The notes under the pieces are model-generated. The model did no database searches, had not been told where the DNA came from, and saw only the letters and a list, made by a program, of their open reading frames with translations. From Corallococcus soli (GTDB lineage: Bacteria; Myxococcota; Myxococcia; Myxococcales; Myxococcaceae): a stretch of DNA of 64,000 nt. Of the stretch, positions 1 through 64,000 are shown in pieces. How positions within the stretch are numbered: position 1 is the stretch's first letter; the number at the start of each line of letters is the position of its first letter. The stretch covers positions 186,001-250,000 of the forward strand of contig NZ_JAAIYO010000010.1 of NCBI RefSeq assembly GCF_014930455.1, written 5' to 3'. The translations under genes and the position numbers were made by a program.

Positions 1-28
1 GATATAACGCGACCCTTGGGGGGACGCT

Positions 29-1498
29 CTAAAGGGCCTTCCAGGCCAACAAAAGCTTCGCGGCGACTTCCGTGGTGATGAGCGGCAGCACGCCCCCTCC
101 GCCCACGATGTTGACGATCTCCGACATGGAGCCCCGGCACACCCCGCCCCAGGCGGGCTGCTTCGTCAGGCCCACCGACGCATAGGCCGAGTAGTCGACG
201 AAGAACGACGTGGGCAGCACGCTGTTCTGCCCGCAGAGCAGGTGCTCCTCCGGCTGGGTGTCCACCACCTCCTGCACCACGAAGCCGCCGCCCTGGGTGT
301 CCGCCGCCGCGCGCGCGCAGAGCTGCTCCCACGTCAGGGACTCGCCGTAGGCGCCCCGGGTGCGCTCCTCGTACGGCACCGTCCCCACGGAGCGGCCCAG
401 GAACACCGCCTTGCCGCCGTAGTCCCACGCGCGCTTGAGCACGAAGCGCGCGGGCTCCCCGGCCACGCGCGCCACGATGTCGTCCACCTTCGCGCCGTCC
501 GGGCCGGTGCCGGGGCCATGGCGGAAGGACCGCGTCCACGGCACCGCCGCGCGCACCGCCTCCAGCTCGTCCGGGGTGAGGCCCGCGCTGTCCGCGAGCG
601 CGGGCTCCGTCAGTGCCTGCGACAGGAGCGCGAACGTCGTCTTCACCTCCACCTGCGAGGCGGGCGGGTTGAGGAACACCGCCTTCTTGCCGGGCACCGT
701 GCCCAGGAAGTCCTCCACCCACGGGGCGGGGGACTGCTCCAGCCGGCGCACGAACAGGTGGCGGTAGACCAGGTCGTACGCCTTGCCCTTCACCGTGAAC
801 GCGTCGTCGCCGGACACGTCCTCCGGGTGCACGATGTCCGCGTCCGCGCCGAACTCGCGGAAGCGCTCGCACAGCCAGCGCAGCTCCGTCACCTGCGCGT
901 CGTTCTTGCGGCACAGCAGCGCCACCGTGTCCGGCAGCTTCCCGTCGCGCTCGGCCGCGTAGCCGTCCAGCAGCGCGCGGTAGAGCGCCAGCGCGTTGTT
1001 GCCGTTGAGCGTCTGGAGCGCCGCGAGCCCCTTCTCCGGGTAGCGCAGGTGCCGCGCGACCACTTCAATGAAGGTGCGCGCCGCGATGTCCGAATAGCCC
1101 TGCATGGCCGGGATGGTGGCGTTGACCTCCAGCGCCCAGGGGCGGCCCCCGGACACGAAGTAGTCCACGCGCGTCGTCGCCAGCGTGCGGCTCTGCTCCC
1201 AGGTGCGCTCGGCCAGCGCGCGCTCCAGGGGGGACAGCGAGCCGAGCAGCCGGTCCGGGTCCTCGCCCGCGAGCACCGCGCGCGCCATCTTCAGCGTGGC
1301 GGACGCCAGCTTCGCGGACAGCAGCGCGCGGCGTTTGATCTCCTCGGCGTCGAGGATGACGGGCGTGGCGGTGATGGGGATGGGCTGGGTGCTGCCATCC
1401 TGCTTCGTCACCGCGAGGCCGCGCTGGTAGGCCAGCTTCGCCAGCTCCGGTCCGAAATAGTGTGCCTGCCTGCGCAGGACATCCATGAACTCTTGCAC
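29..1498 (-). CDS. ATP-grasp-like conserved protein
   Basis: A complete 489-residue protein. No membrane segment or signal peptide is visible. The segment LEVNATIPAMQGYSD (around residue 125) and the C-terminal half, with FVLKRAWDYGGKAVF followed by a QE(V)VD strand and a glycine-rich end, resemble the nucleotide-binding core of ATP-grasp ligases of the glutathionylspermidine-synthase or circularly permuted type. Such enzymes join a carboxylate to an amine using ATP; the substrate cannot be read here. The GTG start at 1498 gives MQEFMDV; the ATG four codons later is an equally good start, and neither has a strong ribosome site. It stands alone, divergent from the gene at 1725. Fold assignment is by resemblance only. 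Confidence 0.6.
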   Translation of the reverse strand: MQEFMDVLRRQAHYFGPELAKLAYQRGLAVTKQDGSTQPIPITATPVILDAEEIKRRALLSAKLASATLKMARAVLAGEDPDRLLGSLSPLERALAERTWEQSRTLATTRVDYFVSGGRPWALEVNATIPAMQGYSDIAARTFIEVVARHLRYPEKGLAALQTLNGNNALALYRALLDGYAAERDGKLPDTVALLCRKNDAQVTELRWLCERFREFGADADIVHPEDVSGDDAFTVKGKAYDLVYRHLFVRRLEQSPAPWVEDFLGTVPGKKAVFLNPPASQVEVKTTFALLSQALTEPALADSAGLTPDELEAVRAAVPWTRSFRHGPGTGPDGAKVDDIVARVAGEPARFVLKRAWDYGGKAVFLGRSVGTVPYEERTRGAYGESLTWEQLCARAAADTQGGGFVVQEVVDTQPEEHLLCGQNSVLPTSFFVDYSAYASVGLTKQPAWGGVCRGSMSEIVNIVGGGGVLPLITTEVAAKLLLAWKAL

Positions 1499-1724
1499 GC
1501 GCGGAACCTACGACCCCTGGGGCTCGTGGGTCCACAACCCGCGCCCCGCCACCCTGTTCCCCAGGCCGGCCTCCTGGAGGCAGACGTCCGGAGGGCGGCC
1601 GGGCGTGGGGCGGCCCCACCCCGGGAGGCCATGTCGCATTGGAGGACCCCAGGGCGCATCCGCTCCTGGCTTGCGCCCGGAGACGAGGTCGCTTAAAACA
1701 ACTCAGTTGCTTCTCTGCGATTGA

Positions 1725-2171
1725 GTGGACGTGAGCCGCCTCCGACGCCACCCCAGCACGAACCGCCCCGTGTCGCGCCTGTTGGCGTGGCAGTGGGTGC
1801 TCGTGTGCGTGCTGGCGTACGTGGGCAGCGTCCTCCACTTCGCGCTCGTGCAGCACACCACGTGCCTGGAGCACGGGGACGTGATGCACGTCAGCGATGG
1901 TTCGGCGGGCGCGGAGGGGGCGGCTTCCCAAGCTTCCTTCGACGACGCGCGCGTGGCCCAGGCGCCCCAGGACCAGGCCGTGCCGCATGGCACGGAAGCC
2001 CATTGTCAGCATGCCTCCCTGCGCCGTGAGGCTCCGCCTCCGGCCGAAGCCGCCCCGATGCTGGTGGCCGTCTCCACGCGTTCCAGTCCGGCGCTGGCGG
2101 TGTTCCGCTTCCACGCGGCACCCGTCGCCCTGCTGAGACTCGCGCCCAAGCTGTCGCCTCCGCTCGCCTGA
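1725..2171 (+). CDS. Small His/Cys-rich membrane-anchored protein
   Basis: A 148-residue protein with one hydrophobic segment (about residues 18-40, LLAWQWVLVCVLAYVG), then a stretch rich in His and Cys (FALVQHTTCLEHGDVMH, later TEAHCQHAS). The architecture matches the protein at 11393-11812, which heads the zinc-uptake operon, so a role in metal handling at the envelope is inferred; no named family was recognised. The start is a GTG at 1725. Just upstream lies a short inverted repeat, CAACT-C-AGTTG (1699-1709), which may or may not be regulatory. The His-tailed lipoprotein at 2461 follows on the same strand after 289 bases. Confidence 0.6.
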   Translation: MDVSRLRRHPSTNRPVSRLLAWQWVLVCVLAYVGSVLHFALVQHTTCLEHGDVMHVSDGSAGAEGAASQASFDDARVAQAPQDQAVPHGTEAHCQHASLRREAPPPAEAAPMLVAVSTRSSPALAVFRFHAAPVALLRLAPKLSPPLA

Positions 2172-2460
2172 TTCCAGCCCTCGAGGCCCGTCGTTCCCGC
2201 CCGGCGTGTGTCCGCGGTCCGGGAGGCGCCAGGTGCTCCGGAGCCCTCGCTCGCGCGCGTTCCCGTCGCTTGACGTGACGTGACGCCAGCGAAGGGCCTC
2301 CGGGCCGCTCCGGTCGCGAACGCACGCGTGCCTCGTCCCCGCTGAGCCCCTTCCAGGCCCTGTCACGTCCCTCGTGCGGCCGTCCCCTTCCGGGGCCGGG
2401 TTCGACGTGGGCGTGCACGGACTGGTGTCCCCGCAGTCCATCCCCGTGGAGTTCCAAACC

Positions 2461-2955
2461 ATGAAGAACAAGCTGCTGTCCGCGCTGCTCCTGTCCGCGT
2501 CGCTCCTCGTGTCCGCCTGTGGCGATGACGCCGAAGTCGAAGGCTCCGGCGATGAAGAGGGCTGCGAGCACCTGCAGGAAGGCCCCGCCGTCAGCGTCAC
2601 CGCGGTCGCCTCCGGCGCGGGGCCCGCCGTGAGCAACAACCACTCGCGCTACGACATCACGCTGGTGGACGTGGCCGGAGGCAAGGGCGGCGCGGTGTCC
2701 TTCGCCGTCTCCGAGGCCACCGACTACATCCTCTTCACCAACGCCCCGGTGCCGGTGAAGGTCACGAACGGCAGTGGCGCGACGGTGGAGTTCGAGGAGA
2801 GCACCAACAGCTCCGAGACCTGCACCGACATCCAGGGCCGCCACGTCGTGCCCCTCACGGTGGGCACGCACACGCTGACCTTCGGGCCCTCGACGCTGTC
2901 CTCGGTGTCGCTCGTCATCGAAGAGGGCGGCGAGCACGACCACGACCACGAGTAA
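2461..2955 (+). CDS. Putative lipoprotein with His-Asp metal-binding tail
   Basis: A 164-residue protein beginning MKNKLLSALLLSASLLVSAC, a lipoprotein signal with lipobox VSAC (Cys20). The mature part is beta-rich and acidic and ends in EHDHDHE, a typical metal-chelating tail. I chose the ATG at 2461 because it gives the signal peptide and has GGAG eight to ten bases upstream; the frame is open further 5' but that part looks untranslated. The next gene starts 39 bases downstream on the same strand. No family was recognised; periplasmic binding of zinc or copper is an inference from the tail and from the metal-related proteins nearby. Confidence 0.75.
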   Translation: MKNKLLSALLLSASLLVSACGDDAEVEGSGDEEGCEHLQEGPAVSVTAVASGAGPAVSNNHSRYDITLVDVAGGKGGAVSFAVSEATDYILFTNAPVPVKVTNGSGATVEFEESTNSSETCTDIQGRHVVPLTVGTHTLTFGPSTLSSVSLVIEEGGEHDHDHE

Positions 2956-2994
2956 CCGCCTCTCCCTTCGCAACCCCCCCCTCAGGAGTCAGAC

Positions 2995-3378
2995 ATGGGT
3001 GTCTTCCAGCAGTTCCTCGACGACAAGCAGATCTCCCCCGCGGTGCTGCTGCGCCGCTCCCGCCAGCTTGAAGCGCAGTCGGCGGAGGACCGGGTGCTCA
3101 AGCGCAAGCGCTCCGCGCACCGCCGTGAGAAGGAGGGCCAGCAGAAGCCCTACGCGGAGAAGGGCCTGGACAAGCCGCGCAGCGGCCGGGGCCTGAGCGA
3201 GCAGCAGCTGGCCGCCGCGCGCGAGGATCGCCCGGTGTCCCCGCGCGTGCGCTCCAAGCTGGTGCGCGCCGTCAACGCGCTGCTCACCAAGGGCGGCGGC
3301 GCGCCCGTGGATGCGAAGGCGCTCTTCGGCGAGGTGGCCGCCCGCGTGGGGCCCACGACGAAGAAGGCCGCGAGCTAG
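2995..3378 (+). CDS. Conserved hypothetical basic protein
   Basis: A 127-residue, highly charged cytoplasmic protein starting MGVFQQFLDDK, with an Arg/Lys-rich middle (about residues 20-70) and a C-terminal helical segment (VRSKLVRAVNALLTKG). A clear AGGAG lies nine bases before the ATG. There is no signal peptide or known motif. The basic composition suggests binding to nucleic acid or to an acidic partner, but this is only a guess. It lies 39 bases after the lipoprotein gene and 26 bases before the next gene, so it is probably cotranscribed with them. Confidence 0.7.
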   Translation: MGVFQQFLDDKQISPAVLLRRSRQLEAQSAEDRVLKRKRSAHRREKEGQQKPYAEKGLDKPRSGRGLSEQQLAAAREDRPVSPRVRSKLVRAVNALLTKGGGAPVDAKALFGEVAARVGPTTKKAAS

Positions 3379-3404
3379 TCCCCCGTCTTCCCCCGAGGCG
3401 CCCC

Positions 3405-4022
3405 ATGTCCCCGTCGCATGCCGTCCCTGCTGGTGCCGTACTTCCCTGTGACGTTCGCCGTGATGGCGACCGTCTGTTCGACGTGGCCATGTGGTGCCTG
3501 GGCCAGGACGTGCGTTGCCCGGAGGGCAACGTGCTCCTGCGCCACGGCCTCGTGCGCACGCCGCGGCCTCCGGGCGCGGAGGGGCAGAGCGCGTACCAGG
3601 GGCGGCTGGCGGACGGGGGGCGCCTCACGCTGTGGGGGTTCGGCGCGCTGTGTGAGTCGTGCGGCGCGAAGCTCTTCGTGCCGCGCGACGGCTTCGTGCC
3701 CCGGTGGGTGGAGGGCCCTGGCGCGGGGGCCGCCGCCTTCCGCGCGGAGGACGTGGGCGTCTGGCGGGAGGCCGTCACCGGGCCGGAGCGCCGCGCGGTG
3801 CGGGCGGGGCTCGCGCTGCTGGCGGACTGGCTGGCGGACTACGAGGCCTGGGTGGCGCGGGACGTGGGGCTCGGCTGGCGGCGCGCGTGTCTGTCCGCGC
3901 GTCGCAAGGCGTCGCCCCAGCCCGCGGAGGAGTTGTCGAACGCCTGGAGGCGGATGGCCGTGCGCGTGCGCGCGACCGACGCCGGAGTGCAACACCGTAC
4001 CGCTCCGATGCACGGAGCGTGA
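3405..4022 (+). CDS. Conserved hypothetical protein with Cys pairs
   Basis: A 205-residue soluble protein of unknown family. Two cysteine-containing stretches (MWCLGQDVRC near residue 30 and CESCGAKLF near residue 84) could form a small zinc site. The rest is rich in Ala, Arg and Trp. GAGG lies seven bases before the ATG at 3405. It ends ten bases before the start of the TPR gene, with the next gene's GAGGAGG site overlapping its end, so the two are very likely cotranscribed and may work together. The function is unknown. Confidence 0.65.
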   Translation: MSPSHAVPAGAVLPCDVRRDGDRLFDVAMWCLGQDVRCPEGNVLLRHGLVRTPRPPGAEGQSAYQGRLADGGRLTLWGFGALCESCGAKLFVPRDGFVPRWVEGPGAGAAAFRAEDVGVWREAVTGPERRAVRAGLALLADWLADYEAWVARDVGLGWRRACLSARRKASPQPAEELSNAWRRMAVRVRATDAGVQHRTAPMHGA

Positions 4023-4032
4023 GGAGGACACC

Positions 4033-5772
4033 ATGCTGGCACGACTGTTCCGAGCCGATGCGCCGTCCGTCCATGCCCACGTCCCGTGGGAGGACCTGCC
4101 GGACGAAGCCCTTCCCACGCCGCCGCTGTGTGACGGCTATGGGGAGGCCCACCTGCCGGTGACGACGGAGGTCCCGCTCGCGCAGGCCTACTTCGATCAG
4201 GGCCTGCGCCTGCTGCACCTGGGCTGGGCCCTGGAGGCCCGCCGCGCCTTCGCGGAGGCGGCGCGGCAGGACCCCTCGCTCGCCATGGCGTGGTGGGGGC
4301 TCGCGCTCGCGCGGGGCCCGGGGGCCCGCTTCGCCGCGGGCCGCGCGGAGGCCATCCGCAAGGCGCTGGTGCTGGCCGAGGGCGTGACGGACCTGGAGCA
4401 GCGCCTAGTGGTCGCCGCCAGCCTGCTCGCGGACAAGGGGCCCGCCAACGGCCGGCATGCCTTCGTGCGTGAGATGGAGTGCCTCGTCGACCGCTACCCG
4501 GAGGAGCCCGAGCCGCGCCTGCTGCTCGCCGGCTTCCTGCTGGATGGCTACGAGGCGGACGGACGCCCCGGCCAGGGGCAGCCGTATGCGCAGTGCCTGC
4601 TGCGCGACCTGCTGCGCACGCACCCGCGCCACGCGGGCGTGCACATGGCGTGGGTCCAGGCGTGGCTGCCGAGCGCCCGACCGGAGACGGCGCGCGAGAG
4701 CGCCGAAGTCCTCCCGACGCTCGTGCCCGCGGGGAGCCCCGCGCTGCTCACCGCCGGACGCCTGCTCCTGCGCATGGGCCGCGTGGCGGAGGCGAACCTC
4801 GTCCTGGAGGCGGCGGTGGCGGCGGACGACGTGTACCTGGCCCGCGAAGCGCTGCCCCTGGAGGTCGCGCCCAGCGCGGACACGGCGCTGCGCCTGTTGA
4901 GCGAGGGCTGCGCGGAGGTGGGGCAGTACCGGGGTGCCCAGGCGTGGGCGCGCAAGCTGCGGCAGCGCGTGGAGGCCGCGGGCGCGCAGCCCCAGGCGGT
5001 GCTCTTCGCCGCCACCACGCTGGTGGCCGCGCACCTGCGCTTCGGCTTCTGCCGGGCGGCGGCGGACGTCCCGATGGAGCTGGGCGACGCCGCCACCGTC
5101 GCGGAGCAGGGCCTGCGCGACGCCGTGCGCCTCTATGCGCGCGGGGCCTGCGCCCTGGAGACGGGACGGCTGGGCGACGTGGAGCGCGCGTGCCTGTCGC
5201 TGGACGCGCTGGTGGAGGCCCTGTCGGAGGTGCCCCGCTCGGAGGGCCGCGCCCTGTGTGCTCGCGACGTGGCGCGCACGATTGAAGTCGCCGCGCAGGA
5301 GCTGCGGGGCACGCTGGACGCGCGTCGCGGGGACTCCGGCCGCGCGGAGGCCGCGCTCACGCGGGCATTGCGCCTGGAGCGGCGCCTGCGCCCCGTGGGG
5401 CCCGCGCTCTTCTGCCGGCCTCCCCGGGAGACGCTGGCCCGCGTGCGCCTGCGCTCCGGCCGCGAGGAGAAGGCGCTGGAGCTGGCGCTGGAGTGGGCCG
5501 GGGAGCGGCCCGGGTGTGGCCACTGCATGCTGCTGGTGGCGGAGGCGCACGTCGCCTGCGCGTGCATGCCCGAAGCGGCGCACGACTACGCGGTGGTGTT
5601 GGACCTCTGGCGCGACGCGGATCCGCACCTGCCGGGCCTGCAGCGCGCGCGGGGCTTCGCCTCGGGAGGAGGCCGCGGCCGCGCCGCGCTCCGGCGGGTC
5701 CCGGACGTGCCGGTGGACACCGCCACCGTCCCCCGGGGCGGGGAAGGGCCCTGGAGCGTGCATGGGGCGTGA
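4033..5772 (+). CDS. TPR-repeat protein
   Basis: A 579-residue protein built of helical repeats. The first clear TPR is at about residues 45-80 (AYFDQGLRLLHLGWALEARRA, then FAEAARQDPSLAMAWWGLAL), and similar Ala/Leu/Arg repeats continue to the end. There is no signal peptide, so it is probably cytoplasmic and acts as a protein-interaction scaffold. A Cys-rich patch near residue 500 (CGHCMLL, then VACACM) is unusual for a TPR protein. I chose the ATG at 4033 because of the GAGGAGG site at 4021-4027, although the frame stays open for about 600 bases upstream over the previous gene. Partner and pathway cannot be read from the sequence. Confidence 0.8.
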   Translation: MLARLFRADAPSVHAHVPWEDLPDEALPTPPLCDGYGEAHLPVTTEVPLAQAYFDQGLRLLHLGWALEARRAFAEAARQDPSLAMAWWGLALARGPGARFAAGRAEAIRKALVLAEGVTDLEQRLVVAASLLADKGPANGRHAFVREMECLVDRYPEEPEPRLLLAGFLLDGYEADGRPGQGQPYAQCLLRDLLRTHPRHAGVHMAWVQAWLPSARPETARESAEVLPTLVPAGSPALLTAGRLLLRMGRVAEANLVLEAAVAADDVYLAREALPLEVAPSADTALRLLSEGCAEVGQYRGAQAWARKLRQRVEAAGAQPQAVLFAATTLVAAHLRFGFCRAAADVPMELGDAATVAEQGLRDAVRLYARGACALETGRLGDVERACLSLDALVEALSEVPRSEGRALCARDVARTIEVAAQELRGTLDARRGDSGRAEAALTRALRLERRLRPVGPALFCRPPRETLARVRLRSGREEKALELALEWAGERPGCGHCMLLVAEAHVACACMPEAAHDYAVVLDLWRDADPHLPGLQRARGFASGGGRGRAALRRVPDVPVDTATVPRGGEGPWSVHGA

Positions 5773-5845
5773 GCGTCCGCGCGGCCGTGCTTGACGGGCG
5801 CGCGGGCTTCACGTCACTAGGGGGCACCCGCCAAGGAGCTGCCCC

Positions 5846-6394
5846 ATGTCCTCGTTCCGCCTGAAGTCCGAGCAGGCCGTGCTGCTCGTCATCGACATCC
5901 AGGAGCGCCTGTGCGCCGCGATGGAGCGCGACGCCCTGGACCGCATGCTCGCGCGCACCGGCGCCGCCGTGGAGGGCGCCCGGGCCCTGGGCGTGCCGGT
6001 GTTCGTCACGGAGCAGTACCCGCAGGGGCTGGGCCGCACGCACTCGCTCCTGAAGCTGAAGCTGGGCACGTACACGCCGCTGGAGAAGATGGACTTCTCC
6101 GCCGCCACGCCGGACGTGCTGTCGGCGCTCGGGGAGCGCAAGCAGGTGCTCATCGCGGGAATGGAGGCGCACATCTGCGTCTTCCAGACGGTGCGCGACC
6201 TGGCGGACGGCGGCCGTCAGCCGTGCCTGCTGGCGGACGCGGTGCTGTCGCGCACGGAGGAGGACCGCCGCGTGGGGTTGGAGCTGTGCCGCGACGCCGG
6301 CGCGCGCATCCTCACCGTGGAGTCGGCCCTGTTCGACATGCTGGGCCGCGCGGGCACGCCCGAGTTCAAGAAGGTCTCCGCCGCCGTCCGCTGA
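5846..6394 (+). CDS. Isochorismatase-family cysteine hydrolase
   Basis: A 182-residue protein of the isochorismatase/nicotinamidase fold, close in size and motif to the small YcaC/ISOC group. The catalytic triad of the family is present: Asp17 (LLVIDIQE), Lys81 (LEKMDFS) and Cys111 (GMEAHICV). These enzymes attack amide or enol-ether bonds through the cysteine thiolate; the substrate here is unknown. AAGGAG lies upstream of the ATG. It is a single gene, followed 28 bases later by the end of the convergent zinc permease gene. Confidence 0.9.
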   Translation: MSSFRLKSEQAVLLVIDIQERLCAAMERDALDRMLARTGAAVEGARALGVPVFVTEQYPQGLGRTHSLLKLKLGTYTPLEKMDFSAATPDVLSALGERKQVLIAGMEAHICVFQTVRDLADGGRQPCLLADAVLSRTEEDRRVGLELCRDAGARILTVESALFDMLGRAGTPEFKKVSAAVR

Positions 6395-6422
6395 AGGGCG
6401 CGGCGGCGGAGAGGGACGCGGC

Positions 6423-7295
6423 CTACGCCTTGCGCAGGAAGGGCAGGCGCACCAGGCGCACCAGCATCATCAGCAGCACCAGCACCCCGGACAGGACGGT
6501 CTGCGAGCCGCCCACCGGGAAGTCGTAGAAGTACGCGAACAGGTAGCCGCCCGCGCCCGCGATGCCGCCCAGCACGGTGGCGGTGAAGAACGTCCACGGC
6601 AGCCGCAGATCCAACACCAGCGCGGCGATGGCCGACAGCGTGGAGAACGCGAAGACGGGCAGGGCGCCCAGGGCCCGCGCGCACACGCCCACCATGATGC
6701 CAATGGACACCATCAGCACCGTGTCCAGCAGCCGCACCGGCAGCCCCTGCACCGTGGCGCCGATGCGATCAAAGCTGACGAAGGCGATGCCCCGGAACCA
6801 CCACAGGTGCAGCACCATCAGCACCGCGCCCGCCACCGCCACCGCCTGGAGCTGATCCGGCGTCACCAGCACGGCGGTGCCGAAGAGGATGCCCTGGATG
6901 TCGTGCGACTCCTGCGCGATGCGGTCGCCCACGAGGATGGCCGCGCCGCCCGCGAAGGCGAACGCGCACCCCAGCAGGCTCTCGCGTGACAGGCGCAGCC
7001 GCGCGGGCTCCACCATCAGCAGCAGCGTGGCCGCCACGGACAGCACCACCGCGCCCACCAGCGGGTCCACGTGGACGCCCAGGTGGATCTCCGCGAAGAA
7101 GGCCAGCGCCACGCCCAGGCCCGCCGTGTTCGTCACCGCCGCGCTGACGAACACCATGCGCCGCAGGACGACGTAGACGCTGAGGAAGCCCAGCACGCAC
7201 CCGGCGATGAGCGCGCACAGGATGGGGTCCTGGAACAGCTCCCAGGCGGACTGGAACGTCTCCCACTTCGAGGGCTCAAGCAGGGCTGTTTCCAC
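6423..7295 (-). CDS. znuB: Zn/Mn ABC transporter permease
   Basis: A 290-residue integral membrane protein of the ABC-3 family (ZnuB/MntB type) with about eight hydrophobic segments, for example CALIAGCVLGFLSVYVVLRR and LLMVEPARLRL between helices. It forms the channel for zinc or manganese delivered by the binding protein at 8940. The GTG at 7293-7295 is chosen because AGGGG precedes it and it gives MET-ALLEP before the first helix. The gene overlaps the ATPase gene by 20 bases, so the two are translationally coupled. Last gene of the metal operon. Confidence 0.88.
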   Translation of the reverse strand: METALLEPSKWETFQSAWELFQDPILCALIAGCVLGFLSVYVVLRRMVFVSAAVTNTAGLGVALAFFAEIHLGVHVDPLVGAVVLSVAATLLLMVEPARLRLSRESLLGCAFAFAGGAAILVGDRIAQESHDIQGILFGTAVLVTPDQLQAVAVAGAVLMVLHLWWFRGIAFVSFDRIGATVQGLPVRLLDTVLMVSIGIMVGVCARALGALPVFAFSTLSAIAALVLDLRLPWTFFTATVLGGIAGAGGYLFAYFYDFPVGGSQTVLSGVLVLLMMLVRLVRLPFLRKA

Positions 7296-8083
7296 GATGA
7301 GGCCCCTGGGGTGCGCTGTGACAGTAGTCGTCGCCGTACTGGCGGCGGAAGGCCGGATGGCAGAACACGGTGCGCGCATCGCCCATGACGAAGCAGCGGT
7401 GCTCGCGGTCCACGAAGAGGATGACGTCGGCGTGCTCGGCCGCGACGGACAGGTCGTGGCTCACCACCACCACGCCCAGGCCCCGGTCATGCGCGAGCGC
7501 GCACAGCCGCAGCATCGTCTGCTTCTCCGCCACGGCGTCCATCGCCGCGGTGGGTTCATCCAGCAGCACCACGTCCGCCTCGGTGGCGATGACGCGCGCG
7601 AGCAGGGCGCGCTGCTTCTCGCCGCCGGACAGGTCGCGGAAGGGACGCTTCGCGATACCGCGCGCCCCGGCGGTGTCGAGCGCCGCCTCCACCTTCTGCC
7701 TATCGGTGGCGCTGGGGAAGGGCCGCAGGAAGTTCCACCCCGACAGCCGCCCCCACCCGGTCAGCTCCCGCGCATGCACGGGGAGCAGCGAGTCGATGGA
7801 CGACATCTGCGGCACGTAGGCGCTGCGGATGTTCGGGGTGCCCAGCGTGATGCGCCCGGACACCGGCGGGATGAGCCCCAGCAGCGTCTTGAACCAGGTG
7901 CTCTTGCCGGAGCCGTTGCGGCCCACCACGGCCACGAACTGCCGGCGGCGCACCACCAGGTCCATGGGCGGCAGGATGTCCTTGCCCCCGTAGCCGATGA
8001 CGAGCTGCTCGCACTTGAGCAGCGCCTCCCCGGGCTCCGGGGGCGGTGCCGCGCGGTGCGCGGTGTCCAGCTCCGTCTCATGC

Positions 8084-8097
<14 letters not shown>
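7276..8097 (-). CDS. znuC: Zn/Mn ABC transporter ATP-binding protein
   Basis: A 273-residue ABC ATPase with Walker A GRNGSGKST (about residues 59-67), Q-loop near PQMSSIDSLLP, signature LSGGEKQRALLAR, Walker B VVLLDEPTAAMD and switch His in VVSHDLS. It powers the permease encoded next. The sequence MSSIDSLLPV after the Q-loop is typical of metal-uptake ATPases. The first 25 residues are a His- and Glu-containing extension (MAHGEHETELDTAH). Start is a GTG. The gene overlaps the upstream lipoprotein gene by 14 bases and the permease gene by 20. Confidence 0.92.
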
Positions 8098-8935
<838 letters not shown>

Positions 8936-8939
8936 GGGC

Positions 8940-9863
8940 TCACTCCCCCTTCCCGGCGAGGCCCTGCTCCAGGCGGCTCACCAGCGATTCGATGCGCTGC
9001 ACGTAGGTCTGGCCATCGCGGAAGTCGGTGCCGCCGGGGATGACGATGAGCGGCGCGGGGATCTTCGACGCCACGAGCCGCGCGGTGCCGTCCGGGTAGT
9101 AGCCCTCCTTCACCACCAGCTTCACCTTGCGCGCCTTGCCCTGGGCCAGCACCTGCGCGACGTGGGACGGGTTGGGCGGGATGCCGGGCTTGGGCTCCAG
9201 GAACGCGACGGTGGTGAAGCCCAGCCAGTCCTGGAGGTACGCCGTCGTGCGGTGGTACGCGATGACGGGCGCGCCCTTGAGGCCCGCGAGCCGCTTCTCC
9301 CATCCGGGCCGCGCGGCCTGCACCTCCTGCGTGAACTTCGCCAGGTTCGCCTTGTAGGTGGCGGCGTTCTTCGCGTCGAGCTGCGACATGCGCGCCTCGA
9401 TGCCGCGCGCCACCGCGATGCCCTGACGCGGATCATAGAGATAGTGGGGGTTGCCGCCGGGGTGCACGTCGCCCTGGCTGCGGTCCACCGCCGTCGTGGG
9501 CACCTCCTGGAGGCTCACGAACCGCGACGCGTCCAGGAAGCCCTCGTTGCCCGTGAGGATGCGGTTGTTGCGCGCGCCCAGCTGGAGCGACGGCAGCCAG
9601 CCGATCTCCAGGTCCAGGCCCGCCGTGATCAGCAGGTCGGCGCGGTTGAGCGCGAGCGCCAGGTTCGGCTTGGCGTCCACGAAGTGCGGGTCCTGCGTGG
9701 GCAGCGCCAGGGCCACCACCTCCACCTTGTCCCCGCCCACGGCCTTGGCCACGGCGGCGAGGTCCGGGAGCGTGGCGACGACCTTCAGGTCCGCGAGCGC
9801 GGGGGCGGCGGTGAGGCACACGGCGGCGGCGAGGAGCGCCGCGAAGAGGCGAAGGGAACGCAT
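8940..9863 (-). CDS. znuA: Zn/Mn-binding periplasmic protein (ZnuA/TroA type)
   Basis: A 307-residue cluster A-I solute-binding protein. Signal peptide MRSLRLFAALLAAAVCLTAAPALA; the mature protein starts DLKVVATLPDL. Expected metal ligands are present: His60 (PTQDPHFVD), the His of GNPHYLYDP, the His of IAYHRTT, and the Asp of GGTDFRDG. The long His-rich loop of many ZnuA proteins is missing, which is closer to TroA/MntC-like members, so manganese cannot be excluded. The ATG at 9861-9863 is preferred over an upstream ATG because it gives the signal peptide and has GGAG upstream. It captures metal and delivers it to the permease. Confidence 0.92.
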   Translation of the reverse strand: MRSLRLFAALLAAAVCLTAAPALADLKVVATLPDLAAVAKAVGGDKVEVVALALPTQDPHFVDAKPNLALALNRADLLITAGLDLEIGWLPSLQLGARNNRILTGNEGFLDASRFVSLQEVPTTAVDRSQGDVHPGGNPHYLYDPRQGIAVARGIEARMSQLDAKNAATYKANLAKFTQEVQAARPGWEKRLAGLKGAPVIAYHRTTAYLQDWLGFTTVAFLEPKPGIPPNPSHVAQVLAQGKARKVKLVVKEGYYPDGTARLVASKIPAPLIVIPGGTDFRDGQTYVQRIESLVSRLEQGLAGKGE

Positions 9864-9885
9864 GGGAGGGCTCCGGAAGAAGGGA

Positions 9886-11295
9886 TCAGAACGCATGGGC
9901 ACCGTGGGCGCCGGTCACGACCTCGAGCGCGACGAAGGCCGAATAGTCCGGCGTCGCGCGCCAGCCGACGCGGTCCGTGGCGGCCTGCAGGCGCAGGCGG
10001 GAGAACTCCGTGGGCCAGAACGTCAATGACGCGGTGATGCGCTGGCGGTCGGCGATCCACTCGGGGTCGAGCGGATCATTCGCGACGCGGCCCTCCTGCG
10101 TCTTCGCCGCCGTGCCGAACTCGTAGCGCACGCCGGTGGCCCAGCGGTTGGAGAAGCGCCACACCGTCTGCGCGTAGCCGCCCCAGTCGGACAGCAGGTC
10201 CCCGGGGGCCTGGCGGCGGCGGTAGAGCACCTCCGCCTGGAGCACCAGCTGCTGTGCGCTCGCCTCGGTGATGGGCCGGAACTTCAGGTAGACGTCCGTG
10301 CCGTAGATGCTGGTGTGGTTGCGGTAGCCCGTGGGGTTGGGCCCGGTGGCGGTGGACAGGCCCCACAGCAGCGACAGGTCGTCCGACAGCGGGAAGAACT
10401 GCTTCACCGCGCCGGTGAGCTGGAGGTCCAGCGGGGAGAGCACGCGCTCGTTGGACGCGCCAAAGAAGCTGCGCGCGGTGGCCTCGCCCTTCGCGTCGGT
10501 GACGCTGCCGATGACCTCCACGTACCAGGGCAGCGGCGCGAGCCAGGAGCCCTCCATGCCCAGGCCGCGGTTGCCCTCGCCGCCGAACACGCGGCTCATG
10601 ACGAAGGGCTGATCCACGAAGTCCCACGCGTGCGGGTGGGTGGCGTTGATCCGCCCGAAGCGCGTGAGGAACTGGCCCGCGCGCACCTGGAGGTTCGCGG
10701 GCAGGTCCAGCGTGGTGGCGTACGCCTCTTCAATCTCCACGCCGAACTGGCTGAACACGATGTTGCTGTCGAAGCGGAAGTACGGATCCACCACCGACCC
10801 GATGGACAGCTCCAACTGCTGGAGGTTGAAGCCGTTCTGCGTCGGGTCGTGCGCGCCGCCCTGCAACGGCTCCTTGCTGGAGAACGCCGCCACGGCCATG
10901 TCCAGGATGAAGCTCAGGTTGAGGAAGCTGGTGCCGCCGGTGATGGCCGCTGGCAGCCGCAGCGGCGTCACGCCGGAGTCGTTGGTGGCGGTGGGCGAAG
11001 CCGGGGACGTGTCTCCGGAGGGCCGCGCGCGCGTGCTCGCGTCCGCGCCCAGGGCCTTCTCAATCTCCGCCATCTCCTCCGGACTCAGGGCCGGGACATC
11101 GGATTGAGCGTCGGCCGGAGCCTGGGGCTGCGCGTCGGCCGGGGCTTGAGGCTGCGCATCGGCCGGCGCGGGCGCGGCGGGGGAGGGTGAAGGCGTCGGC
11201 CCGGGGGATGACTGGGCCCAGGCGGTGCTCGCGGACAGCTGCACGGCGAGCATGACGGCCAGGGCGCGGGGATGCCTGCGCGGATGAAATGACAC
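9886..11295 (-). CDS. Outer-membrane beta-barrel protein of the zinc operon
   Basis: A 469-residue protein with a signal peptide (MLAVQLSASTAWA region), a Pro/Ala-rich linker with the repeat PADAQPQA, a short helical segment (LSPEEMAEIEKALG) and then alternating aromatic beta strands to the end, finishing ...VALEVVTGAHGAHAF with a C-terminal Phe as in outer-membrane barrels. It is probably the outer-membrane entry route for zinc. There is no TonB box or plug domain that I can see, so it is porin-like rather than a TonB receptor. The GTG at 11293-11295 has GAGGAG upstream. It is 22 bases before the binding-protein gene. Confidence 0.8.
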   Translation of the reverse strand: MSFHPRRHPRALAVMLAVQLSASTAWAQSSPGPTPSPSPAAPAPADAQPQAPADAQPQAPADAQSDVPALSPEEMAEIEKALGADASTRARPSGDTSPASPTATNDSGVTPLRLPAAITGGTSFLNLSFILDMAVAAFSSKEPLQGGAHDPTQNGFNLQQLELSIGSVVDPYFRFDSNIVFSQFGVEIEEAYATTLDLPANLQVRAGQFLTRFGRINATHPHAWDFVDQPFVMSRVFGGEGNRGLGMEGSWLAPLPWYVEVIGSVTDAKGEATARSFFGASNERVLSPLDLQLTGAVKQFFPLSDDLSLLWGLSTATGPNPTGYRNHTSIYGTDVYLKFRPITEASAQQLVLQAEVLYRRRQAPGDLLSDWGGYAQTVWRFSNRWATGVRYEFGTAAKTQEGRVANDPLDPEWIADRQRITASLTFWPTEFSRLRLQAATDRVGWRATPDYSAFVALEVVTGAHGAHAF

Positions 11296-11392
11296 GGGGT
11301 GTTGCTCCTCGGAACAGGACGCCGCGGAGCATGAAGCCCCACCCGGACCGTCCTCCTGATGACCTGCTGCACCAGCACGGCACACGCGGAAG

Positions 11393-11812
11393 CTACGCGT
11401 GCGCGGGGGGCGAGGCCTTGGGTGCGGTGGCGAGGATGGCCAGCGGCGCGAACGAGCGCGGAGGCGCGGTGGCCGGGTGCTGGCGCTCCACGCAGGGCAC
11501 CGCGCGGAGGGCGTCCCTGGTGAACTGGGCGCCGAGCTGCGGGGCGGCCGTGAGCAGCGGGCACGTGTCGTGGTTGGGGCCCGTCGCATCCGCCACCAGC
11601 GGCGGGACGGACGAGAGGGTGGGGGCCCGCTCGGCGAACCGCGCAAGCGTGGGGTGGGTGCGCCGCGCGTCCTCTTCGAACGTCTGGTGCTGCGCGCAGT
11701 AGCGGTGCGCGTGCTGTTCGACGTGCAGCGTCAGACCCAGCGGCTGGGCACCCCAGAGCGCGATGAGCAGCATCGCGGTGAGGCGGGCGAGGGTATGGGC
11801 GCGCGAGAGCAT
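11393..11812 (-). CDS. Small His/Cys-rich exported protein heading the zinc operon
   Basis: A 139-residue protein with one hydrophobic N-terminal segment (about residues 9-28) directly followed by LHVEQHAHRYCAQHQTFEE, with four His and one Cys within 15 residues. The C-terminal half is Ala/Pro-rich. It resembles in plan the protein at 1725-2171. It precedes the outer-membrane barrel gene by 97 bases and is probably the first gene of the zinc-uptake operon. A role in catching metal at the membrane surface is inferred. No named family was recognised with certainty. Confidence 0.65.
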   Translation of the reverse strand: MLSRAHTLARLTAMLLIALWGAQPLGLTLHVEQHAHRYCAQHQTFEEDARRTHPTLARFAERAPTLSSVPPLVADATGPNHDTCPLLTAAPQLGAQFTRDALRAVPCVERQHPATAPPRSFAPLAILATAPKASPPAHA

Positions 11813-12071
11813 CGGGGTATCCCGGCTGGCTTACTGTCGGCCCCCGGGAGTGTCAAGGCAGGGCGGGGGGCCGAAGCGGCCTCCTTCCAGGAGTGACGGA
11901 AGGGGCAGGACGGCGATTCAACGTCGGCGCGCGAACCCCCGGCGTTGGCGCCCCGGTTTGAAACAGGGCGACAAGCGAACGGTGTTTTCATTCCAGGCAA
12001 CCCGCCGTGCCGCATCGGCTAGGTTGGGTCCGCCTCCACCGCAGGCCCTCGCGCCAGGAGTACCGCCGCCC

Positions 12072-12707
12072 GTGCCCCCCTCCCGCCCCCGCCGTCGCGC
12101 CCCCGCGCCGCCCCCGGCCCCCAGCGCCCTGAAGCCCGACCCGGTCGCCATGGCCCGGGCCGTGCGCGACTTCCTCACCGCCGCGGGCCTCTCCCTCCAG
12201 GACGTGAACCTGGTGGACACCCCGACGCGCGTGGCCGACGTGTGGTCCAACGGCTTCCTCGACGGCTACGCCCGCACGCCGGAGGAGGCGCTCGGGAAGA
12301 CCTATCCCGCGCCCGCGAACTCGTCCGGGGAGCTGGTCGTCGTGTCGGACCTGCGCTTCCACTCCATGTGCCCGCACCACCTGCTGCCCTTCACCGGCCG
12401 GGCCCACGTGGCCTACGTGCCCGGGACGCGCGTGGTGGGCTTCGGTCGGCTGGCGTCGCTGGTGGACTGCTTCGCCCACCGGCTCATCCTCCAGGAGGAA
12501 CTGGCCCGGCAGGTGGCCCAGTCGCTCGCCCGCGTGCTCGACAGCCCCGCCACCGCCTGCATCCTGGAGGCCGAGCAGGCCTGTCTGCGCTTGAGGGCGG
12601 ACCATCAGCGCGACGCCGTCACGCACGCCGAAGCCTACGAGGGCCTGCTGCGCCGCGACGGCCCCCTGCGCCGCGAGCTGTGGGCCCGGCTGGGGGCCCG
12701 GCGATGA
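12072..12707 (+). CDS. folE: Divergent GTP cyclohydrolase I
   Basis: A 211-residue member of the GTP cyclohydrolase I family, which makes dihydroneopterin triphosphate, the first step of folate and tetrahydropterin synthesis. Zinc ligands are present: Cys100 and His103 in MCPHHLLPF, and Cys171. However, the family motif around the second zinc cysteine is changed: the catalytic His (E. coli His179) is Gln169, the following Arg-Gly is Arg-Ala, and the usual GLSK is GFGR (residues 123-126). The first 20 residues are a Pro/Arg tail. Start GTG 12072, with AGGAG 11 bases upstream. It faces away from the zinc-uptake operon and overlaps the next gene by ATGA. Confidence 0.85.
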   Translation: MPPSRPRRRAPAPPPAPSALKPDPVAMARAVRDFLTAAGLSLQDVNLVDTPTRVADVWSNGFLDGYARTPEEALGKTYPAPANSSGELVVVSDLRFHSMCPHHLLPFTGRAHVAYVPGTRVVGFGRLASLVDCFAHRLILQEELARQVAQSLARVLDSPATACILEAEQACLRLRADHQRDAVTHAEAYEGLLRRDGPLRRELWARLGARR

Positions 12708-14134
12708 ACCCGGCGGCCCCGACCTTCGAGCGGGTGGCCCCCGAGCGGGTCGCGAAGGTGCTGGAGGCCCTGGCGGACGTGCTGACGCAGGGACAGGTGC
12801 GGCGCGACGAGGCCTCGCTGGACGCCTACGCGCGCGACGAGTCCGACAGCGGCGTCTACCCGCCCGACGTCGTCCTGCTGCCGGAGGACACCGCGCAGGT
12901 GTCCGCCATCTTCAAGGCGTGTCAGGCCCACGGCGTGCCCTTCACCCCGTGCGGCGCGCGCAGCGGCAAGAGCGGCGGGTCGCTGCCCCTGCGCGGCGGC
13001 GTGGTGGTGAGCCTGGAGCGCATGAACCGCATCCGCTCCATCTCCACGGAAGACCTCACCGCGGTGGTGGAGCCCGGCGTCATCACGGGCGACCTGATGA
13101 AGGCCGTGGAGGCGCAGGGGCTCTTCTATCCGCCCGACCCCAACTCCTGGGAGTTCTGCACCGTGGGCGGCAACGTGGCGGAGAACGCCGGTGGCCCGCG
13201 CGCGCTCAAGTACGGCGTCACGCGCGACTACGTCATCGGCCTGGAGTGGGTAATGCCGGACGGCGAGGTGCTGCGCGTGGGCCGGCGCACCATCAAGGGC
13301 GTGGCCGGCTACGATCTCGTGGGGCTCTTCGTCGGCTCCGAGGGCACGCTCGGCGTCGCCACGGAGGTCACCGTCCAGCTCATCCCCTTGCCCCGCCAGG
13401 TGATGACCGCGCTGGTGGTGTTCCCTTCCGTGCTGCACGCGGCCCGGGGCGTCTCCGCCGTGCTCGCCGCTGGCATCCTGCCCCGCTGCCTGGAGCTCAT
13501 CGACGAGGTCGCGGTCCAGGCCATCGTCCACCGGGGCAGCTTCCAGTTCCCTCCGGACGCGGGCGCCGCCCTCATCGCGGAGGTGGACGGCAACGCCCCC
13601 GAAGGGGTGTTCGCGGAACTCACCCAGCTGGGCGCCATCTGCGAGGCCCAGGGGGCCACCCAGACCCTGGTGGCGCAGGACGAGGCCCAGCGGGAGAAGC
13701 TGTGGGCGGCGCGGCGGGGGATTTCGCCAGCGCTGCGCGCGCTGAAGGCCGCGAAGATCTCAGAGGACATCGTGGTCCCCCGGTCGAAGATTCCGGAGGT
13801 CATCGAGCGGCTCAAGAAGATGGGGGAGGAGCTGGGGCTCACCGTCGCCACGTATGGCCATGCGGGCGACGGCAACCTGCACGCCAACATCCTCTACGAC
13901 GGCCCCGCCCAGCGCCCCCTCGTCGAGGAGGCCCTGAGGAGGATGCTGGAGCTCACCGTCGCCCTGGGCGGCACCATCACCGGCGAGCACGGGGTGGGCC
14001 ACGCCAAGCGGGAATATCTGGCCCTGGAGCAGGCGCCCGCGCTCCTGGACCTCCAGCGACGCCTGAAGGCCTTTTTTGATCCATCAGGCCTGCTCAACCC
14101 CGAGAAAATCTTCCCCGCGCCCAAGCGTTCATGA
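12704..14134 (+). CDS. glcD: FAD-linked oxidase, GlcD type
   Basis: A 476-residue flavoprotein of the glycolate oxidase/D-lactate dehydrogenase group. FAD-binding (PCMH) domain at about residues 40-220 with PCGARSGKSGGSLP and GGNVAENAGGPRALKYG; C-terminal FAD-linked oxidase domain with YGHAGDGNLHANIL and GTITGEHGVGHAKREYL. It oxidises a 2-hydroxy acid, probably D-lactate or glycolate, passing electrons to quinone or a cytochrome. The ATG overlaps the folE stop (ATGA at 12704-12707), so it is translationally coupled to folE. The pairing of these two activities has no obvious metabolic reason. Confidence 0.93.
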   Translation: MNPAAPTFERVAPERVAKVLEALADVLTQGQVRRDEASLDAYARDESDSGVYPPDVVLLPEDTAQVSAIFKACQAHGVPFTPCGARSGKSGGSLPLRGGVVVSLERMNRIRSISTEDLTAVVEPGVITGDLMKAVEAQGLFYPPDPNSWEFCTVGGNVAENAGGPRALKYGVTRDYVIGLEWVMPDGEVLRVGRRTIKGVAGYDLVGLFVGSEGTLGVATEVTVQLIPLPRQVMTALVVFPSVLHAARGVSAVLAAGILPRCLELIDEVAVQAIVHRGSFQFPPDAGAALIAEVDGNAPEGVFAELTQLGAICEAQGATQTLVAQDEAQREKLWAARRGISPALRALKAAKISEDIVVPRSKIPEVIERLKKMGEELGLTVATYGHAGDGNLHANILYDGPAQRPLVEEALRRMLELTVALGGTITGEHGVGHAKREYLALEQAPALLDLQRRLKAFFDPSGLLNPEKIFPAPKRS

Positions 14135-14365
14135 GTGCGTAGCCGGAAAAAAGCGCGGTGGCTTCCCCACCCGTCGGACTTCTCACCTTTCGAGGCCCGA
14201 GAGGGCAGGTCCGTGACGGGCTTTTGACAGGGGTAAGCGGGCGAAATGCCCTTCCTCATCGGAATGAGAAACCCTTTCCGACGTTGCGCGTCCTAGAGAC
14301 AGATGGACGCGGTTCGTCGGGGGATTCATCGCGTCCGGCAGCAACGAACGGAAGGACGGGAAATC

Positions 14366-15106
14366 ATGGCCAACTCGACGAAGTACGCAGCAGAGGGCCT
14401 CTCGCATTACCTGCGTCACCTGGGCGGGCACCACCAGCTGACGCGTGAGCAGGAGTACGAGCTCGCGCGCCAGGCCCGCAAGGGAGATGAGAGCGCCCGA
14501 CAGACGCTCGCCAGCTCCAACCTCGCTTTCGTGGTCGCCGTCGCGAAGAAGTTCGCCAACCGCGGCGCCCGCCTGGATGACCTCATCCAGGAAGGCAACG
14601 TGGGCTTGATGAAGGCCATCGAGCACTTCGACCCGAAGAAGAACGTGCGCTTCGCCACCTATGCCGTCTGGTGGATCCGCGCCTACATCACCCGCTACCT
14701 CAAGGACAACCGCAGCCAGGTGCGCGGCGGCGAGGCGGAGCGGGGCAGCATGGTGGACTTCTCGCTGGACGCCACCATCGACGAGGAGGGTGAGACCACG
14801 TTCCTCGACCGGCTGGAGGACGGCGGCCCGTCGCCCCAGGAGTCGTTCCTGACGCGCGAACAGGACGCCGAGGTCCAGGAGGCCCTGGCCAAGGTGCGCA
14901 AGCGCATCGGTGACCTGGGCTGGGACATCCTCCAGGAGCGGCTGACGCAGGACAAGCCGCTGACGCTGGAGGAGCTGGGCCAGCGCTGGGGCGTGTCGCG
15001 CGAGCGCGTGCGCCAGGTGGAGCTGAAGACGAAGAACTTCCTGGAGCGCTACCTCCTCGCCTTCAACGAGAACGAGGAGCACACCGCCACGGCCGACGCC
15101 GCCTGA
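14366..15106 (+). CDS. RpoH/SigC-type sigma-70 family factor
   Basis: A 246-residue sigma factor with region 2 (SNLAFVVAVAKKF, DDLIQEGNVGLMKAIEHFDP, FATYAVWWIRAYITRYL) and region 4 (LTLEELGQRWGVSRERVRQVE), but almost no region 1 and a short region 3. This is the RpoH-like layout of the myxobacterial SigB/SigC factors. The conserved RpoH box (QRKLFF...) is not present, which argues for the developmental SigB/SigC branch rather than heat shock; which paralogue cannot be told by eye. ATG 14366 follows AAGGACGGG. The leader contains TTGACA (14224-14229) without a convincing -10. The gene ends in a strong terminator. Confidence 0.9.
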   Translation: MANSTKYAAEGLSHYLRHLGGHHQLTREQEYELARQARKGDESARQTLASSNLAFVVAVAKKFANRGARLDDLIQEGNVGLMKAIEHFDPKKNVRFATYAVWWIRAYITRYLKDNRSQVRGGEAERGSMVDFSLDATIDEEGETTFLDRLEDGGPSPQESFLTREQDAEVQEALAKVRKRIGDLGWDILQERLTQDKPLTLEELGQRWGVSRERVRQVELKTKNFLERYLLAFNENEEHTATADAA

Positions 15107-15162
15107 AGCGGTCGCATCCGCCCCTGCCTCCCCACCCGGGAGGGCAGGGCATGTGTTCAAAA

Positions 15163-15207
15163 AAGACGGGGTCTGGCGGGTTGTTCAAACCTTGCCGGCC
15201 CCGTCTT
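15163..15207 (+). terminator. Terminator after the sigma factor gene
   Basis: Perfect 9-bp outer stem AAGACGGGG (15163-15171) with CCCCGTCTT (15199-15207), plus an inner stem GGTT/AACC, followed by a T-rich run (cttattt). An A-run on the other side would also let it act on the minus strand. Confidence 0.85.
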
Positions 15208-15275
15208 CTTATTTGCCGCGTTGCGTCTGGCGCGTTCGGTTGCTGGTGGGCAAGCGTGCGTGTTAAGGCGTTAGG

Positions 15276-16016
15276 ATGCGCTTGAAATTGCTAGCCCTTT
15301 GGGTTCTGGCGGCCCTTCCGGCCCAGGCGGCGGAACCCGCGCTGCTCACCCAACTCGACGCGTTGTTCGACAAACGCAACGACGCCGAATCCGTGAAGGC
15401 GCTGGAGACGGGGCTGAAGGACGCCCTGACGGCCGCGCCCGAGGACTTCGACCTCGTGTGGCGCAAGGCCCGCATCCTCCAATGGCAGGCGGACGGCGCC
15501 GCCTCCGAAAAGCTCAAGAAGGTCCTGGGCAAGCAGACCTGGGAGCAGGGCGACAAGGCCGCGAAGCTCCAGCCCTCGCGCGTGGAGGGGCACTACTACG
15601 CCGCATGTGGCATTGGGTCCTACTCGCAGGCCGTGGGCATCATGAAGGCCCTGGGCGACGGCCTGGAGGGCAAGTTCAACGAGCGCCTGGACACCGCGCT
15701 GAAGCTCGACCCGGGCTACGACTTCGGGGGCCCCTGGCTGGTGAAGGGGCGCTACTTCTATGAGCTGCCGTGGCCGAAGCGGGACCTGTCCAAGTCGGTT
15801 TCGTTCTACGAGAAGGCCATCGCCAAGTATCCGCAGTCGTTGCGCGCCTACCTCTACCTGGCCGAGACGTTGCTGAAGGACGGCAAGGCGAAGGAAGCGA
15901 AGGCCGCCATCGAGAAGGTCAAGCAGGGAAGCACCGCGTACAGCCTCGCCGAGGCGCAACGGGTGCAGCAGTGGGCCAAGAAGGTGGATGCAGACATCCA
16001 GGAGGAGCTCAAGTGA
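15276..16016 (+). CDS. Exported TPR protein
   Basis: A 246-residue protein with a cleavable signal (MRLKLLALWVLAALPAQA, ending at about residue 19). The mature part is helical with TPR-like units (LDTALKLDPGYDFGGPWLVKG and SVSFYEKAIAKYPQSLRAYL), and resembles the TatT-type periplasmic TPR proteins. ATG at 15276 follows TTAGG. It shares GTGA with the start of the acyl-CoA ligase gene, so the two are translated together. I infer an envelope role tied to uptake or activation of fatty acids, but only from the coupling. Confidence 0.8.
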   Translation: MRLKLLALWVLAALPAQAAEPALLTQLDALFDKRNDAESVKALETGLKDALTAAPEDFDLVWRKARILQWQADGAASEKLKKVLGKQTWEQGDKAAKLQPSRVEGHYYAACGIGSYSQAVGIMKALGDGLEGKFNERLDTALKLDPGYDFGGPWLVKGRYFYELPWPKRDLSKSVSFYEKAIAKYPQSLRAYLYLAETLLKDGKAKEAKAAIEKVKQGSTAYSLAEAQRVQQWAKKVDADIQEELK

Positions 16017-17881
16017 GGGCAGAGTCTCAGGTCACGACGGCTCCCGCAGCGAGTGGGACGCAGGAGCAGAACCTCGTCCAGTTGCTCGTTCAGCGGGCCC
16101 AGAACGCATCCAAGGTAGGCGTCACGCACAAGAAGGACGGCCGCTGGCAGGACGTCACCTTCGCCCAGGTGCTGGAGGACGTGAAGGGGTTGGCGTCCGG
16201 GCTCATCGCCCAGGGCATCCAGCCCGGGGACCGGGTGGCCATCTTCGCCAACACCAGCCTCCAGTGGATCGTCGCGGACCTGGCCATCAGCGCGGCGCAG
16301 GCCATCACGGTCCCCATCTACGGCTCCAACACGCCGGATGAGTGTCGCTACATCCTGAACCACTCGGAGACGAAGCTGCTGCTCGTCGACTCCGACGAGA
16401 AGGACGCGAAGCAGGCGGGCCGCCTGTCGCGCGTGCGCTCGAAGCTGGGTGAAATCCCCACGCTCCAGAAGATCGTCGTCTTCGAGGGCCCGGTCAGCGG
16501 CGACAAGGAGATCTCGCTGGCGGACGTGATGGCGTCCGGCAAGAGCGGTCCCCAGGCGACGGAGGAGGCGTTCGCGCAGCGCGTGGCGGCCGTGAATTCG
16601 GACGACACGAACCTGCTCATCTACACCTCCGGCACCACGGGCGACCCCAAGGGCGTCATCCTGACCCACGGCAACTGGGCCTATGAAGCGAAGGCCACCC
16701 AGGCCATGGGCATGATGAAGCCCGAGGACTCGGTGATGCTGTTCCTGCCCCTGGCGCACGTGTTCGCCCAGGTGGTGAAGGCCGCGTGGCTGTCCATGGG
16801 CTTCCGGCTCATCATCGCGGAGTCGGTGGACAAGCTGCTGGCGAACCTGGCGGAGACGCGCCCCACGGTGCTGCCGTCGGTGCCGCGCGTGTTCGAGAAG
16901 GTCTACAACAACGTCGTGGCCAACGGCTCCGCGGCGCCCGGGGTGAAGGGCAAGCTGTTCACCTGGGCCTTCGGCCTGTTCGACGAGTACGCCGACGCCA
17001 TGGCGCAGGGCCGCGAGTACAACTCGCTGATGTTCAGCCTGGCGAAGAAGCTGGTCTTCTCCAAGGTGCGCAAGACGCTGGATGAGAAGCTGGGCGGCAA
17101 CATGCGCATCTTCATCTCCGGCGGCGCGCCGCTGTCGCGGAAGATCGCCTACTTCTTCGACCTGCTGGAGCTCAAGGTGCTGGAGGGCTACGGGCTCACG
17201 GAGACGAGCGCGCCCTGCAACGCCAACCGCGTGGAGAAGATCAAGATCGGCACCGTGGGGCCGCCGGTGCCCGGCACGGAGATCAAGATCGCCGCGGACG
17301 GGGAGATCATGGTGCGTGGCCCGTGCGTGATGAAGGGCTACTACAAGAACCCGGAGGCCACGGCGGAGGTGCTGGAGCCGGACGGCTGGTTCCACACCGG
17401 CGACATCGGCGAGGTGGACTCCGACAACTACCTGCGCATCACCGACCGCAAGAAGGACATCATCGTCACCGCGGGCGGCAAGAACGTGGCCCCCCAGAAC
17501 ATCGAGAACACGCTCAAGACGTTCCCGCTCATCAGCCAGGCCATGGTGTACGGCGACAAGCGCCCGTTCCTCGTCGCGCTCATCACCGTGTCGGAGGATC
17601 CCGCGAAGAAGTTCCTGGAAGACAAGGGCATCGCGGTGGGCAGCTACGCGCAGAACTCCCAGCGGCCGGAGATCAAGACGGCCGTCGAGGAGATCATCAA
17701 GAAGGTGAACGCGGAGATCCCTCCGTACTCCAGCATCAAGAAGATCGCGGTCATGGACGCGGACTTCACGCAGGAGTCCGGCGAGCTCACGCCCACCCTC
17801 AAGGTGAAGCGCAAGGTGGCCAGCCAGAAGTACAAGGCCGCCATCGACGCCATGTACGACGGCGCGAAGGTGATGGACTGA
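16013..17881 (+). CDS. Long-chain fatty acid--CoA ligase
   Basis: A 622-residue adenylate-forming enzyme of the eukaryote-like long-chain acyl-CoA synthetase group. Motifs: P-loop TSGTTGDPKGVILTH (about residue 205), GYGLTETSAP, TGDIGEVDSDNYLRITDRKKDII and the final lysine region VAPQNIENTLK. It activates free fatty acids with ATP and CoA at the inner membrane. The GTG at 16013 overlaps the stop of the TPR gene and has GGAGG just upstream. Placed with SCP2, AMACR and acyl-CoA dehydrogenase genes within 13 kb, it fits a fatty-acid activation and breakdown group. Confidence 0.93.
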   Translation: MRAESQVTTAPAASGTQEQNLVQLLVQRAQNASKVGVTHKKDGRWQDVTFAQVLEDVKGLASGLIAQGIQPGDRVAIFANTSLQWIVADLAISAAQAITVPIYGSNTPDECRYILNHSETKLLLVDSDEKDAKQAGRLSRVRSKLGEIPTLQKIVVFEGPVSGDKEISLADVMASGKSGPQATEEAFAQRVAAVNSDDTNLLIYTSGTTGDPKGVILTHGNWAYEAKATQAMGMMKPEDSVMLFLPLAHVFAQVVKAAWLSMGFRLIIAESVDKLLANLAETRPTVLPSVPRVFEKVYNNVVANGSAAPGVKGKLFTWAFGLFDEYADAMAQGREYNSLMFSLAKKLVFSKVRKTLDEKLGGNMRIFISGGAPLSRKIAYFFDLLELKVLEGYGLTETSAPCNANRVEKIKIGTVGPPVPGTEIKIAADGEIMVRGPCVMKGYYKNPEATAEVLEPDGWFHTGDIGEVDSDNYLRITDRKKDIIVTAGGKNVAPQNIENTLKTFPLISQAMVYGDKRPFLVALITVSEDPAKKFLEDKGIAVGSYAQNSQRPEIKTAVEEIIKKVNAEIPPYSSIKKIAVMDADFTQESGELTPTLKVKRKVASQKYKAAIDAMYDGAKVMD

Positions 17882-17958
17882 AGTCCCCCGTCGGGGCTCC
17901 CTGACGTCCCGGAAGGGGCGGCGGGGAGCTCCCGGTGCCGGGGCACCCGCATCAAGCC

Positions 17959-18047
17959 TGACGCCCGTCCGAAGCCGCTTCGCGCGGTCCCCGGTACGGG
18001 CGTCAAGGGCGTGACGGCGGTGGAGGACGGGCCCTGGGGGCCCGTCC
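17959..18047. terminator. Two hairpins between convergent fatty acid ligase and tatA genes
   Basis: Two perfect stems lie between the gene ends. TGACGCCCGT (17959-17968) pairs with ACGGGCGTCA (17996-18005). GGACGGGCCC (18025-18034) pairs with GGGCCCGTCC (18038-18047) across a 3-base loop. Neither has a T-run. A smaller one, GGTGCC/GGCACC, is at 17934-17947. Placement suggests two-way termination. Confidence 0.7.
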
Positions 18048-18055
18048 GGACGGCA

Positions 18056-18292
18056 TCAGGCGTGGTGGCTGGGCGACTTGGCCGCCACGTCCTTGTCCAC
18101 GCCGGAGGCGGCGGACAGGGTGCCCGTCGTCTTCTTCTCCTCGACGTCTTCCTTCTCGTCGGTGGAGAAGCCGCGCTTGAAGTTGCGGAGCGCACTGCCC
18201 AGGGACGAGCCGAGCTGCGGCAGCCGCGAGCCGCCGAACAGCAGCAGCAGCGCCGCGAAAATCAAGAGAATCTCAGGAAGCTTCAAACCCAT
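18056..18292 (-). CDS. tatA: Sec-independent translocase protein TatA
   Basis: A 78-residue TatA/E protein: short N-terminus, one membrane helix (EILLIFAALLLLFGGSRLPQLG), the FGGSRLP hinge, an amphipathic helix (GSSLGSALRNFKRGF) and a charged tail ending SPSHHA. TatA forms the pore for folded twin-arginine substrates with TatBC. No tatB or tatC is next to it. The ATG at 18290-18292 has GAGGAG upstream and is preferred over an in-frame ATG 33 bases earlier. Confidence 0.93.
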   Translation of the reverse strand: MGLKLPEILLIFAALLLLFGGSRLPQLGSSLGSALRNFKRGFSTDEKEDVEEKKTTGTLSAASGVDKDVAAKSPSHHA

Positions 18293-18369
18293 GGCTTCGC
18301 TCCTCGCACAATGCGCGCCGAGCATAGCGGTGGGAGGTGGGTCGCGCTAGCAACTCCCACCCGGGCACG

Positions 18370-19386
18370 TCATGCCTGCCAGCCCGCTGGATGCGCGAGC
18401 TCACGGGCCAGCGGCACCGGGAGCGTGAGGAACAGGGTGCTGCCCCCCTCATCCGTCTGGGCGCCCACCTGTCCGCCGTGGGCCTCCACCTCCTGGCGGG
18501 CCAGGAAGACGCGCAGCGGATCCTCCAGCTTGCGCTCGCGAAAGGCGCGCTCCTCGCACTGGAAGACAGCGGCGCTGTCCTCTTCTGGAACGGGCGCGCC
18601 GTCGCGGCGCACCTCCACCCGCACCTGGTGTCCCAGCCGGGCGGCCCGGACGTGAAGCTCCTCGCCCGGCTGCGCGCGCGCCAGGTGGTGGTGCACGAAG
18701 GCCTCCACGGCGTGCTGGATGCGGCCGGCGTCCACCTCCACGTCGGGCAGCTCCGGGAGCGTGTCCAGCACCAGCGCCACGCTGGCGGCGGACGACGCGG
18801 CCCGCATGCGCTCCACCGCCGCGTCCAGGATGGGCAGCAGCGGCTGGCGCTCGCGCTCACACGCGAGCGCGCCCAGCTCCGCGCGGCTTGAGTCGAAGAA
18901 GTCCTGGGCGAAGGCGAGCGCCCGGTCCGCGTTGCGCAGGATGGTCTCCAGGCCGCGCTGCGCCTTGGGCTCCAGCGGCACGCGCCCGTTGAGCAGCAGC
19001 GCCGCGTAGGAGCGGATGTTGGCCAGTGAGCCGCGCAGGTCGTGCGACGCGAGCGACAGGTAGCGCACGCGCTCCTGCACGCGCTCGGTGCTTCCGGCCA
19101 CGGGCAGCGTCCACACCAGCCGCCCCCCGTCCTCCAGGGCCTCCTCGCCGGCCATCAGCGCGTGGCCCTCGCGCTCCCAGACGCCCGCGACGCCCTCGCG
19201 TGGATGGAAGCCCGCGGCCGTCAGCAGGCCCTCCACGCCCTGTACGTCCGCCGCCGGCGGCAGGGCCTCCAGGCCCAGGTGTTCGAGCAGCAGGGGGCCG
19301 AGCAGGCGTGGCGTTCCCTGGCGGGACAGGAGCACGAGGCCCGGTGCTGGCTCGTGGCCTGCCGCTGTCTCCCCCATCCACGTCAC
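18370..19386 (-). CDS. Sensor histidine kinase with degenerate ATP-binding domain
   Basis: A 338-residue protein. Residues 1-100 form a small sensing domain of unknown type. A HisKA dimerisation helix follows with SLASHDLRGSLANIR, phospho-acceptor His115. The C-terminal HATPase-like domain is eroded: the N-box reads FVHHHLARA without its asparagine, and the G1 box reads VRRDGAPVPEE without DxGxG, although a G2-like GGSTLFLTLP remains. It may not bind ATP normally. I chose the GTG at 19384-19386 because GGGGAGG lies 6-7 bases upstream; an ATG is three codons later. It is divergent from a response regulator gene. Confidence 0.8.
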   Translation of the reverse strand: MTWMGETAAGHEPAPGLVLLSRQGTPRLLGPLLLEHLGLEALPPAADVQGVEGLLTAAGFHPREGVAGVWEREGHALMAGEEALEDGGRLVWTLPVAGSTERVQERVRYLSLASHDLRGSLANIRSYAALLLNGRVPLEPKAQRGLETILRNADRALAFAQDFFDSSRAELGALACERERQPLLPILDAAVERMRAASSAASVALVLDTLPELPDVEVDAGRIQHAVEAFVHHHLARAQPGEELHVRAARLGHQVRVEVRRDGAPVPEEDSAAVFQCEERAFRERKLEDPLRVFLARQEVEAHGGQVGAQTDEGGSTLFLTLPVPLARELAHPAGWQA

Positions 19387-19549
19387 GCGGGACCTCCCCC
19401 TTGCCGTACTTCGGTCTCCGGAAGGGTGGGCAGTGACTGTCGGTTTTGCAACGGGCTCCCGCTCGGACGGGAGACGCCTTAATTTCTTGCGCCAGACGGT
19501 CCTCGGATGGTGGAAGCTAGGCTCCGGTAGCGGTATCGAGGAGACACCT

Positions 19550-19960
19550 CTGACCTCGCTCAACGCACAGCAGGCTGGTTCGCCCGTGGTTCTCGTCGTG
19601 GATGATGATCCCGACATCCTGGAGGCCCTTTCGGAGATCCTTGAAGCCGAGGGCTTCGAGATCCGTCGTGCCCGCAACGGCAAGGAGGCCCTGGAGCGAC
19701 TGGAGCCGGATCCCCCGCAGCTCATCCTGTTGGACCTGATGATGCCGGTGATGGACGGCTGGGAGTTCGCCCAGCGCATGCGCCAGAAGCCGTCCGTCGC
19801 GTCGATTCCGCTCATCGTCCTCAGCGCGGATCGCAACGTCGGCAGCAAGGCCAAGGACATTGGCGCGGTGGGCCACCTGGCCAAGCCCTTCGAGCTCAAC
19901 GACCTGCTCGCCATGGTCCGCCACTCCCTTGGGGGCGGCGTGGAAACGACGCGCATCTGA
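19550..19960 (+). CDS. Single-domain response regulator
   Basis: A receiver-only protein of about 136 residues (CheY-like): acidic pair in LVVDDDPDI, phospho-acceptor Asp in LLDLMMPVMDG, Thr/Ser in IVLSADRN and Lys in GHLAKPFEL. It has no output domain, so it passes phosphate or binds a partner. The start is uncertain: a CTG at 19550 has GAGGAG 6 bases upstream and begins just before the domain; a TTG at 19487 or a GTG at 19433 (with GGAAGGG upstream) would add 21 or 39 residues. Divergent from the histidine kinase at 18370-19386, its likely partner. Confidence 0.87.
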   Translation: MTSLNAQQAGSPVVLVVDDDPDILEALSEILEAEGFEIRRARNGKEALERLEPDPPQLILLDLMMPVMDGWEFAQRMRQKPSVASIPLIVLSADRNVGSKAKDIGAVGHLAKPFELNDLLAMVRHSLGGGVETTRI

Positions 19961-19978
19961 AACGGCCTCCTCCCGTGC

Positions 19979-20007
19979 TTGACCCGCCGGGGAGCCGCCG
20001 TTACGGT
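19979..20007 (+). promoter_or_regulatory. Sigma-70 type promoter of the SCP2 gene
   Basis: TTGACC (19979-19984), a 17-base spacer and TACGGT (20002-20007), placed 49 bases before the SCP2 start codon. A palindrome lies directly downstream, where a repressor would block transcription. Confidence 0.5.
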
Positions 20008-20018
20008 CTCGCGCGGTA

Positions 20019-20034
20019 TTGATTCACCAATCAA
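20019..20034. promoter_or_regulatory. Palindromic operator candidate TTGATT-N4-AATCAA
   Basis: Perfect inverted repeat TTGATTCACCAATCAA, starting about 12 bases after the -10 of the SCP2 promoter. It closely matches the palindrome at 27992-28009 before the acyl-CoA dehydrogenase gene, suggesting one regulator for both. Confidence 0.5.
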
Positions 20035-20055
20035 CGCTGAGAAAAGGAGCGAGTC

Positions 20056-20385
20056 ATGGCGACCGCGAAGGACATCCTCGAGACCGACATTCCCGCCGTG
20101 CTGAAGGAGAAGCCGGAGCTGGCGAAGGACCTCAACGCCATCATCAACTTCGACATCTCCGGTGAGGGCGGCGGCAAGTGGACGCTGGACGCCACCAAGT
20201 CCGAGGGCTGGGTGACGGAAGGTCTCCACGACGCGCCGAAGATGGCCGTCTCCGTCAGCAACGACGACTTCGTGAAGATCCGCGAGAAGAAGCTGAACGC
20301 GCAGATGGCCGCCATGCAGGGCAAGCTCAAGTTCAAGCCCATGGACATGGGCCTCGCGATGAAGCTGGCGAAGCTGCTCGGCTGA
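20056..20385 (+). CDS. SCP2 sterol-carrier domain protein
   Basis: A 109-residue protein made of a single SCP2 domain (FDISGEGGGKWTLDATKSEGWV, NDDFVKIREKKLNAQMAAMQGKLKFKPMDMGLAMKL). SCP2 domains bind acyl-CoA, branched fatty acids or sterols and hand them to enzymes. AAAAGGAG precedes the ATG. The next gene, 102 bases downstream on the same strand, encodes an AMACR-like enzyme, matching the pairing of SCP2 and AMACR in branched-chain lipid breakdown in animals. The promoter and palindrome upstream are listed separately. Confidence 0.93.
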   Translation: MATAKDILETDIPAVLKEKPELAKDLNAIINFDISGEGGGKWTLDATKSEGWVTEGLHDAPKMAVSVSNDDFVKIREKKLNAQMAAMQGKLKFKPMDMGLAMKLAKLLG

Positions 20386-20487
20386 TTCCGCAGCCGTCGC
20401 ACCTTCCGCACCCCGTGTCGCGTCGGCGGCGCGTTTCCTCCCGGGAACGCGCCGTCTTCCGTTTCATCCCCTGCCTGGAGTGCCCCC

Positions 20488-21666
20488 ATGTCTCCGACGT
20501 CATCCCCCCTCGCGGGCCTGCGCGTGTTGGACCTGTCGCGCCTGCTGCCGGGCCCCTACGCGACGCTCGTGCTGGCGGACCTGGGGGCCACCGTGGACAA
20601 GGTGGAGGATCCGGACGTGGGGGACGCCACCCGGCACATGCCGCCGCAACGCGACGGGGAGGGGGCGCTCTTCTACGGGCTGCACCGCAACAAGCGCTCG
20701 CTGACGCTGAACCTCAAGACGCCGGAGGGGCGGGACGCGCTCGTGCGGCTCGTGGCCCACTACGACGTGCTGGTGGAGAGCTTCCGGCCCGGGGTGATGG
20801 ACAAGCTGGGGGTGGGGGAGGCGGTGCTGCGCGCGAAGAACCCGCGCCTCATCTACTGCGCCATCTCCGGCTATGGCCAGACGGGGCCGGACCGGCTCAA
20901 GGCGGGGCATGATCTCAACTACGTGGCCCGGGCGGGCCTGCTGGGCTACGGCGGTGAGGCGGGCGGCGCCCCGGCGTTCCCGGGCGTGCAGGTGGCGGAC
21001 ATTGGCGGGGGCAGCCTGTTCGCGCTGGTGGGCATCCTCGCCGCGCTGCACGAGCGTGAGCGCACGGGCGTGGGCCGCTTCGTGGACGTGTCCATGACGG
21101 ACGGCGCGCTGGCGTTCCTCCACCTGCACCTGGCCGCGCGCCTCTTCGCCGGTGCGGAGGGCACGCCCCTCACGCGGGGCCGCGAGGCGCTCAACGGCGG
21201 CTATCCCAGCTATGGCCTGTACCGCACCGCGGATGATCGCTGGCTCGCGGTGGGCGCGCTGGAGCCCAAGTTCTTCGGCGCGCTCGCGACGCGGCTGGGC
21301 CGCCCGGAGCTGCTCGACGACGCCTACGTGCCCGGCGAGCTCGGGGAGCGGGTGAAGGCGGAGCTGAAGCGCATCTTCGCAAGCCAGCCGCTGGCCCACT
21401 GGCGCGAGCTGCTGGCCGGCGCGGACCTCTGCGTGGAGCCGGTGGCGGAAGGGGACGAGGTGCTGTCCGACGCCCAGCTGCGCGAGCGCGGGCTCTTCGT
21501 GGAGGCGGAGGACGCGCAGCGGGGCATCCGCGTGACGCACCTGCTCACGCCGCTGCGCATGGGCGAAATCCCCCTGCGTCCACCGCCCGCGCTGGGCCAG
21601 CACTCGCGCGACATCCTCGAAGCCGCGGGGTTCACCGCCGAGGAGATTGCACGGCTGGGGGCCTGA
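20488..21666 (+). CDS. CaiB/BaiF CoA-transferase family, AMACR-like
   Basis: A 392-residue class III CoA-transferase-fold protein, closest in motif to alpha-methylacyl-CoA racemase. His141 (KAGHDLNYVA) and Asp171 (VADIGGGSLFA) match in sequence and in 30-residue spacing the His/Asp catalytic pair of racemases of this group. The CoA-binding start LRVLDLSRLLPGPYATLVLADLGA is intact. It would convert (2R)- to (2S)-methylacyl-CoA so that methyl-branched chains can enter beta-oxidation. A true CoA-transferase cannot be excluded. ATG at 20488, with TGGAG upstream. Confidence 0.88.
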   Translation: MSPTSSPLAGLRVLDLSRLLPGPYATLVLADLGATVDKVEDPDVGDATRHMPPQRDGEGALFYGLHRNKRSLTLNLKTPEGRDALVRLVAHYDVLVESFRPGVMDKLGVGEAVLRAKNPRLIYCAISGYGQTGPDRLKAGHDLNYVARAGLLGYGGEAGGAPAFPGVQVADIGGGSLFALVGILAALHERERTGVGRFVDVSMTDGALAFLHLHLAARLFAGAEGTPLTRGREALNGGYPSYGLYRTADDRWLAVGALEPKFFGALATRLGRPELLDDAYVPGELGERVKAELKRIFASQPLAHWRELLAGADLCVEPVAEGDEVLSDAQLRERGLFVEAEDAQRGIRVTHLLTPLRMGEIPLRPPPALGQHSRDILEAAGFTAEEIARLGA

Positions 21667-21678
21667 AGGGCCCCAGGC

Positions 21679-22788
21679 TCACTTCGCGCCGGGCGGCGCC
21701 CACAGGTCCCAGCCGCGCGCCGCGTGGCACGCGTCGCCCACCAGGTCCAGGGCGAGCTGGGGCTCCTTCCGGGCCAGCGTCGCGGTGTCGCGGAAGGCGC
21801 CGGTGGCCTCCAGTTGGAGGGCCGCGCGCTCCAGCGCCGCGCGGGCCTGCTCCACCGCGCGAGCCTGCGCGGGCGTGGGCTTCCAGCCCGTCTCGTCGCG
21901 GTAGCGGCCCAGGGCCTCCAGCCAGTGCCCGTAGAACTTCACCATCTGCACCAGCACGGGGACGCGGAAGGCCGGCGCGGCGACGAGCGCGGCCTCGTAC
22001 TGCCGGGCCTCCGAACCCAGCCGGTACACGAGCACGTCCACCTGCGCGTCCAGCCGAGCGCCCCACGCCTTGCGCACGGAGGGGAAGCGCGCCCAGCCCG
22101 CGACGGCCTGGAAGAAGTGGAGCCCGCCGCACGGGTGCGCGTAGATGCCCTGCTTGTTCTTGGGCACCTGCGCGCGGCCGGCCTTCATCCCTTCGGCCAG
22201 CGCTGAGTTCGCGGACTCCAGCGTGCCCAGCGCGGCGTCCATCACCGCGTCGATGCGCACCGTCTGCCCCGCGCCGTTCTGGAACGCGCCTCCCGGCTTG
22301 TGCACGCGCGACAGCGCATCCAGCGCCCACGCACCCTCCGGTGAGGTGGCAAGCGCGGGGCGGAAGTCGTGCTGGAGCGACGCCACCAGCTCGCGCAGCG
22401 ACACCGGACCCCACGCGGCGGGGAAGGTGTGTGACAGCGGGTGGCCCGAAAGCAGGAGCGTCTTCACCTGGAGCGCCGGGTGCGGCTCCACGGGCGTGCC
22501 GTCGGGGGTGAACGCGTCGAAGAAGTAGCGCGCGGGGGGGGCCGCCTTCGGGGACTCGCGGCGCAGGAAGCCCGCGACGATGGCCTCCGCCGCGGGGCGG
22601 CCCTCGCGGGTGCGGAAGGCCCTGCCGTCCAGGTCCATGCCGTGCGCGAGCGCCCACGGGTTGCCCGGGTCCGCGGCGTGCGTGCGGCACTGCGCGTGGA
22701 GGACCGGGGCCGCTGGCGCCGTCGGAGGAGGGGAGGGAGGTGGGGCGCTCAGGGTGAGCCCGAGCAGGGCCATGGAGGAGGGGAGCAT
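21679..22788 (-). CDS. Secreted conserved hypothetical protein
   Basis: A protein of about 369 residues with a short hydrophobic start (MLPSSMALLGLTLSAPPP) and a Pro-rich linker, probably exported. The rest is helical, with HAQCRTH near the start and GIYAHPCGGLHFFQAVAGW in the middle; this His/Cys-containing core is the most distinctive part. No family was recognised. The start is uncertain: ATG 22788 lies right against a strong hairpin (22789-22817) and has no ribosome site; ATG 22773 is the alternative. Convergent with the AMACR-like gene, 12 bases apart. Confidence 0.65.
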   Translation of the reverse strand: MLPSSMALLGLTLSAPPPSPPPTAPAAPVLHAQCRTHAADPGNPWALAHGMDLDGRAFRTREGRPAAEAIVAGFLRRESPKAAPPARYFFDAFTPDGTPVEPHPALQVKTLLLSGHPLSHTFPAAWGPVSLRELVASLQHDFRPALATSPEGAWALDALSRVHKPGGAFQNGAGQTVRIDAVMDAALGTLESANSALAEGMKAGRAQVPKNKQGIYAHPCGGLHFFQAVAGWARFPSVRKAWGARLDAQVDVLVYRLGSEARQYEAALVAAPAFRVPVLVQMVKFYGHWLEALGRYRDETGWKPTPAQARAVEQARAALERAALQLEATGAFRDTATLARKEPQLALDLVGDACHAARGWDLWAPPGAK

Positions 22789-22817
22789 GGGCGCGGGCAG
22801 TGTCGCAGCCCGCGCCC
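22789..22817 (-). terminator. Hairpin after the marR gene
   Basis: Perfect 10-bp stem GGGCGCGGGC (22789-22798) with GCCCGCGCCC (22808-22817), 9-base loop, 22 bases after the marR stop. There is no T-run. It touches the predicted start codon of the next gene. Confidence 0.55.
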
Positions 22818-22839
22818 CTCCGCGCATCTTCCGGCCCGG

Positions 22840-23414
22840 TCAGCGCGCCGGGGAGGCGCCCTTCAGGCGTGTGAGCATCCGCTCGATGATGCCGAACAGC
22901 GACTCCCGGTCCTCGGGTTCGAGCAGGCCCATCAACCGGCGCACCCCGGAGTCCGTCATCAGGTGGATGAGCTTGTAGAGCTCACAGCCCTTGTCGGTGA
23001 GCTTCGCGGTGACGGCGCGGCGGTCATCCGCGTCCCGGCCGCGCTCCACCATGCCCATGTCCTCCAGCCGGTCCACGACGCCGGTGATGGTCTTCTTGGT
23101 GATGCCGATGCGCTGGGCCAGCACGCCCACCTGCGTGGGGCCGTCCATGCCCAGCCAGCCCAGGGCGTGCACCTGGGTGGGGGTGAGCCGCATGTCGTCA
23201 CAGAGGCTGGCCAGCGGATCCCTCAAGGAGCGGAAGTAGGCCAGCTCCTTGAGGAGCGCCAGGAAGCGACGGGAGTCCGGCGTGGACTGGTCGCCTTCCT
23301 GGAGCAGACGGTCCGCCGGCGACAGCTCGTCGGCGGGCTCGTCCGGGACCTCCTCCAGCCCCCCGGAGCGCGCGTCGTGCTCCGGGGGCGGGGTGATGGA
23401 GGTGGGGCGGCGCA

Positions 23415-23415
<1 letters not shown>
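22840..23415 (-). CDS. MarR-family regulator of the efflux operon
   Basis: A 191-residue MarR protein with an unusual acidic N-terminal extension of about 50 residues. The winged-helix core is at about residues 75-155: LTPTQVHALGWLGMDGPTQ, VGVLAQRIGITKKTITGVVDRLEDMG, the wing MVERGRDADDRRAVTAKLTDKG. It most likely represses the efflux operon in which it is encoded and is released by an exported compound. Its ATG overlaps the pump stop codon (TGATG), so it is translated with the pump. A candidate operator is the 25-bp palindrome at 27825. Confidence 0.9.
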
Positions 23416-26570
<3,155 letters not shown>

Positions 26571-26614
26571 TCTTCAGGTACCCGAAGGAAAGGGGAGGGG
26601 AGGGAGGACCGGCG

Positions 26615-27718
26615 CTACTGCGTGACGCGCACCGCGGTCCCCTCCTTGACGTCCAGCGAGGCGTCGGCGAGCACGCGCTCCTCCGCCGTGAGGCCCTGCA
26701 GCACCTTCACGTAGCCCGGCAGCACGCGCTGCACGCGCACGTCGCGCTTGCGCACGGTGCCGTCCTGCACCACCCACACGAAGCCGTCCTGGCCCTTGCT
26801 GCTGACCGCCTGCGAGGGCAGGAACAGGCCCGGGGCCGAGTCACCCGCGGCCTTGGAGAAGTCCATCTCCACGAGCGCGCCCGGGCGCAGCGGCCGCTCC
26901 GTCTTGCCCGTCACGTCCGCCAGCACCTCCACGGTGCGGCTCTGCGCGTCGATGACGGCGCCCACGTTGGACACCTTCGCCTCGAAGCGCATGCCGCTGG
27001 GGTTCACGGTGCCCGGCGTCACGGTGCCCGGCACCACGCTGTCGATGACGGACTCCGGCACCATCATCCGGATCTCCAGCCCGTCGGCGTCCACCATGGA
27101 GAACACCGGGGTGGAGGGCGTCATCGCCACCGAGTCACCCACGTTCTTCGTGCGCGCGGTGATGATGCCGTCGAACGGCGCGGTGATGGAGTGGTCGCGC
27201 AGGTTCTCCTCCGCCAGTCGCAGCGCAGCGCCCGCCTGGGCCGCCTGGGCCGCCGCCTGCTTCTGGCCGATCTCCGCCTGCTCCAGGGCGCTGGCCGCGA
27301 CGCCGCCGGACTCGGCGACCTTGCGCGTGCGCTCCAGGGTGCTGGTGGCCAATTGCAGCGCCGCGTCCGCCATGTCCTTGGCCGCGCGCGTCTGGTCCAC
27401 CGCGATGCGCACGTTGGACGTGTCCAGCACCGCCAGCACGTCGCCCTTCTTCACCTTGTCGCCCACCTTCGCGTTCACCTTCATGAGCGTGCCGGTGGCG
27501 GACGGGCCCAGCGTCGCCTCGTGCTTGGAGCGCACCTGCCCGGTGACGCGCGTCACGTTCTGCTCCAGCTCGGTGGCCGGGGTGATGGCCTTGACGCCCA
27601 TGGCGTTCGCGCCGCCCGCCTGCTGCGTGGGCAGCTGCGCCTTCTCCGCCCCCGCCTTCGAGCACCCTGCCGTCGACACCGCAACGGCCACCACGGCGGC
27701 CAAGATTCGCTGATTCAC
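26615..27718 (-). CDS. RND efflux periplasmic adaptor lipoprotein
   Basis: A 367-residue membrane-fusion protein. Lipoprotein signal VNQRILAAVVAVAVSTAGC (Cys19), lipoyl-like half motifs (GTLMKVNAKVGDKVKKGDVLAVLD and NLRDHSITAPFDGIITARTKNVGD) around a coiled-coil hairpin (about residues 110-165), then beta-barrel and membrane-proximal domains. It joins the RND pump to an outer-membrane channel. The loop PGTVTPGTVNPSG carries a short internal repeat. The GTG at 27716-27718 has AGGAG 9 bases upstream. First gene of the adaptor-pump-marR operon. Confidence 0.93.
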   Translation of the reverse strand: MNQRILAAVVAVAVSTAGCSKAGAEKAQLPTQQAGGANAMGVKAITPATELEQNVTRVTGQVRSKHEATLGPSATGTLMKVNAKVGDKVKKGDVLAVLDTSNVRIAVDQTRAAKDMADAALQLATSTLERTRKVAESGGVAASALEQAEIGQKQAAAQAAQAGAALRLAEENLRDHSITAPFDGIITARTKNVGDSVAMTPSTPVFSMVDADGLEIRMMVPESVIDSVVPGTVTPGTVNPSGMRFEAKVSNVGAVIDAQSRTVEVLADVTGKTERPLRPGALVEMDFSKAAGDSAPGLFLPSQAVSSKGQDGFVWVVQDGTVRKRDVRVQRVLPGYVKVLQGLTAEERVLADASLDVKEGTAVRVTQ

Positions 27719-27794
27719 GCGTCCGAACTCCTGCCGGCTCTCCGGCGGTTCACCCGCCCGGGTACCTGCTCCGGCCATATTCTTTGTGGGCTAG

Positions 27795-27822
27795 AAATTA
27801 CCGACGCTCGATTATCTGTCAA
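27795..27822 (-). promoter_or_regulatory. Promoter of the RND efflux operon
   Basis: On the minus strand: TTGACA (27822-27817), 16-base spacer, TAATTT (27800-27795), about 77 bases before the adaptor start codon. This is one of the best sigma-70 matches in the window. Confidence 0.6.
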
Positions 27823-27824
27823 GA

Positions 27825-27849
27825 GGATACTCCGTAATGCGGACTATCC
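27825..27849. promoter_or_regulatory. 25-bp palindrome upstream of the efflux promoter
   Basis: GGATACTCCG (27825-27834), five bases TAATG, then CGGACTATCC (27840-27849): nine of ten positions are complementary. It lies immediately upstream of the -35 box. A regulator bound here could be the operon's own MarR protein, or an activator. Confidence 0.5.
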
Positions 27850-27991
27850 ACCCCGGGGTGGCCCTTTGCGCCTGGCCGCCTGCCCGCTGGGCCCCAACAC
27901 CGAGGGCGTCGCATTGCGTCACGGGCGACTGACGCGGTGCGGGAGGGCAGGGACGTCGCGGGTTGCTTGTGGCTGACACGAAGCGCCTGTT

Positions 27992-28009
27992 ATTGACTCG
28001 CGAGTCAAT
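27992..28009. promoter_or_regulatory. 18-bp perfect palindrome before the acyl-CoA dehydrogenase gene
   Basis: ATTGACTCGCGAGTCAAT, perfectly symmetrical, 44 bases before the start codon. Its core TTGACT-N4-AGTCAA matches the TTGATT-N4-AATCAA site at the SCP2 promoter. The form is typical of TetR-family operators that control lipid breakdown; the regulator is not in this window. Confidence 0.6.
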
Positions 28010-28053
28010 CCACCCCCGGAGCACCCGCCGGGGACACTTCCCGAGGATCAGCG

Positions 28054-29193
28054 ATGCTCAACCCGTTCACCGAGGAGCACGAGGCGTTTCGCAAGACGGT
28101 GCGCACCTTCGTGGAGAAGGAGATGGCGCCGTACGGGCTGGAGTGGGACCGCGCGGGCATCTTCCCCCGCGAGCTGTTCAAGAAGTGCGGCGAGCTGGGC
28201 TTCCTGGGCATCAACCACGACCCGAAGTACGGCGGCAGCGGCCTGGACTACTGGTACGTGACGGCGTTCGCGGAGGAGCTGAGCCGCAGCCGCAACGCGG
28301 GCGTGAACATGGCGCTGCTGGTGCAGAGCCAGATGGCCACGCCCATCATCAACGAGATCGGCACCGACGAGCAGAAGCGGGAGTTCCTGGAGCCCGCGCT
28401 CAAGGGTGAGCGCATCGCGGCGCTGGGCGTGAGCGAGCCGGGGTGCGGTTCGGACGTGGCGAGCATCAAGACGACGGCGCGTCGGGACGGCGACGACTAC
28501 GTCATCAACGGCTCCAAGATGTGGATCACCAACGGCACGCGCGCGGACTTCATCACGCTGGCGGTGCGCACGGGTGAGCAGGGCTACGGCGGTATCTCGC
28601 TGGTGACGTTCCCCACGGACGTGAAGGGGTTCAGCATCTCCAAGAAGCTGGACAAGATTGGCAACCTGTCCTCGGACACGGCCATCCTCTACTTCGAGGA
28701 CTGCCGCATCCCGGCCCGCTACGTGCTGGGCGAGGAGAACCAGGGCTTCTACCACGTGATGACGAACTTCCAGGGCGAGCGCCTGGTGGGGGCCATCACC
28801 ACGGTGGGCGGCATGGACCGGATGCTGGAGGACGCCATCCAGTACGGCAGCGAGCGCGAGGCGTTTGGCCGGCCGCTCATCAAGTTCCAGGTGTGGCGCC
28901 ACAAGTTCGTGGAGCACCTGGCGGCGGTGGAGGCGGCGCGGCGGCTCACCTACCACGCGGTGGACCTGTTCGACCGGGGGGAGAACCCGGTGAAGGAGGT
29001 CTCCATGGCGAAGCTGTTCGCGGGCGACCTCGCGCAGCGCGTGGCCTACGACTGCCAGCAGTTCTTCGGCGGCATGGGCTACATCGAGGAGACGCCCATC
29101 GCGCGGATGTGGCGGGACGTGCGGCTCATCACCATCGGCGGTGGCACCTCCGAGGTGATGAAGGAGATCATCTCCAAGCTGTACGGCTTCTAG
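28054..29193 (+). CDS. Acyl-CoA dehydrogenase
   Basis: A 379-residue flavoenzyme of normal family length. Motifs: [36 protein letters not shown], and C-terminal [20 protein letters not shown] and [12 protein letters not shown]. The C-terminal position of the usual catalytic Glu is Gly, while Glu242 in NFQGERLV sits where isovaleryl- and long-chain-type dehydrogenases carry their base, so that subtype is likely. It makes 2-enoyl-CoA and passes electrons to ETF. A 18-bp palindrome lies upstream. Its stop codon abuts the stop of the convergent zinc-ribbon gene (TAGCTA). Confidence 0.94.
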
Positions 29194-29481
29194 CTACTTC
29201 TTGCGGAACAGGGACTCCGCGGCGCTGAGGAGCGCGTCGCGGGAGTCCTTCTGATGCAGGCCGCCTTCGCCCAGCTGGAACAGCTCGCAGAAGTTGGCCC
29301 CGTCCTTGTCGCGGGGCACCTCCGCGAAGGGCTCCTTGCAGGCTTTGGCCACGGACAGGTCGAAGTGCCGGCAGTTGCGGCACGAGCGCAGGTCCTCGTC
29401 ACAGCCGGGGCAGGTGTCGTTGCGGCCCACCTGGTTGGCGATGATGTCGAGTGAGCGTCCGCAGTGCGCGCAACCGGGCAT
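29194..29481 (-). CDS. Small zinc-ribbon protein
   Basis: A 95-residue protein with cysteine pairs CAHC, CPGC and CRNC followed by a fourth Cys group (ACKEP, NFCELF), consistent with one or two structural zinc sites. The C-terminal 30 residues are a charged helix ending FRKK. No catalytic motif is seen; it may bind nucleic acid or a protein partner. ATG 29481 with GGGGAGG upstream is preferred over an earlier in-frame ATG. Its stop codon directly abuts that of the acyl-CoA dehydrogenase gene. Confidence 0.8.
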   Translation of the reverse strand: MPGCAHCGRSLDIIANQVGRNDTCPGCDEDLRSCRNCRHFDLSVAKACKEPFAEVPRDKDGANFCELFQLGEGGLHQKDSRDALLSAAESLFRKK

Positions 29482-29553
29482 GGCGAGGTCCTCCCCGTGA
29501 ACGGGCCGGGGCGACATCCTGCCAGAATCCGGGCACGCGCGGCCCGGACGCCT

Positions 29554-29961
29554 TCAGCGCTGGACGCTGGGCGTGAACGCCGGGGTGGGGTGGGCGGAGG
29601 TTGACTGGGGCCGGTTCAGCTCGCCCGTGGCGTCCAGCAGCTGGTCGTCCAGCCGCTTGAGCAGGAAGAGGACGTAGGCGGACACGGCGGACAGGATGGC
29701 GGCCATGACGCCCAGCAGCATGCCCCGCTGCCAGCGGTGGGCCTTCTCCATCACGCCACGGCGCTCCTTGAAGGTCTTCAGCTGGGCGTCCACGGACGTC
29801 CCGTCCAGCTTCTGGGCGAAGTCCGTGGCCTGGGCGCTGCCCCGGGCCATCAGCCACCGCCCCTCGGCCTGGAGGGCCTCGGCGCGCGTGTAGCAGAACG
29901 CCGCTCCGCCCGCGAAGAGCAGGGAGATGCACAAGGCCGCTGTCACGCTCCGGGTGCCCAT
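29554..29961 (-). CDS. Hypothetical two-helix membrane protein
   Basis: A 135-residue protein with two membrane segments: residues about 8-25 (AALCISLLFAGGAAFCYT) and 80-100 (GMLLGVMAAILSAVSAYVLFLL). Between them is a charged helical region of about 50 residues, probably on the outer side. The C-terminus is Pro/Thr-rich. No family was recognised. It is upstream of the zinc-ribbon gene on the same strand (72 bases) and may be cotranscribed with it. Confidence 0.65.
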   Translation of the reverse strand: MGTRSVTAALCISLLFAGGAAFCYTRAEALQAEGRWLMARGSAQATDFAQKLDGTSVDAQLKTFKERRGVMEKAHRWQRGMLLGVMAAILSAVSAYVLFLLKRLDDQLLDATGELNRPQSTSAHPTPAFTPSVQR

Positions 29962-30062
29962 GCCCTCATCCCTCCGGAAGAACCGATGGCGCGGACGCTG
30001 AACAGGCCGCGACTGCTCCGGCTTTCCGAAGACAGTAGCGGATGCTAGGGACGGGGTCCGAC

Positions 30063-30686
30063 ATGGGCAAGTCCTACCGTCCTAAAGACCACTATTTCCA
30101 GAAAGCCAAGCAAGAGGGCCTGCGCGCGCGGTCGGCCTTCAAGGTGGATGAGATCCTCAAGCGCTTCCCCACCTCCGTGAAGAAGGGCGCGGCGGTGCTG
30201 GACCTGGGGGCGGCGCCGGGCGGCTTCCTCCAGATTTTGGTGGACGCGGTGGGTGTGTCCGGGCGCGTCGTCGGCGTGGACATCGTCGCCATCCGGCCGT
30301 TCTCACAGAAGCAGGTGACGACGGCGGTGCTGGACGTGCTGGCGGACGACTTCGACGCGAAGTTGGCCGCGCTGTACGACGGGCCGTACGACGCGGTGAT
30401 CTCCGACATGGCGCCCAAGACGTCCGGCATCAAGGGCACGGACGAGGCGCGCAGCCTGCGGCTCGCGGGCAAGGCGCTGGAGGTGGCGGCGGCGCGCGGC
30501 CGGGCCGGGGGCACGTTCGTGGCCAAGGTCTTCATGGGGGGCGACTTCGAGGCCTTCCGCGACGAGGTGCGCCGTCTCTACGAAGAGGTGAAGGTGGTGC
30601 GGCCGGAGGCCACGCGCGGCGCCAGCATGGAGGTCTACGTGGTGGGGCTGCGGCGCCGGGCCCCCGCGGCCCCCGTCGCGCCCTGA
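30063..30686 (+). CDS. rlmE: 23S rRNA 2'-O-methyltransferase RlmE (FtsJ)
   Basis: A 207-residue methyltransferase of the FtsJ/RrmJ family that methylates U2552 of 23S rRNA in the large subunit. The catalytic K-D-K-E tetrad is visible: Lys27 (RSAFKVDE), Asp115 (ISDMAPK), Lys155 (FVAKVF) and Glu190 (SMEVYVV). SAM-binding motif VLDLGAAPGGF at residues 45-55. The ATG at 30063 is chosen because MGKSYRPKDHY is the normal start of the family; an in-frame start 21 bases upstream is less likely. The large A2M gene follows 50 bases downstream. Confidence 0.94.
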   Translation: MGKSYRPKDHYFQKAKQEGLRARSAFKVDEILKRFPTSVKKGAAVLDLGAAPGGFLQILVDAVGVSGRVVGVDIVAIRPFSQKQVTTAVLDVLADDFDAKLAALYDGPYDAVISDMAPKTSGIKGTDEARSLRLAGKALEVAAARGRAGGTFVAKVFMGGDFEAFRDEVRRLYEEVKVVRPEATRGASMEVYVVGLRRRAPAAPVAP

Positions 30687-30736
30687 CGCGCGAAAGGGGG
30701 ACCTCCCGGGGGGCGGGCGGCGTCTAGAGTGCCGCC

Positions 30737-33700
30737 ATGTCTGAACCCTCGCGCCCGCGTGCGCTCGTCGCCCTGCTGTGCCTGCTGTCGTTCGCCCTGC
30801 CGCACCCCACTCCCGCGTCCGCCCAGACGAAGGCCCCTCCGACGTGGAAGGCCATCGACGCGCTCGTCGAGGACGACAAGGTGGAGTCCGCCGCGCAGGG
30901 GGCCGAGGCCCGGCTGGTCGCCGCGAAGCAGAAGAAGGACGCCGCCGAGTGGACGCGCGCGCTGGTGCGCACGGTGCAGCTTCGCACGCGGCTGCACGGC
31001 TACGAGACGGCGGTGCGCTTCCTGCGGGAGCAGCCGTGGCCGGACGACGCGCGGCAGCGGGCCACGCTGAACCTCTTCTACGCGGCGGTGCTCACGCACT
31101 ACGTGGACGCGTACGGCTACGAAATCGGCCGGCGCGAACAGGTGGCGTCGTCAGGCCCGGTGGACCTGAAGGCCTGGACGAAGGACCAGCTGGTGGCGGA
31201 GGCGCAGCGCGCCCAGGCCGCCGTGTGGGCGCTGCGGCAGGAGCTGGGCACCGAGCCGGTGAAGGTGCTGTCGGAGTACCTCCAGCCCAACACGTACCCG
31301 GATGGCATCCGCTCCACGCTGCGCGACGCGGTGACGTACCTGTGGGTGGCGCTGCTGGAGCGCACGGACCTGTGGCGCCCGGAGCAGGAGCAGCAGGTGT
31401 ACCGGCTGGACCTGGGGGCGCTCCTGGCGGGCTCGCCCAGGGTGGACCTGGTGGACCCCTCCGTGCACCCGTTGATGAAGGTGGCGGCGCTCCTGGGGGA
31501 CCTGGAGGCGTGGCACCTGGCGGCGGGGCGGCGCGAGGCGGCGCTGGAGGCGCGGCTGCGGCGCTACGACGTGCTCTCCACGTCCTTCACCGACACGGAG
31601 GATCAGCTGCGCGTGCGCGAGCACCTGGTCGCGCACCTGAAGGGCTTCCGGGACGTGCCCTGGTGGTCGGCGGGGCAGCTGCAGCTCGCGGAGCTGGAGG
31701 AGGCGGTGGGGCGCCGGGTGGCGGCGCACGCCGCGGCGAAGGCGGGCGCGGACGCGTGGCCGAAGTCGTTCGGGGGCCTGCGGTGCGCCGCGAAGGTGAC
31801 GGCCCTGGAAGCCCCGGAGCTGTCCGCCACGGTCATGCACGTGGACGGGGCGGGCCGGCGCTCCATCGAGGTGCGCCACCGCAACGTGGCCCAGGTGCAC
31901 TTCCGGGCGTTCGCGCTGGACGTGGAGGCGAAGCTCGCGAAGCCCGGACAGGACATGTCGCTCATCGCGGAGGGCGCGGAGGTGCGCCGGCTGGTCCAGA
32001 CGCGCAAGCCCGAGGCGGCCTGGAGCACGGTGCTGCCGAAGACGTCCGACTTCCAGTCGCACCGGACCTTCGTGACGCCGCCGTCGCTCAAGCCCGGCGT
32101 GTACGCGCTGGTGATGTCCGTGCGCGAGGACTTCAAGGAGAAGGACAACAAGCTCGTCTCGCTGCCGATGAACGTGTCGCCGTGGGCGGTGGTCACCCGT
32201 CGGGTGGGCTCCGGGCGTGTGGAGGTGCGGGTGGTGGACGGGGCGACCGGAGCGGCCGCGCCCAACGTGGAGGTGCGGCTCGTCACGCCGGACTACCAGC
32301 AGCGGCGCTTCGGCATCGTCTCCCACCGCACGGATGCACGCGGAGAGCTCACGCTCGAGGCGCGGACCCGGGAGGACCACATGAGCGCCCTGATGGTGCT
32401 GGGGCGCGGCCGGGGCGTGATGGTGTACCCGGGCTCGGTGTTCCTGTACGCGGAGCGTGCTCCCGAAGCGCGGCAGCAGACCCTCATCTACACCGACCGC
32501 TCCGTGTACCGGCCGCAGCAGAAGCTGTTGTGGAAGGTGGTGTCCTATCGCTCCGATGAGGGCACGAAGCGCCACCAGGTGATGCCGGACGCGCAGGTGA
32601 CGGTGTCGCTGCTGGACCCCAACGGCCAGGAGGTGGAGAAGCGCGAGGTGCGCACCAACACGTTCGGTTCGGTGGCGGGGGAGTTCACCCTGCCCACGGG
32701 CCGTCCCCTGGGCCAGTGGCACGTCCGGACGAGTCCCTCGGGCTACGCCGCCGTGCGCGTGGAGGAGTACAAGCGCCCCACCTTCGAGGTGTCGCTGAAG
32801 GACGCGCCCGAAGCGCTCCGGCTCAACCGACCCGCCACGTTCAAGGGCGAGGCCCGCTACTTCTTCGGCCTGCCGGTGACCCGGGGCGCGGTGAAGTGGC
32901 GCGTGTCGCGTGAGCCGGTGCTGCCGCCCTGGTGGTTCTGGGAGCGCATCCCCACGACGGCGCAGCTGGTGGCGTCCGGCTCCGCGTCGGTGGGGGAGGA
33001 CGGGGGGTTCTCCGTGGCCTTCACGCCGGAGGCGGACGAGCGGCTGGCGAAGACGCAGGGCATGTCGTGGCGCTACCGCGTGGAGGCGGACCTGACGGAC
33101 GAAGGCGGAGAGACGCGCTCCGCGAGCCGCGCGTTCCGGCTGGGCTTCGTGTCGGTGGAGGGCCGCGTGGAGTCCGACCAGGGCTTCGTCCGCGAGGACC
33201 TGCCGTCGGCCGTGCGCCTCGTGCGCTCGAACCTGGACGGGGCCCCGCAGGCCGGCGCGGGACGCTGGCGGTTGCTCGCGCTGAAGCAGCCCGCCCGTGC
33301 GCTGATGCCGTCGGAGGAGCCCGTCGACGCGCCCCCCCCCCTGGAGGGCTCCGCGCAGGAGCACCGGCAGTGGACCGCCACGCCGGGGGATGCGCTCAAG
33401 CCGCGCTGGCAGCAGGGGTTCGATCCCGCCTCCACGCTGCGTCGCTGGGAGGACGGGGCGGAGGTGGCCCAGGCGGCGGTGACGCACGGCGCGGATGGCG
33501 TGGCGAGCGTGAAGCTGCCGGCGCTGCGCGCGGGGGCCTACCGCCTGCGCTACGAGACGACGGATGCCTTCGGCCAGAAGGCGCTCGCACAGCACGACTT
33601 CGTGGTCGCCGGCTCGCGGGCGCCCACCGGGTTGCCGGGGATGCTGATGGCGGAGCGGTCGTCGGTGCGGGTGGGCGAGGTGGCCCGGCTGGTGGTGGCC

Positions 33701-36700
33701 TCCGGCTACGAGGGCCAGCCGCTGATGATGGACGTGTACCAGGGCTCGCGGCGCGTCGAGCACCGCCTGCTGACGGCGGGACAGGGCCGGGCCGTGGTGG
33801 AGATTCCCGTGACGGAGGCCCTGCGCGGCGGCTTCACGGTGGCGCTGTCGCTGGTGCGCGACTGGCAGCACCTGGGCTTCCAGCAGACGGTGGCGGTCCC
33901 CTTCGACGACAAGGAGCTGAGCGTGGAGTTCGCCACGTTCCGCGACACGCTGCGCCCCGGCGCGAAGGAGACCTTCCGCGTGACGGTGAAGGGCCCGAAG
34001 GGCGCGAAGCTGGAGGCGGGGGCCGCGGAGGTGCTGGCGTACATGTACGATCAGTCGTTGGACCTGTTCGGCCCGCACACGCCGCCCCAGGTGGCGCGGC
34101 TGTATCCGCAGCGGTCCACGTCGCTCGACACCCGCTCCTCCGTGAGCTCCAACGGGGGCGACTGGCTCTTCGATGACCTGGGGCGGAGCGCCTCCCTGCA
34201 GGATCCGGAGCCGGATCAGCTGAAGTTCGGAAGCGGGTACGGGCTGGGCGGCCCGGGCTACGGCCGACGTTTCCGGGGGGGCATGACCATGTCCGGGGTC
34301 CACCGCAGGGAGAGCGACAGCGAGGAGGAACGCTCTGCTCCGGGCAGCCCGCCGCCTCCGCCGCCGCCTCCATCCCCTTCCATGGCTCCGCCAGCGGAGG
34401 CGAAGGTCCAGATGAAGCGGTACTCCGTCATCGAGATCAACAAGGAGCCGGAAGCGCCGCAGCCGCTGCGCTCGAACTTCGCGGAGACGGCGTTCTGGAT
34501 TCCGCAGCTCCTGACCGGGCCGGACGGCGCGGCGGTGCTCGAGTTCTCCGTGCCGGATTCGGTGACGGCGTGGAACGTCTGGGTGCACGCCCTCACGCGC
34601 GACCTGAAGGGCGGCTCGGTGCAGCGCACCACCCGCAGCGTGAAGGAGCTGATGGTGCGCCCGTACCTGCCGCGCTTCCTGCGCGAGGGGGACCGCGCGG
34701 AGCTGGAGGTCGTGGTGAACAACGCGGGCGCGGCGACCCAGCAGGGGCAGCTCACGTTCGACATCGTGGATCCGGACACGCAGAAGAGCCTGCTCGCGGA
34801 CTTCGGCGTGAAGACGACGGAGCAGAGCTTCACGGTGGCGGCGGGGAAGGGGACGCACCTGCGCTTCCCCATCACCACCCCGGCGCGCGTGGGCCCGGTG
34901 GCCTTCCGCGTCGTCGCGAAGTCCGGCGCCTTCAGCGACGGCGAGCTGCGCGCCCTGCCGGTGCTTCCGGGGCGCATGCACCTGGCGCAGTCGCGCTTCG
35001 TGACGTTGCGCGACAAGGACCGCAAGACGCTCACGTTCGATGACCTGAAGCGCTCCAACGACCCCACGCGGGTGAACGAGCAGCTCGTCGTCACGGTGGA
35101 CGCGCAGCTCTTCTATTCGGTGCTCCAGGCGCTGCCGTACCTGGTGGACTACCCGTACGAGTGCACGGAGCAGACGCTCAACCGCTTCGTGTCCACGGGC
35201 ATCGTCTCCAGCCTCTACGCGAAGCACCCAGCGGTGGCGAAGATGGCGAAGGCGCTGAGTGAGCGACCCACGCGCTTCGAGACCTGGGACGCGGTGGATC
35301 CGAACCGGAAGATGACGCTGGAGGAGACGCCCTGGCTCAACGAGGCCCGGGGCGGCGACGAGTCCGCGGACAAGCTGCTGCGGGTGTTGGATCCGAAGGT
35401 GGCCCAGGCGGAGCGACTGTCTTCGCTGGAGAAGCTGAAGAAGGCGCAGACGGCGTCCGGTGGCTTCCCGTGGTGGCCGGGAGGGCCGCCCTCGCCGTAC
35501 ATGACCGTCTACATCCTCCACGGCCTGTCCCGCGCGATGGAGCACGGGGTGGCGGTGCCGCCGGAGATGACCGCGCGGGCCTGGGAGTACCTGGCCACGC
35601 AGTTCCGCGAGGACTACGCCAAGACGCTGATGAGGAAGGACCTGGGCTGGGAGTTCCTCACGTTCCTCAACTTCGTGGCGTCGTCGTATCCCGACGCGCG
35701 CTACACGGGCGAGGCGCTCACGGCGGCCGAGCGGAAGCGCATGCTCGACTTCTCCTTCAAGCACTGGAAGAAGCACGCGCCGTTCCTCAAGGGCTACCTG
35801 GCGCTCACGCTGCACCGCGCGAAGCGGACGCAGGACGCGCAGAAGGTCTGGGACAGCGTGATGGACTCCGCGAAGACGACGGAGGAGCTGGGGACGTACT
35901 GGGCGCCGGAGGACCGTAGCTGGCTCTGGTACAACGACACCACGGAGACGCACGCGTTCGCGCTGCGCACGCTGTCGGAGCTGCGCCCCAAGGACCCGCG
36001 CCGCGAGGGGCTGGTGCAGTGGCTGCTGCTGGACAAGAAGCTGGGCCACTGGAAGTCCACGCGCGCCACGGCCGAGGCGCTCTACGCGCTGGTGAACTAC
36101 CTGGAGGCGGAAGGGGCGCTGGGCGTCCGCGAGGAGCTGAAGGTGACGGTGGGGCAGAAGGTCGTGCCCATGGTCTTCTCGCCGGAGGTCTACACGGGGA
36201 AGAAGAACCAGGTGGTGCTCACCGGGCCGGAGGTGAAGCCCGACACGGCGACCACCGTGGTGGAGAAGACGACGCCGGGCTTCGCCTTCGCCTCCGCGAC
36301 GTGGCACTTCTCCACGGAGGAGCTGCCGAAGGAGGAGCGCGGGGACTTCTTCCACGTGTCGCGCCGCTACTTCGTGCGCGTGAGCGAAGGCAACCAGACG
36401 CTGCTGCGTCCCCTGGCGGAAGGCGCGAAGCTGCAGCCCGGTGACGAGGTCGAGGTGCAGCTGTCGCTGCGCACCAAACACGCGGCCGAGTACGTGCACC
36501 TGCGCGACCCGCGCGCCGCGGGCCTGGAGCCGGAGAACGCGGTGTCCCGCCACAAGTGGGACCTGGGCATCGTCTGGTACGAGGAGGTGCGGGACTCTGG
36601 GACGAACTTCTTCTTCGAGGCGCTGCCGGTGGGCGAGTACACGTTCAAGTACCGGCTGCGCGCCAACCTGGCGGGCACCTTCCGCGTGGGGCCCGCGACC

Positions 36701-36775
36701 GTGCAGTCCATGTACGCGCCGGAGTTCACCGCGTACTCCACGGGCACGGTGATCACCGTGGGCAAGGCCCCGTAG
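30737..36775 (+). CDS. Thioester-type alpha-2-macroglobulin family protein
   Basis: A 2,012-residue exported protein; signal peptide at residues 1-30 (ALVALLCLLSFALP, cleavage after ASA). Repeated MG domains include a macroglobulin MG2-like segment (YTDRSVYRPQQKLLWKVV). A low-complexity, Gly/Tyr/Arg- then Pro-rich stretch at about residues 1155-1225 (GSGYGLGGPGYGRRF; PPPPPPPP) sits where the protease bait lies. Downstream are the A2M domain (AFWIPQLLTGPDGAAVLEFSVPD) and the thioester CTEQ at residues 1476-1479. Such proteins trap attacking proteases by covalent linkage. No lipobox, so it may be free in the periplasm, and no penicillin-binding protein 1C gene is adjacent, unlike many bacterial homologues. 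Confidence 0.92.
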   Translation: MSEPSRPRALVALLCLLSFALPHPTPASAQTKAPPTWKAIDALVEDDKVESAAQGAEARLVAAKQKKDAAEWTRALVRTVQLRTRLHGYETAVRFLREQPWPDDARQRATLNLFYAAVLTHYVDAYGYEIGRREQVASSGPVDLKAWTKDQLVAEAQRAQAAVWALRQELGTEPVKVLSEYLQPNTYPDGIRSTLRDAVTYLWVALLERTDLWRPEQEQQVYRLDLGALLAGSPRVDLVDPSVHPLMKVAALLGDLEAWHLAAGRREAALEARLRRYDVLSTSFTDTEDQLRVREHLVAHLKGFRDVPWWSAGQLQLAELEEAVGRRVAAHAAAKAGADAWPKSFGGLRCAAKVTALEAPELSATVMHVDGAGRRSIEVRHRNVAQVHFRAFALDVEAKLAKPGQDMSLIAEGAEVRRLVQTRKPEAAWSTVLPKTSDFQSHRTFVTPPSLKPGVYALVMSVREDFKEKDNKLVSLPMNVSPWAVVTRRVGSGRVEVRVVDGATGAAAPNVEVRLVTPDYQQRRFGIVSHRTDARGELTLEARTREDHMSALMVLGRGRGVMVYPGSVFLYAERAPEARQQTLIYTDRSVYRPQQKLLWKVVSYRSDEGTKRHQVMPDAQVTVSLLDPNGQEVEKREVRTNTFGSVAGEFTLPTGRPLGQWHVRTSPSGYAAVRVEEYKRPTFEVSLKDAPEALRLNRPATFKGEARYFFGLPVTRGAVKWRVSREPVLPPWWFWERIPTTAQLVASGSASVGEDGGFSVAFTPEADERLAKTQGMSWRYRVEADLTDEGGETRSASRAFRLGFVSVEGRVESDQGFVREDLPSAVRLVRSNLDGAPQAGAGRWRLLALKQPARALMPSEEPVDAPPPLEGSAQEHRQWTATPGDALKPRWQQGFDPASTLRRWEDGAEVAQAAVTHGADGVASVKLPALRAGAYRLRYETTDAFGQKALAQHDFVVAGSRAPTGLPGMLMAERSSVRVGEVARLVVASGYEGQPLMMDVYQGSRRVEHRLLTAGQGRAVVEIPVTEALRGGFTVALSLVRDWQHLGFQQTVAVPFDDKELSVEFATFRDTLRPGAKETFRVTVKGPKGAKLEAGAAEVLAYMYDQSLDLFGPHTPPQVARLYPQRSTSLDTRSSVSSNGGDWLFDDLGRSASLQDPEPDQLKFGSGYGLGGPGYGRRFRGGMTMSGVHRRESDSEEERSAPGSPPPPPPPPSPSMAPPAEAKVQMKRYSVIEINKEPEAPQPLRSNFAETAFWIPQLLTGPDGAAVLEFSVPDSVTAWNVWVHALTRDLKGGSVQRTTRSVKELMVRPYLPRFLREGDRAELEVVVNNAGAATQQGQLTFDIVDPDTQKSLLADFGVKTTEQSFTVAAGKGTHLRFPITTPARVGPVAFRVVAKSGAFSDGELRALPVLPGRMHLAQSRFVTLRDKDRKTLTFDDLKRSNDPTRVNEQLVVTVDAQLFYSVLQALPYLVDYPYECTEQTLNRFVSTGIVSSLYAKHPAVAKMAKALSERPTRFETWDAVDPNRKMTLEETPWLNEARGGDESADKLLRVLDPKVAQAERLSSLEKLKKAQTASGGFPWWPGGPPSPYMTVYILHGLSRAMEHGVAVPPEMTARAWEYLATQFREDYAKTLMRKDLGWEFLTFLNFVASSYPDARYTGEALTAAERKRMLDFSFKHWKKHAPFLKGYLALTLHRAKRTQDAQKVWDSVMDSAKTTEELGTYWAPEDRSWLWYNDTTETHAFALRTLSELRPKDPRREGLVQWLLLDKKLGHWKSTRATAEALYALVNYLEAEGALGVREELKVTVGQKVVPMVFSPEVYTGKKNQVVLTGPEVKPDTATTVVEKTTPGFAFASATWHFSTEELPKEERGDFFHVSRRYFVRVSEGNQTLLRPLAEGAKLQPGDEVEVQLSLRTKHAAEYVHLRDPRAAGLEPENAVSRHKWDLGIVWYEEVRDSGTNFFFEALPVGEYTFKYRLRANLAGTFRVGPATVQSMYAPEFTAYSTGTVITVGKAP

Positions 36776-36791
36776 TCCGGAAGCGGGGCAG

Positions 36792-36822
36792 GGGGCCGGC
36801 GCTCCTTCGGGGCGTCGGTCCT
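36792..36822 (+). terminator. Hairpin after the A2M gene
   Basis: Stem CCGGCGCTCC (36796-36805) with GGGGCGTCGG (36809-36818), three-base loop, extended four pairs outward with G-U pairs, 17 bases after the stop codon. No clear T-run. Confidence 0.6.
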
Positions 36823-36971
36823 GCCTCTTCGCGGCGAACGGCGGCTGCGCGGGGGGCGCATCTCCCGCGCAAGCCTCTGGGGCCGAGCCCCTGCTCAGGA
36901 ACGCCCGCCGCACGGTTGACGACGTTGTCGCCGCGACGGCGGGTCGGTTCGTGCCCTTCGGGGGAGTCCCG

Positions 36972-38168
36972 CTACTCCGCGCAGGTGGCGGCGTCGTCCG
37001 TCGGGTGCAGCGTGGCGATGCCGTAGGTGCCGTTGCGCGTGCCGCACCAGATGCGCCAGTTGCCGCCCCCGATGTCCGGCGCCGAGTACACGCCGCCTTC
37101 CTTCTTCGCTCCACCCCGGGCACAGCAGTGGGCGAAGGCGCGCGTCCCGATGGCGGCGATGGAGACCGCGTCCTGCGTCGAGGAGAAGCCCCCGAGCCGC
37201 TTCACCCCGCAGGACCAGGGGGCGTTGCCCCGGAAGCGGATCAGGTACTGCTCACCGCGCAGGGCTTCCTCTCCCTTGCCGGGGCCCTGGTAGCAGAGCT
37301 TTCCCTCCGCCTCGAGCTGCGCGTAGCGCGGCAGGAAGTGCAGCCCGCCAATGGGCCCGCGCTGCCAGTCATCCCCGCAGAAGATGTGGGTGAAGGCGTT
37401 GCGCGGGCCGGTGCTCACCCAGAGGCTCGTGAGCCATTCGAGGTTCGCCTGCCGCGAGCCCGCTCCCGGCCGGCCCGCCGCGGAGAGCGCCCGCTGCACG
37501 CGGGCGTCGTCATAGTGCTTCGCGAAGAAGCGCTGCACGTCCGCCGCGCTCACGCTCGCATCGGGACGCGCGGGGCACAGATCCAGCACCTCGCGGTCCA
37601 GCGCGGACAGCGCGGGGGCCTTGGCGAAGAGGGGCGTGTTCTCGCAGGTGGTCGCGCAGGCCGGTGCCCCGTCCTTGCCGGGCACCGGAGGGGGCGCGAG
37701 CGCCTGGCTCGCGGGCGCGCGGACGATGACCTCATCGCCTGGGGCTTCCAGCGCGGAGTCCTTGCCTCCCGCGAGCCCGGACTCGGTCGCCGCGATGCCC
37801 GGGGTCGTCACGTCGGACAGGGCGCCACCGCCGCGGGCCGCCTGCTGCTGCCGCGTGTTCGCGTGGTCCGCCCTCACGAGGGCGTCCGTGTCCGGGGCCT
37901 TCTGGATGGCCTCCGTGGGGGTGCCATCACACAGCACCCAGCCTTCGACCTTGGGGCCCTGGAGCTTGCACCACGCGCGCGCCGGGCCCCCCTTCTTCAC
38001 GAGCGGATAGGTCACCCCCGGTTCGACGGCGAAGACGACCGTGGAGGACTCCGGCTGCTCCACGGCGTCCACGCGCTCGTCGGAGACGAAGACTCCACCC
38101 CCGGCCCAGACGGCGGGGGCCACGGAGAGGGCCAGGAAGAAGCAGGCGAGCGACCCGGGAAGGCGCAT
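36972..38168 (-). CDS. Secreted EndoU-like nuclease with SH3-like domain
   Basis: A 398-residue protein with signal peptide MRLPGSLACFFLALSVAPAVWA. Residues about 30-90 look like a small SH3-type domain (VFAVEPGVTYPLVKKGG...WCKLQGPKVEGWVLC). A Pro/Ala linker carries CATTC. Residues about 190-395 resemble bacterial EndoU: HIFCGDDWQRGPIGGLHFLP with His261 and His277, and a terminal strand YGIATLHPTDD. EndoU enzymes cut RNA after uridine. The domain is unusually Cys-rich (at least six cysteines, HCC), fitting an exported, disulphide-stabilised form. No immunity gene is obvious next to it. Confidence 0.75.
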   Translation of the reverse strand: MRLPGSLACFFLALSVAPAVWAGGGVFVSDERVDAVEQPESSTVVFAVEPGVTYPLVKKGGPARAWCKLQGPKVEGWVLCDGTPTEAIQKAPDTDALVRADHANTRQQQAARGGGALSDVTTPGIAATESGLAGGKDSALEAPGDEVIVRAPASQALAPPPVPGKDGAPACATTCENTPLFAKAPALSALDREVLDLCPARPDASVSAADVQRFFAKHYDDARVQRALSAAGRPGAGSRQANLEWLTSLWVSTGPRNAFTHIFCGDDWQRGPIGGLHFLPRYAQLEAEGKLCYQGPGKGEEALRGEQYLIRFRGNAPWSCGVKRLGGFSSTQDAVSIAAIGTRAFAHCCARGGAKKEGGVYSAPDIGGGNWRIWCGTRNGTYGIATLHPTDDAATCAE

Positions 38169-38254
38169 GGTGCGCCAGACTCTAACAGGAGCGCCCGGGG
38201 AGCGCTGATCCCCGGTTGCGCCCGCCGCCCGGCCGGAGAATAACGACGCCCGAT

Positions 38255-39079
38255 ATGAAACTGATGAATTTCCGAGGCCGCTGGGTGCTCATCACTGGCG
38301 CGTCGTCCGGCCTGGGGCTGGAGATGGCCCGCCTGCTCGCGAAGGAGCACGGCGCCCACATCATCGCCGTGGCACGCCGGGAGGACCGGCTGCTCGCGCT
38401 CAAGGCGGAGCTGGAGGGCGCGCACGGCGTGCAGGTGCTGCCCCTCACCGCGGACCTCACGAAGCCCGGTGAGGCCGAGCGCGTGCATGCCGCCGCCGTG
38501 GAGACGCGCGCCGTGGACGGCGTCATCCTCAACGCGGGCGTCACCTTCTTCGGCCACGTGCTGGAGCAGCCGCCCGAGTCCTTCGCCACGATGCTCGCCA
38601 CCAACGTCACCAGCGTGGTGCGGATGTCCCAGCTCTTCGCGGCGGACTTCGTCAAACGCGGAGGGCAGGGGTCGCTGATGCTCGTCGCCAGCACGGCGGG
38701 CTTCGCGCCGCTGCCGTACCAGACGACCTACGCGGCGACGAAGGCGTTCGTCATCAGCTTCGGGCGGGGCATGGCCCAGGAGCTGCGCAAGGCGGGCGTG
38801 TCCATCACCGTCTTCGCGCCGGGCGGCATCGCCACGGAGATGCTGTCGCTGTCGGGCCTGGACCGGAAGTTCAAGGCGGGCGACCTGGGCATCATGTCCG
38901 CGGAGGCCTGCGCGCGCATCGCCGTGGACGCGATGGTGCACCGTCGCGAGCTGGCCGTGCCCGGGGTCCTCAACCGCTTCCTCGCCATGACGATGAAGCT
39001 GCTGCCCCACGGCTTCATGGCCCAGCGGGCCGCCGCGCTGTACGAGGGCGGGCTCCCGAAGGAGCCTCCCGTCCCCTGA
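38255..39079 (+). CDS. Short-chain dehydrogenase/reductase
   Basis: A 274-residue classical SDR: NAD(P)-binding TGASSGLGLEMAR (residues 14-26), Arg at position 41 suggests NADPH, LNAG (92-95), and the catalytic Ser146, Tyr159 and Lys163 (YAATK). The C-terminal helix (PGVLNRFLAMTMKLLPHGFMAQ) is hydrophobic, as in lipid-acting SDRs of the DltE/KDSR-like group, so a lipid substrate is possible. ATG at 38255 gives the standard SDR start; another ATG is three codons later. Confidence 0.9.
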   Translation: MKLMNFRGRWVLITGASSGLGLEMARLLAKEHGAHIIAVARREDRLLALKAELEGAHGVQVLPLTADLTKPGEAERVHAAAVETRAVDGVILNAGVTFFGHVLEQPPESFATMLATNVTSVVRMSQLFAADFVKRGGQGSLMLVASTAGFAPLPYQTTYAATKAFVISFGRGMAQELRKAGVSITVFAPGGIATEMLSLSGLDRKFKAGDLGIMSAEACARIAVDAMVHRRELAVPGVLNRFLAMTMKLLPHGFMAQRAAALYEGGLPKEPPVP

Positions 39080-39090
39080 AGCCGTCACGT

Positions 39091-39113
39091 CCCGGGGCTT
39101 CGTGAGCCCCGGG
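39091..39113. terminator. Bidirectional hairpin between SDR and tyrS genes
   Basis: Perfect 9-bp stem CCCGGGGCT (39091-39099) with AGCCCCGGG (39105-39113) around a TCGTG loop, placed between two convergent genes. Confidence 0.7.
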
Positions 39114-39128
39114 CGGAGGCTCCCCGGC

Positions 39129-40391
39129 TCAGGCCAGCTTCACCCGCGCCACCTTCAGCTTGCCCACCTGCACGGTGTACTCGCCGGCCCCGAGCTCCGC
39201 CTTGGGGTCGACGACCTTCTCGCCGTTCACCCGGACGCCGCCCTGGGCCATCAGCTTGCGCGCTTCCGTGGCGGAGGCGACGAGCTTCGTCTCCGGCAGC
39301 AGCTTCGTCACCGGCAGCTTCTCCGCGCCCGCGAGCGACACCTCCACGAGCGGCAGCTCGTCCGTGGACAGCTCCTTCTTGGCGAAGCGCTTCTCGAAGT
39401 CCTCGGCCGCCTTGCGCCCGGCCTCCTCGCCCTGGAAGCGCGCGGCCATCTCCTGCGCGAACGCGACCTTCGCCGCCTTCGGGTGGAGGGCGCCGGACTT
39501 CGTCTGCTCCTCCATCTCCAGGACCTTCTTGAGCGGCAGCGCCGACAGCAGCTTGTAGTACCGCCACATCAGGTCGTCGGTGATGCTCATCAACTTGCCG
39601 AAGATGCTGTCCGCCGGCTCGTCGATGCCCACGTAGTTGTCCAGGCTCTTGGACATCTTGTCGCCGGTGATGACGCCGTCGACCAGCTTCGCGTCCAGGC
39701 CCTCCAGGATGGGGCCCGTCATGATGACCTGCGGCTCCAGGCCCTCGTCCTTCATGAGCTGCCGGCCCACGCCCAGGTTGAAGAGCTGATCCGTCGCGCC
39801 CAGTTCCACGTCCGCCTTCAGCGCCACGGAGTCATGGCCCTGCAGCAGCGGGTAGAGGAACTCGTGCAGGGAGATGGAGCGGTTCTCCCGGTAGCGGGTC
39901 TTGAAGTCGTCGCGCTCCAGCATGCGCTGCACGGAGTAGCGCGAGGCCAGGCGGATCATCCCCTCGGTGCCCAGCGCGTCGAGCCACTCCGAGTTGAACT
40001 TCACCTCCGTCTTGTCGGCGTCCAGCACCTTGAAGACCTGCTGCTTGTAGGTCTCCGAGTTGACCTTCACCTCGTCGCGGGTGAGGGCCGGGCGCGTCGT
40101 GTTCTTCCCGGTGGGGTCGCCGATGAGCGCCGTGAAGTCACCGATGAGGAACACCACCGTGTGCCCGAAGTCCTGGAAGCGCCGCATGCGCGTCAACAGG
40201 AGCGAGTGGCCCAGGTGGAGGTCGGGACGACTGGGGTCGAAGCCGGCCTTGATGACGAGCGGCTTGCCCTTGTCGTACGAGCGCTGGAGCTTCTTCTTGA
40301 GGTCCTCTGGCACCTGCAAATCCACGGTGCCGCGAGTGACTTCTTCGTACTGCTCTTCGGGTGTCGCCTTGCGCAGTGCGTCCGGGTTCAT
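39129..40391 (-). CDS. tyrS: Tyrosyl-tRNA synthetase
   Basis: A 420-residue class I aminoacyl-tRNA synthetase that charges tRNA-Tyr. HIGH-like HLGH at residues 59-62, the tyrosine/ATP pocket GDFTALIGDPTGKN and LGATDQLFNLGVGR, the KMSKS loop GDKMSKSLDNYV, and a C-terminal S4 domain (LVASATEARKLMAQGGVRVNGEKV). The KMSKS form places it in the TyrS2 (TyrZ) branch rather than the E. coli branch. ATG at 40389-40391. Confidence 0.95.
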   Translation of the reverse strand: MNPDALRKATPEEQYEEVTRGTVDLQVPEDLKKKLQRSYDKGKPLVIKAGFDPSRPDLHLGHSLLLTRMRRFQDFGHTVVFLIGDFTALIGDPTGKNTTRPALTRDEVKVNSETYKQQVFKVLDADKTEVKFNSEWLDALGTEGMIRLASRYSVQRMLERDDFKTRYRENRSISLHEFLYPLLQGHDSVALKADVELGATDQLFNLGVGRQLMKDEGLEPQVIMTGPILEGLDAKLVDGVITGDKMSKSLDNYVGIDEPADSIFGKLMSITDDLMWRYYKLLSALPLKKVLEMEEQTKSGALHPKAAKVAFAQEMAARFQGEEAGRKAAEDFEKRFAKKELSTDELPLVEVSLAGAEKLPVTKLLPETKLVASATEARKLMAQGGVRVNGEKVVDPKAELGAGEYTVQVGKLKVARVKLA

Positions 40392-40476
40392 GGCCCCGCG
40401 GACACTACCCGAAAGGCTCCGGGCAGGGCGGGACTTCGCGTCCGCCCCGCCCGCTCACCCCAGGAGCCTGCCTGCC

Positions 40477-41163
40477 TCAGGTGTCGAGGAAGTCCCAGTC
40501 ACGGCACAGGCCGCGCAGGGTCTGGCTCTCCGTGACGATCTGGTCCATGTCCACGTCGTCCGGGGTCGTGGGCAGCGCCTGGACGATCTGGTCGCCGAAG
40601 GCCAACCCCACCCGGCGGCTGCGCGCGCTGGCCGCCTTGAGGGTCGCGTCGTAGTAGCCGCCCCCGCGTCCCAGCCGCTTGCCATCCGGGCTGAAGCCCA
40701 GGCCCGGCACCACGAACAGGTCGATCTGATCCACGGCGATCAGTTCGGAGGCGTTCGTGGGCTCCCGGACGCCCAGGCGTCCCGGCTCCAGTTCGCTCTC
40801 CGACTTGATGGCCCGGAAGGCCAGGATGCGCCCGTGGACGTGGGACAGCGGATAGCAGACGATCTTCTCGTCCTGCAGGGCCGCGATGAGGATGTCCCGG
40901 GTGGGCACTTCGCCCCGGATGGGGGCATAGAGCGCCACCGTTCGTGCCTTCTGATAGTAGGGCGATGCCAGGAATCGAGACTGAACCTTCAGGCCCCGCT
41001 CATCAATGAGGTCGTTGGTCATCGCCTTCCGGCGCGCCGTCAGTTCCTCACGAAGCGATACCTTCTTCTCCGCCGCCCCCGCCGCCGTCTCCACCGCAGT
41101 CTCGCTCACCGCCGCCGCTCCCCAAGAAAGAGTCCCCCGCCGAGCCGTGTGTCCAGCGTCCAT
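40477..41163 (-). CDS. ygfA: 5-formyltetrahydrofolate cyclo-ligase
   Basis: A 228-residue enzyme that converts 5-formyl-THF to 5,10-methenyl-THF using ATP. Family motifs: SLREELTARRKAM, ALYAPIRGEVPT and the ATP/folate signature GFSPDGKRLGRGGGYYD. The start is uncertain: ATG 41163 has GAGGG 5-6 bases upstream; GTG 41109, with GGGGAG upstream, would remove 18 residues of low similarity. The gene is directly downstream of the 6S RNA gene, the arrangement known from ssrS-ygfA in other proteobacteria, and is probably read through from it. Confidence 0.92.
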   Translation of the reverse strand: MDAGHTARRGTLSWGAAAVSETAVETAAGAAEKKVSLREELTARRKAMTNDLIDERGLKVQSRFLASPYYQKARTVALYAPIRGEVPTRDILIAALQDEKIVCYPLSHVHGRILAFRAIKSESELEPGRLGVREPTNASELIAVDQIDLFVVPGLGFSPDGKRLGRGGGYYDATLKAASARSRRVGLAFGDQIVQALPTTPDDVDMDQIVTESQTLRGLCRDWDFLDT

Positions 41164-41183
41164 TGAACCCTCGTAAGTCAGGT

Positions 41184-41385
41184 GGGGACCGAAATCATGC
41201 CGCCGCAGGCTTCCCTCATCCCCGTGAGGGGGAGGGCTTGCACATGGCGACCGAAACGGACCCCGGAATGGACGTATCGGTTCGAATTTCTGCTGGGCAT
41301 CACGAACCCCGCAGGGAACAGACCTTTACCAACGCAAATCTAGTTACAAGTGCTCAGAATCACTGGGAAATCCCAGGGCGTTCTT
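41184..41385 (-). ncRNA. ssrS: 6S RNA
   Basis: A regulatory RNA that binds the housekeeping RNA polymerase by mimicking an open promoter. On the minus strand the 3' part reads GCCTGCGGCGGCAT (41210-41197), the same as the 3' end of E. coli 6S RNA. The 5' part has CCTGCGGGGTTCGTGATGCC, corresponding to the conserved left side of the central bubble. A hairpin CCCTCA/TGAGGG is in the 3' half. The 5' end is set from the promoter at 41392-41420 and the 3' end from homology, giving about 200 bases. I could not fully resolve the terminal stem by eye. The 5-formyl-THF cyclo-ligase gene follows. This fills most of the 316-base stretch between the flanking genes. Confidence 0.85.
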
Positions 41386-41391
41386 GGGAAA

Positions 41392-41420
41392 ATGATAAGG
41401 ATGCAGGAGCGTGCGGTCAA
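41392..41420 (-). promoter_or_regulatory. Promoter of the 6S RNA gene
   Basis: On the minus strand: TTGACC (41420-41415), exactly 17 bases, TATCAT (41397-41392). The expected start of transcription, near 41385, agrees with the 5' end predicted from 6S RNA homology. Confidence 0.75.
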
Positions 41421-41479
41421 GCCGTCCTCGCGCGTTTACAACCAGCCCCGTGGACTTCTATGATGTCCGCGCCCCCGAC

Positions 41480-42472
41480 ATGTCGCCCCCGACTCCAACA
41501 TTGGCTCTCGCGGCGGTGGCCTGCCTCGCTTCCGGATTCGCGTGGGCGGGCCCGGCCGTCAATGGTTCCTATCAAGCAGATGCCTTCGGCCCCGTGGAGT
41601 TGCGGACGACCGGCGACCAGCTCGTGGGCACCGCCCCCGCCGGTGGGGTATGCGCGCGCCCGGAGGCCCAGCAGGTCCTGACGGGCGAGTTCCAGGGCAA
41701 CGTCTTCATCGGGAAGGTCACGCTCTGCCAGACGGGCGTGGCCTGCGAGACCACCGCCACCTATGACGTGATGCTCGTCTACAGCTTCGATGAGCGGGCG
41801 CTGGGGGGCCTGGTGAGGCTGGAAGGCGGCTGCGAGTCGGTCGCCCTGCCCAAGGGCGGGATGCTGGTGTTCCGGGCGACCGAACAGGAGGCCGCCGCGC
41901 CGCCCGTGACGGCCCAGGCCTCCGAGCGCCAGGCCCAGGTGCCGGCCCCCATTCCTGCGGTGGCGTCGGGTTCGGCCGCGCAGGTGGCGGCGCAGCGCCG
42001 GCTGGAGGCGGTGGATGTTCCGGCCGCGCTGCGGCAGGGGCAGCAGGCCCTGGTGGCGAAGAATCCCGTGAGCGCGGTCCAGCAGTTCCAGCGGGTGCTG
42101 ACCCAGGAGAAGAACAACGCGTCGGCGCTGACGGGCATGGGCGTGGCCTTCTTCCTGCGCGACCAGCAGCCGGAGGCCCTCCGGTTCCTGGAGCAGGCGC
42201 GTACCACTGGCAATCAGCAGGCCCGGGCGGAGGCGTGGTTCTGGACGGCGTGCGTGAAGCGGGCGACCCAGGACTCGAAGCTGGCGCAGGAGGCGCTGCG
42301 CCGCGCGGTGAATGAGGGCTGGTCCCCACCGGAGGGCAACACGCTGGTGGACCGGGAGCTGCAACTGCTGGCCCGGGAAGGGCAGCCGTTCGACACGCTG
42401 GTGAAGCAGGCGCGCGGTCGCAAGCGGGCCCAGGGTCGAGATCCGCAAGGAGCTGGAAGCGCCAGCCCGTGA
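41480..42472 (+). CDS. Exported TPR protein preceding a protein kinase
   Basis: A 330-residue protein with signal peptide (MSPPTPTLALAAVACLASGFAWA). Residues about 28-130 form a beta-rich domain with four cysteines; a Pro/Ala linker follows; residues about 180-310 carry TPR units (AALRQGQQALVAKNPVSAVQQF, NASALTGMGVAFFLRDQQPEALRFL). The ATG at 41480 gives the signal peptide; the frame is open upstream into the 6S RNA promoter, so an earlier start is unlikely. It shares GTGA with the kinase start codon, so the two are made together and may act together. Confidence 0.78.
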   Translation: MSPPTPTLALAAVACLASGFAWAGPAVNGSYQADAFGPVELRTTGDQLVGTAPAGGVCARPEAQQVLTGEFQGNVFIGKVTLCQTGVACETTATYDVMLVYSFDERALGGLVRLEGGCESVALPKGGMLVFRATEQEAAAPPVTAQASERQAQVPAPIPAVASGSAAQVAAQRRLEAVDVPAALRQGQQALVAKNPVSAVQQFQRVLTQEKNNASALTGMGVAFFLRDQQPEALRFLEQARTTGNQQARAEAWFWTACVKRATQDSKLAQEALRRAVNEGWSPPEGNTLVDRELQLLAREGQPFDTLVKQARGRKRAQGRDPQGAGSASP

Positions 42473-43461
42473 CCGCGCCGACCCCCGCGCCGAAGCCCGC
42501 GAAGATCTTCGGCAACTACGAAATCCTGTCGATGCTGGGCAAGGGCGGCATGGCCGAGGTGTACCGCGCGCGCGTGCGCTCCGGGCCCCACGAGGGGTGG
42601 ACGGTGGCGCTCAAGCGGCTGCTGCCCGCGCTCACCCGGGACCCGGCGTCGGTGGACCTGTTCGCGCGCGAGGCGCACCTGTCGCGCCAGCTGGACCACC
42701 CCAACATCGTGAAGGTGTTGGACGCGGGCATGCTGGAGGACGTGTCCTTCCTGGTGATGGACCTGGTGGACGGGCGCGACCTGGGCCACATCCTGCGCCG
42801 GTGCAAGGCCCGCGGCATCCCGCTGCCCGTCGACTTCGCGGTGTACCTGGCGAAGGTGTTGCTGGAGGCGCTCGCGTACGCGCACACCGCCACCGGACCG
42901 GAGGGCGAGCCGCTGGGCATCGTCCACTGCGACGTGTCCCCGTCCAACCTGTTCATCTCGCGGGTGGGGGAGATAAAGCTGGGCGACTTCGGCGTGTCGC
43001 GCGTGCTGGTGGACGGCAAGCTCCAGGGCGGTGAGGTGCTGGGCAAGCCGTACTACCTGTCCCCGGAGTCGCTGCAGGGCGCGGTGACGCCGGAGGCGGA
43101 CCTGTGGGCCGCGAGCGTCGTGCTCTACGAGCTGCTCACGCTGGGGCGCCCCTTCACCGGCACGTCGCCTGAAGAGGTGTTCGCGGGCATCCTGTCGCGC
43201 GACTACCGGCGGCTCAGCGAGGTGCGACCGGACGTCCCCAAGGCGCTGGACGCCGTCCTGGCGCGCGCCTTCGCGGAGAACCCCGAGGACCGCTTCCCTT
43301 CCGCGGAGGAGTACGCGCAGGCCCTGGCGCCCCACTATGACGAGCGCGTGGGCACGCCCCTGGCCATCGCGGCGGTGGTGCGCGGCCTGTTCGGCACCAC
43401 CGACCAGGTGCCGACGATTCCCGACTCCGCGCTCGGCCGCTCCAGCGACACCTCCGAGTAG
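42469..43461 (+). CDS. Serine/threonine protein kinase, non-RD type
   Basis: A 330-residue Hanks-type kinase: Gly loop LGKGGMAEVY, Lys49 (VALK), Glu68, catalytic loop HCDVSPSN with Asp155 and Asn160, LGDFG with Asp173, and SPE (YYLSPESL). The Arg before the catalytic Asp is Cys154, so it is a non-RD kinase and probably is not switched on by activation-loop phosphorylation. No membrane helix or sensor domain: the C-terminal 45 residues are short and unstructured. Start is a GTG overlapping the stop of the TPR gene. Confidence 0.92.
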   Translation: MTAPTPAPKPAKIFGNYEILSMLGKGGMAEVYRARVRSGPHEGWTVALKRLLPALTRDPASVDLFAREAHLSRQLDHPNIVKVLDAGMLEDVSFLVMDLVDGRDLGHILRRCKARGIPLPVDFAVYLAKVLLEALAYAHTATGPEGEPLGIVHCDVSPSNLFISRVGEIKLGDFGVSRVLVDGKLQGGEVLGKPYYLSPESLQGAVTPEADLWAASVVLYELLTLGRPFTGTSPEEVFAGILSRDYRRLSEVRPDVPKALDAVLARAFAENPEDRFPSAEEYAQALAPHYDERVGTPLAIAAVVRGLFGTTDQVPTIPDSALGRSSDTSE

Positions 43462-43568
43462 CCGGGCGGGCAGGGCCCCGATGCGCGGGTCCCCGGCCGG
43501 GAAGGGTCGCTGCGACCATCGCCGTGGATGATGACCTTTCCTCCCACCGGACTTTTGGGAGGACATCC

Positions 43569-43745
43569 ATGGCGAACGAGCGAAAGCAGCCCCAGCCCGA
43601 ACAGGACAAGCCCACGCGCGAGACGCGCCCGGAGGGCGAGCGCCTTCCGCCCAAGCCCGGCGAGGCCGGCAGGGATGGCATGCCCGGCTACGGCCAGCCT
43701 GATCCGGACGTGCGCGAGCAGGGCCTGCCCGACCAGAAGTGGTAG
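43569..43745 (+). CDS. Small disordered charged protein
   Basis: A 58-residue protein rich in Pro, Gly, Glu, Lys, Gln and Asp (MANERKQPQPEQDKPTRE...), with no hydrophobic core, so probably intrinsically disordered. The ATG has GGGAGGA 6 bases upstream, which is the main evidence that it is real. It ends PDQKW. Function unknown. It is convergent with the cysteine desulfurase gene, 25 bases apart. Confidence 0.6.
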   Translation: MANERKQPQPEQDKPTRETRPEGERLPPKPGEAGRDGMPGYGQPDPDVREQGLPDQKW

Positions 43746-43770
43746 CCGCTCCCGGGCTCCAGGGCCTGCT

Positions 43771-44931
43771 TCAGGCGACGATGGAGGAGGCTTCCAGGGC
43801 GCGCACGCGGGGGACGTGCGTGCACAGGGCTTCCACCACGCGCGTCACCTCCGCGGCGGTGGTGGTGGGCCCCAGGCTGAAGCGCAGGCTGCCGCGCGCC
43901 TGGGCAGGGGACAGGCCCATCGCGCGCAGCACGTGTGACGGGGACAGCGTTCCGGACGCGCAGGCCGCGCCCGACGACGCGCAGATGCCTTCCAGGTCCA
44001 GGGCCATCAGGAGCGCTTCGCCTTCAACGCCGTCGAAGCGCAGGTTGCTGGTGTTGGGCACGCGCGGGGCCCCGGCCCCGTTCACCGTCACGCCCGGCAG
44101 TCGCATGAGCACCTGGTGTTCGAAGCCGTCGCGCAGGGCGCCGACGCGCTCCGCGACGGCGGCCTGGTCCTTCGCGGCCAGCTCCAGGGCCAGCGCCAGG
44201 GCTTCGGCGTAGGGCACGTTCTGCGTGCCTCCCCGGCGGCCACCTTCCTGGTGCCCGGGCGTCAGCGCTCGCACGTCCACGCCCTTGCGCACCACCAGCA
44301 CGCCCACGCCCTGGGGGCCACCGAACTTGTGCGCCGACAGCGAGAGCAGGTCCGCGTCCACCTCGCGCAGCGTGAGCGGCACCTTGCCCGCGGCCTGCAC
44401 GGCGTCGGTGTGGAACAGGATGCCGCGCTGCCGGCACGCTCGCGCTGCCTCCGCCACCGGCTGGAGCACGCCCGTCTCGTTGTTGGCCCACATCAGGGAA
44501 CACAGCGCCGTGTCCGGGGTGAGCGCCTCCAGCACGGCCTCCAGCGGCACGCGGCCGGTGGCGTCGGGCGACAGCCTCACCACCTGGGCGCCCTCGCGCT
44601 CCAGGTGGGTGAGCGCTCCCAGCAGGGCGGGGTGCTCCACCGTCGAGCCCACCACCCGGCGGCGCTCCTTCACCGGCCGGGCCGCGTACGCGCCCAGCAG
44701 CGCGAGCGCGTCCGCCTCGCTGCCGGAGGCGGTGAAGCACACCTCCTTGGGTTCGCAGCCGAGCAGCCGCGCCACCTTCGCCCGCGCCGCGTCCAGCCGG
44801 CCCCGGGCCTCGCGTCCTCCGCCGTGCACGCTGGACGCGTTGCCGAAGCCGCCCTGCGTGAAGGCCCTCGCGAGCAGCGCGCCCACCTCCGCCCGCACCG
44901 GCGCGGCGGCGTTGTGGTCCCAGTAGATCAC
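43771..44931 (-). CDS. Cysteine desulfurase, NifS/IscS family
   Basis: A 386-residue PLP enzyme that removes sulphur from cysteine for Fe-S clusters or tRNA thiolation. PLP-binding Lys in SLSAHKFGGPQGVG, the ANNETGVLQP and STVEHPALL motifs, and the catalytic Cys loop SSGAACASGTLSPSHVL. It starts directly with MIYWDHNAAAP. No iscU or iscA gene is adjacent, so it may serve a special purpose. The GTG start overlaps the stop of the DHH phosphoesterase gene (GTGA), third gene of a nfo-DHH-desulfurase operon. Confidence 0.93.
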   Translation of the reverse strand: MIYWDHNAAAPVRAEVGALLARAFTQGGFGNASSVHGGGREARGRLDAARAKVARLLGCEPKEVCFTASGSEADALALLGAYAARPVKERRRVVGSTVEHPALLGALTHLEREGAQVVRLSPDATGRVPLEAVLEALTPDTALCSLMWANNETGVLQPVAEAARACRQRGILFHTDAVQAAGKVPLTLREVDADLLSLSAHKFGGPQGVGVLVVRKGVDVRALTPGHQEGGRRGGTQNVPYAEALALALELAAKDQAAVAERVGALRDGFEHQVLMRLPGVTVNGAGAPRVPNTSNLRFDGVEGEALLMALDLEGICASSGAACASGTLSPSHVLRAMGLSPAQARGSLRFSLGPTTTAAEVTRVVEALCTHVPRVRALEASSIVA

Positions 44932-46049
44932 GTGTCCTGCGCGGACAGCAGCGACACCGGCCGCTCCTCGGCGACGCCGAAGGCTTCAAGGAAGCGCGCC
45001 ACCAGGTCGCGCTTGAGCGCCTTGCGCTTGTTGGCGCTGCCGGAGAGCGGGAGCCGCGCGCCGGCCATGCTGCCGTGGCCGCCGGACGAGCCGCCCAGGT
45101 CCTCGCACAGCTCGCGGATGAGGCGGCCCGCGTTCATGCGCCGGTCCTTCACGCGCAGGCTGAGGAAGAGCTGGTTGCGGAACGTCCCGTACGCCAGGGA
45201 CCACTTCATCCCTTCGAGGAACATCATCCGCTCGGCGACCTCCGCCACCATGTCCGGGGAGTAGACCTCCTCCAGGTCCGTGATGATGGCGGTGCCGTAG
45301 ACCTTGGCCTTCTCGATGGACGTGTGGAAGAGCTGGAAGAAGCGGGCGGGCACCTCCGGGTGCTCTATCTGCCCCAGCATCGACTTGTCACAGCGGGGGA
45401 ACAGCCACAGGTAGCTGTCCACGTCCGTGTCGGTCGTCTCCCGGCCCAGGTCCCGCGTGTCCGCCTTGATGCCGTAGAAGAGCGCGGTGGCGATCTCCAC
45501 GGACGGCTCCAGGCGCGCGGCCCGCAGGTACTCCACCAGCATCGTGGACGTGGCGCCGAAATCACCGCCCACGTCCGCGAAGGGCGACTGGAGGCTCTCC
45601 TCACGCAGCGGGTGGTGGTCCACCACGATGTCGGCGCGATAGCGCGCGGGCAGCGAGTGGTTGCGCACCGGCGGCTGGGTGTCCACCAGGCCGAACAGGT
45701 CGTACTCGGAGAGGTCCAACTGGGAGACGTGCGACACCGGCAGCCGCAGCACCCGCACGAAGGCGATGTTCTCCGCCCGGCCGATGATGCCGCCGTAGCC
45801 CACGTGGGCCTCCACGCCGGCCTTGCGCTCCAGCAGGTACGCGAGCGACACGGCGGCGGCCATGGAGTCGGGGTCCGGGTTGTCGTGCGTCAGGATGAGC
45901 GCCCGGCGGTGGCCCTTGGCCACGCGCAGCAGGCGGCCCAGCTTTTCGACGGCCGGAAGGTTCGCCAGACGGGCTGGCGGAGGCTCCGTAAGCTCGCTGC
46001 CGGCGGGAAGCTGGGAGCGGCGGCTTTGGAGAGAAGGGGTCACGGGCAT
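44928..46049 (-). CDS. DHH-family phosphoesterase
   Basis: A 373-residue protein with the DHH domain motifs THDNPDPDSMAAA, LVDTQPP and VVDHHPL, and the C-terminal DHHA1 signature GGSSGGHGSMAGARLP. This matches NrnA-like nano-RNases/pAp phosphatases, which break down very short RNA or cyclic dinucleotide products. An N-terminal extension of about 30 residues precedes the domain. ATG 46049 is 13 bases after the nfo stop. Cytoplasmic; substrate not determined. Confidence 0.9.
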   Translation of the reverse strand: MPVTPSLQSRRSQLPAGSELTEPPPARLANLPAVEKLGRLLRVAKGHRRALILTHDNPDPDSMAAAVSLAYLLERKAGVEAHVGYGGIIGRAENIAFVRVLRLPVSHVSQLDLSEYDLFGLVDTQPPVRNHSLPARYRADIVVDHHPLREESLQSPFADVGGDFGATSTMLVEYLRAARLEPSVEIATALFYGIKADTRDLGRETTDTDVDSYLWLFPRCDKSMLGQIEHPEVPARFFQLFHTSIEKAKVYGTAIITDLEEVYSPDMVAEVAERMMFLEGMKWSLAYGTFRNQLFLSLRVKDRRMNAGRLIRELCEDLGGSSGGHGSMAGARLPLSGSANKRKALKRDLVARFLEAFGVAEERPVSLLSAQDT

Positions 46050-46062
46050 GAGGGCTCTTCTT

Positions 46063-46896
46063 TTACTTCCTCCGGCACAGGGATTCGAGAAGTCGGATGT
46101 TCTCCCCATAACGTTCCGGAAAGGGTGTTTCCAACACCCCAATGGTGTCGACGAAGCGCGGATCCTTCATGAGGCAGCGAAAGGCCGTCAGGCCGATTGT
46201 CCCCTTGCCTGGTTCCTCATGACGGTCCACCCGGCAACCCAGGGGCTTCTTGCAGTCGTTCAGGTGGAAGGCCGCCACGCGGGACAGGCTCACGCGCCGG
46301 TCACACTCCGCCATCACGGCCTCATAGCCCCTTTTCGTGGACAGGTCATACCCCGCCGCGAAGAGGTGGCAGGTGTCCAGACACACCGACAGGCGGTCCT
46401 CCTCCTTGACGCGACCGAGGATGTCCTCCAGGTGCTCGAAGCGCCACCCCAGCGCGTGGCCCTGGCCCGCCGTCACCTCCAGACAGATGCGCGCCTGGAA
46501 GCCCGGGCACCGGCGGTGCACTTCGTCCAGTCCGTGGGCGATGCGCTCCAGGCCGCGGGCGGTGTCGGGGTGTGAGCCGGGGTGGAGGATGAGCAGCGGG
46601 ATGCCCAGCCGCTCGCAGCGGGTGAGCTCCTCGGTGACGCAGGCCAGGGACTTCTCCCGGGCCTCGGGTACCTCGCCGGCCAGGTTCACCAGGTAGCTGC
46701 CGTGGGCGATGACGGGGAGGCCCGCGCGACGGGCCTCGGCGCGGAAGGCCCGCGCCTCGTCCTCCGTCAGCGCGGGGGCGCTCCAGCCCCGCGCGTTCTT
46801 CGTGAAGATCTGCAGGGCCTTCGCGCCATGGGCTTCGGCGCGCTGGAAGGCCTGGCTCACGCCTCCGGCGATGGATTCGTGAGCCCCGATTCGCAC
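46063..46896 (-). CDS. nfo: Endonuclease IV (AP endonuclease)
   Basis: A 277-residue zinc-dependent AP endonuclease of base-excision repair. Family motifs are clear: RIGAHESIAGG, LLILHPGSH, CLEVTAGQG (metal-binding Glu), VCLDTCHLFAAGYD and FHLNDCKKPLGCRVDRHEEPGKG. Length is normal. The start is a GTG (GTG CGA ATC GGG). First of three close genes (13-base gap, then a 4-base overlap), so repair, phosphoesterase and desulfurase genes are coexpressed. Confidence 0.95.
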   Translation of the reverse strand: MRIGAHESIAGGVSQAFQRAEAHGAKALQIFTKNARGWSAPALTEDEARAFRAEARRAGLPVIAHGSYLVNLAGEVPEAREKSLACVTEELTRCERLGIPLLILHPGSHPDTARGLERIAHGLDEVHRRCPGFQARICLEVTAGQGHALGWRFEHLEDILGRVKEEDRLSVCLDTCHLFAAGYDLSTKRGYEAVMAECDRRVSLSRVAAFHLNDCKKPLGCRVDRHEEPGKGTIGLTAFRCLMKDPRFVDTIGVLETPFPERYGENIRLLESLCRRK

Positions 46897-46901
46897 GGCG
46901 G

Positions 46902-47741
46902 CTACTCGACGGTCTTGTACTTGCGGCCCAGGTCGCGGAAGTACTTCACGCCGTTGTCGAGCGAGTTCTCCATCGCGTCCATCAACACCGTGCGGAAGAC
47001 GGCCACGGGTCCCCGGAAGGACTCGTAGTAGCGCTGCCGATCAATGGAGTGGATGACGGCGGGCATGTAGCCGTTGCGCAGCAGGATGAGGTTGCTGCAC
47101 ATGCGCCCCACCTTCCCGCTGTGCTCGGTGAAGGGGAAGATCTGCAGGAACTCATGCTGCACCACCGCCGCCTGCTTGATGGGGTGGAACTCGCGGAACT
47201 CCGCGCTGGCGGTGTGGTCCACGAGCTTCTCCAGCCGGGCCTGGATCTTCGCCGGCTGGGTGATGTCGTGGAAGTAGGTGCGGTGCAGGGGCATGTCCTT
47301 GCGCAGCCCCGCGCGGTCGCGCTCCTTGGCCAGCTCCTTCTCCGTGCGCTCGCGCCGCTCCATGCGCGCGCGCTCGGCGAGCGCCTCCGGCGTGTTGCCG
47401 AGGAAGAGGTCGTGCATCCGCTTGATGGTGGTGAGCGTCAGCGCGGACTGCTTCTTCGCGCCCTGCGCCTCCTCGCGGATGTAGTCCGCGACCGCCTTGT
47501 GGTTGCGGATCTCCAGGACGACCGGAATCATGGACGCCTCGGCGGCGGTGCGTGCCGGGAAGAGCGCGGCCATCAACTCCTGGTGCGTGTACACGACGCC
47601 TTCGAGCGCGGCGTCGTGGTAGATCCACGACATCTCGAACCGGTCGAGGAACTCGCGTGCTGGCTGCTTGTCCTTGTAGATGTCGAGGTACTCGCGCAGC
47701 TGCTCGTTCTTCTCGTCGATGTCTTGATAGCGTTCCTTCAC
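46902..47741 (-). CDS. Fic-fold protein with altered active site
   Basis: A 279-residue Fic-family protein. The fold is supported by the N-terminal segment SWIYHDAALEGV (like the inhibitory xxxEG helix), EIRNHKAVADYI, and the core QHEFLQIFPFTEHSGKVGR (residues 195-213). Aligned without gaps to the Fic motif HPFxDGNGRxGR, the catalytic His is Phe202, Asp is Glu206, Asn is Ser208 and the first Arg is Lys210; only the last Gly-Arg (212-213) is kept. Normal AMP transfer is therefore unlikely. The start is a GTG with AAGGAG upstream. A charged 50-residue insert (RARMERRERTEKELAKERDR) is present. It has its own promoter. Confidence 0.82.
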   Translation of the reverse strand: MKERYQDIDEKNEQLREYLDIYKDKQPAREFLDRFEMSWIYHDAALEGVVYTHQELMAALFPARTAAEASMIPVVLEIRNHKAVADYIREEAQGAKKQSALTLTTIKRMHDLFLGNTPEALAERARMERRERTEKELAKERDRAGLRKDMPLHRTYFHDITQPAKIQARLEKLVDHTASAEFREFHPIKQAAVVQHEFLQIFPFTEHSGKVGRMCSNLILLRNGYMPAVIHSIDRQRYYESFRGPVAVFRTVLMDAMENSLDNGVKYFRDLGRKYKTVE

Positions 47742-47821
47742 GGACTGCGGCTCCTTCTCGCCCCGGCCCGCCCCGGGCGCTTTTCTCAGAGGCTGCGCCA
47801 GGCGGGTACAACGGCACGCGG

Positions 47822-47850
47822 ATTCTAGAAATTCCGCGCGGTTGGAACAA
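47822..47850 (-). promoter_or_regulatory. Promoter of the Fic-like gene
   Basis: On the minus strand: TTGTTC (47850-47845), 17-base spacer, TAGAAT (47827-47822), about 80 bases before the GTG start, in an AT-rich patch between genes. Confidence 0.55.
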
Positions 47851-47861
47851 TTAAAACCTGA

Positions 47862-49202
47862 CTACAGGTTCACCAGGAACACTTCGCACGCCTGGTCCAG
47901 CAGGTCCTTGGAGAGCGCGGGCGGAATCTGCCGGTACCGGGCCGCGTCCCGGATGAGCGACACCAGGTCCCGGGGGTGGCACGAGCGCATCTCCATGCTG
48001 CGCGGCTTGTAGTAGTGCTCCACGAGGTAGGTGATGGCCTGGTCCACGTAGGGGATGCCCGCCGCCTCGCACACCCGGCGGAAGATCTCCCGGTAGGACT
48101 CTTCATCCGGATTGCCTACTTCAATCTTGTACTTGATGCGGCGCAGGAACGCCTCATCCACCAGCTCCTTGGGGTCCAGGTTGGTGGAGAACACCAGGAG
48201 CTGATCAAACGGGATTTCGAACTTCTTGCCCGTGTGGAGGGTGAGGAAGTCCACCCGCTTCTCCAGGGGGACGATCCACCGGTTGAGCAGGTCCGTGGGG
48301 TGGACCTTCTGGCGGCCGAAGTCGTCGATGAGGAGCATGCCGCCGTTGGCCTTCACCTGGAACGGGGCCTCGTAGAAGCGGGTGCTCTCCGAATAGATGA
48401 GATCCAGCGTCTCCAGCGTCAGCTCGCCGCCCACCACCACGGCGGGGCGGCGGCAGAGCAGCCACCGCTTGTCCATTTCGAAGGTCTGCCGACGGCCGCC
48501 GCCCGTGGCCGAGCCGATTTCGAGCGAGACGGGGGTGTGGATGATGCGGTCGTAGACCTTGATGATCTGATTGTCGATTTCGAGGCAGTGCGGGACGTAC
48601 ACCTCGCCGCCGAACATGTGGGAGATGGCCTCCGCGAGGCTCGTCTTGCCGTTGCCGGGCGGGCCGTAGAGGAAGAGCGAGCGGCCGGAGTTCACGGCCG
48701 GGCCCAGCTTGTCCATCAGCTCCGCGGACACGGTGAGGTGGCCCAGGGCCATCACCAGGTCCTCCTGGCTGACGACGGGCGTCTCCTCCGTCTGGCTGGT
48801 GATGAGCGCGTTGTACTGCTCGATGGGGACGGGGGCCGCGCCCACGTAGGTGGAGCGGGTGAGGGCGTCGCGGGCGTACTCGCGGCCCTTCTCCGTGAGG
48901 GCGAACTCCACGGACGCGCGGCCAAAGCCCTTGCCGCCGCGCAGGTCCACGAGCTTCTCCTGCGCGAGGAAGTCCACCACGTGCTCGACGACGCCCGACC
49001 AGGGCAGGCACATGCTCTCCGCGATGCCCATGCCCGTGCCGGTGCCGGCGTAGTAGAGGAACTTCAGGCCCAGGTCGGCCAGCAGGCCAATCTTGAGGCC
49101 GGTGTCCTCCAGCGACTTCGGCTCCGACGGAGCGATGTCGAGGACGGACGGGTTCTCGAGCTTGAACGGATTGTCTTCGTACGCGTACCCGGCGGGAGGC
49201 AT
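47862..49202 (-). CDS. AAA-family ATPase
   Basis: A 446-residue protein. Residues 1-150 form a non-catalytic N-terminal part including a winged-helix-like segment (VVEHVVDFLAQEKLVDLRGG, then FALTEKGREYARDAL). The ATPase domain follows: Walker A LYGPPGNGKTSLAEAI (about residue 180), Walker B GGMLLIDDFGRQ, sensor 1 LLVFSTNLDP and an arginine-finger-like EAFLRRIKYKI. Predicted to be a cytoplasmic ATP-driven remodeller of unknown target. It is 59 bases after ilvE on the same strand, and a MoxR ATPase gene lies beyond ilvE. Confidence 0.85.
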   Translation of the reverse strand: MPPAGYAYEDNPFKLENPSVLDIAPSEPKSLEDTGLKIGLLADLGLKFLYYAGTGTGMGIAESMCLPWSGVVEHVVDFLAQEKLVDLRGGKGFGRASVEFALTEKGREYARDALTRSTYVGAAPVPIEQYNALITSQTEETPVVSQEDLVMALGHLTVSAELMDKLGPAVNSGRSLFLYGPPGNGKTSLAEAISHMFGGEVYVPHCLEIDNQIIKVYDRIIHTPVSLEIGSATGGGRRQTFEMDKRWLLCRRPAVVVGGELTLETLDLIYSESTRFYEAPFQVKANGGMLLIDDFGRQKVHPTDLLNRWIVPLEKRVDFLTLHTGKKFEIPFDQLLVFSTNLDPKELVDEAFLRRIKYKIEVGNPDEESYREIFRRVCEAAGIPYVDQAITYLVEHYYKPRSMEMRSCHPRDLVSLIRDAARYRQIPPALSKDLLDQACEVFLVNL

Positions 49203-49261
49203 CGGGTAGGGGTTCTACCCGATTCCCCCGCCCGCCGGGACGTCACGTCAGGCGACTGTTC

Positions 49262-50209
49262 TCAAACGTAGGTCAGCCAGTCCGCATAGCGGTCGTCCTG
49301 GCCCCGGACGATCTTGAAGTAGGACTCCTGGACGAAGGTGCTGATGGGGCCGGGCTTGCCCTCGCCCACCTGTCGGTTGTCCACCTCCCGCACGGGGGTG
49401 ATCTCCGCGGCGGTGCCGGTGAAGAAGATCTCGTTGCAGATGTAGAGCGCGTCGCGGGTGAACGTCACCTCGTCCACCGTGCGGCCGGTGTCGCGCAGCA
49501 GCCTCAGCACGGTGTCGCGGGTGATGCCGTCGAGGACGGGCGAGGAGAGGGGCGGGGTCTTGATGACGCCCTTCTTGTTCACCATGAAGAGGTTCTCGCC
49601 GGACGCCTCCGCGACGAATCCGCTGGTGTCCAGGAGGATGGCCTCGTCGTAGCCGGCGAGCACCGCCTCGCGCTTGGCCATGATGGAGTTGACGTACTGG
49701 CCGGTGATCTTGCCGCGCACCATGTTCACGTTCACGTGCATGCGCGTGAAGGAGCTGACCTTGGCGCGGATGCCCTCGCGGATGCCCTTGTCGCCCAGGT
49801 AGGAGCCCCACTCCCAGGCCGTGACGGCCACGCGGGTGGGGTTCACCGCGCCCAGGCCCATGGCGCCATCGCCCATGAAGGCCACCGGGCGCAGGTAGGC
49901 GCCGTTGGCGAACAGGTGCTTCTGCTTGCGCAGAAGATCCAGCGTGGCCTCCACCAGCTCATCCTCGGTGTAGGGGATGTTCAGCATGATGATGTGCGCG
50001 GAGTCCAGCAGTCGCCGGATGTGTTCGCGCAGCCGGAAGACGGCGAGCCGGCCGTCATGGGTCTTGTAGGCGCGGATGCCCTCGAAGACGCCCAGGCCAT
50101 AGTGGAGGGCGTGCGTCATCACGTGCACGCCGCCCTCGTCCCATTTCACCAGCTTCCCATCGAGCCAGATGTGTTCGGCGCGCAGTACGGAGGATGAGGT
50201 CGAGCTCAT
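49262..50209 (-). CDS. ilvE: Branched-chain amino acid aminotransferase
   Basis: A 315-residue fold-type IV PLP aminotransferase, last step of Leu/Ile/Val synthesis and first step of their breakdown. Motifs: VMTHALHYGLGVFEGIRAY, YLRPVAFMGDGAMGL, the PLP Lys in NSIMAKREAV, GYDEAILLD, SGENLFMV and NEIFFTGTAAEITPV. ATG 50209 with GAGGAAC upstream is chosen over an in-frame start 45 bases earlier. In myxobacteria it also supplies branched starter units for iso-fatty acids. Confidence 0.95.
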   Translation of the reverse strand: MSSTSSSVLRAEHIWLDGKLVKWDEGGVHVMTHALHYGLGVFEGIRAYKTHDGRLAVFRLREHIRRLLDSAHIIMLNIPYTEDELVEATLDLLRKQKHLFANGAYLRPVAFMGDGAMGLGAVNPTRVAVTAWEWGSYLGDKGIREGIRAKVSSFTRMHVNVNMVRGKITGQYVNSIMAKREAVLAGYDEAILLDTSGFVAEASGENLFMVNKKGVIKTPPLSSPVLDGITRDTVLRLLRDTGRTVDEVTFTRDALYICNEIFFTGTAAEITPVREVDNRQVGEGKPGPISTFVQESYFKIVRGQDDRYADWLTYV

Positions 50210-50385
50210 CGGGAAGTTCCTCGTCGGGCTAGGGGTGGGACCTCTTGGGGCCATGGAATTCAGGCCACCTCAAGCCTTGTATCCAGGCCCACCAGGGAGG
50301 CAAAGCGCGAAACGCCAGGGGGCGCCAGAACGGCCCCCACGGTGCCTGAGCGTCCAAGTCGCCCGACCGTACAAGTCGCCCTGCG

Positions 50386-51327
50386 TCAGGCCTGGGCGAT
50401 CTGCGGCAGGTGGGCGCGGGCCTTCTCGATGTCGCCCTCGTACTTGAGCACGAGGTTGAGCGTGGCGGCGACCACGTCCGACGTGAGCGCTTCGGCGTTG
50501 AGCAGGGTCAGGCTCTGCGCCCAGTCCAGCGTCTCGCTGATGGACGGGGCCTTCTTCAGGTCCAGGGCGCGGATGGCGGCCACGGCTTCCACCACCTGCT
50601 CGGCCAGCACCTGGGGGACCTCCGGCAGGCGCGAGCGGACGATGCGCAGCTCGCGCTCGCGGTCCGGGAAGTCGATGTGCAGGTGCAGGCAGCGGCGCTT
50701 GAGCGCGTCCGACAGCTCCCGGGCGTTGTTGCTGGTGAGGATGACGCGCGGGATGTGCTTCGCCTTGATGGTGCCCAGCTCCGGCACCGTGACGGCGTTG
50801 TCAGAGAGCACCTCCAGCAGGAAGGCCTCGAACTCCGGATCCGCCTTGTCGATTTCGTCCACCAGCAGCAGCGACGGCTTCTCCGACAGCTGGGCCTGGA
50901 GGATGGGGCGGGGCAGCAGGAAGCGCTCGGAGAAGAACACCGCGTCGCCGGACGCGAGCCGGTCCGCGGCCTCCGCCAGCGTCTTCGTGCCCTGCGTCAT
51001 CTCCCCAATCTTGTCCTTGAGCAGCTGGGTGTAGAGCAGCTGCTTGGCGTACTCCCATTCATAGAGGGCCTTCGCCTCGTCCAGGCCCTCGTAGCACTGC
51101 AGGCGGATGAAGCCCCGGTCCAGCGCCAGGGCCAGGGCGCGCGCCAGCTCCGTCTTGCCCACGCCCGCGGGGCCCTCCACCAGGATGGGCTTGTTCATCC
51201 GGTCCGCCAGGAACACCGCCGTGGCGATTTCAGGGGACGACAGGTAGCCCACCGCCTCCAGGCGACGCGCCGCGTCTTCCACGCTGGCGAAGGACGGAAT
51301 CGGGGGAGTCAGTTGAGGGGGGCTCAC
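50386..51327 (-). CDS. MoxR-family AAA ATPase
   Basis: A 313-residue AAA+ ATPase of the MoxR/CbbQ-like group: Walker A LVEGPAGVGKTELARAL, Walker B LLLVDEIDKADPEFEAFLLEVL, sensor 1 RVILTSNNARELSDALKRRC. The segment CYEGLDEAKALYEWEYAKQL is typical. These ATPases usually work with a VWA-domain protein in assembling or activating another protein; no VWA gene is next to it here. The start is uncertain: GTG 51327 has no clear ribosome site. It is 176 bases upstream of ilvE on the same strand. Confidence 0.88.
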   Translation of the reverse strand: MSPPQLTPPIPSFASVEDAARRLEAVGYLSSPEIATAVFLADRMNKPILVEGPAGVGKTELARALALALDRGFIRLQCYEGLDEAKALYEWEYAKQLLYTQLLKDKIGEMTQGTKTLAEAADRLASGDAVFFSERFLLPRPILQAQLSEKPSLLLVDEIDKADPEFEAFLLEVLSDNAVTVPELGTIKAKHIPRVILTSNNARELSDALKRRCLHLHIDFPDRERELRIVRSRLPEVPQVLAEQVVEAVAAIRALDLKKAPSISETLDWAQSLTLLNAEALTSDVVAATLNLVLKYEGDIEKARAHLPQIAQA

Positions 51328-51519
51328 ACCCGTCAACTTAACCGACGGCCCCCGGGCAACTGCGGCAAAAATGCCAGGGTTGTGGGGGCGCCGTCCGCAC
51401 CCTTGAGGGCCGTTGGGGCCGCAACCCCGCGAAATCAGAGTGCGTAAATATTTTCGCACCCTGGGCACGCACCGTGCATCTCAGTGGCGAATCTCAGGAC
51501 ACGAACGAGGTCGCGGGTC

Positions 51520-51744
51520 ATGTGGGCGTGGTTGAAACTGGCGATGGCGGTGGTGGTGGTGGTGATGCCGGGCGGCATCCCCCTGGTGATGGCGTACATC
51601 GCGACGCGGACGCTGGCGGAGCGCTGGCGGATGGCCCAGACGCAGGCCCGGGAAGCGGGACGGCCGGTGTCGGTGCGGGACGTGGTGGGCTCGCTGCACT
51701 TCCGTGACCTGCTGCGCGAGGCCCGGGCGGTGACGGCGCTGTAG
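51520..51744 (+). CDS. Small single-helix membrane protein
   Basis: A 74-residue protein: MWAWLKLAMAVVVVVMPGGIPLVMAYIATRTL forms one long hydrophobic segment, followed by a basic cytoplasmic tail (RWRMAQTQAREAGR, then LHFRDLLREARAV). GAGGTC lies about 8 bases before the ATG; an in-frame GTG at 51484 would add 12 residues. Function unknown. It is convergent with aglZ, separated by a large hairpin. Confidence 0.6.
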   Translation: MWAWLKLAMAVVVVVMPGGIPLVMAYIATRTLAERWRMAQTQAREAGRPVSVRDVVGSLHFRDLLREARAVTAL

Positions 51745-51800
51745 CGTTCCCCCGGCGGCCTTCGCGCCGGGCCGTTGCCCTGAAGAGCTGAAGACCTGAG

Positions 51801-51851
51801 ATGACGCACGAAGGGCCCGGCACTCCGAAAGAGTGCGCGGGCCCTCGTCAT
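51801..51851. terminator. Large bidirectional terminator hairpin before the end of aglZ
   Basis: AGGGCCCGGCACTC (51812-51825) pairs with GAGTGCGCGGGCCCT (51831-51845) with one bulged G and a CGAAA loop; ATGACG (51801-51806) pairs further out with CGTCAT (51846-51851). It lies between two convergent genes. Confidence 0.75.
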
Positions 51852-51869
51852 TTCCAGGGGCTGGGGCGG

Positions 51870-54800
51870 CTACTTGTCGAGCTCGTCGACGAGCGCCGTC
51901 CAGTCGTCCTCGCCCTCGGGGGCGGTGGGAAGCTGCATCACCATGGTGCGCTCCGGAGCCTCGTCGTCCTCCGCCAGGGCCTGGGCGGGCGCGGCGGCGG
52001 GCTTCTTCGCGGCCTGCTTGGCGGCGGCCTTCGCCGGGGGCTTGGCGGCGGCGGGGATGACGGGGTTCGCCTGGGCCGTCACGGCCAGGTGTTCGTCCTC
52101 GGAGGGCTTCTTGGCGGGGGCGGCGGCGGCCGGGGCAGGGGACTTGCTCTTGTAGCGGGCCAGCTCCAGCTCGGCGACCTTGAGCGCCTTGCTCTTCTCC
52201 TGCACGGACGTCTGGAGGCGGGCGACCTCCTGGGCCTTGATGGCCTCGCGGCGCTCCAGCTCCGCCTTCTGCTTGGCGTTGAGGTCGTCCAGCTCCTTGA
52301 GCTGACGCGCCTCCAGGTCCTTGCGCTCCTTCTGCGCGGTGGCGAGACGGGCGGCGGACTCGTTGGCCTTGGCTTCGGCGGCGGTGACGCGGGCGGTGAG
52401 CTCCTTCTCCGCGCGGCTCCGGGCGCTCGTGGCGTTCTCCAGCGCCAGCTCCAGGTCCTGGGCCTTCTTGGTGCGGGCCTGGAGCTGGGCCTGGGCGTCC
52501 TTGAGCTTCGCGTCCGTGTCGGCCGCGGCCTTCTGGGCGTCCTGGCCGAGCTGCGCGATGGTCTGCTCCGCCTTCGCGAGCCTCGCGGCCAGCTCGTCGG
52601 CCTGCTTCTTCGCGGCGGCCTGGGCCTGCTGGGCCTGCTGGGCCTGGGCTTGAGCCTGGACCTGGGCCTGCTGGAGCTGACCGGCGAGGCCGTCACGCTC
52701 GCTGGCGAGCTTCTGCTGGGACTGACCGGCCTGCTGGAGCTGGGCGTCCCGGTCGGCGATGGCCTTGCGCGCCCCGTCCAGGTCCGCGCTCACGGCGTTG
52801 AGCTGCTGGCCCAGCGCGTCCGCCTGCTTCTTCGCTTCGGCGGCCTGGGTCTGCAGCTGGCCTTCGAGCGCCTTCACCTGGTCGGTGCGGGTGGCGACCT
52901 CGCGGTTGAGCACCTCCGCCTGACGCATCTTCTCCTGCGTCACGTGGGTGAGCTTGCGCAGCGTGTCCGACAGCTCCTTGCCCTTGGTGTCGACCTCGTT
53001 CTGGAGCAGCTCCTCGCGACGCTGGGACTCGTGCGTGAGCGTCTGGAGGCGGTCATCCAGGTCGTGCCGCGCGTCCTCGGTCTGCGCGAGCGTGGAGGAC
53101 AGCTGCGTGACCTCCGCCACGCGGGCGCCCAGCTCGTGCTTGGTGACGATGAGCTGTTCGGCCAGCTCCTCGCCGTTCGCCTGCGAGTCCGCGAGCTGGC
53201 GCTCCAGCTCCGCCTGGGTGGCGGCGGCCTGCTGGCGCGTCTGCGCGTGGGCGTGCTCCTCCTTCGCCAGGGTGTCGCGCGTGTCGGTGAGCTGGCCCTG
53301 GGTGTCCGCCAGCTGCTGCGACGTGGCGTTCAGCTCCTGCGTCAGCCCGTCGCGCTCGCCGGTGAGGGCGGCGATCTGCGCGGAGGTCTCCTGCGCGAGC
53401 GTCGCGTGCGCGCCGCGCTCGGCCTCATACAGGCCCTGCGTCTCGGACAGGTCCGCGCGCAGCTGGCCAATCTGGCCGGTGAGGTCCTGCTCCAGCGAAT
53501 CCTTGGCCTCGCCGAGCGCCTGCAGCTCCGCGATGCGCGTGTCGCGCTCCTGCGTGGTGCGGGCGAGGAGACCGTTGGTCTCCTGGAGGATGTCGCGCGT
53601 TTCGTTCAGCTCCGCGTCCAGCTCGTCGCGGTGCGTGGTCGTCTTGGCCAGCTCCGCGCGCGTCGACTCCAGGGCCTCCTGGGTCTGCGTGAGCGTCTGG
53701 CTGGTGGCCTCCAGCTCGCCGCGCGTCTCCGCGAGCGTGCCCTCGGTGCTGGAGAGCGTGCCCTGCGTGTCCGCGAGGGTCGCCTCCGTGCGCGCCAGCG
53801 TGCCCTGCGTGTCCGCGAGGGTGGCTTCGGTGCGCGCCAGGGTCTGGCTGGTGGCCTCCAGTTCGCCCTGGGTGGAGGCGAGCGTCTCCTCCGTCTGGGC
53901 AAGCCGGGTCTGCGTGTCGGACAGGGTCTGGCTGGTGGCCTCCAGCTCGCCGCGCGTCTCCGCCAGCGTGCCTTCGGTGCTGGCCAGCGTGGCCTGCGTG
54001 TCGGACAGGGTCTGGCTGGTGGCCTCCAGCTCGCCGCGCGTGGTGGAGAGCGTCTCCTCCGTCTGCGCGAGCCGGGACTGGGTGTCCGTCAGGGTCTGGC
54101 TGGTGGCCTCCAGCTCGCCGCGCGTCTCCGCGAGCGTGCCTTCGGTGCTGGAGAGCGTGCCCTGCGTGTCCGCGAGGGTGGCCTCCGTGCGCGCCAGCGT
54201 GTCCTGCGTCTTCGCGAGGGTGTCCTCGGTGGTCGCCAGCGTCTGGCTGGTGGCCTCCAGCTCGCCGCGGGTGGAGGCGAGGGTCTCCTCGGTCTGCGTC
54301 AGGCGCGTCTGCGTCTCGGAGAGCTGCTGGCTGGTGGCCTCCAGCTCACCGCGTGTCTCCGCGAGCGTGCCCTCCGTGGTGGAGAGCGTCGTCTGCGTCT
54401 CGGAGAGCTGCTGGCTGGTGGCCTCCAGTTCGCCGCGCGTCTCCGCGAGGGTGGCTTCGGTGCTGGAGAGGGTGGCCTGCGTCTCCGTGAGCTGCTGGCT
54501 CGTCGCCTCCAGGTTCCCGGTCAGCTCGGAGATGCGCGAGTCACGCTCGGCCACGTCCGACTGCAGGCCCTCGATGCTGCTGTCGCGCTGGGCGACGGTG
54601 TCTTCCAGCGACGCGACGCGCGCGGAGAGCTGCTCGCCCTGCTGCTGGGCGGCGTCCAACTGCTCGCTGAGCGCCTGGATCTGGCCCTTGAGGTCCGCCT
54701 CCAGGGCGTCCTTCGCCGCGCGCAGGTCCTCCAGTTGGCTGGTGAGGTCCTGCTCCAGCGCGTCCTTGGCCTGCTGGAGCGCCTGGAGTTCGGCGGTCAG

Positions 54801-56459
54801 CTCCGACTCGCGGTCCTCCAGGTGCGTCTTGACGGCTTCGACTTCGCCTTCCAGCTCACCGATGCGCTCGCGGTGCTGCTGGATGGTGGCGTTGAGCTCC
54901 GCCTCGCTGTTCTCGTTGCGGGCGATGGTCTCCTGGAGCTCGCGGTCCAGCGAGGCGAGCTTCGCGTCGCGCTCCTCCACGCGCTGGGTGAGGTCCGCTT
55001 CCTGGGCGTCCTTGTCCAGCCGCAGCTGGTCGCGCTCGCCGGTGACGCGCGCGATGTCGGACTCCAGGTCCGCCACCTGCTGCGTGAGGCGCTGCTCCAG
55101 CGCGGCGCGCTCGGCGTTGAGGCGTTCAATCTCCGCGTCGGAGCGGCTGGCGTGCTCCTCGGCGGTGGTGGACCGGGCCTCCAGGCCGCGCACGGTGGCG
55201 TCGCGCTCCTGCTCGGTCTGGGTCAGCCGCTCCTGGAGGGCCTGGATCTCACCGTCCAGCTCGGCGTAGCGCTGGTCGCGCTCGCTGACGGTGCGGCCCA
55301 GCTCCGCCTCGAACTGGTCGCCGCGCTCGCGCAACTGGAGGATGTCCGCCTCGTTGGCGCGGACGGTGTCCTGGAGCTTCTGCTCCTTGACCTCGAACTC
55401 CAGCGTGACGACGCCGAGGTGCTTCTCCAGCTTGTCGAACTCGTTGCGCCAGCCTTCCAGGTCGGCGCCACGGCGCGACAGCTCCTCGTCGCGGAGGTTG
55501 ACCTCCTTGCGCAGGACGTTGATGTCCTTTTCCTTGGAGGCGACGACCTCGATGAGGTCCTTCTCCGAGGAGAACTTCTGCAGGAGCAGGTCGTCCACGG
55601 TGGCGCCGTGCTCGCGCTCCTTCTGGACGATGGACTGCTGGGCGTCGTTGAAGCGCCTGAGCAGGTCATCCACCTGCATCTTCAGGCCCTGCAGCTCCAC
55701 GTCCTTCTCATGGAGCCGGTCCTCGACGGAGAGCAGCTCCCGCTCGCGGACGCTCCAGATTTCGGACAGGCGCGCGAGCTGCGCTTCGCGTGTCTTCAGC
55801 TCGTCCCGGAGGATTTGAATCTTCCCCTCGGGCGTGCCCATCAGCTCACGGCGCGGGGGCGGGCGCTTCAACTGGCGCGACTCCGCCAGCAGCTCCGCCT
55901 TGCGGTCCGCGATGGAGGAGAAGGCGCGGTCCATGAAGGACTTGTCCTCGTCCGTCATGGCGCTGCGGCGCTCGCGCTTGGGCAGCTTGGGCGGGGCGCC
56001 GGTGCGCACGCCGGGCATGGGCGGCGGGGCCTCGCGCGGGGCGCCGGAGAGGGCGGCGTCCAGGTCCGCGTCCGTCTCGTCGGTGCCGGGCGGGACGATG
56101 CCCGCGCTCATCGAGGCGAGCTCCCCCATCTCGAAGGGGATGACGAGGTAGCCGTCCGCGGCGGCGGGCGTCTCACGGTGTTTGTTGAGACCCTCCACTC
56201 CCGAGTCGGAGGACAGCAGCAGGACCTTGAGGTTCTGGCCCCACTTGCCCTTCTTGATCTGACCACAGAGGGCGAAGCCGGACTGGTCCGGCAGCTCCGC
56301 GCGCACGACGACCAGGTCGGGTCGGCGTTTCTCCAGCTCCCGCTGCGCATCGGACGCAGTGGTAGCCATGGCCGTGTTGTAGCCCGCGCTCTTGAGCACG
56401 GAGGCCATGCTGAGTGCGAAGTCGTTCTGGCTTTCGACGATGAGGACGCGACGCTCCAT
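51870..56459 (-). CDS. aglZ: AglZ-like gliding motility protein
   Basis: A 1,529-residue protein. Residues 1-120 form a receiver-like domain (MERRVLIVESQNDFALSMASVLK) whose phospho-acceptor site reads VVVRAELPDQSGF, without the usual Asp, so it is a pseudo-receiver. From about residue 190 to 1430 it is almost continuous coiled coil, with a tandem-repeat block (separate entry). The tail is Ala/Lys/Pro-rich and ends in an acidic motif (RTMVMQLP...DDWTALVDELDK). This plan is that of M. xanthus AglZ, a scaffold of the adventurous gliding machinery working with MglA and the Frz pathway; the M. xanthus protein is somewhat shorter. ATG 56459 with GAAGGG upstream. Confidence 0.9.
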   Translation of the reverse strand: MERRVLIVESQNDFALSMASVLKSAGYNTAMATTASDAQRELEKRRPDLVVVRAELPDQSGFALCGQIKKGKWGQNLKVLLLSSDSGVEGLNKHRETPAAADGYLVIPFEMGELASMSAGIVPPGTDETDADLDAALSGAPREAPPPMPGVRTGAPPKLPKRERRSAMTDEDKSFMDRAFSSIADRKAELLAESRQLKRPPPRRELMGTPEGKIQILRDELKTREAQLARLSEIWSVRERELLSVEDRLHEKDVELQGLKMQVDDLLRRFNDAQQSIVQKEREHGATVDDLLLQKFSSEKDLIEVVASKEKDINVLRKEVNLRDEELSRRGADLEGWRNEFDKLEKHLGVVTLEFEVKEQKLQDTVRANEADILQLRERGDQFEAELGRTVSERDQRYAELDGEIQALQERLTQTEQERDATVRGLEARSTTAEEHASRSDAEIERLNAERAALEQRLTQQVADLESDIARVTGERDQLRLDKDAQEADLTQRVEERDAKLASLDRELQETIARNENSEAELNATIQQHRERIGELEGEVEAVKTHLEDRESELTAELQALQQAKDALEQDLTSQLEDLRAAKDALEADLKGQIQALSEQLDAAQQQGEQLSARVASLEDTVAQRDSSIEGLQSDVAERDSRISELTGNLEATSQQLTETQATLSSTEATLAETRGELEATSQQLSETQTTLSTTEGTLAETRGELEATSQQLSETQTRLTQTEETLASTRGELEATSQTLATTEDTLAKTQDTLARTEATLADTQGTLSSTEGTLAETRGELEATSQTLTDTQSRLAQTEETLSTTRGELEATSQTLSDTQATLASTEGTLAETRGELEATSQTLSDTQTRLAQTEETLASTQGELEATSQTLARTEATLADTQGTLARTEATLADTQGTLSSTEGTLAETRGELEATSQTLTQTQEALESTRAELAKTTTHRDELDAELNETRDILQETNGLLARTTQERDTRIAELQALGEAKDSLEQDLTGQIGQLRADLSETQGLYEAERGAHATLAQETSAQIAALTGERDGLTQELNATSQQLADTQGQLTDTRDTLAKEEHAHAQTRQQAAATQAELERQLADSQANGEELAEQLIVTKHELGARVAEVTQLSSTLAQTEDARHDLDDRLQTLTHESQRREELLQNEVDTKGKELSDTLRKLTHVTQEKMRQAEVLNREVATRTDQVKALEGQLQTQAAEAKKQADALGQQLNAVSADLDGARKAIADRDAQLQQAGQSQQKLASERDGLAGQLQQAQVQAQAQAQQAQQAQAAAKKQADELAARLAKAEQTIAQLGQDAQKAAADTDAKLKDAQAQLQARTKKAQDLELALENATSARSRAEKELTARVTAAEAKANESAARLATAQKERKDLEARQLKELDDLNAKQKAELERREAIKAQEVARLQTSVQEKSKALKVAELELARYKSKSPAPAAAAPAKKPSEDEHLAVTAQANPVIPAAAKPPAKAAAKQAAKKPAAAPAQALAEDDEAPERTMVMQLPTAPEGEDDWTALVDELDK
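53680..54525 (-). repeat. 28-residue tandem repeats in the AglZ coiled coil
   Basis: About nine units built on TLAETRGELEATSQ-x-L-x-x-TQ, 28 residues (84 bases, four heptads) each, with two places where a 14-residue unit TLARTEATLADTQG is inserted. All steps keep the heptad phase, so the block can grow or shrink without breaking the coiled coil. Length polymorphism between strains is expected. Confidence 0.85.
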
Positions 56460-56558
56460 GAAGCCCTTCACCCAGCAAAAAGTGCAGTGAAAACCGCCAC
56501 ATCCTATCGGGCGGGCGCAAGGCTTGGGAAGTTTCCGAGCAGTGCTCGGTCGCCTGCC

Positions 56559-59465
56559 TCACGAGTTCTTGTTGCGAACCGCACCCTGTCCAACAGGGGG
56601 GACCGTCCCCGGGGGGGCGGCGCTCTCCGGATCCCTGCCGGGGAAGTTGGTGGGCGGGGTGTGACGGGCGAACTGGGCGCCCTCGGGGGGACAATACCCG
56701 TGCGCCAGCTGGGCGAACCACGGGTTGAGGGTGGAGCCGGGCGGCGCCGGTGGGGGCTCCGGCGGCTCCTCCTTCACGGGCGCGTCCTCCGCGTCCTCCA
56801 GGGCGAGCGAGTCCGCGTCGTGGACCTCGTCGCTGCTGATCTCCTCCGGCTCGTCCAGCGCCGCGCTGGCGTTGGAGGGGGTGTGGCTGCCCTCGTCGTC
56901 CAGGGACTCGGCCTCGTCGGCGGCGATCTCCTCCGGCTCGTCGTCCGGGGCGGAGGGCGAGGAGGGCCTCAGCATGGGCGGCGTCGAGCGGGCCTGTGCC
57001 TCCTGGGACCCGGACGGTACCAGCCGGGGCGGCGGCCCCTGACGGGGCACGGGCGGCGGTGACACGGCGCGGGGCGGCAGCTGCGGGGGCCGTTCCGCGT
57101 CCGCCGTGAGGCCACCGCCGCGGATGGGCGGCTTGTCCGCGTCTGACACGAGGCCACCGCCGCGGATGGGCGGCTTGTCCGCTTCCAGGAGCACGGGCGG
57201 GCGGGAGGGAGCGGGACGGCCTGGATCAGCGACGAGGCCGCCACGGATGGGCGGTTTTTCCGCGTCGGCCATGGAAGGAAGGGGAGGGGTGCGGGGAGGT
57301 TCGACGGCGGAGGGGGCGTCCGGTTCGGCGTTGGCGCCCGGGCGCGAGGACTGGGCGCGCCCGGCGTTCGTGCTCCGCCCCGCGTTCATCAGGGAGCGCA
57401 TGGGCACGATGGGCGTGGGCGCCGGCGGCTCCGAGAAGTCCTCCACCAGCACCGAGGCCCGGCGGACGATGGGCGTCGGGGCGGGAGACTCTTCCTCCCG
57501 CATGACGCCGGAGCGGCGGACGATGGGGGTGGGCGCCCGCTCCGCGTCGTCGGACGCGGGCGACGTGGGCCGGCGCACGATGGGGGTGGCCGCGGGCGCT
57601 TCGTCCTCCGACGGGGCGGGCCGGCGGACGATGGGGGTGGGGGCCGGCGCTTCGCCCTCATCCTCCAAGGTCGAGCGGCGCACGACGGGCGTCGGTCCGG
57701 AGTGGGCCGCGTCCTCGCCCTGCCCACGCGGGGCGGTGTCGGCGGAGGCGGTGTCCCGGGCGGCGGCTTCCGGCTCCGCGTCCCGCGAGGAGAGCGCCCG
57801 GGCGGAGTAGCTCGTCAGCAGCTCGGTCGGCGCGCCCGGCTCACCCCGGCGTCCTCCCAGGGGCTCCGGTTCCGCCTTCACCGGGAGGGCGGTCCGGGCG
57901 GTGTCGCCCCCGCTGTCGACCGACGGGGCTTCGCTCCGCGCGGGCTCCCGGGAGGGCTCCGCCGCGGGGCCGCGCTCCCGCAGCGGCAGGCCCAGCACCA
58001 TGGGGACCTCGTCGGGCCGCATGTCGGGTTCGGTCTTCACCAGCCGCGTGTCCATCCCCTCGTCCAGGGCCATGCCCATCACCAGGGGCAGGTCCTCGGG
58101 GGCGTCCTTGCTCGCCACCGGCTCCGGGGCGGCCTCTTCCGGCGCGGCGGCGGGCGCGGCGGGCTTCGCGGGGGCCTTGGGGACGGGCGCGGGCTTCGAC
58201 GCCTCCGGCATGCCCAGGTTCGCGAGGCGGTTGGTGGGCGTGCCCGTCATCGTGACGTCGGGCGGCTCGTTGGCGGTGCCCACGGGCAGGTGGACGCGGT
58301 TCTTCAGGAGCGAATCATAGAGGTCCAGCAGCTGGCCCCGGATGAGCCCCGCGTCCAGGACCTTCTCCGCGTACTCGCGGCCGGCGCGTCCCAGCGCCAT
58401 GCGGCGGGGCACGTCGCGCGCCAGCTCCACGATGCGCTCGGAGAGCGCGCGGGCGTCCCCGGGCGGGAAGAAGACGGCCGCGTCCTGCGGGATGAGTTCC
58501 CGGGTGACGGGCAGGTCCGCGGCGATCACCGGCCGGCCGGAGGCCATGTACTCGGACACCTTGGCCAGCGGTCCGCCCTGGGTCCGGTTGCGCTCCGAGT
58601 CGTCAAGGGGCAGCACGCCCACGTCCGCCAGGGCCAGGACCTTGAAGAGGTCGTCGTGGACCACGGGCGGCTGGAAGTCGACCTTGTCCTTGAGTCCCAG
58701 GTCCTTGACCAGGTCGTCCAGGTGGGGCTTCCAGTCGGGGTGGTGCGCGCCCACGAGCGTCAGGCGCACGTCCACCTGCTGCGCGGCGAGCGCGGTGGCC
58801 CTCAGCAGGGTGGGCAGGCCCTGCCAGCCGACGTGGCTGCCCAGGTACATCATCCTCAGGGGCGTGCCGTCCGGGGCGCCGAGCACCTCCGGGTCGTACG
58901 GCTTCAGGTCCACCGGCGCGCGCAGCATGCGCAGCTGGTCCTCGGCCGCGCCCAACCCTTGGATGTAGCCCTTCGTCGTCTGGGAGCCCGTCACGACCAG
59001 GTCCGCGTTCATCAGGCAGAAGAGCTCCTGCCGGCGGATCTTCGACAGGAAGCGGCGGTCCCCGTCCGTCTGGGGGTGGGTGTAGCGCAGCTCCTGCGAG
59101 GGGAAGGTCTGGGCCTCATAGATGAGGCGGTAGCCGTAGTCCGCCTTCAGCTCGCAGAGCGCGTAGCCGCCGAAGGGGTCCGTGAAGTGGGCAAGGGCGT
59201 AGTCCTCGCTCTCCAGCTGCCGACGCACGGCCCGCTCGAAGGACTGGATGCGCGAGGCCAGGTCCCCGGAGCCTACCGGCACCCGGAGCAGCCGGGCGCC
59301 CTGGTACTTCTCGATATGGGAGTGGTCGGGGGTCTTCGCCGACAGCACCACCACGGAGAAGCGATCAGGCAACGCCTTCAGATACTCGGTCAGTCGGCGT
59401 GAGGAGCCAGACGGGCCGGGGATGACGTCGAAGCTGCACAGGAGAAGTCTGGGCAGGTCACTCAA
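56559..59465 (-). CDS. GT4 glycosyltransferase with long repeat-rich tail
   Basis: A 968-residue protein. Residues 1-400 are a GT-B fold, family GT4 glycosyltransferase: N-terminal LLLCSFDVIPGPSGSSRRL, nucleotide-sugar half with LRMMYLGSHVGWQG and VGVLPLDDSERN...GGPLAKVSEYMASGRPVIA. Residues 410-968 have no fold: Pro/Ala-rich, with six (P/A)TP(I/V)V(R) repeats, three to four KPPIRGG(G)L repeats, two DEPEEI-x-x-DE acidic repeats and a conserved-looking end (NPWFAQLAHGYCPPEGAQF). The start is a TTG at 59465, with no strong ribosome site, and may be wrong. The gene is just upstream of aglZ on the same strand. Confidence 0.85.
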   Translation of the reverse strand: MSDLPRLLLCSFDVIPGPSGSSRRLTEYLKALPDRFSVVVLSAKTPDHSHIEKYQGARLLRVPVGSGDLASRIQSFERAVRRQLESEDYALAHFTDPFGGYALCELKADYGYRLIYEAQTFPSQELRYTHPQTDGDRRFLSKIRRQELFCLMNADLVVTGSQTTKGYIQGLGAAEDQLRMLRAPVDLKPYDPEVLGAPDGTPLRMMYLGSHVGWQGLPTLLRATALAAQQVDVRLTLVGAHHPDWKPHLDDLVKDLGLKDKVDFQPPVVHDDLFKVLALADVGVLPLDDSERNRTQGGPLAKVSEYMASGRPVIAADLPVTRELIPQDAAVFFPPGDARALSERIVELARDVPRRMALGRAGREYAEKVLDAGLIRGQLLDLYDSLLKNRVHLPVGTANEPPDVTMTGTPTNRLANLGMPEASKPAPVPKAPAKPAAPAAAPEEAAPEPVASKDAPEDLPLVMGMALDEGMDTRLVKTEPDMRPDEVPMVLGLPLRERGPAAEPSREPARSEAPSVDSGGDTARTALPVKAEPEPLGGRRGEPGAPTELLTSYSARALSSRDAEPEAAARDTASADTAPRGQGEDAAHSGPTPVVRRSTLEDEGEAPAPTPIVRRPAPSEDEAPAATPIVRRPTSPASDDAERAPTPIVRRSGVMREEESPAPTPIVRRASVLVEDFSEPPAPTPIVPMRSLMNAGRSTNAGRAQSSRPGANAEPDAPSAVEPPRTPPLPSMADAEKPPIRGGLVADPGRPAPSRPPVLLEADKPPIRGGGLVSDADKPPIRGGGLTADAERPPQLPPRAVSPPPVPRQGPPPRLVPSGSQEAQARSTPPMLRPSSPSAPDDEPEEIAADEAESLDDEGSHTPSNASAALDEPEEISSDEVHDADSLALEDAEDAPVKEEPPEPPPAPPGSTLNPWFAQLAHGYCPPEGAQFARHTPPTNFPGRDPESAAPPGTVPPVGQGAVRNKNS
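57084..57700 (-). repeat. TPIVRR and KPPIRGGGL repeat blocks in the GT4 protein tail
   Basis: Six copies of (P/A)TP(I/V)V(R)R spaced 14-20 residues apart (57395-57700) and three to four copies of ADKPPIRGGGLVSD (57084-57275). The latter includes a 33-base perfect direct repeat, at 57108-57140 and 57150-57182, period 42 bases. Confidence 0.85.
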
Positions 59466-59505
59466 GCGTTCGCAGGATACTTGGACAACGAGAAGGTGTC
59501 ATCGG

Positions 59506-59555
59506 CCGTGACGGAAGAAGAACGGGGTCCGCAGACAAACACATCCCGTGACGGA
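59506..59555. repeat. Paired CCGTGACGGA boxes in a divergent promoter region
   Basis: CCGTGACGGA occurs at 59506-59515 and 59546-59555, 40 bases apart (about four helical turns), between the GT4 and DUF4912 genes. Each contains the near-palindrome CCGT-G-ACGG. Could be regulator sites; a TTGACC-N17-TAACGA promoter-like pair is at 59560-59588. Confidence 0.4.
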
Positions 59556-59600
59556 GGCGTTGACCCCCTGTATGCCGCGACGTAACGAGGCGAGGTGTCC

Positions 59601-62051
59601 ATGGATGAGCGGAAGGGCGTCACCTTGAGCTACCTGCGGGAGCTGGCCCGGAAATACCTCCGGGAGGGGTCCGGCACGTCCCGGGGACGTGAGTTCGTCA
59701 CCGCGCTGGCCGAGCGGGTGCCCGCGCTGGGGCGGCTCGCGCGCCTGGCGGGTATCAGCGTATCCCAGCGCGGCTCCGGTGACGTGGGCGGTGAAGAGCG
59801 CAAGCTGGATTCCGGCCCGGTGCGAGGCGCGCCGCCCGAATCCGTCCCGCTGCCGGCTCCGGACCTGTCCGGGGCGCAGGAAGCAGAGCCACGAGAACTT
59901 TCCTCGGAACCCATCACCCAGCCTTCGGGCGAGCCCCGGACGCGGCCGGCCCAGGTGGTGACGTTCCCCGCCCGCGCGAAGTCGCGCAGGGAGCCGGACG
60001 ACGAGGACACGCTGCCCATGTCGCCGGAGGCGCCCACGCCGCGCCCGTCGAGCGCGCCGAAGACGGACGCGGCGCCCCAAGCCGTCGCCGGGGCGGTCCC
60101 CGCGCCCGCGAGCGAGCCCCCGCATGCGGCCGAGCCCCTGATGGAGGGGTTCTTCGTGACGAAGATCGCGGGGCAGGCCGAAGCGCGCCGCCATCACCTG
60201 TTGGAGGAGCAGGCGCCGCGCCTGCCACCCGCGGACACGACGCCCGAGCAGCAGGAGCACCTGGGCGTGCTGCCCCTGGACTACCAGGACGACGCGATGG
60301 TGCTGCTCGCGCGCGACCCGCACACGCTCTTCGTCCTCTGGGACTTCAGTGACGCCAGCCGGAAGCGGGCGCTCGACGGGCTGCCGTCGCCGCGCGCCGT
60401 GTTGAAGGTGTTCGACGGGGAGGGCGTGTCGCGGGAGGTGGACTTCGCGCTGGAGTCGCGCAGCTACTACCTGCAGGGCCTGTCCCCCGGGCGGACGTAC
60501 CGGGTGGAGGCGCACTTCGTCGGCGCGGATGGCCGGTCGCGCCGCATCGGTCATTCGTCGAACCGGGCGACGCTGCCTCCGGCGGGCCCGTCCTCGGACA
60601 CGTCCATCCGGTTCCTGCGCATGCCGCCCCCGCCGGTCGTGCACCGCGCGCGCGCGGAGGACGCGCCGGTGGTGCCCACGCGCGCCGCGGAGCCGCAGGA
60701 GCGCGAGTACGTGACGTGGCGCCGGGTGTCGCTGCCGGGCAGCGCGGGCATGCGCGACGTGCCGGAGGTGCACCGCGAGCGCATTGAGACGCCGCGAGCC
60801 CCGGGCGCTTCGGATCAGCGCTATGGGGCGGGGGCCCATCTCGAAACTGGGCCCCGGGCGCCGGGCGCTTCGGACCAGCGCTATGAGGAGGCCGCGAGCG
60901 GAGGGCAGGGCCAGGTCCTGGCTCCGCCCCGTGCACCCGGGGCTTCGGATCAGCGCTACCTGTCCGTGGAGCGCGCATCGGGGGCTTCGGATCAGCGGTA
61001 CGGGCAGGCGGGCAGCGCGGTGGGCCACCGCTACCTGGAGGTGCCTCGCGCTCCGGGGGCTTCGGAACAGCGGTATGGCCAGTCCCTGCTGCCGGGGGGT
61101 GTGTCGGAGTACCGCTACCTGGAGGTGTCTTCGCGTGCCGCCGGGGCTTCGGATCAGCGTTACGTGGCAGGGGGAGGGCAGGGTGCGTCCGACCAGAAGT
61201 ACATCGACGTGCCGCGAGCCCCGGGCGCTTCGGACCAGCGCTACCTGACGGTGCCGTCCGTGCCAGGGGCGTCGGATCAGAAGTACCTGACGGTGCCTCG
61301 CGCGGCTGGCGCTTCGGACCAGCGGTATCTGACCGTGGAGCGTGCGTCGGGCGCGTCGGACCAGCAGTACCTGACGGTGCCCCGCGCGGCTGGGGCTTCG
61401 GACCAGCGGTATCTGTCGGTGGAGCGCGCGTCGGGCGCATCGGATCAGCAGTACCTGACGGTGCCGCGTGCCGCTGGAGCTTCGGAGCAGCGACATCTGT
61501 CGGCGGAGCGTGCGTCGGGCGCGTCGGAGCAGCAGCCCGCGATGGCGCCTCGCACGGCCGGTACCTCGGAGACGCGCTACCTGGGCGACACCGTGCTTTC
61601 CCCTCGGGCCCCCGTGGCTCCGCGACCGGAGCCAGTCCGTGGCGCGAGCGCGCCTTTCTCCTCGACGGACTCCCGCGCGCAAGCGGTGTCGTTACCCGCG
61701 TCCACGCGCGTGGCGGAGCCCGAAGCCCCCACGGACCCCTGGGCCCTGAGCGTGGCGCGCGGGCCGTCTGCTTCGGAACAGCGAGCCCTCGACAAGGCGA
61801 GGGAAGCCGCCGAGGAGGCGCGAAGGGCTCCACCGGCTTCCGCGCCCCCGGGTGTGCCGGCCCCTCCGTCGGAGACGCCCGTGGCAGCGAAGGCCGCGCC
61901 CGCGGTGGACACGGCTCCTTCGTCCCAGAACGCGCCGGTGCCGGCCGCCGTCTCCACGCCGCCGGCCACCGCGCCTTCGAAGCCCGCGTCCCCGGACGCC
62001 AAATCCTCCCACTCCAAGTCCCGGCGCAATTCGCGCCGTGGACGTTCGTGA
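59601..62051 (+). CDS. DUF4912 protein with GASDQRY repeats
   Basis: An 816-residue protein without signal peptide or membrane helix. Residues 1-60 are a helical, basic segment (LSYLRELARKYLREGSG, GRLARLAGISVSQRG). Residues about 230-330 form a DUF4912 domain (LPLDYQDDAMVLLARDPHTLFVLWDFSD ... RTYRVEAHFVGADG). Residues about 395-660 are a tandem array of GAS(D/E)Q(R/K/Q)Y units (separate entry). The tail is Ala/Pro-rich and ends in a basic Ser/Arg stretch (SHSKSRRNSRRGRS). Position before a GH57 enzyme suggests a role in polysaccharide handling. ATG 59601 with GAGG upstream; a GTG two codons earlier is possible. Confidence 0.85.
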   Translation: MDERKGVTLSYLRELARKYLREGSGTSRGREFVTALAERVPALGRLARLAGISVSQRGSGDVGGEERKLDSGPVRGAPPESVPLPAPDLSGAQEAEPRELSSEPITQPSGEPRTRPAQVVTFPARAKSRREPDDEDTLPMSPEAPTPRPSSAPKTDAAPQAVAGAVPAPASEPPHAAEPLMEGFFVTKIAGQAEARRHHLLEEQAPRLPPADTTPEQQEHLGVLPLDYQDDAMVLLARDPHTLFVLWDFSDASRKRALDGLPSPRAVLKVFDGEGVSREVDFALESRSYYLQGLSPGRTYRVEAHFVGADGRSRRIGHSSNRATLPPAGPSSDTSIRFLRMPPPPVVHRARAEDAPVVPTRAAEPQEREYVTWRRVSLPGSAGMRDVPEVHRERIETPRAPGASDQRYGAGAHLETGPRAPGASDQRYEEAASGGQGQVLAPPRAPGASDQRYLSVERASGASDQRYGQAGSAVGHRYLEVPRAPGASEQRYGQSLLPGGVSEYRYLEVSSRAAGASDQRYVAGGGQGASDQKYIDVPRAPGASDQRYLTVPSVPGASDQKYLTVPRAAGASDQRYLTVERASGASDQQYLTVPRAAGASDQRYLSVERASGASDQQYLTVPRAAGASEQRHLSAERASGASEQQPAMAPRTAGTSETRYLGDTVLSPRAPVAPRPEPVRGASAPFSSTDSRAQAVSLPASTRVAEPEAPTDPWALSVARGPSASEQRALDKAREAAEEARRAPPASAPPGVPAPPSETPVAAKAAPAVDTAPSSQNAPVPAAVSTPPATAPSKPASPDAKSSHSKSRRNSRRGRS
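60792..61590 (+). repeat. About 16 GASDQ(R/K/Q)Y tandem repeats
   Basis: Units such as APGASDQRYLTVPR and ASGASDQQYLTVER, mostly 14-15 residues long in the second half and longer and irregular in the first half. Consensus: (A/S)GAS(D/E)Q(R/Q/K)Y-L-(T/S)-V-(P/E)-R. Late units decay to GASEQ and GTSETRY. No cysteine or hydrophobic run; every unit offers Ser, Tyr and Arg. Confidence 0.9.
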
Positions 62052-62077
62052 ACCCGCACGGCCTCCTCGACTGACCT

Positions 62078-63667
62078 ATGAGCCTGGGCTCCCTCGCGCT
62101 GGTCCTCCACGCACATCTCCCCTTCGTCCGTCACCCCGAGTACGAGGACTTCCTCGAGGAGGACTGGCTCTACGAGGCCATCTCCGAGACGTACCTGCCG
62201 CTGCTGCGCGTGTTCGACACGCTGGCCGAGGAGCGCGTCCCCTTCCGGGTGACGATGACCCTCTCGCCCACGCTCGTCACGATGCTCAACGACGACCTGT
62301 TGCGTGAGCGCTACGCGCGGCGCCTGGACCTGCTCTGCGAGCTGGGGGCCCGCGAGGTGCACCGCACCCGTGACGACGCCACCTTCCAGCCGCTGGCCGT
62401 CTTCCACCGCGACCACTTCGAATCGCTGCGCCTCGCGTACAACAACCACTACCGGCGCGACCTCGTCGCCGCGTTCCGCAGGCTCCAGGACGCAGGCCAC
62501 CTGGAGATCCTCACCTGCAACGCCACCCACGGCTTCCTGCCGCTGATGCAGCAGACGCCGGAGGCCGTACGCGCCCAGGTGACGGTGGCGGCGAACCACT
62601 ACCGCCAGAACTTCGGCCGCGACCCCGCAGGCATCTGGCTGGCCGAGTGCGGCTACTACCCGGGCCTGGAGCGCGTCCTCTCCGCCGAGCGGATCCGCTA
62701 CTTCTTCGTCGACACGCACGCGCTCACCGACGCCACGCCCCGGCCCCTGCACGGGCCCTACGCCCCCATCTTCACCGAGCCGGGCGTCGCCGCCTTCGCG
62801 CGCGACCCGGAGAGCAGCCAGCAGGTGTGGAGCACGGAGCACGGCTACCCGGGCGACCCCGTGTACCGGGAGTTCTACCGGGACATCGGCTGGGACCTGG
62901 ACCAGGACTACATCCGGCCCTTCATCCAGCCCACCGGCGACCGCAAGAACACCGGCTTCAAGTACTTCCGCATCACCGGCAAGACGAACGACAAGCAGCC
63001 GTATGATCCGGCCGCCGCCCGCGAGCGCGCGGGGGTGCACGCCGGCAACTTCCTCTTCAACCGGCAGCGCCAGTTCGAATACCTGGCCTCGCGCATGGGC
63101 GGCCGCAAGCCCGTGGTCGTCGCGCCCTACGACGCGGAGCTCTTCGGCCACTGGTGGTTCGAAGGCCCCCACTTCATTGAGGCCCTCATCCGTCAGGCCG
63201 CGCGCGAGCCCCGGCACTTCGACCTCATCAGCCCGCTGGACGACCTGCGCGAGCACCCGGAGAACCAGGTCGCCACGCCGCCCCTGTCCTCCTGGGGCGC
63301 GGGGGGCTACGCGAACATGTGGCTGGACGGGAGCAACGACTGGATCTACCGCCACCTGAACCACTGCGCGAAGCAGATGGTGGAGCTGGCCCGGGACTTC
63401 CCGGACGCGTCGTCCCTGCCGCGCCGGGCCCTCAACCAGGCCGCACGCGAGCTGCTGCTGGCCCAGTCCTCCGACTGGGCCTTCATCATGAAGACCGGCA
63501 CCATGGTGGACTACGCCGTGCGTCGGACGAAGGAGCACCTGCAGCGCTTCCTGCGCCTGCACGACCAGGTGCGCTCAGGCACCATCGACGAGGGGTGGCT
63601 GTCCCACGTGGAGGGCCGCGACAACCTGTTCCCCGAACTGGACTACCGGGTGTACCGGCCCGGTTGA
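62078..63667 (+). CDS. GH57 1,4-alpha-glucan branching enzyme
   Basis: A 529-residue glycoside hydrolase family 57 protein of the DUF1957 branching-enzyme type. N-terminal LVLHAHLPFVRHPEYEDFLEE is typical; the nucleophile Glu lies in GIWLAECGYYPG and the acid/base Asp in VVAPYDAELFGHWWFEGP; a C-terminal helical domain includes SDWAFIMKTGTMVDYAVRR. It would introduce alpha-1,6 branches into glycogen or another glucan in the cytoplasm. The ATG is 26 bases after the DUF4912 gene, so the two are probably one operon. Confidence 0.93.
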   Translation: MSLGSLALVLHAHLPFVRHPEYEDFLEEDWLYEAISETYLPLLRVFDTLAEERVPFRVTMTLSPTLVTMLNDDLLRERYARRLDLLCELGAREVHRTRDDATFQPLAVFHRDHFESLRLAYNNHYRRDLVAAFRRLQDAGHLEILTCNATHGFLPLMQQTPEAVRAQVTVAANHYRQNFGRDPAGIWLAECGYYPGLERVLSAERIRYFFVDTHALTDATPRPLHGPYAPIFTEPGVAAFARDPESSQQVWSTEHGYPGDPVYREFYRDIGWDLDQDYIRPFIQPTGDRKNTGFKYFRITGKTNDKQPYDPAAARERAGVHAGNFLFNRQRQFEYLASRMGGRKPVVVAPYDAELFGHWWFEGPHFIEALIRQAAREPRHFDLISPLDDLREHPENQVATPPLSSWGAGGYANMWLDGSNDWIYRHLNHCAKQMVELARDFPDASSLPRRALNQAARELLLAQSSDWAFIMKTGTMVDYAVRRTKEHLQRFLRLHDQVRSGTIDEGWLSHVEGRDNLFPELDYRVYRPG

Positions 63668-63769
63668 GCGCCCCGGGAACAGGCAGGCTGGCCGGGGGTT
63701 CACCTTCCGCGAGCGGACGAGGTCGTTCCGGTTGCGGGGCTTCATTTCCGCTTTAGCTTGAAGGAATCC

Positions 63770-64000
63770 ATGACCCACACGCTCCTTCCGTTCCGTCGCA
63801 AGCTCGTGACCGCCGTGCTGGTGCTGGCGTCGCCCACGCTCGCCCTCGCGCAGCCCCCGGCGCCCAAGGCCCCCGCGCCGCAGACGCAGCCGGCGGCCTC
63901 CGGACAGGCGGGCAACCTGCAACCCGCCACGCGCGAGGCGCAGTCGCTGTCCTCGCTGGCGCCGCTGGTGGATTCGGTGAAGTCCGCCGTCGTGAACGTG
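63770..64000 (+). CDS. Start of an HtrA-type serine protease (cut by window end)
   Basis: The first 77 codons of a gene that runs off the window. AAGGA precedes the ATG. The product starts with a signal peptide (KLVTAVLVLASPTLALA), a Pro/Ala/Gln-rich linker, and then SLAPLVDSVKSAVVNV, which matches the beginning of the trypsin-like domain in DegP/HtrA periplasmic proteases. The catalytic residues and PDZ domains would lie outside, so the assignment rests on this short stretch. Confidence 0.7.
   Translation, partial: MTHTLLPFRRKLVTAVLVLASPTLALAQPPAPKAPAPQTQPAASGQAGNLQPATREAQSLSSLAPLVDSVKSAVVNV

Follow-up and report, generated by a model that had tools for sequence, protein, structure and literature searches.

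Gene content of the locus

The window analysed was a stretch of 64,000 nucleotides of Corallococcus soli, in which four adjacent genes form two divergent pairs. On the minus strand lie aglZ (open reading frame 51870-56471) and a gene for a GT4 glycosyltransferase (56559-59465, TTG start); on the plus strand lie a gene for a DUF4912 protein (59595-62051, starting at GTG 59595 or ATG 59601) and a GH57 gene (62078-63667). All four frames are open, with GC3 values of 0.86-0.96. The adjacency and the four identities given in an earlier note were confirmed by the positions of the reading frames and by Pfam, which returned a receiver followed by a coiled-coil-like part, GT4, DUF4912, and GH57 with a BE_C domain.

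Long tandem arrays had been claimed for three of these genes. TRF yielded two, one in aglZ (53679..54512, minus strand, periods of 42 and 84 bp) and one in the DUF4912 gene (61181-61535). The sequence encoding the GT4 tail gave 2.2 copies of 42 bp at 57094-57186 and is elsewhere low-complexity with scattered motifs. Period-42 repeats are expected within a coiled coil. The clustering of repeats, described as unusual, does exceed the background of the same genome (3 arrays in 7.9 kb against 12 arrays of TRF score at least 100 per 400 kb); the background was taken from 20 hand-picked stretches of 20 kb, with the 12 arrays in 7 stretches and 5 of them in one, which therefore shows clustering as well.

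AglZ and its upstream spacer

AglZ comprises 1533 residues, with the ATG at 56459 as its likely start. Its N-terminus matched PF00072 over the cut-off (E 3.9e-12, residues 9-120; receiver-like domain at 56112..56447, minus strand), the best PDB match was the FrzS receiver 2gkg, and the phospho-Asp position reads R (DLVVVRAELPD). The coiled-coil-like part gave SMC- and filament-like matches. A receiver-like N-terminus without the phospho-Asp, and probably a long coiled-coil-like part, are shared with AglZ of M. xanthus (MXAN_2991), of which the protein is likely an orthologue on the basis of family, length and the same gene block. The sections available of the published work on M. xanthus give a coiled coil of 1076 residues in AglZ versus 235 in FrzS, and report binding of MglA by AglZ and its requirement for gliding. 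The 99-nt spacer between the GT4 gene and aglZ (56460..56558, minus strand) holds blocks conserved in relatives (TAGGAT, CGGTTTTCACTGCACTTTTT) and is perhaps a candidate promoter and leader of aglZ. A GH13 protein adjoining AglZ in L075 was set aside, being seen at that single locus only.

The GT4 glycosyltransferase and its tail

Assignment to GT4 was based on Pfam GT4 domains over their cut-offs (PF13692, E 1.5e-19). The PDB sequence matches were glycosyltransferases, which we take to be GT4/GT-B enzymes. The GT-B catalytic domain occupies residues 1-390 (58296..59465, minus strand) according to Pfam and to the AF2 model of an orthologue (L066), which is confident up to about residue 390. 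Partial NCBIfam matches included several exopolysaccharide-type transferases, every one below cut-off; the WcaI / EpsE models scored 48.4 versus 276 bits and 48.3 versus 400 bits. The protein thus shares GT4 domains and partial NCBIfam matches with WcaI/EpsE-type glycosyltransferases but stays below their curated cut-offs and carries an extra tail of about 580 residues with a conserved end. Basic residues are usual at the GT4 phosphate site; their apparent absence here suggested a degenerate enzyme, an idea that was given up because other GT4 subgroups also do without them.

Among relatives the tail can be as short as about 45 residues or as long as about 1300; its repeats change from genus to genus, while some islands and the terminal end persist. 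On these grounds the repeat tails were rejected as conserved docking tracks. An LPPR island proved to be restricted to part of the family. This hypervariable tail closes with a conserved peptide, WFAQLxHGYCPPE, the terminal peptide in the window being PWFAQLAHGYCPPEGAQFARHTPPTNFPGRD (56631..56723, minus strand); the strict pattern was present in 26/40 sequences, and the peptide was also seen in 5/5 further family f1 loci. A search of the genome itself with the peptide returned only the GT4 protein as a good match (E 4.8e-19; next 0.17), and the idea of a genome-wide motif was discarded. Docking of the peptide on its own glycosyltransferase domain was dropped on account of the low confidence of the L066 model there (pLDDT about 44-56). 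A link through the GYF domain of GltJ was also abandoned, the literature searched containing no work that joins GltJ, GYF and AglZ. Since tail-less GT4 proteins adjoin AglZ in four genomes (G022, G085, G108 and G116), tail and terminal peptide are unnecessary for the GT4-AglZ linkage.

Outside the order, eleven loci encoding distant homologues of GT4 gave no BLAST match to AglZ in the stretch examined, and the terminal peptide was absent from the last 60 residues of all eleven homologues. Five of these loci encode, some 4-6 kb away, proteins of about 464-501 residues that match an AglZ profile weakly (E 4e-10 to 9e-6).

The DUF4912 protein and the GH57 enzyme

The DUF4912 domain (60282..60599, plus strand) matched PF16258 with E 3.1e-18 and 66.6 bits versus a gathering score of 29.4, and has a fibronectin-III-like fold in the model. 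It is followed by 17 GASDQ-type units (residues 404-659; 60804..61580, plus strand), spaced by exactly 14 residues from residue 530 on. The figure of about 16 GASDQRY repeats in the earlier note agrees well with these 17 units of the form G[ATV]S[DE], 8 of which are exactly GASDQRY. With other DUF4912 proteins this one shares the domain and the place upstream of an AmyC-type GH57 gene; it differs from them in the long array. An N-terminal Rho_N-like stretch (PF07498) in relatives stayed below the cut-off of 24.9 (5/8 matching at 13.2-18.4 bits), and the Pfam search of the window's own protein gave no Rho_N match.

In 56 DUF4912 tails of other phyla, counted without three Myxococcota loci (L124, L137, L139) and with patterns chosen after the tails had been viewed, G[AS]S[DE] occurred in 5 (shuffled mean 0.7, maximum 4 in 500 rounds) and G.SS gave 24 matches (shuffled mean 3.7, maximum 12); the looser [GS][ASG]S[DE] was within chance (6 matches; shuffled mean 2.7, up to 9). 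Because a short GASDQ form thus exists in other phyla, the repeats were assigned to the glucan pair and not to gliding. The term DUF4912 appeared in the literature searched only in work on cotton.

The GH57 protein has the catalytic Glu/Asp of the family, the CSR-3 Cys (WLAECGY) and a short loop, and is by its sequence predicted to be an AmyC-type (short-loop branching) enzyme. It is 51% identical to AmyC of Thermotoga maritima (TM1438, 2b5d), with which it shares the loop, the catalytic Glu/Asp and the WLAECGY Cys; the loop Tyr of AmyC is replaced by His. The available part of PMC6616209 gives the meaning of loop and Cys in GH57 branching enzymes and ascribes to AmyC branching with up to 30% hydrolysis. 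Among the best 80 of at least 586 confirmed AmyC-type stretches, DUF4912 lay directly upstream in 59, always on the same strand; six of the other 21 have less than 900 bases upstream. None of nine cyanobacterial AmyC-type loci had a DUF4912 match upstream, and one Campylobacterales contig carries a fusion of glycogen synthase (GlgA) with DUF4912, followed by GH57. In wild-type M. xanthus, the GH57 protein MXAN_2994 was among those enriched when EpsW-miniTurbo was used for labelling; in the sections of PMC12802240 available, its role in EPS is stated as not known and it is absent from the named phosphorylation-dependent neighbours. From their place between MXAN_2991 and MXAN_2994, MXAN_2992 and MXAN_2993 are probably the M. 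xanthus genes for GT4 and DUF4912.

Conservation of the gene pairs

The order was surveyed in 117 genomes. Of the 68 genomes with both GT4 and AglZ genes, 55 had the two side by side on the same strand and 13 had them on different contigs; they were never apart on one contig. DUF4912 and GH57 genes were adjacent in 98 of 100 genomes with both and on different contigs in two. These counts exclude GT matches of about 30% identity elsewhere (paralogues), one of 35% adjoining AglZ in G116 being kept, as well as GH57 paralogues (about 1e-41 to 1e-44) and most second parts of split matches. Outside family f1, some AglZ matches cover the receiver part only and may be FrzS-like. In G009 (family f9) separate contigs carry GT4 and AglZ, the latter in mid-contig, and the lack of three of the genes in G043 is due to a contig end.

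Each pair also occurs without the other. Three genomes of 2.1-2.7 Mb (G022, G085, G108) kept GT4-AglZ without a match to the glucan pair, and 11 family f1 genomes kept GT4 with neither DUF4912 nor GH57 matched at the search thresholds; one of the genomes counted as lacking the pair (G076) has a GH57 of 35% identity, preceded by a gene with a similar N-terminus. Other members of the order, and other phyla as well, have the glucan pair without GT4. A TPR gene stood divergent to GT4 in 8/9 f1 genomes without a glucan-pair match that were examined (all of the 11 except G090 and G102), and the same TPR gene lies directly downstream of GH57 in five loci (L065, L069, L072, L083, L231); therefore the glucan pair comes and goes as a unit. 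This TPR gene was not found in the 15-16 kb that follow GH57 in the window's own genome, G064 and G073 (L233-L235).

A role of GT4 as an alpha-glucan synthase feeding GH57 in a glycogen route, with AglZ as a passenger, appears very improbable. The GT4 family does include alpha-glucan enzymes, and the gene is adjacent to and divergent from the glucan pair; nevertheless, it persists in the 11 f1 genomes without a GH57 match, the search at E<=1e-30 found no GT4 in genomes of families f5-f7, most of which have GH57, and its below-cut-off NCBIfam matches include exopolysaccharide-type transferases.

The divergent intergenic region and its promoter-like elements

In family f1 the two pairs stand head-to-head, and the short stretch between them carries two promoter-like elements in opposite orientation. 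Those predicted in the window are ATGACA, 17 nt and TATCCT for GT4 (59474..59502, minus strand), the -10 ending 8 nt before the TTG, and TTGACC, 17 nt and TAACGA for DUF4912 (59560..59588, plus strand). GTTGACC was present in 17/17 aligned f1 intergenic sequences, which are related to one another and represent 17 of 27, with elements picked by eye; near-duplicates (L050, L054, L056, L061, L064, L086), L073, and three loci with gaps of 202-586 bp and no placeable GT4 start (L083, L084, L108) were left out. The GT4-DUF4912 gap of family f3, at 202-586 bp, is not compact.

One reading offered by the earlier note joins all four proteins in a single unit that assembles a polysaccharide and is linked to gliding, with the repeats as docking tracks for AglZ. 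The condition named there as refuting it, separation of the genes in most relatives, does not hold in f1 but does hold in f5 and f6. The gene order it rested on is kept in f1 and in the f3 genomes G002 and G010, and conservation of the opposed elements in f1 would suit such a unit. In families f5 and f6, however, AglZ lies at a great distance from DUF4912 or on another contig, the modules are kept or lost independently, the DUF4912-GH57 pairing recurs in many phyla together with the short tail motif, and the GT4 repeats vary between genera. A single unit thus finds only partial support and is improbable.

Interpretation

Both gene pairs are real and conserved and can be inherited separately. 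We favour, with a probability of roughly 0.55 that includes the roles proposed below, two separately inherited modules placed back-to-back, GT4 upstream of aglZ and DUF4912 with an AmyC-type GH57. The GT4-AglZ link is plausible. GT4 would synthesise a glycan close to sites marked by AglZ, and its tail would act as a flexible tether whose last 31 or so conserved residues may bind a partner, either AglZ or an Agl/Glt protein. DUF4912 may be a non-catalytic partner that keeps the branching enzyme on its glucan or attached to further glycogen enzymes, made multivalent by the GASDQ array, and the shared divergent region could allow joint expression of both pairs.

A promoter region shared by history, with no common function and with GT4 as an envelope glycosyltransferase unrelated to gliding, is possible although unlikely. 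The TPR gene as divergent neighbour of GT4 in several lineages would fit it, as would GT4 homologues outside the order that do not stand beside AglZ; against it are the two genes never being found apart on one contig in 68 genomes and their adjacency in reduced genomes. Within the preferred two-module reading, a more specific version is a long shot: AglZ or a nearby Agl/Glt protein would recruit GT4 through the terminal peptide, so that a glycan, perhaps slime, is made where adhesions form, while in parallel the GASDQ array turns DUF4912 into a multivalent GH57 scaffold.

The literature searched contained no discussion of a GT4 gene beside aglZ. DUF4912 gains a context as a partner to branching enzymes of the AmyC type, and in one case it is fused to glycogen synthase. 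GT4-AglZ is the half of the locus worth testing: a glycosyltransferase gene that accompanies aglZ across much of the order would offer a direct test of coupling between gliding and glycan synthesis.

Gene order

Between positions 51870 and 63667 of the window, which comes from a genome of 9.4 Mb, the genes aglZ (-), GT4 (-), DUF4912 (+) and GH57 (+) were found in the order described in the earlier note. GT4 precedes aglZ by 99 nt on the same strand, 129 bp separate the divergent GT4 and DUF4912 genes (measured to the GTG of DUF4912), and 26 bp lie between DUF4912 and the GH57 gene downstream of it. The AglZ of M. xanthus is MXAN_2991 (PMC4546325), and the tag MXAN_2994 belongs to a GH57 protein (PMC12802240), consistent with the same block; MXAN_2992 and MXAN_2993 would then be GT4 and DUF4912. 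MXAN_2994 was enriched in the wild type in EpsW proximity labelling, and has no known EPS role (PMC12802240). The gene agnA (gltC, MXAN_2541) lies at another genomic place (PMC3169522). No paper discussing the neighbouring GT4 was found in a literature search for which most subscription journals were out of reach. A Fic/DOC-domain protein is encoded close to the cluster (46902-47741), and a large alpha-2-macroglobulin-type protein of 2012 aa at 30737-36775.

Matches were obtained for DUF4912 in 100, for GH57 in 102, for the AglZ N-terminus in 92 and for the GT4 domain (E≤1e-30) in 73 of 117 genomes of the order, some of these being paralogues alone. DUF4912 and GH57 were adjacent in 98 of the 100 genomes with both (different contigs in two), and GT4 and AglZ in 55 of 68 (different contigs in 13). 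GT4 and DUF4912 were adjacent and divergent in 55 of 58 genomes (different contigs in three). AglZ and DUF4912 lay within 12 kb in 47 of 79 genomes, on different contigs in 25 and far apart in seven, all from families f5 and f6.

Family f1 (68 genomes) contained AglZ in 65, GT4 in 63, DUF4912 in 55 and GH57 in 56. GT4 was retained in 11, and AglZ in 10, of the 12 f1 genomes without GH57 at threshold. Nine of these 11 loci were read; in eight, a gene for a TPR protein (approx. 670 residues where complete) was divergent from GT4, and the ninth (G076) still had a diverged GH57. In other lineages, family f3 (L083) among them, this TPR gene is the immediate downstream neighbour of GH57. Loss of DUF4912-GH57 as one unit is the simplest reading. 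In the genome of the window, no such TPR gene was found close to GH57. In genome G083, AglZ and DUF4912 adjoin each other and no GT4 was found. The block consists of two conserved, separable modules. The observation in the earlier note is largely real, and the single gliding-linked polysaccharide unit proposed there is supported in part.

The DUF4912-GH57 pair

DUF4912 is firmly tied to AmyC-type GH57. Among the best 80 named AmyC-type loci, from many phyla, it was directly upstream on the same strand in 59, downstream in none, and upstream in none of the nine cyanobacterial loci. A Campylobacterales contig (L177) encodes an in-frame GT5 glycogen synthase-DUF4912 fusion (2055-4010) with GH57 directly after it, surrounded by a partial 4-alpha-glucanotransferase-type gene and a ROK/phosphorylase-like gene. 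The AF2 model of the DUF4912 domain has a fibronectin type III-like fold (core pLDDT approx. 97; best Foldseek E 4.5e-5; VIA-align Z 9.9, rmsd 3.0 over 90 residues). The GH57 of the window shares 51% identity and the short loop with AmyC, which is a branching enzyme whose hydrolysis is relatively high (PMC6616209).

Tandem repeats

Long tandem repeats had been noted in three neighbours. This held for AglZ (834 bp) and DUF4912 (355 bp, GASDQ units of 14 residues), and not for the GT4 tail, where the tandem repeat covers only 93 bp; the background in the same genome is 12 arrays scoring at least 100 in 400 kb. All three arrays (53679-61535) have a 42-bp period (14 residues) and seemingly unrelated units, and the common period may be chance. 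The GASDQ array is variable: four same-genus proteins had 8-13 exact GASDQ, and other DUF4912 relatives 0-6, several with GSSEQ units in their place. In 56 DUF4912 tails of named loci (three Myxococcota tails excluded), and with patterns picked only after the tails had been read, G[AS]S[DE] occurred in five (shuffled mean 0.7, maximum 4 in 500 rounds) and G.SS in 18 (shuffled mean 3.6, maximum 12); the looser [GS][ASG]S[DE] gave six hits, within chance (shuffled mean 2.7, up to 9). We infer that the GASDQ array arose when an old motif of DUF4912 tails was amplified locally.

Intergenic sequences and start codons

All 17 f1 GT4-DUF4912 intergenic sequences contained GTTGACC with a TAA box 17-18 nt beyond and, on the opposite strand, an AGGATA/AGAATA box 7-10 nt from the GT4 start; a TGTCAT/C box lay 17-18 nt farther in 15. 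The gap is longer in f3 (202-586 bp). The apparent GT4 start codon in the window is TTG (59463-59465), beside a -10-like box; in 26 relatives, it was TTG in 21, GTG in L059, ATG in L073 and not placeable in three. Because the -10-like boxes are so close to the start codons, the GT4 and DUF4912 mRNAs would have almost no leader, and that of GT4 is possibly leaderless. Conserved blocks in the GT4-aglZ spacer (56460-56558; CCAACCGAGC-like, TAGGAT, CGGTTTTCACTGCACTTTTT) suggest a separate promoter and leader for aglZ.

GT4, its tail and AglZ

The AF2 model of a GT4 orthologue (L066) was confident until approx. residue 390; the low confidence beyond is as expected from disorder. NCBIfam matches of GT4 were partial and below cut-off, several being exopolysaccharide-type transferases; PDB sequence matches were Tll1590, a D-inositol-3-phosphate glycosyltransferase, a mannosyltransferase and WaaG. 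The strict terminal tail peptide (WFAQLxHGYCPPE) was present in 26 of 40 GT sequences, some of the other 14 ending at contig edges, with looser variants in L074, L081, L083, L084 and L107. It was present in all five additional f1 loci (L228-L232) and absent from the last 60 residues of all 11 GT4 homologues outside the order. Five loci outside the order (L218, L219, L220, L223, L225) encode proteins of approx. 464-501 aa with weak AglZ-profile matches, approx. 4-6 kb from the GT4 homologue. At a single locus (L075:11195-13663), the neighbour of AglZ, encoded on the other strand, is a GH13/CBM48 protein. The C-terminus of AglZ is an acidic peptide, DDWTALVDELDK (51870-51920), retained in many relatives and a further candidate binding end. 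Tailless GT4 still adjoins AglZ in genomes G022, G085, G108 and G116. That GT4 is coupled to AglZ is, at present, a good hypothesis.
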